In this document: one piece after another, positions 1-37,586 of the stretch
Position numbering within the stretch: the first letter of the stretch is position 1
Layout of the letters: every line of letters begins with the position of its first letter
Origin: Knoellia koreensis
GTDB lineage: Bacteria; Actinomycetota; Actinomycetes; Actinomycetales; Dermatophilaceae
Reading direction: 5' to 3'
DNA: 37,586 bases
Assembly: GCF_013041615.1 (NCBI RefSeq)
Contig: NZ_JABEPQ010000008.1
Coordinates: 1 to 37,586, forward strand
The notes under the pieces: model-generated
Seen by the model: only the letters and a program-made list of their open reading frames with translations
The model's database searches: none
What the model was told of the DNA's origin: nothing
Made by a program: the position numbers and the translations under genes

Positions 1-123
1 CGAAGGCGACGCCCTGTGGCTACGGATGATCGACCACGCCGACCAGATCGTCGTGGCCACCTCCACCCGGCCGGACCACGCCGAAGCCGGACGGCTCCTG
101 CTCAACGCCCTGGCCGACCGCGA
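1..123. repeat. Terminal redundancy, left copy
   Basis: These 123 bases are identical to 37464-37586. The reading frame of an ATPase gene continues through the join, so this is best read as the overlap of a circular sequence of 37463 bp and not as a biological repeat. Confidence 0.95.
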
Positions 124-355
124 CGAGCACTCCGCCCGTCTCGCGGACCAGGCCGTCGTGCTCGTCTCCCAGGCCGACCGCGAGGAAGCCGACGCCTCCT
201 CCATCGCCCGCGGCTTCGACGCCCTCGCCCGCGCCGTCGTCACCGTCCCCTACGACCCAGCCATGCGCCAACAGTGGCTGCGCGTCGACAACCTCGCCGC
301 ACCCACCCAGCGCGCCTACCTGCGCGCGGCGGCCGCCGTGGCAGCAGGCCTGTGA
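1..355 (+). CDS. MinD/ParA-like ATPase, C-terminal part (continues from 36520)
   Basis: This is the 3' part of the gene that begins at 36520. Base 1 is the third base of an Asp codon, and the frame runs to TGA at 353-355. Joined across the circle the protein is 432 residues. This part ends the nucleotide-binding fold, with hydrophobic strands such as QIVVATSTRP and AVVLVSQAD, as expected for the later beta strands of a MinD/ParA ATPase. An in-frame ATG at 26 is only an internal Met. It is the last gene of the rightward transfer operon, and a stem-loop follows directly. The exact role is inferred from family and context. Confidence 0.85.
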   Translation, partial: EGDALWLRMIDHADQIVVATSTRPDHAEAGRLLLNALADRDEHSARLADQAVVLVSQADREEADASSIARGFDALARAVVTVPYDPAMRQQWLRVDNLAAPTQRAYLRAAAAVAAGL

Positions 356-385
356 TCACCGGTCACACGGGCAACACGCCGGTGA
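356..385 (+). terminator. Stem-loop after the transfer operon
   Basis: TCACCGG (356-362) pairs with CCGGTGA (379-385) around a 16-nt loop, immediately after the TGA of the ATPase gene. There is no T-tract, which is common in actinobacterial terminators. The function is inferred. Confidence 0.45.
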
Positions 386-431
386 AGGCCAACTTCCCCC
401 GATTCTGATACGAGGGTGTTTGGATGGGTCT

Positions 432-632
432 ATGCCGAGAGCCAGCAAGGGTGACAGAGACATCATGGTCACGCGCCCTGCCCGCGCGGTAGGCGACGAG
501 GTTCGCCGCCGAGCGGACGCCATGGGCCTATCCATCAGCGAGTACATCGCGCGCACTCTCGCGCTCGACGTCGGGCTACCCCATCTCGCGCCACAGGCGC
601 GCCTCGACGAGGAGCTGCCTATGACCGGCTGA
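432..632 (+). CDS. Small ribbon-helix-helix-like DNA-binding protein
   Basis: 66 residues from ATG 432. An in-frame TTG at 420 would add four residues, but GAGGG at 412-416 lies only 3 nt before it, so the start is uncertain. A short basic strand (RDIMVTRPARAV) followed by two helices (GDEVRRRADAMG, SISEYIARTLALD) resembles the Arc/CopG/MetJ ribbon-helix-helix fold. Such proteins repress rep genes, act as antitoxins, or serve in partition. It lies just upstream of the putative rep gene, so copy-number control is a reasonable guess. No toxin gene is adjacent. The fold is read from pattern only. Confidence 0.55.
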   Translation: MPRASKGDRDIMVTRPARAVGDEVRRRADAMGLSISEYIARTLALDVGLPHLAPQARLDEELPMTG

Positions 633-646
633 CCCCGGAAATGACG

Positions 647-673
647 AAGGCCCCCGCGCCAACGGGAGCCCTT
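647..673 (+). terminator. Stem-loop after the RHH gene
   Basis: AAGGCCCCCG (647-656) and CGGGAGCCCTT (663-673) form an imperfect GC-rich hairpin 14 bases after the RHH stop codon. It is a probable terminator with no T-tract. Confidence 0.35.
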
Positions 674-745
674 GCGTCTAGGTGAGAGGACCGAGCGCCA
701 ACTCGGTACCTCTCCGATCTGTAGCCGATCCCGTGCCAGGGAGGA

Positions 746-760
746 GGCGGCGTAGCCGCC
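746..760. repeat. Perfect hairpin with GTA loop in the rep leader
   Basis: GGCGGC (746-751), GTA, GCCGCC (755-760). It lies 25 bases before the Shine-Dalgarno GGAGG (785-789) of the putative rep gene. The minus-strand sequence resembles the first hairpin of the 114-nt element at 2097 (GCGGC TAC GCCGC). It may act in translational control of rep; that is inference. Confidence 0.4.
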
Positions 761-796
761 CGGCGGTTTTCACATGCCAGCGATGGAGGTCGCTTA

Positions 797-2005
797 GTGC
801 TGCCCACGATAGCACCCGCATGCCCGGAGTCCAGTAGTTCGACGATCCGGGACGTGTCGCGCGTCGCCAACGAGTCGGACGCGGCCGGCACTCCCCTGCC
901 GCGCGCGCGCCGGTACTACCGGCCCTGCACGGGCCCGCGTGACGTGCGCAGCACGATCGCACGCTCATGCCGCGGCCGCGCCTGGAGGCCCGCAAACGGC
1001 CCTACGCTGCCCGCCACGGTGCCGGTGTGGTCCAGTGCCGCCCACTGGCTGGAAACGCTCGCAGCGGCCCTCAGGACGCCCCAGGGCGAAGAACTGCGCG
1101 CGGCCGCCAAGGTCAGCGCGGACACCCTCATCGACGTCGCGGCCGCCGACGCGCGCGCCGCCGACTCACGCACCGGTCGCGGCGTCACCACCGCCCACGA
1201 GACCGTCGCCAAGGCCCTCGGCTGCTCAGCCAAGACCGTGCAGCGCGCCAGGACCCTCCTAGAGGCCCTGGGCTTCGCCTGCACCGTGGTCCCGGGCCGC
1301 TACCTGACCACGCAGGAGCGGGCGGCCGCGCGTGCGCACCACGGCGGCGACCAGCGCCGCATGGCCTCCGAGCGCGCACTGCTCGTTCCTCGCTCACTAT
1401 CGAATGTCCACCTACCCCGTCGGGGTTCTCTTACCTCTCCTCTTCCGTCACGTAGTGACTTACCAAAGCGCGCTGACGCGCGCGCTGGAGCCGCTTCGCG
1501 GCAGGCAACGAAGAGGAAGATCCCTCGACGCTGCGCTCCCAGGCCACCGATCGGGGTGCAACGCCTAGCCGCAGACCTCGCGCAGCGCCTCCCCTGGCTC
1601 GCCCGAGGCCACATCGGGTCGTTGTGCCGCACGCTGGTCGCCCTCGGCTTGGACGACACCGGGTGGAGTGCCCATGACGTCATCGACATGCTCGACCGCC
1701 GCAACATCACGCTCGGCCTGTACGAGCCCTACCCAGGCTCCCAGCGTGACCCGCTCGCGCTGTTTGCGCACCAGGTGCGCGCCGCCCTGCCCGACGTCGA
1801 CGAGCCGCCGCGCCTGCGGCGCGGCCGCGAGGCGGCCGCCCGCGCGGCCGAGCGCGCCAGGGCACGAGCTGAAAGGGAGGCGGAGGACGCACGCCTCGCG
1901 GCAGAGCGCAACGATCCAGTGATCCAGGCCCGGATCGCCGAGACCAAGCGTCGGATGCGCGAGCAGCTCGCGGCCGCCCGGCAGCAAGCCCGCTACCGGC
2001 GCTGA
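797..2005 (+). CDS. Putative plasmid replication initiation protein (HTH domain)
   Basis: 402 residues from GTG 797, chosen because GGAGG at 785-789 is well placed. The middle contains a helix-turn-helix signature, HETVAKALGCSAKTVQRART (about residues 134-153), followed by LEALGFACTV, as in a winged-helix initiator. Then come a short basic segment containing NVHLPRRG, and a domain with LPWLARGHIGSLCRTL and DVIDMLDRRNITLGLY. The C-terminus is a long Arg/Ala/Glu helix. This layout matches proteins I associate with actinobacterial plasmid initiators, which are often left as hypothetical HTH proteins. Position next to an RHH gene and a structured non-coding region supports a replication role. No catalytic motif is visible, so it would be a theta-type, non-nicking initiator. 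Family assignment is from memory and moderately sure. Confidence 0.55.
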   Translation: MLPTIAPACPESSSSTIRDVSRVANESDAAGTPLPRARRYYRPCTGPRDVRSTIARSCRGRAWRPANGPTLPATVPVWSSAAHWLETLAAALRTPQGEELRAAAKVSADTLIDVAAADARAADSRTGRGVTTAHETVAKALGCSAKTVQRARTLLEALGFACTVVPGRYLTTQERAAARAHHGGDQRRMASERALLVPRSLSNVHLPRRGSLTSPLPSRSDLPKRADARAGAASRQATKRKIPRRCAPRPPIGVQRLAADLAQRLPWLARGHIGSLCRTLVALGLDDTGWSAHDVIDMLDRRNITLGLYEPYPGSQRDPLALFAHQVRAALPDVDEPPRLRRGREAAARAAERARARAEREAEDARLAAERNDPVIQARIAETKRRMREQLAAARQQARYRR

Positions 2006-2096
2006 CGCGCCGACCATGAGCGGACCAAGACTTTCGAGCGGAAGGTCACCTCACGCCCTCCCCCTGACGTCCCACTCTGCGGCCACGGACCACCGC

Positions 2097-2210
2097 GTCA
2101 AGCGGCTACGCCGCCGGCTCCTCCGAGAACTTTCGGCACGCGCTCCGGTCGTTCCTCCCTCCGCTTATTTCGCGCCGAAACTTCTCTCCCCCACCGCCCT
2201 CCGGGTTGAC
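2097..2210 (+). other. 114-nt structured element, copy 1 (possible ssDNA origin or ncRNA)
   Basis: The element opens with GTCAAGC and closes with GGGTTGAC, so its ends can pair. Hairpin P1 is GCGGC-TAC-GCCGC (2102-2114). Stem P2 joins GAGAACTTTCGGC (2125-2137) to GCCGAAACTTCTC (2174-2186) with one C:C mismatch, extended by GCG/CGC beyond a 2-nt bulge, and encloses a pyrimidine-rich 28-nt loop. The 46 bases 2133-2178 are identical to the minus strand of 21398-21443, and 2196-2210 to the minus strand of 21367-21381. It lies in the 344-base gap between rep and the gene at 2350. No convincing gene is seen in this gap. Confidence 0.75.
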
Positions 2211-2217
2211 CCGGAGG
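2198..2217 (+). terminator. GC-rich hairpin at the end of element copy 1
   Basis: CCTCCGGGT (2198-2206) pairs perfectly with ACCCGGAGG (2209-2217). It overlaps the conserved tail of the 114-nt element. It could terminate rep transcription or an RNA made from the element. Confidence 0.4.
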
Positions 2218-2321
2218 CCCTTATGCGGCCGCGACGGGGACAAACGTCAGGGGGCGGGACGAAAAAACGGTCAGCGGCCAAGGCCAAGAGCACGGGGCCG
2301 AGTCAACCCGCCGCCCCACCT

Positions 2322-2344
2322 TTGACCAACTAGACCAAGGAGAC
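2322..2344 (+). promoter_or_regulatory. Partial copy of the repeated leader module
   Basis: TTGACCAACTAGACC followed by AAGGAGACC. The first part equals the centre of the full modules at 2714, 4261 and 5159. The second part (AGACCAAGGAGAC) recurs before 6574 and supplies the ribosome binding site for GTG 2350. Confidence 0.5.
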
Positions 2345-2349
2345 CAGCC

Positions 2350-2730
2350 GTGAGCATCCAGCCCGACCTATTCGGAGACTACGACCGCGCCCAGGAGCAG
2401 GCCCAGCGATGGAGGCAGCCCGCGACCTGCCCCGCCTGCGGCACCCAGGAGCCCAGCGGCTACCTCCTGCGCCAGAACCACGGAGCGGACCCCGACCAGC
2501 CCGGCATCTGCGGATTCCCGCCCGGAGAACACCCCAACTACGCCGCTATGTGCGTCGCTCAGTACCTCGTCAGGAACCACATCATCCACGCCACACGCAC
2601 CGGCAACGCCGAGCAACTCACCCGAGACAAGACACGCGGCCGCCAGCTCGGCCTAGACGTCGACGCCATCGAGGCAACAGCCCGCGAAGAGACCCGCAAG
2701 AAAAACAAGGGACCTACTAGACATCATTGA
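2350..2730 (+). CDS. Unknown protein with a possible zinc-binding Cys cluster
   Basis: 126 residues from GTG 2350, with AAGGAG 9 bases upstream. The N-terminus MSIQPDLFGDYD is followed by CPACG near residue 27, then further Cys residues in GICGFPP and AAMCVAQYLV. This spacing could hold zinc but matches no family I can name. The C-terminus is charged (EETRKKNKGP). The stop codon TGA (2728-2730) lies inside the full promoter module that drives the next gene. No function is proposed. Confidence 0.65.
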   Translation: MSIQPDLFGDYDRAQEQAQRWRQPATCPACGTQEPSGYLLRQNHGADPDQPGICGFPPGEHPNYAAMCVAQYLVRNHIIHATRTGNAEQLTRDKTRGRQLGLDVDAIEATAREETRKKNKGPTRHH

Positions 2731-2799
2731 CCAACTAGACTAGACTGACACTATCAACACGGCAGACCAACCGGGGACCTACCACCCCCACCACACCGA
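2714..2799 (+). promoter_or_regulatory. Repeated promoter/leader module, full copy 1
   Basis: These 86 bases match 4261-4346 at 84 positions. A candidate promoter is TAGACA (2718-2723), 17-base spacer, TAGACT (2741-2746). TTGACC (2727-2732) and tandem TAGAC units overlap it and may form an operator. The gene start follows at 2813. Confidence 0.65.
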
Positions 2800-2812
2800 A
2801 GGAGCAGCACGC

Positions 2813-3904
2813 ATGAGCACCATCGACCACAAGGCCACCCGCCAGGCGATGACCGAGCAGGTCGCCGCATTCATCGCCAACCCCGCCGGATGGCCTGCCG
2901 CGATGGCGGCCCGCGCCCTGCGTCTGCGCTCGGGTCACCCGGCCTACTCCCCCAACAACCACGCCCTGATCGTCTGCCAGCTCTGGGGACGGTTCGCGGC
3001 CGAAGGCCTCGTCGACGAAGCCGCGTTCGATGCCGCGATCCGCGCCGCCGCCGAGGAGATCGCCCCCCGCTACGTGTGGAGCAAGCGCGGATACGCCCCC
3101 ACCGGTGGCGCTCTGGCCGTGTGGTCGCGGCCCGTGCCGATGTGGATCGACCCCGCCACCGGCAAGAAGGCCACCAAGGACACCCCCGGAGCCGAAGAGC
3201 GACGCGTGTTCCGCATCGAGCAGACCTACCGCGCCGCCGACGTGATCAACGAGGACGGCGAGACCGGCGCGGCCGCGTTCGCCGCGCCCGAGCTGCCCGA
3301 GGGTGAAGCCCGCCAGGTGTTCGAGCGGCTCGCCGCGTGGATCACCGGCCAGGGCTGGAGCGTTGAGCGCAGCGGCCGCGACATGGCCGAGGGCGGCTAC
3401 ACCGTGCATGCCACCCGCCAAATCGTCGTGCATGGCGGCCTGGCCGGATGGGCGGCCGTCGAGACCCTGGCCCACGAGGTCGCCCACGCCCTGTTGCACG
3501 GAGCCGAGGACGAGCGGCCCTACGCCGGACAGCACCGAGGCGACATGGAAGCCGAAGCCGAAGCGGTCGCGTTCGGCCTGCTGACCGCGTTTGGTCAGGG
3601 CGAGCTGGCCCGAGGATCGGCCCGCTACGCGGCCGAGTGGACCCGCAACCCCGAGCGCGTCGCCGTCGCCTACGAGCGCTCATGCCACGTGCTCGACGCC
3701 GTGGCCGCCGTCGCATTCGGAGCCGAAGACGTCACCCTCACCCGGTCCGCCAAGGCCGACAAGGCCCAAGCCAAGGCCGACAACAAGGCCCTAGCCGCCG
3801 CGCTGCGCGAGGCCGGCCTAGAGCCCAAGGGCGAGGCCTGGCGACGCGCCAAGGCAGGCGAGCCCATCGAGGCGATCGCTGCCGAACTGCTCGCAGCCGC
3901 CTAA
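2813..3904 (+). CDS. ardC: ArdC-like antirestriction protein with zinc metallopeptidase domain
   Basis: 363 residues. The N-terminal third (about residues 5-110: QVAAFIANPAGW, YSPNNHALIV, GYAPTGGALAVWSRPV) resembles the ArdC single-strand-DNA-binding domain. The C-terminal half has HEVAH (residues 221-225) and a downstream glutamate run (MEAEAEAVAFG, 245-255), the HExxH...E zinc site of gluzincin/ImmA-type peptidases. ArdC proteins protect incoming plasmid DNA against restriction and are made early in conjugation. The C-terminal Lys/Ala-rich tail ends with a small helical repeat. It is driven by a full promoter module and followed by a strong hairpin terminator. The family call is good; proteolytic activity is inferred from the motif. 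Confidence 0.85.
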   Translation: MSTIDHKATRQAMTEQVAAFIANPAGWPAAMAARALRLRSGHPAYSPNNHALIVCQLWGRFAAEGLVDEAAFDAAIRAAAEEIAPRYVWSKRGYAPTGGALAVWSRPVPMWIDPATGKKATKDTPGAEERRVFRIEQTYRAADVINEDGETGAAAFAAPELPEGEARQVFERLAAWITGQGWSVERSGRDMAEGGYTVHATRQIVVHGGLAGWAAVETLAHEVAHALLHGAEDERPYAGQHRGDMEAEAEAVAFGLLTAFGQGELARGSARYAAEWTRNPERVAVAYERSCHVLDAVAAVAFGAEDVTLTRSAKADKAQAKADNKALAAALREAGLEPKGEAWRRAKAGEPIEAIAAELLAAA

Positions 3905-3911
3905 GGGCGAC

Positions 3912-3946
3912 GAACCGAGCCGGGGCGAGAACCCCCGGCTCGGTTC
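3912..3946 (+). terminator. Strong hairpin terminator after ardC
   Basis: GAACCGAGCCGGGG (3912-3925) pairs perfectly over 14 bp with CCCCGGCTCGGTTC (3933-3946), loop of 7, eight bases after the ardC stop. There is no long T-tract. Confidence 0.75.
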
Positions 3947-4260
3947 ACGTCTCCCCCGTTCTTGACCAGCCAGACCACACAGACCCAAAACAGGTCGACG
4001 GCCTCGCACTCGTGATCGAGCGCGAGGCCTAACGGGTCAGTTGGACAGGTGGGCCGCGTCGATCCGCCGGCTTCACTCCCCCGCCCCCTGCGCCGCCATT
4101 GTCGCGCCGGTCCCGGTGCGGTCAAGGGCGCTGCGCGTCGCTCACGCGATGGCCTACGGCCACCCTGGACAGCACCGGTCCCGGCGTCATCTTCGGCAGC
4201 TAAGAGGGGACGGGGGGAGAAGGGGCCGAAGAAACGAGATGAACAAGAAAACACGCACAA
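3947..4260. other. Non-coding stretch between ardC and the next module
   Basis: I see no convincing gene here. TTGACCAGCCAGACC at 3962-3976 is a weak echo of the repeated leader module. A short hairpin GGCC-TAC-GGCC lies near 4151-4161. A 78-residue open frame (4041-4277) has no ribosome binding site and an unnatural Arg-rich composition. Confidence 0.4.
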
Positions 4261-4346
4261 CTACTAGACAGCATTGACCAACTAGACTAGACTGACACTA
4301 TCAACACGGCAGACCAACCGGGGACCTACCACCCCCGCCACACCGA
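4261..4346 (+). promoter_or_regulatory. Repeated promoter/leader module, full copy 2
   Basis: It differs from 2714-2799 at two of 86 positions. TAGACA (4265-4270), 17-base spacer, TAGACT (4288-4293); TTGACC at 4274-4279; tail CTATCAACACGGC to 4310. It drives the genes from 4357. Confidence 0.65.
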
Positions 4347-4356
4347 GGAGGACGCC

Positions 4357-4641
4357 ATGACCTGGAACCCGAACATCAGCACCGAACGACGCGAAGCGAT
4401 CGGCCGAGCAGGCCGAGCCGTGGTTCGCCTAGCCGTGGATCCCGAGGCCAGGGAGTCCGCCCACCGCCAGAACGTCATCGTCAACGATGTACGAGCGTTC
4501 ACCGACCGCGAGGCGTGGGACGCCGTGGCCGCCCTAGAGGACATGGTGCTCAGCCGTGGCCTGGTCACCGCCCAGCAGGTCGAGGCCGAACGGCGCGCGG
4601 CCGCCGTGGCCGTGCTCATGGGCGAGGAGGTGGCCCGGTGA
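4357..4641 (+). CDS. Small protein of unknown function
   Basis: 94 residues, preceded by GAGGAGG at a good distance. It is mostly helical and charged (TERREAIGRAGRAVVRLAVDP, AWDAVAALEDMVLSRG, AERRAAAVAVLM). No domain is recognised. It begins a two-gene unit behind a full promoter module and its TGA overlaps the ATG of the next gene (TGATG at 4639-4643), so the two are translationally coupled. Confidence 0.65.
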   Translation: MTWNPNISTERREAIGRAGRAVVRLAVDPEARESAHRQNVIVNDVRAFTDREAWDAVAALEDMVLSRGLVTAQQVEAERRAAAVAVLMGEEVAR

Positions 4642-4793
4642 TGTACGCAGGCGACGAGCACCTCAGCCACGAACAGCAGCATCCCGAGCTGTACGACGGC
4701 GAAGGCGACCCGCTCTACCGCCCGTGCGAGGAGTGCGGAGCCGAGCCAGGGGAGGAGTGCCTGCCCTGGTGCACCGGCCCAGCCAGCGAGTAG
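4641..4793 (+). CDS. 50-residue zinc-knuckle-like protein
   Basis: The start is ATG 4641, overlapping the previous TGA. The C-terminal half carries CEECGAEPGEECLPWC, four Cys in a C-x2-C-x6-C-x3-C pattern with the PGxxC turn common to small zinc-binding proteins of actinobacterial phages and plasmids. The N-terminal half is acidic (EHLSHEQQHPELYDGEGDP). It probably binds zinc and may contact nucleic acid or a protein partner. No specific function can be given. Confidence 0.6.
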   Translation: MYAGDEHLSHEQQHPELYDGEGDPLYRPCEECGAEPGEECLPWCTGPASE

Positions 4794-4808
4794 CACCCGC
4801 GAAAAGCA

Positions 4809-4850
4809 CCGTCCCCCCGGCAACGCCACGAGGGCGAACCGAGGGGACGG
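4809..4850 (+). terminator. Possible hairpin terminator
   Basis: CCGTCCCC (4809-4816) pairs with GGGGACGG (4843-4850) around a 26-nt loop after the zinc-knuckle gene. It is followed at once by CATCAACACGGC (4851-4862), the tail of the repeated leader module, before the gene at 4922. Confidence 0.4.
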
Positions 4851-4921
4851 CATCAACACGGCGACCGGTTACCACGCCGGACGCACCCCACCAGTCTACG
4901 AGCACCGGAAGGACAACACAG

Positions 4922-5131
4922 ATGGACCAGCAGCAGACCACCCCGACCCTGGCCCAGGTGATGGGCACCCTCGACGAGCTGGCGGCCGCCGCCCGCGCCG
5001 CGGACGCCGACCGCTACCGCGCCGCCGTGCGCCTGGCCCAGGGCCAGCAGATCACCGAGGAGCAGCAGCGCGACGCCTACCACTGGGGCCGCCAAGGCGC
5101 GGCCCGCACCTTTGACTGGCGAGGGGAGTAG
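4922..5131 (+). CDS. Small helical protein of unknown function
   Basis: 69 residues from ATG 4922, with GGAAGGA (4907-4913) 8 bases upstream. The sequence is a helical Ala/Asp/Gln-rich polypeptide (LAQVMGTLDELAAAARAADADRYRAAVRL, with QQITEEQQRDAYHW further on). A fragment of the shared leader module precedes it, which suggests co-regulation with ardC and ssb. No family is recognised. Confidence 0.6.
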   Translation: MDQQQTTPTLAQVMGTLDELAAAARAADADRYRAAVRLAQGQQITEEQQRDAYHWGRQGAARTFDWRGE

Positions 5132-5158
5132 ATCGACCAAGGAAACACGCCGAACCGC

Positions 5159-5205
5159 CTAGACAACATTGACCAACTAGACTAGACTGACACCATCAAC
5201 ACGGC
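5159..5205 (+). promoter_or_regulatory. Repeated promoter/leader module, full copy 3
   Basis: TAGACA (5160-5165), 17-base spacer, TAGACT (5183-5188), with TTGACC between them and the tail CATCAACACGGC. Here CTATC of the other copies is CCATC, which argues that TAGACT and not TATCAA is the -10 box. It precedes ssb. Confidence 0.65.
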
Positions 5206-5238
5206 GGACCAACCGCCCAACCACAAGGAGCACCCACC

Positions 5239-5643
5239 ATGAGCACCATCACCTTCGCCGGGAACCTGGCCGCCGACCCCGAGCTGCGATTCACCCCCAG
5301 CGGCCGCGGCGTCGCCCGCTTCACCGTCATCGAGAACCGCCGCCGGCGTACCGAGGACGGGCAGGGCTGGGAGGACGCCGAGCCCAACGTGTTCCGCGTC
5401 CAGGCTTGGGGATCGTTCGCTGAGAACGTCGTCGAGTCGTGCGGCAAGGGCGACCGCGTGCACGTCACCGGCAGCATCGTGACCGACCGGTGGTCGGACA
5501 AGGAGACGCGCGAGGACCGCACCGCGCAACACGTCAAGGCCGACGAGGTGTCGTTCAGCCTGCGCTACCACACCGTGCGAGCCACCAAGGCGACCCGGAG
5601 CAACAACCAGGCCCACGAGGCCGACGACACCCGCGAGGGCTGA
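5239..5643 (+). CDS. ssb: Single-stranded DNA-binding protein
   Basis: 134 residues. It starts MSTITFAGNLAADPELRFTP, the first strands of the bacterial SSB OB fold, followed by GVARFTVIENRRR, FRVQAWGSFAENVVESCGKG, RVHVTGSIVTDRW and the strand ending HVKADEVSFSLRY at about residues 95-112. The C-terminal tail is short and acidic (EADDTREG) and lacks the canonical DDxPF tip used to recruit partners. Plasmid SSBs coat transferred single strands and help replication in the recipient. AAGGAG lies upstream of the ATG, and a full promoter module drives the gene. Confidence 0.93.
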   Translation: MSTITFAGNLAADPELRFTPSGRGVARFTVIENRRRRTEDGQGWEDAEPNVFRVQAWGSFAENVVESCGKGDRVHVTGSIVTDRWSDKETREDRTAQHVKADEVSFSLRYHTVRATKATRSNNQAHEADDTREG

Positions 5644-5747
5644 GGCGTGGCGACGGGGCGGGGGAGAGCCTGACGGCCACCCCCGTCCCGCAGCCATGAG
5701 AGCAAGGAGGAAGCAGCTATGCGGCACCACACCGAGGAGACCCGAGC

Positions 5748-6542
5748 ATGACCGTTTACGCCGTCGCCCTGTCCAAAGGCGGGAGCACCAAGACCACCAC
5801 CGCCGCCGAGCTCGTCGCAGCCCTCGCCCGGCGCGGCCGGCGCGTGCTGGCGATCGACCTCGACCAGCAGGGCAACCTCACGACCAGGCTCGGAGTCACC
5901 GACGACACCGAGGTGTCAGCCGTAGCCGCCGACGTACTCACCGCCGAAGCCACCGCGCCCGAGGCCGCCATCGACGCCCCCAGCGTGCCCGGTGCGAGCG
6001 TGCTCGCCGGAACCCACGACCTGGCCAGCCTCGACCACCGGCCCGAGGTGATCACCGCGCTGCGCGACCACCTGCCCGAAGTGGTGGGGGAGTGGGACGA
6101 CGTGGTGATCGACACCCCGCCGGCCCTCGGCCTGGTCACCCTGGCAGCCCTGGCGGCCGCCGACGTCGTGGTGGCGGCCGTGGCGTGCGAGACCGAGGCC
6201 TACGACCAGCTCGACCGGCTCGTGGAGGTGATCGCCCAGCGGATCGCCCCGAGGATGAAGCCCGGCCAGCGCGTGCACTGGATCGTGCCCACCCGCTACG
6301 ACGGCCGCCGGCTGCTCGACCGCGACGTGGTGGACATGCTCACCGAGCAGCACCCCGGCCGAGTGACCACCCCCGTCCGGGAAGCCGTAGCCGCGCGAGA
6401 CGCCTACACCAGCGGAATGCCCGTGTCGGTGTTTGCCCCAGGCTCACCGATCGCGGCCGACTACGCCGCCGCCCTCGCCCCGATCATCGGCACACCCGAG
6501 CCCGACGCCCAGGTGAGCGCCGAGCACCACGCCACCGCCTGA
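5748..6542 (+). CDS. parA: ParA-family partition ATPase
   Basis: 264 residues. A deviant Walker A motif SKGGSTKTTTA lies at residues 9-19, Walker A' in VLAIDLDQQGNLT, and Walker B in DDVVIDTPPALG. This is the pattern of ParA/Soj ATPases, which bind nucleoid DNA and move plasmid copies. The gene sits downstream of ssb with GAGGAG before the ATG. The gene at 6574 follows after 31 bases and is the likely partner. Type Ib, since there is no N-terminal HTH. Confidence 0.93.
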   Translation: MTVYAVALSKGGSTKTTTAAELVAALARRGRRVLAIDLDQQGNLTTRLGVTDDTEVSAVAADVLTAEATAPEAAIDAPSVPGASVLAGTHDLASLDHRPEVITALRDHLPEVVGEWDDVVIDTPPALGLVTLAALAAADVVVAAVACETEAYDQLDRLVEVIAQRIAPRMKPGQRVHWIVPTRYDGRRLLDRDVVDMLTEQHPGRVTTPVREAVAARDAYTSGMPVSVFAPGSPIAADYAAALAPIIGTPEPDAQVSAEHHATA

Positions 6543-6573
6543 CCACATCGACCAACCAGACCAAGGAGACACG

Positions 6574-7206
6574 ATGACCCGCCGCAGCCTGCGCGACCGC
6601 AACCGCGCCGCCATCGCCCTCGACCCGGACACCCCGGACCTCGAGCCCACGGCCGAGCCGCGCAGCTCGGCACAGCCCACCGCCACGCGACCCGTCGAGG
6701 AGCCCGCCCACGCCCCACAGAAGGCCACCAGCGCCACCGAGAAGGGCAGCACAACCAAGAAGCCGGCCGCCGTCCGCAAGGCCGCCACGGCGGCCGCCAG
6801 CGACACCGCCCGGCTCGGCATCTACCTCACCCCTCAGGAGTTCGAGGACGCCAAGGCCGCCTACCTGGCCGACTGGACCAACGGGGGAGAGGCCGACACG
6901 TTCGCCCGCTGGATCGCAGCCGCGATCGAGACCTACGCCGCGCGCACCCCCAAGCAGCGCGCGACCGCGCAGCCCCGGGGACGCGCCGACGAGCGCACCG
7001 GCTCGACCCGATCGTTCTCCATCCCCACCGACACCGTGGCCCGGATGCGCGCCGCAATCAACGCCGACCAGCAGGCCGGCCGCTGGCCCAGCGACAGCGC
7101 ATGGTGCAGCGAGGCGATCGCCGCCGCCGTCGACGCCGCCCGCACCAAGAACGACGGTTCGCTGCCCACACCACCGCCGCGCCTGCCCAACCGGCTCGTG
7201 CGATAA
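6574..7206 (+). CDS. Likely ParA partner (ParB-like, not the classical ParB fold)
   Basis: 210 residues. The first 80 are disordered (Pro, Ala, Thr, Lys rich). The remainder has ARLGIYLTPQEFEDAKAAYL and ADTFARWIAAAIETYAARTP, then SFSIPTDTVARMRAAINADQ and AWCSEAIAAAVDAAR, two segments that each look like a strand plus two helices, as in ribbon-helix-helix centromere-binding proteins. Small RHH partners are usual for type Ib ParA ATPases. The leader carries GACCAACCAGACCAAGGAG, a relative of that at 2322. The function is inferred from position and fold pattern. Confidence 0.6.
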   Translation: MTRRSLRDRNRAAIALDPDTPDLEPTAEPRSSAQPTATRPVEEPAHAPQKATSATEKGSTTKKPAAVRKAATAAASDTARLGIYLTPQEFEDAKAAYLADWTNGGEADTFARWIAAAIETYAARTPKQRATAQPRGRADERTGSTRSFSIPTDTVARMRAAINADQQAGRWPSDSAWCSEAIAAAVDAARTKNDGSLPTPPPRLPNRLVR

Positions 7207-7224
7207 CCCATGTCAGACCACGCT

Positions 7225-7255
7225 GACAGCATTGACCAACTCGACACGGCAGACA
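7225..7255 (+). promoter_or_regulatory. Internally deleted copy of the leader module
   Basis: GACAGCATTGACCAACT is followed directly by CGACACGGCAGAC. Compared with the full modules, about 20 bases with the TAGACTAGACT -10 region are missing. ATG 7269 follows. Confidence 0.5.
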
Positions 7256-7268
7256 GGGGACACACACC

Positions 7269-8105
7269 ATGACCGACCACCAGCCCGAACCCGGCACAGA
7301 CCCGGCCGAGGCCTACGCCACCGAGTACCGGCGACTGTGGGACGCCACCGTGGCCACCCTCACCGCCGCCGTCCAGCTCGACCACCCGCAGCACGGACCG
7401 GTCGACTTCTCCGACTTCCTGGCCTCAGCGCTCGGAGCCGTCGCCGCCAACGTCGGCAGCGCGAACAGGATCACAGCTGGCCGGCCCGGCTCATGGGAGT
7501 CCGACGCCCTCAGCCAGCTCGTCGCCGGCACCGTGGGCTACGACGCCGACCCGGTAGTTCTGGCGCCACGGCGCACCCTGCCGGTGATCGTGCCGCTCAA
7601 CGTCGCCCAGCTCGTCACCGAGGCCTACCAGGACGCGTCGACCGCGCAGCGCGAAACGATGCTGCCGCACGTCGACGACGCCGCCCAGGTGCTCTATCGA
7701 GCAGGGGAGGAGTGGAGCGCCCAACACCCAGGACCGACCGAAGGAGCGCCCGCCGAAGAGTGGGACGCCTACAACGCGGCCGTCGACGCCCAGGCAGCGC
7801 AGGAAGAGGCGGCCGAGGAACTGCTCCGCGCACGCTATGCAGCCACCTTCCAGGCCTACGCCGAAGCCTTCACCGCGGCCGTACTCGACACGGCGCGGGC
7901 CATCGGGCTCACCGTCGCCGTCGAGGTCAAGGCCGAGACCAACCCCGAGGCGGGGTGGTGGGACACCACGGACACGATCAATCCGGCCGACGACGAGCGT
8001 GGCGACGCCTTGGCGCGGCACCTGTGGGAAGCAGCCCACGACCGCGTACCGCTCCCGCGCGCCCTCGTCGAGATCCCGGCCGAGGCCGCCGAGGAGGAAC
8101 AGTGA
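7269..8105 (+). CDS. Plasmid protein of unknown function
   Basis: 278 residues, acidic and Ala-rich, predicted mostly helical (AEAYATEYRRLWDATVATLTAAV near the start, QEEAAEELLRARYAATFQAYA in the middle). There are no Cys clusters, P-loop or membrane spans. It follows the partition genes behind a deleted leader module, and its stop overlaps the GTG of the next gene (GTGA at 8102-8105), so the two are coupled. No family is recognised. Confidence 0.65.
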   Translation: MTDHQPEPGTDPAEAYATEYRRLWDATVATLTAAVQLDHPQHGPVDFSDFLASALGAVAANVGSANRITAGRPGSWESDALSQLVAGTVGYDADPVVLAPRRTLPVIVPLNVAQLVTEAYQDASTAQRETMLPHVDDAAQVLYRAGEEWSAQHPGPTEGAPAEEWDAYNAAVDAQAAQEEAAEELLRARYAATFQAYAEAFTAAVLDTARAIGLTVAVEVKAETNPEAGWWDTTDTINPADDERGDALARHLWEAAHDRVPLPRALVEIPAEAAEEEQ

Positions 8106-8359
8106 CCGCCATCCGCACCCGCCCCGGGATGAGTTGGGTAGTGACCGGGGGAGCGCTAGCACTAGTCGGGCTGGCCATCATCCTGTGGCCCGAGCCCGGC
8201 TTCACACCGCACCCGCTGCCCTTCCCGCCCTCGGCCTCGACGAGGCCCATCGCCGGCTACGCAGTGTTCGGCTACCCACTGCTAGCCCTGGGCTTGATCA
8301 TTGCCGTCGCGGGGGCCCTGCGTGCGGCGGTTGCTGCCGCTCGATCACACCGCCGCTAG
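8102..8359 (+). CDS. Small membrane protein with two spans
   Basis: 85 residues from GTG 8102, overlapping the previous stop. Span 1 is WVVTGGALALVGLAIILW (about residues 12-29), then a Pro-rich linker, then span 2 YPLLALGLIIAVAGAL (about 56-72), with a basic C-terminus (RSHRR). It could associate with the product of 7269 at the membrane. No family is recognised. Confidence 0.6.
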   Translation: MTAIRTRPGMSWVVTGGALALVGLAIILWPEPGFTPHPLPFPPSASTRPIAGYAVFGYPLLALGLIIAVAGALRAAVAAARSHRR

Positions 8360-8484
8360 ACGAGACAACTGTGAAGCGCCAAGGGAGCGGCCTCCCTAGG
8401 TCCCAGAGCCATGGCACCTCTGGGCCGCAGCACGCAACCGCGTGCCGCTCCCGCGTGCCCGTCGAAATCCCCGCCGCTGACTGC

Positions 8485-8508
8485 TATCGTCGACGGTATA
8501 GCGTCGAC
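8485..8508 (+). promoter_or_regulatory. Restriction-modification promoter flanked by two GTCGAC sites
   Basis: GTCGAC at 8489-8494 and 8503-8508 sit on each side of TATAGC (8497-8502), a candidate -10 box. CGTCGACG is also the centre of an imperfect dyad with GCTAT and ATAGC arms. AAGGAGGG at 8513-8520 precedes ATG 8530. Methylation of these sites could set operon expression; that step is inference. Confidence 0.5.
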
Positions 8509-8529
8509 CGGCAAGGAGGGTGGCAACCC

Positions 8530-8745
8530 ATGGAGACTCGTCAGCGCCGTCCACACAACCAGCTCAAGGACGCGATGAGGAAGTACCTGACCACCCTGGA
8601 CGGCGGACACGCATCCATCTCTGAGATCAAGGCCGCGATCGAGCCCGAGGTTGGTGTCGCCCCGGCCTCCTCCTACCGAAGCTCGCTCCAAGACGAGAGG
8701 TACTTCGAGCGCGTGTCTAGGGGCGTGTTCCGTCTCCGTGACTAA
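8530..8745 (+). CDS. Small HARE-HTH-like winged-helix protein, first gene of the R-M operon
   Basis: 71 residues from ATG 8530. After a basic N-terminus it has LKDAMRKYLTTLDGGHASI, SEIKAAIEPEVG, SSYRSSLQDERYFERVSRG and VFRLRD. Helices followed by a strand ending in GVFRL resemble the HARE-HTH (ASXL-like) winged helix often found with restriction and DNA-modification genes. It overlaps the methyltransferase start (GTGACTAA). It may be the controller of the operon or help recognise modified DNA. It is not a classical Xre-type C protein. The fold call is from pattern and moderately sure. Confidence 0.6.
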   Translation: METRQRRPHNQLKDAMRKYLTTLDGGHASISEIKAAIEPEVGVAPASSYRSSLQDERYFERVSRGVFRLRD

Positions 8746-10369
8746 ACTGCCCGTGAAACTCTCAGACATGCCCCCGCCCGAGACGATCGAGTCGCTCGTC
8801 GCCCTGGCCGTGGCCCTAGGAGCCGAGGACGCCGGCGGCTTCTCCGAACCTGAGGCGGCGCTTGCATCCGCTAGCGAACTCATGCACTCACCAGCCGATG
8901 TGAGGCACGTCCGCAGCCTCATTCGCGCCGGACTCGACCCCCTCGGGGACGCGTACTGCGCCATCCGCACGCCGGAGGACCGCCGATACCTCGGGCAGAC
9001 CTACACCCCGGCGGCGATCATCAAGGCCATGGTCGGCTGGGCCAGCGATCAGGGCGACCCGCAGCGGATCGTGGACCCAGGGGCAGGATCGGGCCGATAC
9101 TTGCTCGCTGCCGCCAGGAGATTCCCCAGAGCCGAGCTGCACGGTGCCGATATCGACCCGCTCGCCACAATCATGCTCCGAGCCAACATCGCTGCCAGTG
9201 GGCTGGGTGACCGGGCCACCGTGCACCTCGGTGACTACCGAGCCCTGACGCTTGAGAAGATCAACGCCCAGACGCTTTTCATCGGAAACCCGCCCTACGT
9301 CAGGCACCACCTCATCGATCCCGAGTGGAAGCAGTGGCTCCTCGCCACGGCTGCCCGCCGTGGCCTCGACGCGAGCGGCCTCGCGGGTCTGCACGTACAT
9401 TTCTTCCTCGCCACCGCCGAGCACGGCCAACCCGGCGACTACGGCGCGTTCATCACCTCCTCGGAGTGGCTGGACGTCAACTACGGCAAGCTTGTCCGCC
9501 AGCTCCTCCTTGACGGACTCGGCGGCGAGTCGCTGCATGTCCTGGCCCCGACTGCGGAACCGTTCGCGGACGCAACCACGACCGGCGCGATCACCTGCTT
9601 CAAGATGGGCCAGCCCACCGAGAAGATGAAGGTTCGGCGGGTCGAGACAGTCGCAGACCTCGGCCGGCTCGCCAAGGGCCGAGCTATCTCGCGCGAGCGG
9701 CTAGCCGAGACCAACCGCTGGTCGGTGCTCACGCGCGTGACGCCGAAGCTGCCCGAGGGGTACATCGAACTCGGTGAGCTGTGCCGGGTGCACCGCGGCG
9801 CAGTGACTGGCGCGAACGACGTGTGGGTTCAGCGCGGCCCGACGCCCAGTCTCCCCGACAGCGTGCTGTTCCCGACCGTCACCAAGGCCCGCGAGCTGTT
9901 TGGTGCTGGCAGTCGCCTCGACACCGTGGAGAGCCTTCGGAAGGTCGTCGACCTACCCGTCGACCTCGATGCGTTCGACGCCCTTGAACGTAGAGCGATC
10001 GAGAGGTTCCTTCGCGCGGCCAAGGCAAAGCGCGTCCACGAGGGTTACGTGGCCTCCGCCCGGAAGGCTTGGTGGAGCGTCGGGCTGCGCGAGGCCGCGC
10101 CCATCCTCGCGACCTACATGGCTCGTCGCCCGCCGGCGTTCGTCCGAAACGATGCCCAGGCCCGGCATATCAACATCGCCCACGGGCTGTACCCACGCGA
10201 GAGCATGACCGCCGCGCTCCTCGACAAGCTCGCGGCGCACCTGCGCTCCTCGGTCAGCCTGACCCAGGGGCGGACGTACGCCGGTGGTCTGGTCAAGTTT
10301 GAGCCGAAGGAGATGGAGCGCATCCCGGTCCCTAGCCTGGCGATGCTTGCCGAGGGAGCACTGGTTTGA
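8738..10369 (+). CDS. Type II DNA N6-adenine methyltransferase (gamma class, M.TaqI/Eco57I-like)
   Basis: 543 residues from GTG 8738, which overlaps the preceding stop; ATG 8768 is an alternative. Motif I is DPGAGSGR (residues 113-120), followed by the acidic loop GADIDPLA, and motif IV is NPPY (184-187), the signature of N6-adenine or N4-cytosine methylases. TYTPAAIIKAMV before motif I is the usual motif X. The C-terminal third (LTQGRTYAGGLVKFEPKE) resembles a TaqI-type target recognition domain. It protects host DNA from the endonuclease in the next gene, whose start overlaps its stop. The expected target is GTCGAC if it matches the XamI system. Confidence 0.88.
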   Translation: MTKLPVKLSDMPPPETIESLVALAVALGAEDAGGFSEPEAALASASELMHSPADVRHVRSLIRAGLDPLGDAYCAIRTPEDRRYLGQTYTPAAIIKAMVGWASDQGDPQRIVDPGAGSGRYLLAAARRFPRAELHGADIDPLATIMLRANIAASGLGDRATVHLGDYRALTLEKINAQTLFIGNPPYVRHHLIDPEWKQWLLATAARRGLDASGLAGLHVHFFLATAEHGQPGDYGAFITSSEWLDVNYGKLVRQLLLDGLGGESLHVLAPTAEPFADATTTGAITCFKMGQPTEKMKVRRVETVADLGRLAKGRAISRERLAETNRWSVLTRVTPKLPEGYIELGELCRVHRGAVTGANDVWVQRGPTPSLPDSVLFPTVTKARELFGAGSRLDTVESLRKVVDLPVDLDAFDALERRAIERFLRAAKAKRVHEGYVASARKAWWSVGLREAAPILATYMARRPPAFVRNDAQARHINIAHGLYPRESMTAALLDKLAAHLRSSVSLTQGRTYAGGLVKFEPKEMERIPVPSLAMLAEGALV

Positions 10370-11280
10370 CGAAGCCGCCACGATGGTCCGAGGACGAGCT
10401 TGATGTCGAAGCGACTGAGGCGATCCGCCTCTTCCGCGAGACTCGGATGCAAGAGCCGTTGGAGGCGTACCTCGACTTCTTCGACGAGTACCGCCAGCAC
10501 GTCGAGAACCTGATCGAAGGAACCGTCGACCTGACCGAGCTGAGCAACCAGGCCGTGGACTTACTGACTCAGCCCGAGCAGCTGACTGCCGTCCGCTACC
10601 TGGCGTCGCCCGCCATCAGTGAGGACGACCTCAAGGTCTTGGCTGAGGCAGTCCTGAGCACCGCCCGACTGCGCGCCGAGCCCGACATGGCCCGCCGTGT
10701 CATCGACACAGTGATGCTCGGTCTCGACCGCGAGCGCTTCCCGTGGGTAGCCGAGAACCGCGACCCCACCGAGGCCGAACGTGCCACTGCCGTGGTCTCG
10801 ACCGCAGCGCTGATCGCGACCCAGAAGGTACAGACCGCCCGCCGCAACGACTCAAAGAAGCTTCAGGAGCACGCCGTCGCCGAGATCCTCCTCGCCAACG
10901 GCTTCACCCAGGTCCCGCCGCGAACGATCACCAATGTGAGTCACTTCCCGGCACCCGGCGAGTTCTGCGGGGAGTCGTTGTTCGGCACACGGAAGGCCGA
11001 CCTCGTGATCCGTCTGTATGACGGTCGAGCCATGCCCACCGAGTGCAAGGTCAGCAACTCATCGACCAACTCGGTCAAGCGGCTGAACAACGATGCCGCC
11101 ATCAAGGCCGAGACTTGGCTCAAGGAGTACGGCACCCAAACATGCGTCCCCGCAGCCGTTCTCTCTGGCGTGTTCAAGATTCACAACCTCTTGGCCGCGC
11201 AGAACGACAAGGGACTCACGCTCTTCTGGGGGCACCGGCTAGAGGCGATGATCGAGTTCATCGATCGAACCAAGCCCTGA
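10366..11280 (+). CDS. XamI-family type II restriction endonuclease
   Basis: 304 residues from TTG 10366, overlapping the methylase stop (TTTGACG). The PD-(D/E)xK core reads KADLVIRL...PTECKVSNSS, giving D212, E226 and K228. Conserved blocks RFPWVAENRDPTEAERA, PGEFCGESLFGTRKADLV, NSSTNSVKRLNNDAA and KAETW fit the XamI family, whose founder recognises GTCGAC. Many GTCGAC sites remain in this plasmid, so it must be protected by the partner methylase. The weak TTG start and the last place in the operon would keep its level low. Downstream lies the insertion point of the transposon. Confidence 0.82.
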   Translation: MTKPPRWSEDELDVEATEAIRLFRETRMQEPLEAYLDFFDEYRQHVENLIEGTVDLTELSNQAVDLLTQPEQLTAVRYLASPAISEDDLKVLAEAVLSTARLRAEPDMARRVIDTVMLGLDRERFPWVAENRDPTEAERATAVVSTAALIATQKVQTARRNDSKKLQEHAVAEILLANGFTQVPPRTITNVSHFPAPGEFCGESLFGTRKADLVIRLYDGRAMPTECKVSNSSTNSVKRLNNDAAIKAETWLKEYGTQTCVPAAVLSGVFKIHNLLAAQNDKGLTLFWGHRLEAMIEFIDRTKP

Positions 11281-11375
11281 TAGCAGGCGTGCGGCCAGGT
11301 CGGTCGAACCGCGCGGTCCGTCTGTCCGACCGGTAACGAACGTTTGTCGTCGAGCACCGTGACGTCGACGCGGCA

Positions 11376-11384
11376 CCCGCCAGG
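11376..11384 (+). repeat. Left 9-bp direct repeat (target duplication)
   Basis: CCCGCCAGG abuts the left inverted repeat. The same nine bases occur at 19511-19519, directly after the right inverted repeat. Confidence 0.75.
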
Positions 11385-11409
11385 TGTGACTTTCTCCGGT
11401 GAGTGGCGG
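11385..11409 (+). repeat. Left terminal inverted repeat
   Basis: TGTGACTTTCTCCGGTG then AGTGGCGG. It matches the minus strand of 15267-15291 at 21 of 25 positions and also resembles the minus strand of 19486-19510. The TGT...ACA ends are those of Tn7/Mu/Tn402-type transposases. Confidence 0.85.
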
Positions 11410-11435
11410 CGGTCTTCAGCCGCTCAGGGGCACGG

Positions 11436-12254
11436 TTAGTTGACTCCGATGACGAGGGTGCTGGCGGCGGCTTCGACGACGTCGTTGGTGATGGTCTGCA
11501 GCTCGTTGATCTTCAGGACGCGTTCGATCTGGGGGAAGAGTCGCTCCAGGAGGCGGAAGTTGCCGCGGGTGATGCGGCTGATCGCGGCGATGGTCTGGGC
11601 GTCGGTGAAGTCGTCGGGGTTGAGGGTCTTGCCCAGGGAGCGCCAGTGGCGTTGGAGGACGAAGAGCATCTCGTCGGTGCTCAGGGGCCGGTACTGGTGG
11701 GCGAAGCCGACGCGGCTGTAGAACTGGGGGTAGTGGCTGAACTGCTTCTCCAGCCCGGGCATGCCGATGAGGATCAGGGCGATCTGGTCGCGGTCGTAGC
11801 GGTCCCGTAGGAGCTCGAGCGCGGTGGGGCTCAGGCGTTCGGACTCGTCGACGATGACGAGCTGGACGTAGTTGGTGGTGCGCCGGGTGCCCCACCGGTC
11901 CAAGGGGATGCGGTCGGGGGCTTCGACGTGCTGCTGGATGCAGATGCTGGTGCGCGTGATGATCCGGTCCAGGTCCTCGCGCAGCAGCCGCGGGGTGGTC
12001 AGGACCCCGGGGGTGTACAGGGCGGTGCGGTTCTTGGCCAGCGCGGCGTAGATCTTGGCGTCGTCATCGCAGCGCGGGCCCCAGTCGGTGAGCAGCTCGT
12101 GGGCTTGGTCCCAGTGGGCGTAGCGGCGTGCGGAGACGGTCTTGCCGACCCCGGCCGGCCCGAAGCACAGCCCGATGGTGCGCCCGCGCCGGACGGAGTC
12201 GGCGAACTCGGTGAAGCGGCGGTGCTCCTTGGTGACGATGAAGCGTTCGCTCAC
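11436..12254 (-). CDS. tniB: TnsC/TniB-like AAA+ transposition ATPase
   Basis: 272 residues from GTG 12254, which overlaps the TGA of the transposase (coupled). Walker A is GPAGVGKT (about residues 32-39) and Walker B is VIVDESERLS. The sensor region includes LILIGMPGLEKQFSHYPQF and SRVGFAHQYRPL. These are features of TnsC/TniB/MuB target-selection ATPases, which bind target DNA and activate the DDE transposase. The gene lies at the left end with only 26 bases between its stop codon and the inverted repeat. There is no tniQ/tnsD homologue beside it, so target choice would rest on this protein and the transposase alone. Confidence 0.88.
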   Translation of the reverse strand: MSERFIVTKEHRRFTEFADSVRRGRTIGLCFGPAGVGKTVSARRYAHWDQAHELLTDWGPRCDDDAKIYAALAKNRTALYTPGVLTTPRLLREDLDRIITRTSICIQQHVEAPDRIPLDRWGTRRTTNYVQLVIVDESERLSPTALELLRDRYDRDQIALILIGMPGLEKQFSHYPQFYSRVGFAHQYRPLSTDEMLFVLQRHWRSLGKTLNPDDFTDAQTIAAISRITRGNFRLLERLFPQIERVLKINELQTITNDVVEAAASTLVIGVN

Positions 12255-13654
12255 CTGAGGTCCTCCTTGTAGACCTTGAGCCGCGCCACGGTCGGCACGC
12301 GCGGCGGCACGGGCCTGGCAGGGGCGTCGGGGGTGTGGGCGGCGACGACGGCGATCCGCTCGTTGATGCCTCGGCGCAGGGCGCGGCGACGGGCGTTGCG
12401 GGCGGCCTGGACGTCCTTGAGGCTGATCTGCTTGGCGTGGTGTTCCTGATCGACGGCGGTGCACAGGAACTGGTCGTGGTCGAAGACGCGGATCTCGGTG
12501 ATGTCTCTGGGGTCGTAGCGGATGACCACGGGGCGGCCGACGAAGCCGGCGAGGGTCGGTGAGACGTAGCGCATGCCTTGGAAGTGGATGCCGTCGCGGC
12601 GCACCGTCCTGGATCGGGCCACGGTCAGCAGCAGCCCGTCCAGCGCCTGGAGGCTGTCGGGAAGGCGTGGCAGCCAGCCGTCGGCGATCCACGCCGACCG
12701 CGGCGAGACGCCGAGCTCGCCGTGGGCGCGGTCGTTGTAGTCCAGGACGAACGCCCCGACGGCGGCGTCGAGGTCAGCCAAGGACAGGGCTGGCGCGGGC
12801 CAGCGCTCCGCGCCGCTGTGGAGGTGTCCGGGCAGGGTGGTGAGCAGCTCGGTGTTGACCGTGCCGAAGAAGCGCTCGACCTTGCCTCGCCCTTGGGGTC
12901 GCGCGACGGCGGAGTGGATCAGGCGGATGTGCAGGTCGACGGCGGTGCGGGCCAGGTGGTCGCTGGTGAAGTCCGACCCGTGGTCGACGTACAACAGGTC
13001 GGGGATGCCGCACATCGGCCACCGGGGGTCGGCCTTGGGCCAGATCGCCTGCCGTAGCGCCAGGGCGGTGTGCATCGTTGACGGCGCACCGAAGAAGACC
13101 GTGTAGCCGCAGATCGCGCGGGAGCAGTCGTCCATCACGACGGTCAGCCACGGCCGGGCCGGCTTGCCGTCCGTGCCGACGAGCACGATGTCCAGCAAGG
13201 TGTGGTCGGCCTGCCACATCGCGTTGGGGCGGTCGGCCGTCCGCCGCAACGCGAGCTCGTACTTGTCCCGGTAGGAGCCTGCTCCCTCGAGGGCGAGGGT
13301 GACCATGCCGGGGTCCAGGGCGGTGATGATCGACCGGACGACGCCGTAGGACGGGACCGGCCACGCGGTGCCGGCGCAGACCTTCACCACCGTCCGGTGG
13401 ATCGCGGCGATCGGTGGGCGGGGCCGGGTCAGCCCGAGCCCTTCGATTAGCGCGATGAGGTCCGCCGGCAGGTGATGCCCGCCCGCGTCCGCCCGCGGCA
13501 CTCGGCCCAGGGCCGACAGGCCGCCGGCGCGGTAGCGGGCATGCCAGCGTTCCAGCGTGCGCACTCCCAGGCCGTGGTGACGGGCCAGCGCGGCGAGCGG
13601 GACCTGGTCCTCGACATGCAGCCGCAGGATCCGCCACCGCCCGTCCGCGTCCAC
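12251..13654 (-). CDS. tniA: TnsB/TniA-like DDE transposase (rve and Mu-type C-terminal domains)
   Basis: 467 residues from GTG 13654. An N-terminal HTH (VPLAALARHHGLGVRTLERW) is followed by the RNase H-like core. The DDE acids lie in WQADHTLLDI, YVDHGSDFTS and GRGKVERFFG. The C-terminal beta-barrel of Mu/TniA transposases follows (SRTVRRDGIHFQGMRYVSPT, PVVIRYDPRDITEIRVF). It cuts and joins the TGT...ACA ends. It begins 7 bases after the resolvase stop and overlaps tniB, so all three genes form one leftward operon. Length is a little shorter than Tn402 TniA (about 560 residues). Confidence 0.9.
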   Translation of the reverse strand: MDADGRWRILRLHVEDQVPLAALARHHGLGVRTLERWHARYRAGGLSALGRVPRADAGGHHLPADLIALIEGLGLTRPRPPIAAIHRTVVKVCAGTAWPVPSYGVVRSIITALDPGMVTLALEGAGSYRDKYELALRRTADRPNAMWQADHTLLDIVLVGTDGKPARPWLTVVMDDCSRAICGYTVFFGAPSTMHTALALRQAIWPKADPRWPMCGIPDLLYVDHGSDFTSDHLARTAVDLHIRLIHSAVARPQGRGKVERFFGTVNTELLTTLPGHLHSGAERWPAPALSLADLDAAVGAFVLDYNDRAHGELGVSPRSAWIADGWLPRLPDSLQALDGLLLTVARSRTVRRDGIHFQGMRYVSPTLAGFVGRPVVIRYDPRDITEIRVFDHDQFLCTAVDQEHHAKQISLKDVQAARNARRRALRRGINERIAVVAAHTPDAPARPVPPRVPTVARLKVYKEDLR

Positions 13655-13661
13655 GGCCGGC

Positions 13662-14261
13662 CTACACGGCGCTCGTGGCTCGTCGTGACGGGGCCGCTGC
13701 GGCGGGCGCGCGGTTCAGGGCCCGGTAGATGGTGGTGCGGGAGACGCCGAGCACCTGCCCGATCTGGGCGACGGTCATGTCCTTCTGCTCATACATCCGT
13801 CGGGCCGCCCGGACCTGGTCCGCGGACAACGCCGACGGCCGCCCACCGCTGCGGCCCCGAGCACGAGCGGCCGCCAGGCCGGCGTTGGTGCGCTCTCGGA
13901 TCAGGTCGCGCTCGAACTCGGCCAGTGCCGCGAAGACGTGAAACACCAACCGTCCGCCTGGGGAGGTGGTGTCGATGGTCTCCTGCAACGACCGGAACCC
14001 CACGCCGCGGTCGGCCAGGACCTGCAGCTGGTCGATCAGGTGGCGGATCGACCGGCCGAGCCGGTCCAGCCGCCACACCACCAGGGTGTCCCCCGGGCGC
14101 AGCTGGTCCAGCAGCTTGTCCAGCTCCGGCCGGTGCTGCAGCGACCCGGAGCCGGTGTCGACGAACACCCGGTAGCACCCGGCCTTGGTCAGCGCATCGA
14201 CCTGCAGCGACGCGTCCTGATCGGTTGTCGACACGCGCGCGTACCCCAGGAGATGCCCCAC
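13662..14261 (-). CDS. tniR: Serine resolvase of the transposon
   Basis: 199 residues from GTG 14261; an in-frame GTG at 14291 would add ten. LLGYARVSTTDQDASLQVDA contains the catalytic Ser. DTLVVWRLDRLGRSIRHLI and FAALAEFERDLIRERTNAGL are the small serine recombinase signatures, and the C-terminal HTH is TVAQIGQVLGVSRTTIYRAL. It would resolve cointegrates at a res site, most likely in the non-coding region just upstream. Neither start has a clear ribosome binding site. Confidence 0.9.
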   Translation of the reverse strand: MGHLLGYARVSTTDQDASLQVDALTKAGCYRVFVDTGSGSLQHRPELDKLLDQLRPGDTLVVWRLDRLGRSIRHLIDQLQVLADRGVGFRSLQETIDTTSPGGRLVFHVFAALAEFERDLIRERTNAGLAAARARGRSGGRPSALSADQVRAARRMYEQKDMTVAQIGQVLGVSRTTIYRALNRAPAAAAPSRRATSAV

Positions 14262-14400
14262 GCGTCGACCGTAGCGAAACCCGTCCGACACGGGAAGTAT
14301 CGCGCCGTAGTTTTCGGCACGCAGTTCCGCTACATCAGGCGCCTCGTCGACGACGCGCGCCGCCCGGCCCTCCGGCGCGTGTAGCGGAATCGTTCGTTTG
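14262..14400. promoter_or_regulatory. Candidate res site of the transposon resolvase
   Basis: Related 9-mers recur in this gene-free stretch: GTAGCGAAA (14271-14279), TTCCGCTAC (14325-14333) and GTAGCGGAA (14381-14389). The last two are the arms of an exact inverted repeat (TTCCGCTACA/TGTAGCGGAA). Repeated dyads beside the resolvase gene fit a res site. The rest of the gap up to 14601 shows nothing clear. Confidence 0.5.
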
Positions 14401-14601
14401 AGATACGCCGCTAACGCGCCGCGACCGGGCCCTGGGGCCCACGTCCTGGACCTCTACCGCGGCTCCTTGGAACGCGGAGCGCTGCCGATCGCGGGTTTGA
14501 AGGCGCGCGCCCCGTCGCTCGGCGAGTCGGGCCGGACGCCCCCCGAGTGAATCGCTCTTCCGTCCGTCATGGTCGTCAGAACCGGACCTAGGCTGCTTCG
14601 C

Positions 14602-15216
14602 ATGACGCACCTGGTCTGGGACATGGACGGCACACTGCTCGACACCACGTCGGTGGTGCCTGACGCGTTCGTCGCGACGGTGCAAGAGCTGGGGGTTGCC
14701 GACGTCGACCGGGAAAAGGTCGTTGCGGCCTACTCCCTCGGCGTGCCGGAGGTGATGCTCGAGCACCTAGTCGGTCGGCCACTCAAGAACGGCGAGGTCG
14801 ACGCTTACTACGACCGACTGCACGCCAGCACCGTTACGGCCTATGCCGGTGTGCTCGAGACCCTCGCGGCGCTGCGTGCGCGGGATCTGCGGACGGTCAT
14901 CTTCACGGTCGCCAGCAGCCGTGCGGCGCGCATGCTGCTCGCCTCGGCCAGCATCGAGTACGACATCCTCATCGGTGGGGACCACGTGGCGTGGCCGAAG
15001 CCCGCCCCGGACGGCATCCTGGCCGCAGCGTCCCGGCTAGGAGTTGATGTAGCCGACATCGTGTACATCGGTGACGCGCCGACCGACTTGCGGACAGCCC
15101 GATCCGCCGGCGCACGCGGCGCAGCGGCGACCTGGGGCCACCTGTACCGGGCGGAGGAACCCGCCGACGCGCGGCTCGCTGCACCGATGGATGCGTTGGC
15201 CCTGCTCGAGACCTAG
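14602..15216 (+). CDS. HAD-superfamily hydrolase carried by the transposon
   Basis: 204 residues from ATG 14602. Motif I is WDMDGTLLD, motif II is in FTVASSR, motif III Lys is in WPKPAPDGI and motif IV is IGDAPTDLRTA. The helical cap lies between motifs I and II (about residues 18-85), as in phosphoglycolate-phosphatase-like subfamily IA enzymes. The substrate cannot be told. TAGGCT at 14589-14594 lies about 7 bases before the ATG and there is no ribosome binding site, so the mRNA may be leaderless. It sits inside the core transposon, an unusual passenger with no obvious resistance role. Confidence 0.85.
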   Translation: MTHLVWDMDGTLLDTTSVVPDAFVATVQELGVADVDREKVVAAYSLGVPEVMLEHLVGRPLKNGEVDAYYDRLHASTVTAYAGVLETLAALRARDLRTVIFTVASSRAARMLLASASIEYDILIGGDHVAWPKPAPDGILAAASRLGVDVADIVYIGDAPTDLRTARSAGARGAAATWGHLYRAEEPADARLAAPMDALALLET

Positions 15217-15266
15217 GAAGGGCGCTCCTGGTCATCGGCGTCACCTGACCGTGCCCGCCACTCAGC

Positions 15267-15291
15267 CCGCCCTACACCGGCGAAAGTCACA
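15267..15291 (-). repeat. Internal copy of the transposon end
   Basis: Read on the minus strand it begins TGTGACTTTCGCCGGTG, the same as the left end but for one base in 17, and 21 of 25 overall. It faces the left end, so 11385-15291 alone could be a complete 3.9-kb element. The bases after it (GCTTT) do not repeat the CCCGCCAGG border. Confidence 0.8.
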
Positions 15292-15349
15292 GCTTTGACC
15301 ATCCGGTCGCAGGTAAGAACCGTCGACCGCAGGTAGGGAGTGCAGGGAT

Positions 15350-15931
15350 GTGAGCGGCACAGACGCAACTACCCATCGTTCCCGCGTACCAATGTTGACT
15401 CTGTGGTGGGCGATGTTGCGCCTTGGTGCCGTCGCGTTCGGCGGGCTTGGCCCGACGCTGGCCTTGCTCGATCGCTCATTGGTCGCTAGACGGGGGTGGT
15501 TGACGTCGACCGATGTGCGGGACGCACTCACCTACACCAAGGCGCTTCCCGGCTCCACTGTCGTGCAGATTGTCACCTTCCTTGGCTGGCGGCTCGGTGG
15601 GGTGATGGGGGCACTAGTCGCTACCTTCGGGTTCCTCCTGCCTGCCGCAGTTCTGATGACGCTCGCAGCGGCCGGCGCCGCGGCACTGCCTGACGCGGCT
15701 TGGGTCGACGGAGCGCTGCTGGGTATGCAGGTCGCCGTTGTCGGTCTGCTCGGGCATTCGATGGTTGGGTTGTTGACCAAAGAGGCGCGCACGCTCGCCC
15801 TCGCCGCGGTCGCGGTGGCGGCGGCCGCCGGGGGGTTCTTCGTCAACCCTGCCATCGTCGTGGTGCTTGCCGGGCTGGTCGGGGTCATCGTCGACCGGGT
15901 GCGCCGATACCGGGGCGGCCACCGTGGTTGA
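15350..15931 (+). CDS. chrA1: Chromate transporter, N-terminal-type CHR protein
   Basis: 193 residues from GTG 15350 with TAGGGAG upstream. One CHR domain: LWWAMLRLGAVAFGGLGPTL near the start, the conserved loop YTKALPGSTVVQIVTFLGW, and six hydrophobic stretches ending AIVVVLAGLVGVIVDRV. Short-chain CHR proteins come as pairs that together replace the two halves of full-length ChrA, which exports chromate. Its stop overlaps the next GTG by 8 bases. The loop has PGS where PGP is usual. Confidence 0.88.
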   Translation: MSGTDATTHRSRVPMLTLWWAMLRLGAVAFGGLGPTLALLDRSLVARRGWLTSTDVRDALTYTKALPGSTVVQIVTFLGWRLGGVMGALVATFGFLLPAAVLMTLAAAGAAALPDAAWVDGALLGMQVAVVGLLGHSMVGLLTKEARTLALAAVAVAAAAGGFFVNPAIVVVLAGLVGVIVDRVRRYRGGHRG

Positions 15932-16442
15932 CCTGGTCGCCACGTTCCTTCTGATCGGTGCGCTGGCCTTCGGCGGTGGCCAGGCTGCGCTGCCACTGGT
16001 GGAGCGGCTCACGGTCGGGGTGCACGGTTGGCTGAGCCCGGGTGAGTTCGCGACAGCGGTCGGGCTTTCCTACGCAACTCCCGGTCCGGTGCTGATCATC
16101 GCTGCCTTCGTCGGATACGTGACCGCTGGGGTGGGCGGTGCGGCGGTCGCCACCGCTGCCGTGTTCGCTCTCCCGGTGCTCGCGGCGATCGGTGCTGCCA
16201 GCGCAGTGAATCGGTTGTCGCAGACGTGGTGGCTGCCTGCCTTCGGGCGCTATGCGGGTGCGGGCGCGATCGGTCTGCTCGTCGTCACGCTGACGTCACT
16301 CGCCCGCCCTGTCGCCGACATCAACCCGGGCCTTCTTGTCGGTTCCTTGTTCGTAGGGCTTGCCGCCCGCCGGGTACACCCACTGCTGCTCCTTGCTGGG
16401 GCTATCACCGCCGGGGCGATTACGGCTTCCCTTCTGAACTAA
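15924..16442 (+). CDS. chrA2: Chromate transporter, C-terminal-type CHR protein
   Basis: 172 residues from GTG 15924. VDLVATFLLIGALAFGGGQA, GLSYATPGPVLIIAAFVGY and later membrane spans (LVVTLTSLARPVADINPG, HPLLLLAGAITAGAITASL) are the second CHR half with the typical PGP loop. Overlap with the preceding gene implies a coupled heterodimer inserted in the membrane. This is an ordinary two-gene arrangement and does not require a frameshift explanation. Confidence 0.88.
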   Translation: MVDLVATFLLIGALAFGGGQAALPLVERLTVGVHGWLSPGEFATAVGLSYATPGPVLIIAAFVGYVTAGVGGAAVATAAVFALPVLAAIGAASAVNRLSQTWWLPAFGRYAGAGAIGLLVVTLTSLARPVADINPGLLVGSLFVGLAARRVHPLLLLAGAITAGAITASLLN

Positions 16443-16499
16443 TCGCCTTGCGGGCCTGGACCCAACCAGGCAAGCCGTGAATGTCGCGGGTGGGGCCGA

Positions 16500-16601
16500 T
16501 CAATTGCCAACCAGAACCAGCCCGAGCAGGGTTCCGGTGAGACTGACCGCGGCCATCGCGCCAGTATGAACAAGGGCGAGGAGCACGGTCGGTGGCTCCA
16601 C
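16500..16601 (-). CDS. Possible 33-residue single-span membrane peptide
   Basis: GTG at 16599-16601 opens a frame whose product is one hydrophobic span (TVLLALVHTGAMAAVSLTG, then TLLGLVLVGN) and ends at TGA 16500-16502. There is no ribosome binding site, and another stop lies just upstream in frame. It may be a small membrane peptide or the tail of a lost transporter gene. Nothing else is seen in 16443-16633. Confidence 0.2.
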   Translation of the reverse strand: MEPPTVLLALVHTGAMAAVSLTGTLLGLVLVGN

Positions 16602-16633
16602 GTATCAAGGCGGGGGCTGCGCGTTAGGTCCGG

Positions 16634-17008
16634 TCACGCCGACTGAGGAGCAGCGAGGTCGCCGCTGAACAGGGTGCGCAGGGCGCCCATTGCTTCCGAG
16701 CGGGCCTTGTAGTAGACCCACACGCCGCGCTTATCCCGGTCGACCAGGCCTGCGTCGTGCAAAACCTTCAGGTGGTGGCTGAGGGTCGACGGGGCCAGGT
16801 CGAAGCCCTCGGTCAGGTCGCACATCGCGCACGCCTCGCCGCCCTCGTGGGACAGGATCATCGACATCAGCCTCAGCCGAACCGGGTCGGCGAGCGCCTT
16901 GAGCATGCGGGAGACGCCCTCGGCCTGCTCGGGGCTGATCGGCTCGCGCGCTAGCGGCGTGCAGTACCTCAGGGCCGCGTTCCGGGTGGGCAGCAAGGAC
17001 ATCGACAT
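16634..17008 (-). CDS. ArsR/SmtB-family metal-sensing repressor
   Basis: 124 residues from ATG 17008, chosen because homologues begin near this point. LKALADPVRLRLMSMIL and TLSHHLKVLHDAGLVDRDKRGVWVYY are the winged-helix core of ArsR proteins. Cys60 and Cys63 (EACAMCDLTE) lie in the metal-binding helix, with Cys16 near the N-terminus (RYCTPLAREPISPEQAE). The pattern fits thiol-bound As(III), Cd(II) or Pb(II); which one cannot be told. It is transcribed away from the HMA/ATPase genes, with palindromes in the shared promoter region, as expected of an autorepressor released by metal. Confidence 0.88.
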   Translation of the reverse strand: MSMSLLPTRNAALRYCTPLAREPISPEQAEGVSRMLKALADPVRLRLMSMILSHEGGEACAMCDLTEGFDLAPSTLSHHLKVLHDAGLVDRDKRGVWVYYKARSEAMGALRTLFSGDLAAPQSA

Positions 17009-17011
17009 GCG

Positions 17012-17080
17012 TACATGTTGACATGTATCGAAGTCTGTGGCAATATTGTCGCTGAAGACTTCGATGACAGTCGAAGTCTG
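17012..17080 (+). promoter_or_regulatory. Operator/promoter region of the metal-resistance operon
   Basis: TACATG-TTGA-CATGTA (17012-17027) is a perfect dyad that contains TTGACA (17018-17023), a consensus -35 box; AATATT follows 18 bases later. ATCGAAGTCT (17028-17037), AGACTTCGAT (17055-17064) and TCGAAGTCT (17072-17080) form an inverted pair plus a third copy. These are likely repressor sites. Confidence 0.6.
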
Positions 17081-17107
17081 GAGGCTTCCCGACCAGGAGA
17101 TGTACCG

Positions 17108-17353
17108 ATGACCGTTCCCGCCCAGTTCTTCCGTTCGAAGTACCGCGCCATCGAGGGCGGTTGCGTGTCCTGCTCCGGGGACCTTGCGACCCTCGAGGCC
17201 CTGCCCGGGGTCAAAGAGGTGGACGCCCTGGCCTCCGGTCTGGTCCTCGTGACCCACGACGGCACCGTGAGCGATGACGCCGTGGTCCAGGCGGCCCAGA
17301 AGGTCGGGCTGCCGCTCGCCCCTGCCGGCCCCGCCCGCCCGGTACGCGTCTGA
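17108..17353 (+). CDS. Small heavy-metal-associated (HMA-like) protein
   Basis: 81 residues from ATG 17108 with AGGAGA (17095-17100) 7 bases upstream. It has a ferredoxin-like HMA layout: strand RSKYRAIEGG, the metal loop GCVSCSG with a CxxC pair, helix GDLATLEALPGVKEVD, then LASGLVLVTHDGTV and a second helix DDAVVQAAQKVG. It probably binds the metal and passes it to the P-type ATPase 49 bases downstream, which has no N-terminal HMA domain of its own. A split HMA and pump is thus likely. Confidence 0.8.
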   Translation: MTVPAQFFRSKYRAIEGGCVSCSGDLATLEALPGVKEVDALASGLVLVTHDGTVSDDAVVQAAQKVGLPLAPAGPARPVRV

Positions 17354-17402
17354 CGCTCCACCACTGCACCCAGCAAACCGATGAAGAGAAGGTAAGAACA
17401 AG

Positions 17403-19367
17403 ATGAGTGCTAGAGCGACGACGTCGCCACAGGTAGCAGCTCCGGTCGTGGTGCGGGCGGCCCGGCGCCGGTGGTGGCAGAACCCCGAGATGGTCACCCT
17501 GGCCGTCGCCGCGGTGCTGCTGGTGGCCGGGCTGGTGGTGGAGTGGACCATCCACTCCGAGCCGGTGGCCCTGGCCCTATTCTGGGGCGCGATCCTCATC
17601 GGCGGCGTCTACCCATTGCGCAGCGCGATCCGGGCGGTGCGCCACAAACGGCTGACCATCACCGTGCTGCTCGTGGTGGCGGCTATCGGCGCCATCGCGC
17701 TCGGGGTGATCGAGGAGGCGGCAGCGCTCGTCGTCATCTTCAGCCTCGTTGAGGCCATGGAGGCATACGCCACCGACAAGGCCCGAGGGTCCATCAGCGC
17801 CCTGATGGAGCTCACGCCCCCGACCGCCAACCGACTCAACGATGACGGGGCGACCAAGACCGTGGCGGTGGAGGAACTCCACCCCGGTGACGTCGTCATG
17901 GTGCGCCCCGGTGAGCGCCTACCCACCGACGGGATTGTGGTTGACGGTGCCTCGTGGGTGGACGCCAGCCCGGTGACCGGGGAGTCGGTACCGGTCGAGG
18001 CCACCGCGGGCACCGAGGTCTTCGGCGGCAGCCTCAACGGCAACGGGGTGCTCCGGGTGAAGGTCACCAAGGAGTATTACGACACCGTCCTGGCCCGGGT
18101 GATCGGGCAGGTCGAAGAGGCACAGGCCAACCGCAGCGGCGCCGAGCGGTTCGCGGACAAGTTCAGTGCCATCTACACCCCGGCGATGTTCGCCCTGGCC
18201 ATCGTCGTAGCCCTGGTCATGCCGCTGCTCGGCTTCGAGTGGCGCGAAGCGATCTACCGGGCGCTGGTCATCCTCGTGGTCTCGTGCTCGTGCGCCCTGG
18301 TCATCTCGGTGCCTGTCAGCGTGGTCACCGCTATCGCCCGGGGCGCCCGCGACGGCATCCTCATCAAGGGCGGCATCTACCTTGAGCGCCTGGCCGACAT
18401 CAAGGCCGTCGCCTTCGACAAGACCGGCACCCTCACCCGCGGCCGGCCCACTCTCGCTCAAGTGACGCCCCTCGACGGGATCAGCGAGGACGAGGCTCTG
18501 ACCCTTGCGGCGGCGGTCGAGACCGGTAGCGAGCACCCCATCGCGACCGCGATCGTGGCCGGTGCCCGCGACCGCGGGTTGACCATCCCGGCCGTCCAGG
18601 ATGCACGCGCCCTGCCAGGAGCCGGCATGGAAGCCACCCTCGACGGTCGCACCCTGCACATCGGCCGGCCCACCGACGAGGACCGGACTGACGGCACCGC
18701 AGGCCCGGCGCTGGCGCACGCCGAGGCGGAAGGATGCACGGCCGTGGTTCTTCGCGACGACACCCGACCCTTGGCCGTCGTGGCGGTGGCCGACCAGCTG
18801 CGCCCCGACGCCGAAAGCACCCTTACCGAGCTGCGCGACCTCGGAGTCGAGCGGGTCCTGATGCTCACCGGCGACAACGCCACCGTCGCCAGATCCACCG
18901 CGCAGGCCCTGGGGCTAGACGACTACCGCGCCGAGTTGCTCCCCGAGGACAAATCCGCCGCAATCCGTGAGCTGCGCGAGAAACACGGCGTGATCGCGAT
19001 GGTCGGCGACGGCGTCAACGACGCCCCCGCCCTGGCCAACGCCGACCTCGCCATCGCCATGGGTGCCGCCAGCACCGACGTCGCCCTAGAGACCGCCGAT
19101 GTCGCCCTCATGGCCGACGAGCTCGACCGGCTCCCGGCCGCCATCCGACTCTCGCGCCGCGCTCGGAACAACATCAAGATCAACATCGTCCTGAGCCTGA
19201 CCGTCGTGGCCGTCCTGATCGTCGCCGCCCTCGCCGGCTGGATGTCCCTGACCACCGGCCTGCTCCTCAACGAGGGCAGCGCGGCGCTGATCATCCTCAA
19301 CGGCCTGCGCATGCTCCGCCCCGGCCGCGGCGAGACCCGACGCGCCCGAACCTCGGTATCTGTCTAA
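17403..19367 (+). CDS. cadA: P1B-type heavy-metal ATPase (CadA-like) with a CSC motif
   Basis: 654 residues. It lacks N-terminal metal domains and starts directly with membrane helices (about 32-50, 56-75, 84-115). The actuator carries TGES (192-195), the phosphorylation site is DKTGTLT (Asp339), and GDGVNDAP forms the hinge. The sixth-helix metal motif, normally CPC in Cd/Zn/Pb pumps, reads SCSCALVIS (Cys295-Ser296-Cys297); the codon is TCG. HP of the SEHPIATAI block is present. It exports a soft metal, most likely Cd, Zn or Pb; As is not transported by this family. It is in one operon with the HMA protein and under the divergent ArsR-type repressor. Confidence 0.92.
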   Translation: MSARATTSPQVAAPVVVRAARRRWWQNPEMVTLAVAAVLLVAGLVVEWTIHSEPVALALFWGAILIGGVYPLRSAIRAVRHKRLTITVLLVVAAIGAIALGVIEEAAALVVIFSLVEAMEAYATDKARGSISALMELTPPTANRLNDDGATKTVAVEELHPGDVVMVRPGERLPTDGIVVDGASWVDASPVTGESVPVEATAGTEVFGGSLNGNGVLRVKVTKEYYDTVLARVIGQVEEAQANRSGAERFADKFSAIYTPAMFALAIVVALVMPLLGFEWREAIYRALVILVVSCSCALVISVPVSVVTAIARGARDGILIKGGIYLERLADIKAVAFDKTGTLTRGRPTLAQVTPLDGISEDEALTLAAAVETGSEHPIATAIVAGARDRGLTIPAVQDARALPGAGMEATLDGRTLHIGRPTDEDRTDGTAGPALAHAEAEGCTAVVLRDDTRPLAVVAVADQLRPDAESTLTELRDLGVERVLMLTGDNATVARSTAQALGLDDYRAELLPEDKSAAIRELREKHGVIAMVGDGVNDAPALANADLAIAMGAASTDVALETADVALMADELDRLPAAIRLSRRARNNIKINIVLSLTVVAVLIVAALAGWMSLTTGLLLNEGSAALIILNGLRMLRPGRGETRRARTSVSV

Positions 19368-19485
19368 TCTCCGGGCCGAAACCAGTCTTGTAGACCAGTT
19401 TCGCACCATCACCAACAACGTCATAGCGCACCGTCATCATCGTCATCACCACCCGACGCGGCCGCCACAGAGTGCCACCAGAACA

Positions 19486-19510
19486 CCGCCATATAGAGGC
19501 GAAAGCCACA
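19486..19510 (-). repeat. Right terminal inverted repeat
   Basis: On the minus strand it reads TGTGGCTTTCGCC then TCTATATGGCGG, agreeing with the internal end (15267-15291) at 20 of 25 positions. CCCGCCAGG follows at 19511. The stretch 19368-19485 between the ATPase stop and this end shows only an imperfect dyad (GAAACCAGTC...GACCAGTTTC, about 19378-19413). Confidence 0.75.
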
Positions 19511-19519
19511 CCCGCCAGG
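19511..19519 (+). repeat. Right 9-bp direct repeat (target duplication)
   Basis: CCCGCCAGG, identical to 11376-11384. With the preceding CA the match is 11 bases, so the exact duplication length is 9 to 11. Confidence 0.75.
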
Positions 19520-19577
19520 ACGCGGGCCGCTCTCGACCGGAACCCGCGACCGAAACCAAGTTCGACCGAAACACCGC

Positions 19578-19606
19578 TAGACCGTTATCGGTCGGACCGG
19601 TAGAAT
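19578..19606 (+). promoter_or_regulatory. Promoter of the antitoxin-Fic operon
   Basis: TAGACC (19578-19583), 17-base spacer, TAGAAT (19601-19606). The spacer holds the imperfect dyad CGGTCGGACCG, a possible autoregulatory operator. The -35-like TAGACC resembles the TAGACA of the repeated modules. Confidence 0.55.
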
Positions 19607-19638
19607 GGGCACTGACCGATCCACAGAGGAGGACGTCA

Positions 19639-19896
19639 ATGACCCAGGCAGCGCGAATCACGTCGCCGTCGACGACCGAGGCGGAGCGGGCTCGCCAGGT
19701 CGAGGAGGCCGTGCACAGCGTGCGGATGGAAGGCCTCGCCCTCTCGCCGGCCGCCGCGGCCGACGCGGCCGAGTACGTCTCCGGGCGGATCACCCTCGAT
19801 GAGTACGGCCGCCGAACCCGTGCCCGCTACGGCGTGCCTGAGGACGAGCGGGGGAGTGCAGCCCCGGCCCGCAAGACGGCCACGCGACGCGGGTGA
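19639..19896 (+). CDS. VbhA/FicA-like antitoxin of the Fic toxin
   Basis: 85 residues from ATG 19639 with GAGGAGG upstream. The helix EEAVHSVRMEGLALSP contains Ser27-x3-Glu31-Gly32, the (S/T)xxxE(G/N) inhibitory motif that blocks ATP binding in class I Fic enzymes. The next part (AAADAAEYVSGRITLDEYGRR) fits the rest of the VbhA fold. Its stop overlaps the ATG of the toxin. Motif, size and order all agree. Confidence 0.85.
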   Translation: MTQAARITSPSTTEAERARQVEEAVHSVRMEGLALSPAAAADAAEYVSGRITLDEYGRRTRARYGVPEDERGSAAPARKTATRRG

Positions 19897-20654
19897 TGAG
19901 CGAGAGCGTCGACCCGTACACCGACCCCGAGACGGGCATCCTTCGCAACCGGATCGGTGCCCGCACCCAAGCCGCCCTCGACCAGGCTGAGGGCGACTTG
20001 TCCGTGCATCGTCTCGTCGAGCTGGCCGACCGCTACCCGGTGGCCCCGTCCGGGGACCTCGACGAGCTGCGCGGCATCCACCGACACCTGTTCCAAGACC
20101 TCTACGAGTGGGCGGGCAGGACCCGGACCGTCGACATACGCAAGCCCGACGGGCAGCCGTTCCTTCCCGCGTCCCGGATCGAGGTTGGCACCCGGTTCGT
20201 GTTCGAAGAGCTGCGGGCCGACAACCAGCTGCGCAGCATGAGCCGGCCGACGTTCATCGAGCGCCTGGCGCACCACTACGACGCGCTCAACTACGCCCAC
20301 CCGTTCCGTGAGGGCAACGGCCGCGCGCAGCGCGTGTTCTGGTCTCGGGTGGCCCGTGATGCCGGGTGGCACCTGGACTGGCGGCGAGTCTCGGCCGAAC
20401 GCAACAACGAGGCATCCCGCGCCGCGACGGAACGCTCAGACCTTCGGCCGCTGCGCGAGATGTTCGACGCGATCACCACAGCGCGACGACCCAGGGAGAG
20501 AGGCACCCCTCGGGCTGCTCTGGACGCCGCCCGCCTCGCGTTCGGCGCGCCCGCGACCGAGGCAACCAGGACCACTCCCACCACATTCGAGGCAGGGACG
20601 CGCAGGCTGCCGCCGGGGCGCATGAGCGACCGGTCACCAGGGATCGGAGACTGA
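19896..20654 (+). CDS. fic: Fic-domain toxin (AMP-transferase type)
   Basis: 252 residues from ATG 19896, which overlaps the antitoxin stop (TGATG). The catalytic motif HPFREGNGR is complete at residues 135-143, and YEWAGRTRTVDIRKPDG forms the flap region. Such FicT/VbhT-type enzymes usually AMPylate topoisomerases and stop growth when the antitoxin is lost, stabilising plasmids. The C-terminal 60 residues are Arg/Thr rich and probably disordered. The operon directly follows the transposon and its promoter lies outside it. Confidence 0.9.
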   Translation: MSESVDPYTDPETGILRNRIGARTQAALDQAEGDLSVHRLVELADRYPVAPSGDLDELRGIHRHLFQDLYEWAGRTRTVDIRKPDGQPFLPASRIEVGTRFVFEELRADNQLRSMSRPTFIERLAHHYDALNYAHPFREGNGRAQRVFWSRVARDAGWHLDWRRVSAERNNEASRAATERSDLRPLREMFDAITTARRPRERGTPRAALDAARLAFGAPATEATRTTPTTFEAGTRRLPPGRMSDRSPGIGD

Positions 20655-20657
20655 CTA

Positions 20658-21311
20658 ATGAGCACCCTCGTCGGCTACGCACGAGTGAGCACCCACGAGC
20701 AGGACACCGCCACCCAGGAGCGCGCGCTGCGCGCGGCCGGAGCGGTCCGCGTGTTCGTCGATCACGCCACCTCCTCGCGGCGAGCTGACCGGCCGCAGTG
20801 GCTCGCCTGCCTGGACTACCTACGACCGGGGGACACGTTGCTTGTGTGGCGGCTCGACCGGCTCGCCGGCACGCAGACACTCGCGATCGAGACGATCAAC
20901 GACCTGCACGAGCGAGGCGTGCAGATCAAGAGCTTGACCGAGCCGGATATCGACACCACAACGCCGATGGGCCGCGCCCTGTTCGGGATCGTCGCGGTGT
21001 TCGCTCAGTTGCGTGTCGACACGATCCGGGAGAACACCAGGGCAGGTTTGGCGCGTGCTCGTGCTGAGGGGCGGGTCGGTGGCCGGCCCACTGTGATGAC
21101 GCCCGCTCGGGTACGTGAGGCGGTGCGGATGCGTGCTGATGGACAGAGCCTTGACGCGATCGCTGAGACGTTGGGTGTGGGCCGCTCGTCGGTCTCACGT
21201 GCACTCGACCGGTTGGACGACCACGCCGCCGAGACGGCCCCGGTCGGCACCCGCGCCGGGGTCGTGAGCGTCACCAGCTCGGCCGTGCACTGCGCCCGGG
21301 TGTTGGGCTAG
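20658..21311 (+). CDS. Serine recombinase (plasmid resolvase/invertase)
   Basis: 217 residues. LVGYARVSTHEQDTATQERA has the catalytic Ser, and DTLLVWRLDRLAGTQTLAIE and FAQLRVDTIRENTRAGLARA are family motifs; the HTH is SLDAIAETLGVGRSSVSRAL. It is a homologue of, but clearly different from, the transposon resolvase at 13662. It starts 3 bases after fic, so it may be in the same operon. The role is probably multimer resolution. The 114-nt element that follows could be considered as its site, but its structure does not look like a crossover site. Confidence 0.88.
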   Translation: MSTLVGYARVSTHEQDTATQERALRAAGAVRVFVDHATSSRRADRPQWLACLDYLRPGDTLLVWRLDRLAGTQTLAIETINDLHERGVQIKSLTEPDIDTTTPMGRALFGIVAVFAQLRVDTIRENTRAGLARARAEGRVGGRPTVMTPARVREAVRMRADGQSLDAIAETLGVGRSSVSRALDRLDDHAAETAPVGTRAGVVSVTSSAVHCARVLG

Positions 21312-21347
21312 GCCATTCCTTCCCCCTGACCCGATAAAGGCCCAAAA

Positions 21348-21498
21348 TACGACGGCCCGCCAGCCTGTCAACCCGGAGGGCTCGGAGGAGCAAAGTCTCG
21401 GCGCGAAATAAGCGGAGGGAGGAACGACCGGAGCGCGTGCCGAGAGTTTGCGGGGGAGAGGCCCACGTAGTGGGCTTGACAGGCTGGCGGCCGTCGTA
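21348..21498 (-). other. 114-nt structured element, copy 2, closed by a 24-bp stem
   Basis: On the minus strand, 21480 to 21367 is the second copy of the element at 2097. P1 is GCCCAC-TAC-GTGGGC (21475-21461). P2 arms are GCAAACTCTCGGC (21451-21439) and GCCGAGACTTTGC (21402-21390). The arms are prolonged outward: TACGACGGCC(C)GCCAGCCTG (21348-21366) pairs with 21481-21498, one base unpaired. On the minus strand ATTTT follows the closing stem, as in an intrinsic terminator. The element lies between convergent genes. Confidence 0.75.
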
Positions 21499-21515
21499 AC
21501 GATGGCGGCCGAGGG

Positions 21516-21854
21516 TCAGGTGGCAGGAGAACCGTCCGCCGCGTCAGCGGCCGCCGGTTGCGACCTGTTCGCGGCTTCGGACGGCGAGGACTTGCGCGCC
21601 GCCGGACGGCGGCGCACCCGCTGCTTCTTGTCGGGTTCATCGAGGCCAAGCTTGCGCAGCTCATCGGCTGACCAGCCATCAGAGAGGGCGGCGCGGTACG
21701 CCTTGACGTCGGCTGCCTCAGCTGCCGCAAGCTGCTCGCGCAGCTCGTCGAGTGACTGCCGCGCGGTGACCAGTTCGCGCACGGAGTTGATGCGGCTGTC
21801 CAGCAGCTTGCGTGCCTTGGTTTCAGTGGTTTGTGCGTCCAGTGTTGATGCCAT
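21516..21854 (-). CDS. Unknown protein next to the mobilisation genes
   Basis: 112 residues from ATG 21854. The N-terminal 60 residues are helical (SRINSVRELVTARQSLDELR and on to AAEAADVKAY), then GWSADELRKLGLDEPDKKQR, then a disordered basic and Ala/Ser-rich tail. It is divergent from mobC across a 205-base regulatory region. The segment SADELRKLGL resembles short DNA- or protein-binding repeats in plasmid accessory proteins. An accessory relaxosome role is possible, but I do not recognise the family. Confidence 0.6.
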   Translation of the reverse strand: MASTLDAQTTETKARKLLDSRINSVRELVTARQSLDELREQLAAAEAADVKAYRAALSDGWSADELRKLGLDEPDKKQRVRRRPAARKSSPSEAANRSQPAAADAADGSPAT

Positions 21855-21963
21855 GCCGCCAGCGTATCGCGCCCCTGTGGGCACCACGGCGTACCCGCTG
21901 GCGCGGGTCGGGCCGTCGCGTTGCTCGGCCAACCGTTCGGAGTCCGTGACAGAGCAAGCTATA

Positions 21964-22011
21964 CGATCCGGTGACCGGATCGGCTTGTTGGTCTACACTG
22001 GCGTTAGACCA
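21964..22011. promoter_or_regulatory. Two palindromes at the mob promoter, candidate operator/oriT
   Basis: CGATCCGGT-G-ACCGGATCG (21964-21982) is a perfect 9-bp-arm palindrome. TGGTCTA (21989-21995) and TAGACCA (22005-22011) form a second, exact dyad. GTGACC (21971-21976), 17 bases, TACACT (21994-21999) is a candidate promoter. This divergent region could hold the repressor site of the mob operon or part of oriT. Confidence 0.55.
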
Positions 22012-22059
22012 GTCCCCGCGTTGGGCGGGGGCGCTGCGCTGGGCAGGAGGTGACCCGCC

Positions 22060-22467
22060 GTGTCGGAGGACGCCGAGGGCCGCGAGCCAGGGCGCAGCGC
22101 CGCGCGTCGCCGCCGGGTCGAGGGTGGCCGTCATCACCGGCACGTGGTGCGGGTGACCCCGGAGGAGGAAGCGCAGCTCCTCGCCCTGGCTCTGCGCTAC
22201 CGGGTGAGCGTGCCAAAGTTGCTCGTTGACTCTGCACTCGCCGGTGGGAGCGAGGTGGCTGCCAGCAACGCGAGCGTGCGCCACGCGTTGATCACTGAAC
22301 TGTTCGGTCTGCACCGTCTGCTGGCGAACGTCGCCAACAACGTGAACCAGATGACGAAGGCGCTGCACGCCACCGGCGAGCTGCCCCCGCAGACGGGCGA
22401 AGTGCTGGCCGCTGCGCGACGAACGGCCGAGAAGATCGACGACGTGATCGACGGTCTGTCGTCATGA
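22060..22467 (+). CDS. mobC: MobC-like relaxosome protein
   Basis: 135 residues from GTG 22060 with AGGAGGTGA (22045-22053). The N-terminus is basic. VVRVTPEEEAQLLALALRYR and SVPKLLVDSAL form a ribbon-helix-helix-like part, and the C-terminal helix ELFGLHRLLANVANNVNQMT is the conserved core of MobC proteins. MobC helps open oriT DNA and positions the relaxase. The stop overlaps the relaxase ATG (ATGA). Confidence 0.9.
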   Translation: MSEDAEGREPGRSAARRRRVEGGRHHRHVVRVTPEEEAQLLALALRYRVSVPKLLVDSALAGGSEVAASNASVRHALITELFGLHRLLANVANNVNQMTKALHATGELPPQTGEVLAAARRTAEKIDDVIDGLSS

Positions 22468-24155
22468 TGCCGAACGTGGTGCGCGGTGAGCGGATGGGCG
22501 GCCTGATGGTCTACCTGACCGGTAAGGGCCGCCGCAACGAGCACACCGAGCCGCACCTGGTCGCTGGTGACTCCGCGATGATGGCGTGGCACGACGACAA
22601 CGAGTTGGGCCGTGACGATGCGCTGGCAATCGCGCGGCACTTGGATCGGCCCAGGCGTGCACACGACGTCGAAGTCAAGGGCGGCCACGTCTGGCACTGC
22701 TCGCTATCGCTGCGCGCGGAGGAAGGCCAGTTGACCGACGACAAGTGGCGCGAGCTGGCCGAGTCGTTCGTCGCCAAGATGGGCTTCGACGACGCCGAGG
22801 GAACGAAGGCCCCGACGAGGTGGGTCGCTGTCCGCCACGGACTGTCCAGCAACGGCAACGACCACGTGCACCTGGTGGTGAACCTGGTGCGCGAGGACGG
22901 CACGAAGGCCAGCATTCACAACGACCACGTGCGTGCACAGAAGGCCTGCCGCGAGCTGGAAGCCGAGCACGGGTTGCAGCGGCTCGAAGGCGACGAACGG
23001 GACCGGGCAAGCCGTGGCTACGACCCGGCCGAACGGGAGGCCGACGCTCGTCGACGCGCACGAGGCAAGTTCGAGGGTGCCCGCCGCGCGGGCACCGAGA
23101 AGCGCACCTGGTGGGGACTAGACACTGCCGAGCGCAACGCGCTGATCAACGCGCAGCGACGCGATGACGAACCGCGCTGGGCGCTGGCGCGGACGGTCCG
23201 CGCGTGCGCTACAGCGTCGGCCGACGAGGCCGAGTTCGTGCGCCGCATGCGCCGCCAAGGCGTGCTCGTGCGCGCCCGTTACGCCGAGGGTCGGCAGGAC
23301 GTCATCACCGGCTACAGTGTCGCGGCCAAGCCCGAGCCCGGAGAGCGGCCCATCTGGTACGGCGGGGGACACTTGGCGCGCGACCTGACGCTGCCACGTC
23401 TACGTGCGGAGTGGCCCGACACGGCCGAAGGTGCGATGAGCGCGGCGGCCGAATGGACGGCCGCCAAGCGCGGCCGCCGCCCGGTGTCACCAGGGCGGGA
23501 GATGCGCGAGCCGGACCCGGCCTTGTGGCGCGAGGTGGGTGCCGACTTGGAGCGGCTGCGTGAGCAGTTGCGGTCGGTCCCGATCGAGGACCGCGACACG
23601 TGGGCGCGGGTTGCGCGGCAGACGTCCGGGGCGTTCGCTGCGTGGTCCGCGCGGGTCGAGGAGACCCCCGGTCCGCTGGCCGCCACGTCGGACGCGCTGG
23701 CTCGGACGGCGGAGCTACGTCGTCGGCCAGTGCGCCCGGAGCGGGCACCGAAGGCGTCAGCCTCGGGTGCCGCGATGCTGCTCATCTCGGCCGCCAAGGG
23801 AGGACGCGGAGCGGTCGCCCAAGCGGTGATGCTGCGCCAGCTCGCGAACCTCGCCAAGGCGATCTACGACATGCATCGTGCCGACCAGGACGCGCGCCGA
23901 GCAGCGCAGATCGAGCGCGCCATCCGCGGTGACCTGGCCACGGTGTCGGCACGCCTGCCCGACCCCGGCCCGGTCGGTCACCCCGACACCAAGGCCGCCG
24001 AGGTGGTGCGTACTGCGCGGCAGGCTCAGGGCGGGCCGCAGCGCACGCCTGGTTCACCGGTGCCGAACCGGATCGAACCGCAGCGGCCGCGCACAGCGAC
24101 GGCCGCTGGCAGGTACGGCCCAGGCGCGGAGCGAGACCACGGAGTCGAGCGGTAA
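22464..24155 (+). CDS. mobA: MOBP-type relaxase
   Basis: 563 residues from ATG 22464. The first 150 residues hold the relaxase domain: GGLMVYLTGKGRRNEHTEPH with likely catalytic Tyr17, WHCSLSL, and the metal site HGLSSNGNDHVHLVV (His125, His134, His136). The remaining 400 residues are charged and largely helical and include RADYRW-free linker regions and PPVSPGREMREPDP-like segments without a known domain. It nicks oriT, binds the 5' end and is exported with the strand. No helicase or primase domain is evident, so host helicase or SSB would be needed. Confidence 0.9.
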   Translation: MMPNVVRGERMGGLMVYLTGKGRRNEHTEPHLVAGDSAMMAWHDDNELGRDDALAIARHLDRPRRAHDVEVKGGHVWHCSLSLRAEEGQLTDDKWRELAESFVAKMGFDDAEGTKAPTRWVAVRHGLSSNGNDHVHLVVNLVREDGTKASIHNDHVRAQKACRELEAEHGLQRLEGDERDRASRGYDPAEREADARRRARGKFEGARRAGTEKRTWWGLDTAERNALINAQRRDDEPRWALARTVRACATASADEAEFVRRMRRQGVLVRARYAEGRQDVITGYSVAAKPEPGERPIWYGGGHLARDLTLPRLRAEWPDTAEGAMSAAAEWTAAKRGRRPVSPGREMREPDPALWREVGADLERLREQLRSVPIEDRDTWARVARQTSGAFAAWSARVEETPGPLAATSDALARTAELRRRPVRPERAPKASASGAAMLLISAAKGGRGAVAQAVMLRQLANLAKAIYDMHRADQDARRAAQIERAIRGDLATVSARLPDPGPVGHPDTKAAEVVRTARQAQGGPQRTPGSPVPNRIEPQRPRTATAAGRYGPGAERDHGVER

Positions 24156-24174
24156 CAACGGAAGGAGTGCGGCG

Positions 24175-25095
24175 ATGAGCACGCAAGACAGCGACGGCAT
24201 CGACGAGGCCCTACAGGGAGTAACCCACGTCGCGATGACGGCGGCCGCCCGGATGGGCGAGCAACTCGCCCGGATGCGCGAGCAGCAGGCGCGCGAGGCC
24301 CAGGCACGCAGCGAGCAGGCCGCCCGCGAATACGCCGCCCGGATGACCGCAGAGCGAGGCGCAGCGCGCGCGTCCCTGTCCCCGGTGCATCGGCCGGAGT
24401 GGTGGGACACAGCCACCGCCGAGGACGTGGCGAAGGCCTACACCACAGCGAAGGCGTGGAGCGAGGTCGACCCCGAGGCGGTGCGCGCAGAGCAGCGGAT
24501 CGTCGAGGAAGTGCGCAACCGGTACGGCGTCGACGTGACCGGGAGGGGAGAGCCGGCAGCCGTCGCAGAGGCGATCGCACGAGCCGACCGAGCACGCTCC
24601 CAGGCCGCCGAGGAGCGCACCGGAGCAAGCGGCGACCGCGCGGAAGCGGTCGGGCTGATGGCCGCCGCCGACGCGACCGACCGAGCGGCCGAGGCCGACG
24701 CCCGCAGGGTCGAAGCTGAGGCCCGCGCCCAGGACGTCGACCCCGAGCTGGCCGACGCCATCGACCCGGAGCAGGCCGGGCAGGCCGCGAACGCCCAGGC
24801 CGAAGCGGACAGGGCTCGTACCCAGGCGGAGGCCGAGCACGGCCGCGCCTCAGAGATGCGCGAGGACGCCGGGCAGTCCTACGACAGCGCCGAGCGACGT
24901 GAGGCGATGGCGCAGGGGCTGGACCACATCGAGAACCGGGCGGCCGTCGAGGCCCGCGTGCGATCCGACGTCGCCCAGGGCCGGCCCGCCGCTGACGCGG
25001 TGACGAGCGCACCAGGACGGGCACCCAAGGCCCGCAAGACCAGGGGCGTCCCACAGACCGCCCGCACGCGCCAGCACCCCGGCCGCGGGCGGTAG
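24175..25095 (+). CDS. Coiled-coil protein linked to the relaxase
   Basis: 306 residues from ATG 24175, with GGAAGGAG (24160-24167) 7 bases before. Residues 30-70 and 130-270 are long Ala/Glu/Arg heptad-like stretches (ARMREQQAREAQARSEQAAR, AEADRARTQAEAEH), likely coiled coils. Between them lies a short fold HRPEWWDTATAEDVAKAYTT...VRNRYGVDV. The C-terminus is basic. It is the last gene of the rightward mob operon, so a role in the relaxosome or in docking to the coupling protein is plausible. No named family is recognised. Confidence 0.65.
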   Translation: MSTQDSDGIDEALQGVTHVAMTAAARMGEQLARMREQQAREAQARSEQAAREYAARMTAERGAARASLSPVHRPEWWDTATAEDVAKAYTTAKAWSEVDPEAVRAEQRIVEEVRNRYGVDVTGRGEPAAVAEAIARADRARSQAAEERTGASGDRAEAVGLMAAADATDRAAEADARRVEAEARAQDVDPELADAIDPEQAGQAANAQAEADRARTQAEAEHGRASEMREDAGQSYDSAERREAMAQGLDHIENRAAVEARVRSDVAQGRPAADAVTSAPGRAPKARKTRGVPQTARTRQHPGRGR

Positions 25096-25128
25096 CCCGG
25101 TCGCCGGAGGGGCGGGGCGAAGCGGGTC

Positions 25129-25842
25129 TCAGTGGTCGCGGACGTCCGGGAACAGGCCCTCGGGCGGTGCCTCATAGGGCAGAGGTTCATCGGGGCCGGC
25201 GGTGTCCTTGGACAGCGCCCACGGCCCGGTCGGACTCATCAGCACGCCGAGGTGGTGGTCGGCGTGGTCCCGGAGCCACACAGATGTTCCGGTAGAGGCA
25301 TCCATGCGCAGGTGCTCCCACGCTCGCCACATCGCTTCTAGGCGAGCGATCGCCTCGGCTGACTCCCACCAGCGGGCCGACCACCGGTAGTCGGCCCTGC
25401 CCTCCTCACCGACGTTGCGGCGAAAGATCGGGCAGACGAACTCGCGCACGAACTCATCCACCGATCCGTAGTAGAGCGTCGGTGCTTCCTCGGGCGGAGT
25501 GGGCTCGCCCGCCGGCGGCGGGTTCAGCTCGGCCTCGGCGGCCGCCGTGGCGGCCGTCCGCAAGGCCTCTAGTCGCTCCGGGGTCAGGACCGCAGCGACG
25601 GCCTCGGTGACGATCGGGGCCACCTCGCGCTGCACCTGGCGGTGAATCTCGCTGGTGACCATGCTGGCCACGAGTCCACCGGCGATCGAGGCCACATCGA
25701 GACCGTCGAGCACAGCCGAGACTCTGCCGGTGACGTCAGGGGCACCGATGGGTTCATCCGGCTCGTCGTCGACGTCGGCCACCGGGGCGTCGCCCAGGTC
25801 GTAGACCGGTGCGTCGTCGTCCCACTCGCCCAGGCCGCTCAT
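25129..25842 (-). CDS. DUF4913-domain protein
   Basis: 237 residues from ATG 25842, whose first bases overlap the TGA of the coupling-protein gene (ATGA). The N-terminus is acidic and disordered. The C-terminal half carries the DUF4913 core: YYGSVDEFVREFVCPIFRR, DYRWSARWWESAEAIARLEA, WRAWEHLRMDASTG, SVWLRDHADHHLGVL and MSPTGPW. This domain is common beside actinobacterial coupling proteins and its role is unknown. Position after the coupling-protein gene suggests that it acts on substrate selection or docking. Confidence 0.8.
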   Translation of the reverse strand: MSGLGEWDDDAPVYDLGDAPVADVDDEPDEPIGAPDVTGRVSAVLDGLDVASIAGGLVASMVTSEIHRQVQREVAPIVTEAVAAVLTPERLEALRTAATAAAEAELNPPPAGEPTPPEEAPTLYYGSVDEFVREFVCPIFRRNVGEEGRADYRWSARWWESAEAIARLEAMWRAWEHLRMDASTGTSVWLRDHADHHLGVLMSPTGPWALSKDTAGPDEPLPYEAPPEGLFPDVRDH

Positions 25843-27638
25843 GAGCGCACCGGGACGGTCCAGGCGGCCAACGACTCCTGCACGGCGTCCAGCTCGCGTT
25901 CGGCTTCCCCGATGGTCGCGGCCGCGCTCGGGTCGTGCGCGGCGATCGAGGCCTTCACCTTCTCGGCGTGCGGTCCGGTCATCCACGGCTGTGTCGTAAT
26001 CAGCGTCGGACGAGCGCCGGAGGCGAGCACCACAGCCCTGCCCTTGGGCATGGCTTGAAGGTCCGCGACGTCGAGGATGCGCTCACGGGTCAGCTGCTCG
26101 CTCATGCTGCGCTGACCGCGGCCGGTCGAGACGGAGGTGACCCGCTTGTCGTAGTCACCGATCAGCGCGCTGAGCATCTCCAAGAACTCCCGCTCCTTCA
26201 CCCCGCCGCCGTACACGGCGACGTTGCTCGCGGACCAGAGCTTCCGCATACCTGACTCGCCCCACACGTCGACGCCTTGGGACCATGACTGCAAGATCGT
26301 CATGAGCACGATCCCGCGCGAGCCGTAGTGCGAGTAGAGGTTCGGCAGCTCACGCCAGCGGCAGACGTTGGCGGCCTCGTCGAGGACGCCGAGCATCGGT
26401 CGAGGCAGACGACCACCTGGTGAGGCGGCGGCCAGCTCCTCGGCCGCTTCGACGACGGCGACCGTCAGTGCCGTCACGAGTGGCCCAGCGGTGCCACGTC
26501 CCTCCTTGGACAGCGAGTAGAGCGTCCCACCCTCGCGCACGAAAGCTTCGGGTGAGAACTGGCGACGGGTGTCGACCCCCGAGGTCGGGGTCACCCACCG
26601 GGCAACTTGCCGGTTGGTCAGGCAGGAGGCCATCTGCTGCGCCGTGCCGTAGACGCCACCGCGCTGCTTCTCGGGGGCGAACACGACACCGGCCACCTGG
26701 TCGGCGGTCAGCTCGTAACCGCCGTTCTGCAGGATCGTGACCGGCTCCTTGTCGGTTGGGCGGGTCAGCCAGCGGTAGACGTCGGTGATCGGCCGATCGT
26801 CGAGGGCGGCCGCCAGGAGTAAACCAGCGAGGAGGTCTTGCGCGGAGGGGTCGAAGAATGCGTCGGTGCGCGCCCCCGGATCACGAGAGCCGGAGGCGAA
26901 GTGCTCGGCCATCTTCGCGGCCCGCACCTCGTCGGTCACGTAGGACAGCGGGTTCCACCACCACTCGGTCGGTTCCTCCCGGGCGACTGACTGTGGGTCG
27001 AAGACCCACACCGGGCCGGCCGCCCTGCGCGGGTCGCGAGTGGCGTCAAGCACGTCACGCTTGTTGCTGGTGACCAGCACCGCTCCCGGCGCGTCCAGGA
27101 TCGCGGGCACCGCCCGGGAGGTCGTCTTTCCCGTGCGCGGGCCCCAGATATCGATGTGCATGTCCTCCCACGAGCCGAACAGCGACGTCGAGGAGCCCAC
27201 GGTGCGCCCGATGGGCACCCCGGCCGAGCCCTGCACCCCGAGCCGCTGCGCGGTTGCCGTGGCGGCCTTGTGCGTGAGCGGCTCGACGTCGCGGCCGCGG
27301 CCCATGTAGCGGGCCGCGTGGTCGACGCGAGTGGAGCGTCGGCGTCTACGAGCTGCTGCCCATCCGATCAGGCTCGCGAGGATCAGGAGAACGGTGAGCA
27401 CCGCGATGGCGATCACCGTCGAGGCCAGCGGCCATGCGACGTCACCCTTGAGGACCCCGAACAGCGTCTCCCACGGGTCGGCCGGGATCGGTTCGAGTCC
27501 GGCGAGCTGGTGACCGAACTTCGCGGCCGCGTAGACGGTCACCAACGTGACCAGCACGAAGCCGATCACCACGAACAAGGCGATCGTCTCGCCCGTGACG
27601 CGACCCGGTTGAGGACGCCGGTTGTTCGTGGTGCTCAT
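25839..27638 (-). CDS. Type IV coupling protein (VirD4/TraG-like)
   Basis: 599 residues. Two N-terminal membrane spans (about 18-38 and 70-95) precede the cytosolic ATPase. Walker A is GPRTGKTT (166-173) and Walker B is VLDEAANV with Asp420-Glu421. RKLWSASNVAVYGGGV and NKRDV are other family blocks. It links the relaxosome to the secretion channel and pumps DNA. It is coupled to the DUF4913 gene and 3 bases after the VirB4-like gene. Confidence 0.92.
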   Translation of the reverse strand: MSTTNNRRPQPGRVTGETIALFVVIGFVLVTLVTVYAAAKFGHQLAGLEPIPADPWETLFGVLKGDVAWPLASTVIAIAVLTVLLILASLIGWAAARRRRRSTRVDHAARYMGRGRDVEPLTHKAATATAQRLGVQGSAGVPIGRTVGSSTSLFGSWEDMHIDIWGPRTGKTTSRAVPAILDAPGAVLVTSNKRDVLDATRDPRRAAGPVWVFDPQSVAREEPTEWWWNPLSYVTDEVRAAKMAEHFASGSRDPGARTDAFFDPSAQDLLAGLLLAAALDDRPITDVYRWLTRPTDKEPVTILQNGGYELTADQVAGVVFAPEKQRGGVYGTAQQMASCLTNRQVARWVTPTSGVDTRRQFSPEAFVREGGTLYSLSKEGRGTAGPLVTALTVAVVEAAEELAAASPGGRLPRPMLGVLDEAANVCRWRELPNLYSHYGSRGIVLMTILQSWSQGVDVWGESGMRKLWSASNVAVYGGGVKEREFLEMLSALIGDYDKRVTSVSTGRGQRSMSEQLTRERILDVADLQAMPKGRAVVLASGARPTLITTQPWMTGPHAEKVKASIAAHDPSAAATIGEAERELDAVQESLAAWTVPVRS

Positions 27639-27641
27639 GGG

Positions 27642-29219
27642 TCAGTCCTCCTCGGTGGGCGAGTCCGGGAAGTGGGAGACCCGGCTCTGCTCGTGCCACA
27701 GCTTGTTCGTGTCGTTGATCGTGCGCTCAGCCTCGGTCAGGTGAACCTCGACCGGGATCCCCGGGCGGCCGCCGACCTTGACCAGGAACTTGCCCCGGCC
27801 AGGAGGGGCTGCCTCGCGGCCCGTGTGCGGGTCCCACGCCGGCGGGTCCTGCCAGCCGATGAGCATGGACTGCTCAGCCCGGCTGAACGGCACCGCCGAG
27901 GTGAGCAGCGGCATCTCGGCGGCCGGGAGGCCACCGCAGATGACCATGCCGGACCGTTCGACGAAGCCCTTGGCCTTCATCCGGTCCTGCTCACTCGCCA
28001 GCGACAGCAGGTCGCTCATCGTGTGGCTGATCATGGCCATCCCGACGCCGCGCTGCCGGTTGAGCCGGGTCAGGGCATCGACCCGATCGACCATGCCGCC
28101 CCCGGCCCGTAGAGCACGCCACAGCTCGTCCATGATCACGAAGTAGTGGCGACGCGGTTCCAAGCCCGCGTCGGCCAGAGCGTTGGCGACGTTGACCGTC
28201 CCGAACCCGGCCGACCAGCACGCCAACAGCGTCGCGGCCTGCAACTCCATCTCGGAGTCGTCGATGCCGCTGACGTCGAACACTACTGGACGGTCCCGGC
28301 GCATCGGGTTCGACGTCTGCCGTGAGAACGTCTCCCCGAGACGGCCGCCGGTCGTCAAACCGATGAGGGAGGCTTCAAGGTTCTCGGTGATGTCCCGGTA
28401 CCGGTTGTCATCGCCCCGGTCGAGGGCGACGATGCGCAGCTCCTCGGGAGCATCGCGCACGACCTGCAACAGGTCCGACAGCACGGGTACGCCGTCGTGC
28501 TTCTCGTCGAGGATGCGCAGCGCGCGATCGAGGATCGTCTCTTCCCGGTCGGTCGGCTGCGCTGAGCGCAGGATCGTGATGAGCGCTGAGACCATCGTCA
28601 GCCGGCGGCCGTGGGCGTCGGCCAGTACCGCGGCGCGTGCTGCGCCGGTGAGCCGTTGGGCGGCCTCGGTGGCTTCACCGGGGTCGAGGACGTTGAGGTA
28701 GCCGCGGCCGCGTCCGAGGCTGATCACCTGACCGCCCAGGGCTTGCACCATGTCCACGTAGTCGGGCTTCAAGTCGCCCAGAACCAGAGGCATCACCCCG
28801 AACCCGGCGAGGCCCGTTGCCATCCGGCGGATGCCGGTGGACTTGCCGAGGCCTGGCTTGCCGAGGACGAACACGCTCGGGTTCGCGATCAAGTTCGCGC
28901 GCTGGAACCACGAGATGGGGTCGCAGCACAGCGTCGCGCCCGACGTGATGTGGCGGCCGAAGGGGACGCCCACCATCGGCGTTCCCGAGCCGACGATCCA
29001 CGGCCACAGCCCGCAGACCTGCACGGTCGTGCCCCGGTACTCGTCCGGGGCGTCGACCAGGACGTCCTCACCCCGGCCCCGGCCCAACCATCCACGCGGG
29101 CCGGGGCGGGTCGGGACGACGGCCGGCGCAGCCTTCGCCTTGCGGCCGCGCCGGAACTGCCGACGCGGTGCGGTGGTCTGCTCGTCGACGAGCTGCGACG
29201 GCTCAACGATGGTGCTCAT
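27642..29219 (-). CDS. VirB4-like conjugation ATPase
   Basis: 525 residues from ATG 29219, overlapping the previous stop by 4 bases. Walker A is GKPGLGKS (120-127), and the Walker B strand HYFVIMDELW has Asp364-Glu365. Conserved VirB4/TraC blocks include VLGDLKPDYVD, FSRQTSNPMRRDRPVVFDVS, RQRGVGMAMISHTMSDLLSL and EHLxxRSG-like FVERSGMVICGG. It powers pilus or channel assembly at the inner face of the membrane. It belongs to the compact actinobacterial T4SS set with SCO6880. Confidence 0.9.
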   Translation of the reverse strand: MSTIVEPSQLVDEQTTAPRRQFRRGRKAKAAPAVVPTRPGPRGWLGRGRGEDVLVDAPDEYRGTTVQVCGLWPWIVGSGTPMVGVPFGRHITSGATLCCDPISWFQRANLIANPSVFVLGKPGLGKSTGIRRMATGLAGFGVMPLVLGDLKPDYVDMVQALGGQVISLGRGRGYLNVLDPGEATEAAQRLTGAARAAVLADAHGRRLTMVSALITILRSAQPTDREETILDRALRILDEKHDGVPVLSDLLQVVRDAPEELRIVALDRGDDNRYRDITENLEASLIGLTTGGRLGETFSRQTSNPMRRDRPVVFDVSGIDDSEMELQAATLLACWSAGFGTVNVANALADAGLEPRRHYFVIMDELWRALRAGGGMVDRVDALTRLNRQRGVGMAMISHTMSDLLSLASEQDRMKAKGFVERSGMVICGGLPAAEMPLLTSAVPFSRAEQSMLIGWQDPPAWDPHTGREAAPPGRGKFLVKVGGRPGIPVEVHLTEAERTINDTNKLWHEQSRVSHFPDSPTEED

Positions 29220-30727
29220 AGACGGTCCCTCATCGACGCGGGCACCTTCAGGTGCTTGGGCAAGATCAAGCCGAGCGGCAGAGCGGCCGCGAACGCGGAC
29301 GCCTGCGCACCGTAGACAGGCCGCAGCCGCAACCTCGCCGTCGCGGCGAGATTGTCGATCGCAGCCTTGGCCTCAGCCACCCGGTCGACGTCCAGGACCG
29401 TGGCGGTCACCAACATGCCGAAGTTCACCAGGCCCGCCCCCGAGGCCTCCTCCTGCGCGGTCGCGGCTGCCGACCGCGTGGCCAGCACCGCACGAGCTGA
29501 GGGACGTGTCGTCGACGTCGCCACGAACTGCGCCGATCGCAGGTCAGACTCGACGATCGCGGCCGCCTTGGCCGCGTCGATCGGCCGGTACAACAACGTG
29601 ACCCGCTTGCGCGCCACCTCGCGGTGCGGAGCGAGCAGCCGCGCCAGCACCGAAGACTGGACGTTGCCGCGCGGGGCGGTGGTCATAGACCAGGTGACGC
29701 TGTAAGCGTCATCGTGGCGGTACCCCTCCCACTCGGCCTCGGCGGCCACAGGGCCGACGTCGGACCAGTCGAGACCGGTGGCCTCGCCGGCGGAATGCGC
29801 CTCATCGACGAGAGTTGCAATGCCAGGGTTGTAGGCGACGCGGACCACCTCGCACAGCTCGGCCGCATCGAGGGGTCGAGCTGCGCCCGCACCCGTCGCG
29901 GCCAGGCTGCCCGTCAGACCGGGAAGCCGAGCCGCAAGATCCCGACCCATCTCGGTATCGGTGCGCTTCTTCCCAGTCGCTGCACTGACCGAGGAGAACG
30001 TGAGCGTGACGTAGGCCTTGATCACGCTCGACCCGGCCGGGTACATATCGACGACCTCGCTCAGCATCGCCCGGGCGAACGCAGGCGCGTTCGGGTCCAC
30101 GTTGCTGGCAACCTCGCGACGCAGCCGATGCCCCGTGTCCGGGGCGGTCTCGATCGTCACCGCGCACGCCTCGACACCGGGCTCGTCGGCCAGGTTCGCC
30201 AGCCAATGCCCCCAGTCGGCCACCCACACATCGACCTGATCAGGATCGACCAGACTCGCACCGTCAGGCTCGGTCGCGAAGACTGCCGTGTAGGTGCGGG
30301 TCGTCGGGGCATAGATCAGCGCGAACCGGCGGCCGTAAGAGTCGGTGTGCTCACTCAGCCGGAGCTGCGCAGCGATTCCAGGGAGCTGATGAGTGCCCCA
30401 CAGCGCGAACCCGAGCGGCCCGGACCGGTACAGGTGCGCACCCCTGCGCGTCGCACTGCCCCAGCCGATCCGGGCGAGGCCACGGTCGAGCAGGCTCTTC
30501 CCGTGGCGATCGCGGACGAGGATCGTGCCGAGCACGACCGCGAGCACCCCGAACGTGATCAGACCACGGAGCAGCCCGGCCGCCATCGTGACCAGCACGG
30601 ACAGGATCAGGCCACCGAGCATGATCCCGGTGCCGAGGGAACCAAGGCCGAACAGACCGGACGAGGTGGGTTTGCGCCAGTTCCCGTACGTGCGGGGTCC
30701 GGTGATCTGTGCGCTACCTGCTGCCAT
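29216..30727 (-). CDS. SCO6880-family T4SS membrane protein
   Basis: 503 residues from ATG 30727, with AGGAGG upstream on the minus strand. The start RTYGNWRKPTSSGLFGLGSL and two adjoining spans (GIMLGGLILSVLVTMAAGLL, LITFGVLAVVLGTILV) are typical of SCO6880 proteins. A long soluble part follows, similar in layout to the N-terminal domain of VirB4 partners. The N-terminal portion corresponds to PrgI/VirB3-like proteins. It probably bridges the membrane complex and the VirB4-like ATPase whose gene it overlaps. Confidence 0.85.
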   Translation of the reverse strand: MAAGSAQITGPRTYGNWRKPTSSGLFGLGSLGTGIMLGGLILSVLVTMAAGLLRGLITFGVLAVVLGTILVRDRHGKSLLDRGLARIGWGSATRRGAHLYRSGPLGFALWGTHQLPGIAAQLRLSEHTDSYGRRFALIYAPTTRTYTAVFATEPDGASLVDPDQVDVWVADWGHWLANLADEPGVEACAVTIETAPDTGHRLRREVASNVDPNAPAFARAMLSEVVDMYPAGSSVIKAYVTLTFSSVSAATGKKRTDTEMGRDLAARLPGLTGSLAATGAGAARPLDAAELCEVVRVAYNPGIATLVDEAHSAGEATGLDWSDVGPVAAEAEWEGYRHDDAYSVTWSMTTAPRGNVQSSVLARLLAPHREVARKRVTLLYRPIDAAKAAAIVESDLRSAQFVATSTTRPSARAVLATRSAAATAQEEASGAGLVNFGMLVTATVLDVDRVAEAKAAIDNLAATARLRLRPVYGAQASAFAAALPLGLILPKHLKVPASMRDRL

Positions 30728-32354
30728 TGGGTCCTCCTGAGCTGTCGTCGGCGGCCGCCTGCACAGCACCAGCCGCCGCCTTCACCGTTCCGGTTACGGC
30801 CTGAACGCCGACGCCGACAGCGGCGCCGACCGGCCCAGCGGCCGCCCCAGCGGCGGCCGCACCTCCTCCTGCTGCTGCGCCCCCGCCTGCGGCACCCGCA
30901 CCTGCGCCTGCGCCGGCCCCCGCCGCCCCGGTCGAGCCCGCCATACCCGTAGTCCCGGCACCGTTGGCACCGGCTGGGCCGCTTGCCCCGGTCGAGCCGC
31001 TGCCCGATCCACCCGGGCTGCCCGAAGGACCGGACCCACCCGTCCCGCCGGAAGGTCCGGCCGAGTTCGTCGATCCCGAGGGCGGGGCAGAGCTGCTGTC
31101 GCCACCGCTGTCGCTGCCACCACCGCCACCGCCCAGGAGCTTCCCGGCCGCGACCGCGCCCGAGGGCAGCATCGCGGCACCGGCGAGGGCCGCCGTGGCC
31201 ATCCCCGAGCCGGAGGCGATCGACGACACCGCCGGGATGATCAGACTCATCAGGGCGGGCAGCGCTACCAGCGCCACCGCCATGAGCGTCAGCCCGACGA
31301 TCACGGAGATGAGCCCGCTTCCGTCATCCTTGAAGATGCTCGTGCCCGAGAGCTTGAACGCAGTGGCGTACACGATGGCCGCCGCTGGCTTGTAGAGGAT
31401 GAAGGCGAGCAGCCACCCGACCGTCTTACGGAACATGTTCCGTCCGGTCTCGGTGTTCGTTGCGGCGGCCGAGACAGGCAGGACGCCCGCCAGGACGACG
31501 AGCATCCCGGCGCGCACGACCATGAGGAGGATCTGCACGATCGACCCGAATACGGCTAGCAGGCCCAGGATGATCACCATGATGGACCCCAGGCCGCCGG
31601 TCGCGGGGTTTGTGGTGAGTGCGAGGAGCCCGGCCATGTTCCCGCCGAAGCAGGTGCCGTTGGTGTCCTCGATCGAGCAGTCCAGCGCGCCGTTGAGCAG
31701 CCAGACTGAGAATGAGTCCCCAGCCGCGACGAGCAGCGACACGGCGGTCAGACCCGCTCCGCTGACGACCACGAGAGTGAGCAGCGACTTCACCAGGTCC
31801 TTGCCCGGCTCGGCGCGTTGTTCCCACGCCATCCGGCCAGCGCCAAAGATCACGCCGAGCACGGCGACGGCGACCATGTACCACCACAGGCTGTTCTGGA
31901 CGAACGCCACTGTCGGTGACCCCGACGAGCTGACAGCCGGGGCGATCGCCGTTACCAGCCCAACAGCGGCCGACACGATGATCGTGGCCACGAGGACCAC
32001 GCCGATCCGATCGACGTGTCTCTGGCCCTCATGTCTGTGGCCAAGGCCCATCCGCACGCCGGCCACGATCAACGACAGCACGCAGATGCCGAACGCGATC
32101 CACGTCGCCCAGGCAAGGACGGTGTTGATCCCGCCGACGTCGGCCGCGTGATCGCCGGGCGAGACGCCGGCGGAACCGCCGCCACCCGTCAGGGTCGGCG
32201 TGCCGATGTTGACCCACATCGTGCCCAGCGACGCCACAGCCTTGCCGACCGCTTCCAGTACGGCGTCAGCCATCTTCGTGATCGCATCACCGATCGTGGA
32301 TGCGGCCCATTCCTTGGCCTTGCACTCAAGGTCGAGCAGCTCGCACTCGTCCAT
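30714..32354 (-). CDS. VirB6/TrbL-like channel protein with Gly-rich tail
   Basis: 546 residues from ATG 32354. After 40 residues come about eight membrane spans up to residue 400, for example WIAFGICVLSLIVAGVRM, LWWYMVAVAVLGVIFGAG, VQILLMVVRAGMLVVLAG and LISVIVGLTLMAVALVALP. GSSG-type loops and a LLxxF...FMRxT-like NMFRKTVGWLLAFILYKP segment fit TrbL/VirB6. The C-terminal 140 residues are a low-complexity Gly/Ser/Ala/Pro chain, with runs of GAGAG and AAAGG, that may span the cell wall. The first two spans resemble the small pilin-like protein at 33142. Confidence 0.85.
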   Translation of the reverse strand: MDECELLDLECKAKEWAASTIGDAITKMADAVLEAVGKAVASLGTMWVNIGTPTLTGGGGSAGVSPGDHAADVGGINTVLAWATWIAFGICVLSLIVAGVRMGLGHRHEGQRHVDRIGVVLVATIIVSAAVGLVTAIAPAVSSSGSPTVAFVQNSLWWYMVAVAVLGVIFGAGRMAWEQRAEPGKDLVKSLLTLVVVSGAGLTAVSLLVAAGDSFSVWLLNGALDCSIEDTNGTCFGGNMAGLLALTTNPATGGLGSIMVIILGLLAVFGSIVQILLMVVRAGMLVVLAGVLPVSAAATNTETGRNMFRKTVGWLLAFILYKPAAAIVYATAFKLSGTSIFKDDGSGLISVIVGLTLMAVALVALPALMSLIIPAVSSIASGSGMATAALAGAAMLPSGAVAAGKLLGGGGGGSDSGGDSSSAPPSGSTNSAGPSGGTGGSGPSGSPGGSGSGSTGASGPAGANGAGTTGMAGSTGAAGAGAGAGAGAAGGGAAAGGGAAAAGAAAGPVGAAVGVGVQAVTGTVKAAAGAVQAAADDSSGGPNGSR

Positions 32355-32357
32355 GAA

Positions 32358-33116
32358 CTACGCCCCGGCCCACAGGGTGTAGCCGCTCAGCGACGGAAGC
32401 TGAACGACCGGGCTTAGTTCCGTGCCATCGTCAGCCACGCGAATCTTCCAGTCGCCGCCTGACCACTGGAGGTTGAGCACCGACGCGCCCACTGCACCGT
32501 TCGAAGTTCGGAAGGCGATGTCGACGTCCGCCTGGTTGCCGTCGTAGCGCAGGACGCGGAAGCCGGCGATCTGCACCCGGGTTCCGCCGTCGCCAGCGCC
32601 GGTGATGGGCTTCTTCAGCAGAGCGTCGCGGCCCGGCCCGGGAACCGTGGCCTCGTCGTAGAACCTCGCGCGCAAGGGTGCGTAGGACCCGATCGCGGCG
32701 TAGTTTGCCGCCGCCACAAGTGCTCCGGTGGGCGTCCGTGCGTAGCAGCTCCGGAACCCGTCACCATCGATCTTCCCCGGTCCTTGGCCCTCGATTGAGG
32801 GCGCGGCAGTGGTCCCCACAAGAGCCCAGGTGGCGGTAGGAGCCGTGGTCACCGTGCCGCTCAGCTCCACCGCTTCGAGGCCGCACACGCTGGCCTCGTT
32901 CTGTGCCGTCTGAGTCGCTGTGGCCGTGGCGGTGGAGGGAGACGGAGCCGACGGGTTGGCTGTCGGCTCCGTCTCGCCTCCGAAGATGTTCGTCAAACTG
33001 AGGACCAGCCCCAGCACGACGATGGCGGCCACGACCACCGCCGATCCGATGAGCTTCTTCGAGGCCCCGGTGTTCTCGTCGGCGGGCGGGCTGCTCGCGT
33101 CGTTGGTCATCGTCAT
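32358..33116 (-). CDS. Single-span, VirB8-like T4SS protein
   Basis: 252 residues from ATG 33116 with GAAGGAG upstream. One membrane span near the N-terminus (LIGSAVVVAAIVVLGLVLSL, about residues 22-41), a Thr/Ala/Pro linker, and an extracytoplasmic domain of about 170 residues with GALVAAANYAAIGSYAPL, QIAGFRVLRYDGNQADVDIA and WKIRVADDG. The layout (short cytosolic part, span, NTF2-like domain) is that of VirB8/TcpC proteins. No lipobox or catalytic motif is present. The match is by topology, so the name is tentative. Confidence 0.6.
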   Translation of the reverse strand: MTMTNDASSPPADENTGASKKLIGSAVVVAAIVVLGLVLSLTNIFGGETEPTANPSAPSPSTATATATQTAQNEASVCGLEAVELSGTVTTAPTATWALVGTTAAPSIEGQGPGKIDGDGFRSCYARTPTGALVAAANYAAIGSYAPLRARFYDEATVPGPGRDALLKKPITGAGDGGTRVQIAGFRVLRYDGNQADVDIAFRTSNGAVGASVLNLQWSGGDWKIRVADDGTELSPVVQLPSLSGYTLWAGA

Positions 33117-33141
33117 GGCTCCTTCTGCCGTAGGGGTCGAA

Positions 33142-33387
33142 TCAGGTGGCCAGGAACCCGACGATCGCGAAGGCCGCCGAGACGACCAGGACGCCGCCGA
33201 GCACCCAGCCGATAGAAGCGGCGTGCTCGCCGCCCTCACCGCGACGGTTCCCGATCGCCATGCGAACGCCTGCGAAGATCAGGGCCATCACGAGGATGCC
33301 CAGGGCGATCCACTTGCCCCAGCCCATGATGGTGACGAAGTTCTCGAATCCGGGTGGGGGCGAGCCACCGCCGGGGTCTGGAACCAT
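33142..33387 (-). CDS. Small pilin-like (VirB2-like) protein with two spans
   Basis: 81 residues from ATG 33387, with GGAGGAAT upstream. A short Gly/Pro-rich head is followed by spans WIALGILVMALIFAGVRM and IGWVLGGVLVVSAAFAIV separated by a basic-acidic loop (NRRGEGGEH). Size and topology fit TrbC/VirB2-type pilins. The sequence is clearly related to residues 85-150 of the VirB6-like protein at 30714. It lies between that group and the DUF6668-like gene in the same leftward operon. Confidence 0.6.
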   Translation of the reverse strand: MVPDPGGGSPPPGFENFVTIMGWGKWIALGILVMALIFAGVRMAIGNRRGEGGEHAASIGWVLGGVLVVSAAFAIVGFLAT

Positions 33388-33390
33388 GAT

Positions 33391-34077
33391 CTATTCCTCC
33401 TTCAAGGGGGTGTCAGCGCCAGCGGTCGCTGTCGCAGCAAGTGAGCGCAGTTGGCTCACGAGTTTGGAGACCGCGCGCGGGGTGCGCTCGGTCACGGGAT
33501 CACCCAGCCGCCACGCCTCGACCCACGGCACGTGCCAGACACGCGGGGCACCTCCGCCCACGACCTTGGCCAAGTCGCGGATCGGTGCAGGCACCTTGCC
33601 AGGAGCGTCGGCCACTAGAACCAGGCCCAGAAGCCGCACGGACTCACCGGCCGACGAGGCCGCCCACTGCGTGAGCGCCGTCCGTGCGGCGAGCAGACTC
33701 CGCACGTTGGTACGGGCCACGACCACGCACGCCACGGGTGCGCCGTCCGGCAGCTCAGGCCAGGCGTGCCCTGCGGCCTTCCACGCTTCGTCGAGTTCGG
33801 CCAGCGTGGACTCACCAGAGCCACCGTGCGCACCGACCACCCACAGAGCGGCCGAGGCATGAGTGCGTTTCACCGGTAGCGCGTCCTGGGGTGACGGAAC
33901 GTGAGGCTGCGGGGCCAGCGGACCGCTGGGCTCATCCACCTCAACCAGCTCGGGCACCGTGCTGGGGGTCGGCACGATGGTCGGCATCCACTCGCGCCAA
34001 TTCTCACCCGGAATCTGGGCACGCTCACGCACGTCTGTTGACGTAGCGGTGTCCACCCACGGGTTCCTGTTTGTCAC
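33391..34077 (-). CDS. Degenerate P-loop protein (DUF6668-like)
   Basis: 228 residues from GTG 34077, preceded by AGGAGGTG on the minus strand. The N-terminal 90 residues are disordered and Pro-rich. The second half has a MinD-like fold pattern: WVVGAHGGSGESTLAELDEA, then ACVVVARTNVRSLLAARTAL, LLGLVLVADAPGKVP and APRVWHVPWVEAWR. The Walker A lysine is replaced by Glu (GGSGEST where GGxGKST is expected), so ATP use is doubtful. It is the first gene of the leftward T4SS operon and may act as a scaffold. The DUF name is recalled and is less certain than the fold. Confidence 0.6.
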   Translation of the reverse strand: MTNRNPWVDTATSTDVRERAQIPGENWREWMPTIVPTPSTVPELVEVDEPSGPLAPQPHVPSPQDALPVKRTHASAALWVVGAHGGSGESTLAELDEAWKAAGHAWPELPDGAPVACVVVARTNVRSLLAARTALTQWAASSAGESVRLLGLVLVADAPGKVPAPIRDLAKVVGGGAPRVWHVPWVEAWRLGDPVTERTPRAVSKLVSQLRSLAATATAGADTPLKEE

Positions 34078-34127
34078 CCCTGCACCTCCTGGGTCGATAA
34101 TGAGCTGTTCCCAACCGGACAAGCCAC

Positions 34128-34157
34128 AGCATACACCGGAGAGGATCAGCCTGTCAT
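34128..34157 (-). promoter_or_regulatory. Candidate promoter of the leftward T4SS operon
   Basis: On the minus strand ATGACA (34157-34152), 18-base spacer, TATGCT (34133-34128), about 50 bases before GTG 34077. The 148-base region between the divergent operons holds no gene. Confidence 0.4.
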
Positions 34158-34225
34158 ACCGTCCATCTTTGACCCTTGGAAGGGCACAACGTGCACCAGC
34201 GTCCTGCATCGACTACTGTAGACCC

Positions 34226-34516
34226 ATGTTGGACTGGTCATCGAGGAGCGACGCTGTGACCTCGCGCCTCGATGAGCTGTTCGGTGACCTTCCGAAGAAG
34301 CTCGACGTCCCCCAGGTTGCGGACCTTCTCGGGATGACGAAGAAAGGGGTCTACCAGTGGATTCATCAGGGCACCATCCCGGCCTACAAACTAGGCGCGA
34401 CCTGGATCATTCTCCGCGACGAGCTCCGCGACGCGATTGCCTCGGGATCGAACCTCGCCCAGGAGATAGCGTCAGACCAACACGCCCAGGACGACGCCGA
34501 GGACCACGCGGACTGA
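34226..34516 (+). CDS. HTH protein, excisionase/MerR-like, possible T4SS regulator
   Basis: 96 residues from ATG 34226. TACTGT (34214-34219) lies 7 bases before, which would give a leaderless mRNA. A GTG at 34256 with GAGGAG (34243-34248) is the alternative (86 residues). LDVPQVADLLGMTKKGVYQW and IHQGTIPAYKLGATWIILRD form the winged HTH of the excisionase family (DNA-binding fold followed by a strand turn). It stands first in the rightward operon, divergent from the leftward one, so it may control both. Its stop overlaps the next ATG. Confidence 0.75.
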   Translation: MLDWSSRSDAVTSRLDELFGDLPKKLDVPQVADLLGMTKKGVYQWIHQGTIPAYKLGATWIILRDELRDAIASGSNLAQEIASDQHAQDDAEDHAD

Positions 34517-35061
34517 TGCCGCGACTAGGGTGGCTGCTCGCAGCCGCTTGTCTCGCGCCGCTTCTTGCCGCGTGCAGCAGCACGCCCGAGCCCATGCCGA
34601 GCAACCCGGCCCCGAGTAGCCCGATCTCCATTCCGACCGGCCTCACGCCGGCCCCGACAGACGTGCCCGAGCAGCACGACGACGGATCAATCGGCACACC
34701 GATGCCGGGCTCCACACTCACCCTCGACGAAGCGTCGCGAGACAGCGCGATCGAGCGCGGCCAGACGGTGATGAGCCTGTTCGCCCGGCGCGCGGTCGAC
34801 GCCACCCAGTGGCAGGCCGACCTCGCGCCGTACCTGACGCCGCAGGCCGCCCAGGCCTACCAGTACGTCGACCCGGCCAATGTGCCGCCAACCAAGATCA
34901 CCGGCCCGGTGACGCTCACCCCAGCCTCGACACCGCTGGTCGCCCGAGTGAGCGTCCCCACCGACGCCGGGGTCTATCTGGTGATCATGGCCCGCACCGA
35001 CGAAAGCCCAACGTGGCTCGCGGACCGGATCATGCCGCCCGAGGGTCAAGGAGACTCCTGA
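34516..35061 (+). CDS. Predicted lipoprotein of the T4SS
   Basis: 181 residues from ATG 34516 (TGATG overlap). The signal peptide MPRLGWLLAAACLAPLLAAC ends in a lipobox (LAAC, lipidated Cys20). A Pro/Ser-rich linker is followed by a folded domain (SLFARRAVDATQWQADLAPY, ARVSVPTDAGVYLVIMART) of NTF2-like pattern. It is coupled to the wall hydrolase gene. It may support the channel on the outer face of the membrane, as VirB7-type lipoproteins do in other bacteria; that comparison is functional, not homology based. Confidence 0.7.
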   Translation: MPRLGWLLAAACLAPLLAACSSTPEPMPSNPAPSSPISIPTGLTPAPTDVPEQHDDGSIGTPMPGSTLTLDEASRDSAIERGQTVMSLFARRAVDATQWQADLAPYLTPQAAQAYQYVDPANVPPTKITGPVTLTPASTPLVARVSVPTDAGVYLVIMARTDESPTWLADRIMPPEGQGDS

Positions 35062-36506
35062 TGAGCAGCGGCGGCCAGTCCTCGGGGCTGCGCACGGTCG
35101 CGATTACTGCCCTGGTCATCCCCGCGCTCATCCTCGCCTTCCTGTTTGGCATCGTGCTCATCTCCGACACGACCTCACAAGCGGCCTGCGGCCCCACCGG
35201 AACCGCGCTGACGGTTGACCCGGCGAGCGTGCCTGAAGGCCCGATCGCCGGCTATGACCACGAGCAGCTCGTCAACGCCGCGCACATCATGCTCGCCGCG
35301 CAGAAGCTCGGCCTCAGCGCCCGAGATCAGCAGATCGGCGTCTCGACCGCGATGGGCGAGTCCAGCCTGCGCGTCCTGGACTACGGCGACGACGTAGGCC
35401 CGGACAGCCGCGGGCTGTTCCAGCAGCGCGACAACGGCGCGTGGGGCTCGTACTCCGACCGGATGGACCCGTTCATCTCGGCCACCAACTTCTTCCGGGT
35501 CGAGATGACCATTGCTGGCCGAGAGTCGATGGAACCCACGCTCGTGTCCAACGCGGTGCAGCGCAACGCTGACCCGTACCACTACGCCCGGTTCTGGGAG
35601 CCCGCCGGTGCCGTCGTCACCGCCCTTGGCGGGGTTCAGCAGGCCGCAGCCCCGGCCGCCAACGCGGGAGCGGGCGGATCGGAGTACAGCCTCGGGCCCG
35701 TGCACCCCCAGACCGCGATCGTCGCCAACACGGTTGGACCCATGTTCGGCTTCGTCACCATCGGGGGCTACCGCGAATCCGCCCGCGACCCCAACGGGCA
35801 CCCCAGCGGCCTGGCGCTGGACTTCATGACGAACGACATTCCCAATGGCAGAACGGCCGGTGACAACCTCGCCAAGTACCTCCAGGACCACGCGGCCGAC
35901 CTCGGGGTGGACTACATCATCTGGCTACAGCGCATCTGGTCCACCGACCGCGCCGACGAGGGATGGCGTCCGATGGAGGACCGTGGCAGCCCCACGCAGA
36001 ACCACATGGACCACGTCCACCTCAACCTCACCGGCAAGGGGTCCAGCGCCATCCCCGGATGCGAGACCGGGCTTCCCGGAGAGGTGTCCCTGGCCGGGTG
36101 GGCACTCCCGGCGCAAGGGCCGCTGAACTCCGACTTCGGACCGCGCAGTTCTCCCGGCGGTATCGGCTCGACCTACCACCGAGGCATCGACCTCGGCGGT
36201 GGCGGCTGCTACGGCCCCATCTGGGCCGCGAACACGGGCCAGGTCGTGCGGGCAGGACCCGCCGGCGGCTACGGCAACCTCATAGAGATTGACCACGGCA
36301 GCGGTGTCCACACCCGTTACGGCCACATGTTCAACGACGGCGTGCTCGCCAAGGTGGGCGATCAAGTCACCGCCGGGCAGCAGATCGCCAAGGTCGGCAC
36401 CACCGGCACCTCCACCGGGTGCCACCTGCACTTCGAGGTGCTGGTCGACGGCCAGCAAGTAGACCCACAAGCCTTCCTCGCCCAGGTCGGCGTCACCATC
36501 AAGTAG
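35061..36506 (+). CDS. T4SS cell-wall hydrolase: transglycosylase-like, M15-like and M23 domains
   Basis: 481 residues from ATG 35061 (TGATG). One N-terminal span (TVAITALVIPALILAFLFGI) anchors the protein outside. Residues about 60-190 form a lysozyme-like fold (IGVSTAMGESSLRVLDYGDD, SRGLFQQR). Residues about 210-330 resemble a D,D-peptidase fold, with HPSGLALDF and MDHVHLNL as metal ligands. The last 110 residues are an M23 endopeptidase with HRGIDLGG and CHLHFEV. All three could open peptidoglycan for the transfer channel. Two-domain forms are common; three in one chain is less usual. Confidence 0.88.
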   Translation: MSSGGQSSGLRTVAITALVIPALILAFLFGIVLISDTTSQAACGPTGTALTVDPASVPEGPIAGYDHEQLVNAAHIMLAAQKLGLSARDQQIGVSTAMGESSLRVLDYGDDVGPDSRGLFQQRDNGAWGSYSDRMDPFISATNFFRVEMTIAGRESMEPTLVSNAVQRNADPYHYARFWEPAGAVVTALGGVQQAAAPAANAGAGGSEYSLGPVHPQTAIVANTVGPMFGFVTIGGYRESARDPNGHPSGLALDFMTNDIPNGRTAGDNLAKYLQDHAADLGVDYIIWLQRIWSTDRADEGWRPMEDRGSPTQNHMDHVHLNLTGKGSSAIPGCETGLPGEVSLAGWALPAQGPLNSDFGPRSSPGGIGSTYHRGIDLGGGGCYGPIWAANTGQVVRAGPAGGYGNLIEIDHGSGVHTRYGHMFNDGVLAKVGDQVTAGQQIAKVGTTGTSTGCHLHFEVLVDGQQVDPQAFLAQVGVTIK

Positions 36507-36519
36507 TAGGGAGATACCG

Positions 36520-37586
36520 ATGCAGAACATCGCCACCGTCAACCCCGATGGCACCGGCGTCGTCACCCTCGACGGCCAGCCGCCGGCGCACGTCAGCACC
36601 AGCAGCGTCGAGGAAGCCCGCCGTGCGCTCGTGGGCCTGGTCATCGACCACGCTCGCCGCACCGGCCAGCCCGTCGAGGTCATCGCCCGCGATCCCGACG
36701 CCGAGCACCGGCTCAGCGTGAGCCCAGATGGCTCTGTGCAGCCCATCACCGCGGCCACTCCCCCACTCAGTCCTTCGCCGGTCTCTGTGCAGACTCCCGA
36801 GCCCGCTAACGGCACCGGCTCATGGGTGCCTACACGCGCGAAGCCGACCACAGGGACCCGTGGCATGACGCACGGCGAGGAGCCGGCCGTCACCACGCGC
36901 CGTGAGGCGCGTGAGCGGTCGTTCCTGGCCGATGCGCGCCTCACCGCTCCCCCACTCACCGGCTGGCAAGCGTTCCTCGCCCGGCTCGGGTTCAAGTCCG
37001 GCCCCACGGCCGAGGAGGTGGCCAAGTGGGAGGACGAGCGGGCCATCTCCCAGCACTGGCCCGGGCCGCGCACCATCGCGGTCCTCAACGGCAAGGGCGG
37101 GGCGGGAAAGACGCCCGCCACTGCCCTGCTGTCGGCCATGTTCGCGCGAGCTGGCGGCTCAGGAGTGCTGGCGTGGGACAACAACGTCACCCGAGGCACG
37201 CTGGGCTGGCGCACCGAGAGCGGCACCCACAGCGCGACAGTGCTCGACCTCATCCCCCGCACCGACGAGCTGCTCACACCAGGTGCGCGAGCGGCCGACC
37301 TGGCCGCGGTCGTGCACCACCAGACGATCGACAAGTACGACGTGCTGCGCTCCAACCCGCTCCTGCTCTCCACCGAGCAGAAGCTCACCCCCGACCAGCT
37401 CGACGCCGTGCACGCCGTCGCCGCGAAGTACTACCGGCTGATCTTCATGGACTCCGGCAACGACGAAGGCGACGCCCTGTGGCTACGGATGATCGACCAC
37501 GCCGACCAGATCGTCGTGGCCACCTCCACCCGGCCGGACCACGCCGAAGCCGGACGGCTCCTGCTCAACGCCCTGGCCGACCGCGA
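36520..37586 (+). CDS. MinD/ParA-like ATPase, N-terminal part (continues at 1)
   Basis: ATG 36520 follows GGGAG after the hydrolase stop. Residues 1-90 are a small beta-rich domain (ATVNPDGTGVVTLDGQPPAH, PVEVIARDPDAEHRLSVSPD), then a linker and a Trp-containing helical segment. The P-loop is LNGKGGAGKTPATALLS (about residues 187-203), with the signature lysine of the MinD/ParA group, and GGSGVLAWDNNVTRGTLGW replaces the usual Walker A' Asp-x-Asp by Asp-Asn-Asn. The frame reaches the last base and continues at base 1, giving 432 residues. It may place the transfer machine or partition the plasmid. Confidence 0.8.
   Translation, partial: MQNIATVNPDGTGVVTLDGQPPAHVSTSSVEEARRALVGLVIDHARRTGQPVEVIARDPDAEHRLSVSPDGSVQPITAATPPLSPSPVSVQTPEPANGTGSWVPTRAKPTTGTRGMTHGEEPAVTTRREARERSFLADARLTAPPLTGWQAFLARLGFKSGPTAEEVAKWEDERAISQHWPGPRTIAVLNGKGGAGKTPATALLSAMFARAGGSGVLAWDNNVTRGTLGWRTESGTHSATVLDLIPRTDELLTPGARAADLAAVVHHQTIDKYDVLRSNPLLLSTEQKLTPDQLDAVHAVAAKYYRLIFMDSGNDEGDALWLRMIDHADQIVVATSTRPDHAEAGRLLLNALADR
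37464..37586. repeat. Terminal redundancy, right copy
   Basis: It is identical to 1-123, so the true unit is 1-37463. Confidence 0.95.

Follow-up and report, generated by a model that had tools for sequence, protein, structure and literature searches.

Two copies of a folded non-coding element, found in a 37,586-nt stretch of DNA from Knoellia koreensis (hereafter the window), belong to a new family of actinobacterial plasmid elements that are probably single-stranded DNA (ssDNA) promoters. In the sequences compared, the elements fold on the strand opposite to the neighboring genes, carry a promoter-like motif on one arm of that fold, and mostly stand ahead of codirectional genes. The family itself is well supported, and its role as a promoter is what we infer from this arrangement. 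We put at roughly 0.8 the probability that the element resembles Frpo of F and ssi of ColIb-P9 and lets the entering strand express establishment genes, a mechanism known chiefly from plasmids of gut bacteria.

Two inverted copies of the element in K. koreensis

The first-pass annotation of the window, made from the sequence alone, had described two repeats of equal length (114 nt each) on opposite strands, at 2097-2210 (plus) and 21480-21367 (minus), here called copies A and B. This description held up. The identity between the copies consists of a 46-base block and a 15-base tail, their P2 arms differ by three changes that are each matched by a change in the opposite arm with the C:C mismatch retained, and GTCAA pairs with TTGAC in both. 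Because the family to which they belong covaries in 95 and 41 distinct sequences (see below), the resemblance of A and B is not due to chance. The element exceeds 114 nt, predicted pairing extending over about 208 nt in A and about 201 nt in B (Table 1). A DNA search of the 4.28-Mb K. koreensis genome (E ≤ 0.001) returned no places besides these two.

Copy A had been placed beside rep and copy B beside mob. The second assignment was confirmed by the MobC/NikA-like protein and the relaxase encoded near copy B, while the first was not: the gene at 797-2005 resembles HTH_36 only weakly (E = 0.00073, below the cut-off) and has no NCBIfam match. Downstream of copy A, the order is the 126-amino-acid open reading frame (ORF), further ORFs, and the SSB gene. 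The Yimella relative (L006) carries a toprim-domain gene.

Table 1. Positions of the two copies and of associated features in the window
Feature	Position	Strand	Remark
Copy A, conserved core	2097..2210	- (folded strand; downstream genes on plus)	R1 match, 97.2 bits
Copy A, full fold with outer arms	2054..2261	-	Predicted DNA fold -65.5 kcal/mol, z -5.70
Copy A, -35-like box TTGACG	2096..2101	-	3' arm of the folded strand
Copy A, -10-like box CAGAGT	2074..2079	-	16 nt after the -35
Copy A, predicted RNA start (approximate)	2236..2250	+	Inferred from spacing/arm geometry
First codirectional ORF 3' of copy A, 126 aa	2350..2730	+	Protein with similar start follows the Yimella copy (L006)
SSB gene	5239..5643	+	Downstream of copy A
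Copy B, conserved core, inverted relative to A	21367..21480	+ (canonical folded strand)	R1 match, 65.1 bits
Copy B, full folded element	21323..21523	Either strand	z -7.31 (plus), -6.55 (minus)
Copy B, canonical-arm -35-like TTGACA	21476..21481	+	
Copy B, canonical-arm -10-like AACGAT	21498..21503	+	16 nt after the -35
Copy B, second -35-like TTGACA	21366..21371	-	Other arm
Copy B, second -10-like TATTTT	21344..21349	-	16 nt after the second -35; 10/12 consensus matches
Inverted repeat 5' of mobC, candidate part of oriT	21964..21982		Stretch clearly similar in 6/9 plasmids
MobC/NikA-like protein	22060..22467	+	E 9.7e-05 and 4.5e-04, both under curated cut-offs
MobA/VirD2-type relaxase	22464..24155	+	

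Distribution of the family

By blastn, the element was found at 83 places in 60 of 72,556 plasmid records, the commonest genera being Clavibacter (22 records), Curtobacterium (17), and Microbacterium (5). None of 50,697 phage records matched at E ≤ 0.001, on which ground a phage origin was rejected. No annotated feature lies under the best place in any of the 60 plasmid records, for which the PLSDB gene tables are incomplete. ORFs overlap the element by chance in GC-rich DNA; the covariation described below and core lengths of 86 to 113 nt among full-length matches argue against a protein-coding sequence.

Within the window's own family, 10 of 186 genomes were matched by DNA search, two of them by short pieces only. 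An alignment was made of 17 copies, taken from the window and 11 plasmids (12 records), and 15 of these copies, in the orientation opposite to the genes, served to build a covariance model named R1. With stricter filters, applied at the cost of weak matches, R1 hits were obtained in 14 of 396 genomes at the level of the order. By family, the figures were 44 of 398 sampled genomes for f19, a related family, 14 of 221 for f9, and 3 of 47 for f12. A class-wide sample of 296 genomes gave 2, both from the window's own family. The maximum was seven matches in one genome and six on one contig. As far as sampled, the element looks limited to one order.

A pattern scan of GTDB contigs returned 53 stretches. 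Microbacteriaceae account for many of them; Mobilicoccus, Intrasporangium, and Arthrobacter are also represented, and a few stretches come from metagenome-assembled genomes (MAGs) labeled Propionibacteriaceae, Planctomycetota, and Deinococci. Two MAG contigs labeled Planctomycetota and Deinococci (L070 and L076) carry typical elements, and the start of the protein downstream of the element on L070 exactly equals that of a protein on a Microcella contig (L059). Such bins may hold stray actinobacterial plasmids.

The fold covaries on the strand opposite to the genes

As a check on its view that selection acts on a folded single strand, the first-pass annotation had proposed a covariance model, a search of plasmids, and a count of covarying pairs. 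In the first set of R1 matches (set 1; 113 matches, 95 distinct), 97.0% of the cells pair, compared with 84.4% in shuffles and 39 to 47% when partners are slid by 1 to 3 columns. Double-sided changes occur in 28 of the 29 pairs and involve 239 cells, against 33.1 in shuffles. Similarly, in 48 matches (41 distinct) from 41 loci outside the construction of R1 (set 2), 96.1% of the cells pair (72.1% shuffled), and all 29 pairs show double-sided changes (235 versus 66 cells); 5 of these 48 rows share their core with a set 1 row and none equals a model sequence. Both alignments are fitted to R1; in an unfitted MAFFT alignment of 17 gene-strand copies, compensated changes were found in 13 of 28 predicted pairs. 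The outer arms also match their own partner best, with a longest run of 13.3 compared with 8.8 for the arms of other elements and 7.4 after shuffling.

The wobble pairs indicate which strand folds. Read on the strand opposite to the genes, the non-Watson-Crick cells of set 1 comprise 158 G.T, 10 A.C, and 72 others, and 41 G.T versus 10 A.C remain when two G.T-rich pairs are left out; set 2 gives 64 G.T versus 7 A.C. Such an excess of G.T is not what a fold selected in duplex DNA or in the gene strand would show, and the folded strand is therefore the one opposite to the genes. Covariation and this strand bias together bear out the proposed selection on a folded single strand. Energies agree in direction: the consensus fold of the unfitted alignment (17 copies, DNA parameters) scores -17.0 for the opposite strand and -11.2 for the gene strand, and the DNA energy is lower on the opposite strand in 39 of 39 elements. 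This advantage is partly due to composition, but in copy A the shuffle z score still favors the folded strand (-5.70 versus -3.44 for the plus strand, which folds at -52.6 kcal/mol over 2054..2261). Overall, sequence comparison strongly supports a fold on the strand opposite to the genes.

A structured RNA had been named as the main alternative. Read in the gene direction, such an RNA is disfavored by the strand test, and no Rfam family points to it: searches of Rfam 15 gave no family matching the element, even at E ≤ 1 on the two stretches, and a known RNA family was rejected on that basis.

A promoter-like motif on the 3' arm

On the 3' arm of the folded strand, reading outward from the core, TTGnnn is followed after 15 to 18 nt by a -10-like nAnnnT, such as TATGCT, TACGAT, TAGAAT, or CATGAT. 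TANNNT is the usual actinobacterial -10. We take the conserved A and T of nAnnnT to be promoter positions -11 and -7, whose bases are captured by sigma in single-stranded form as the promoter opens. The motif was first spotted by eye in 17 copies of 12 records, with a spacing of 15 to 17, and the range of 15 to 18 was fixed after the flanks of a larger set had been listed. It is present in 38 of 45 flanks that are less than 85% alike (shuffled mean, 4.1; maximum, 12 of 2000). The spacing is exactly 16 nt in 30 of these 38, and the stricter TAnnnT occurs in 18 (shuffled mean, 0.4). Among flanks outside the 12 discovery records and less than 80% alike, 31 of 35 carry the motif (shuffled mean, 2.9; maximum, 9), including 10 of the 13 that had never been displayed before the test. 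Without de-duplication, it is found in 89 of 111 flanks and absent from 22; a subgroup of elements has TACGAG or TACGAC in place of nAnnnT.

The gene-side arm behaves differently. A correctly spaced -10 was found there in just 1 of 50 flanks in the first comparison, that one being copy B of the window, and in 0 of 52 in the second; before de-duplication, copy B is the sole case among 110. A conventional double-strand promoter in the gene direction was rejected on these counts and on a strict consensus scan that found none in 2000-2400, a scan that misses copy A's own -35- and -10-like boxes as well.

We then turned to predicted pairing in 35 elements with the motif. The pairing probability is 0.78 at the -35 and 0.74 just before the -10; it falls to 0.27 for the conserved A and 0.59 for the T, and reaches 0.84 in the stem that follows. 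The A is less paired than the preceding stem (Wilcoxon, 9e-8, 35 elements) and less paired than other A's of the arm (0.53; p = 3e-4). In copy A, the first A of CAGAGT is unpaired in the predicted fold. A bubble at the -10 is thus predicted by the folding model. Some copies excepted, motif and predicted pairing together agree with what is expected of an ssDNA promoter, namely that folding rebuilds a -35/-10 directed toward the genes.

Elements stand at the heads of codirectional leading-type genes

Downstream genes were called by tblastn with 25 annotated proteins. By this count, which is partly circular in that most of the 25 references are genes near the elements of the first plasmids and in which near-identical flanks were retained, 79 of 110 downstream flanks (31 of 110 unassigned) have the start of a codirectional leading-type gene no more than 330 nt away (median, 80 nt), compared with 0 of 107 upstream flanks. 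The 79 genes encode ArdC-like proteins (33), glutaredoxin/NrdH (14), hypothetical proteins (12), ParB (9), DUF3846 proteins (5), and others (6). In 12 annotated plasmids, 5 of whose records were covered over 50,000 bases each, 17 of 18 R1 matches (E ≤ 0.1) lie 56 to 153 nt before a codirectional coding sequence; at the exception (L013, 40905), an integrase and other genes are inserted downstream.

With the position of oriT taken as 5' of mobC or the relaxase gene, the gene direction leads to the 5' side of relaxase/mobC before any T4SS gene in 11 of 11 plasmids that have such an annotated gene, copy A of the window included (L008 and L012, which have neither, were left out). Since the relaxase typically marks the lagging region, as described in PMC11541004, genes that read toward its 5' side have the layout of a leading region. 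Furthermore, all copies are co-oriented in 30 of 33 contigs with at least two R1 matches, the mixed contigs being the window, G1086:C3, and G1378:C6.

Weaker matches were noted in a few places. A Mycetocola plasmid (L011) holds degenerate copies at 14882-14954 (E = 0.023), 16072-16141 (E = 0.59), and 19019-19113 (E = 0.0025), directly 5' of DUF3846, DprA, and ParB genes. Sub-threshold R1 matches lie just 5' of a gene in L007 (22430-22492; 14.6 bits, E = 2.9) and in the window (703-762; 15.5 bits, E = 1.9); the latter is on the strand opposite to expectation and may be due to chance.

Relationship to known single-strand elements

Frpo of the F plasmid folds when single-stranded, reconstitutes a -10 and a -35, and is needed for early expression of leading genes (PMC9849209, PMC7690428). 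Like Frpo1 and Frpo2 of F and ssi of ColIb-P9, as these are described in PMC9849209, the element is non-coding, folds on one strand with a -35/-10 in the fold, stands 5' of ssb- or antirestriction-type genes, and occurs in more than one copy per plasmid. In F Frpo, too, the strand opposite to the genes folds better. The element is about 208 nt long compared with the 328 given for Frpo (PMC7690428), and unlike Frpo/ssi, it has a compact branched covarying core, actinobacterial hosts, and a -10 reduced to nAnnnT. At E ≤ 10, R1 matched nothing in the leading region of F, which suggests that the element is not a sequence member of Frpo, as far as tested on that region. The resemblance to Frpo appears to be one of anatomy; a simple scan of F Frpo1/2 did not recover clear -35/-10 boxes.

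Orientation-specific folded ssDNA is also a property of the sso of Gram-positive rolling-circle plasmids and of sso1 of ICEBs1, and for many sso, RNA polymerase is described as recognizing a promoter there from which a primer is made (PMC4595007). Those sequences prime replication, whereas the present element recurs at the heads of establishment genes on plasmids with a relaxase and a T4SS. In Gram-positive plasmids of the pLS20 family, several establishment operons are likewise accompanied by conserved non-coding sequences, the EGeRS (PMC8708921). Their authors judged an ssDNA promoter highly unlikely, the transferred strand being non-template (PMC8708921), while for our element the strand and promoter evidence favors one.

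In the literature cited here, the tested ssDNA promoters are those of F and ColIb-P9, and two recent surveys proceeded by BLAST from known or putative Frpo/ssi or by a consensus in four islands (PMC11541004, PMC12826799). Surveys based on BLAST or on a -35/-10 consensus would probably miss the actinobacterial family. A literature search of open-licence titles and abstract starts returned no report of an actinobacterial Frpo-like promoter. The text of PMC11541004 does not contain "Actinomycet", "Actinobac", or "Rhodococcus", and that of PMC12826799 does not contain "Actino". However, an Extended Data figure of PMC11541004 assigns one anti-defense island to Streptomyces, with a legend that explains an arrow as Frpo promoters, and we therefore make no claim to a first case in the phylum.

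A model for expression from the entering strand

We propose the following sequence of events. In the double-stranded plasmid, the -35/-10 would face away from the genes. During conjugation, the transferred strand would enter the recipient single-stranded and fold back on itself, the conserved core closing a long hairpin. Folding would make the TTGnnn (-35) and its spacer double-stranded and would leave the -10 (nAnnnT) of the 3' arm in a bubble of mismatches, where its A (-11) stays mostly unpaired. This pre-opened promoter would be bound by the host's RNA polymerase carrying the primary sigma factor. Transcription would then cover the 5' portion of the strand, which serves as template for establishment genes such as those for ArdC-like proteins, SSB, ParB, and glutaredoxin. 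Establishment proteins would be made before the second strand exists, and the RNA could also prime that strand. In this scheme, polymerase binding, transcription, and the RNA start are deduced from the layout, and the direction of the genes suggests that the folded strand is the transferred one.

Priming deserves attention as a function of its own, since the sso of many Gram-positive rolling-circle plasmids (PMC4595007) and Frpo (PMC7690428) are described as folds on which RNA polymerase makes primers. The element might recruit RNA polymerase or a primase solely to prime the second strand, with no role in expression, and the absence of a recognized gene after copy B would suit such a site. Priming alone, however, calls neither for as many as seven matches per genome and six per contig nor for a position some 80 nt ahead of start codons in the orientation of the genes, and we consider this explanation unlikely. 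RSF1010 ssiA and ssiB are single-strand initiation hairpins near the mobilization genes that act as opposed primase sites, and the first-pass annotation had compared the repeats to them. RSF1010 is listed among the ssi-bearing plasmids in PMC7690428. Single-strand initiation signals are supported as the relevant class, and the opposed orientation of A and B stands for this window; as a general rule, a pair recognized by a plasmid primase was rejected on co-orientation (30 of the 33 multi-copy contigs) and on the placement of copies upstream of genes, and we give it hardly any credence. Unlike ssiA/ssiB, the copies are mostly co-oriented, promoter-like, and gene-linked. Standing at the heads of codirectional establishment genes with a -35/-10 on the folded strand, they have the layout of promoters rather than of a primase-site pair.

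Two explanations invoke RNA. If the strand opposite to the genes gave rise to a structured antisense RNA, the G.T wobbles would fit equally well, but the conserved promoter-like motif carried by that strand is directed away from the element and would leave it untranscribed, and Rfam offers no matching family; such an RNA is very improbable. A cis-acting 5' leader RNA of the establishment genes would account for the near-constant location before start codons and would be placed like the pLS20 EGeRS, conserved sequences before establishment genes on a plasmid whose transferred strand is reported to be non-template (PMC8708921). As the gene strand would bear A.C mismatches where the other strand has G.T, and the -35/-10 and the bubble would be left without a role, we regard a leader as more improbable still. 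Finally, outward transcription from double-stranded DNA may occur, but as the sole function it leaves the fold and the gene linkage unexplained.

If the element is an ssDNA promoter, it would belong with the devices that arm a plasmid against restriction and other defenses before the double-stranded stage. Being defined by covariation and a motif, the family would offer a covariance-model route to ssDNA promoters in other groups. It would also yield a map of actinobacterial establishment genes and provide a natural pre-melted promoter for testing the role of the -11 A. The conserved branched core holds a purine-rich, strongly conserved internal loop. Tentatively, and with more doubt than conviction, we imagine that one actinobacterial order has an ssDNA promoter system of its own without sequence relationship to Frpo. 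Its branched core would be a dedicated docking fold for RNA polymerase or a factor, the arms would hold a pre-melted -10 with the -11 A free, and copy B, with -35/-10 boxes on both arms, could fire from either single strand beside oriT.

Copy B, the mobilization region, and other genes of the window

Copy A fits the reading as a single-strand promoter, whereas copy B does not fit the leading-gene position. The latter has the 3' end of a resolvase gene (20658-21311) on one side and that of a minus-strand ORF (21516-21932) on the other, with no recognized gene after it in the window, and its stem is prolonged by inverted flanks beyond the TTGACA boxes. It could prime, transcribe, or be a displaced copy. 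Among 15 of 17 plasmid records similar to 21300-22500, only that of Janibacter matches the copy B part; on the Janibacter plasmid, unlike in the window, the element stands before leading genes.

Upstream of mobC, a search for nic motifs yielded no usable site. The segment 21932-22060 contains GAGCAAGCTA, an inverted repeat, and a GCTTG-like block, an arrangement that is clear in 6 of 9 plasmids compared and makes this segment a candidate actinobacterial oriT. The run of genes between copy A and mobC includes genes for an Eco57I-type/N6 methylase and, after it, a XamI-type restriction endonuclease (8651-11280). It further includes, at 11436-13654 and 14569-19367, genes for a Mu-type transposase and an AAA ATPase, a chromate transporter, an ArsR-type regulator, and a P-type ATPase, which together look like a mobile metal-resistance-like cargo.
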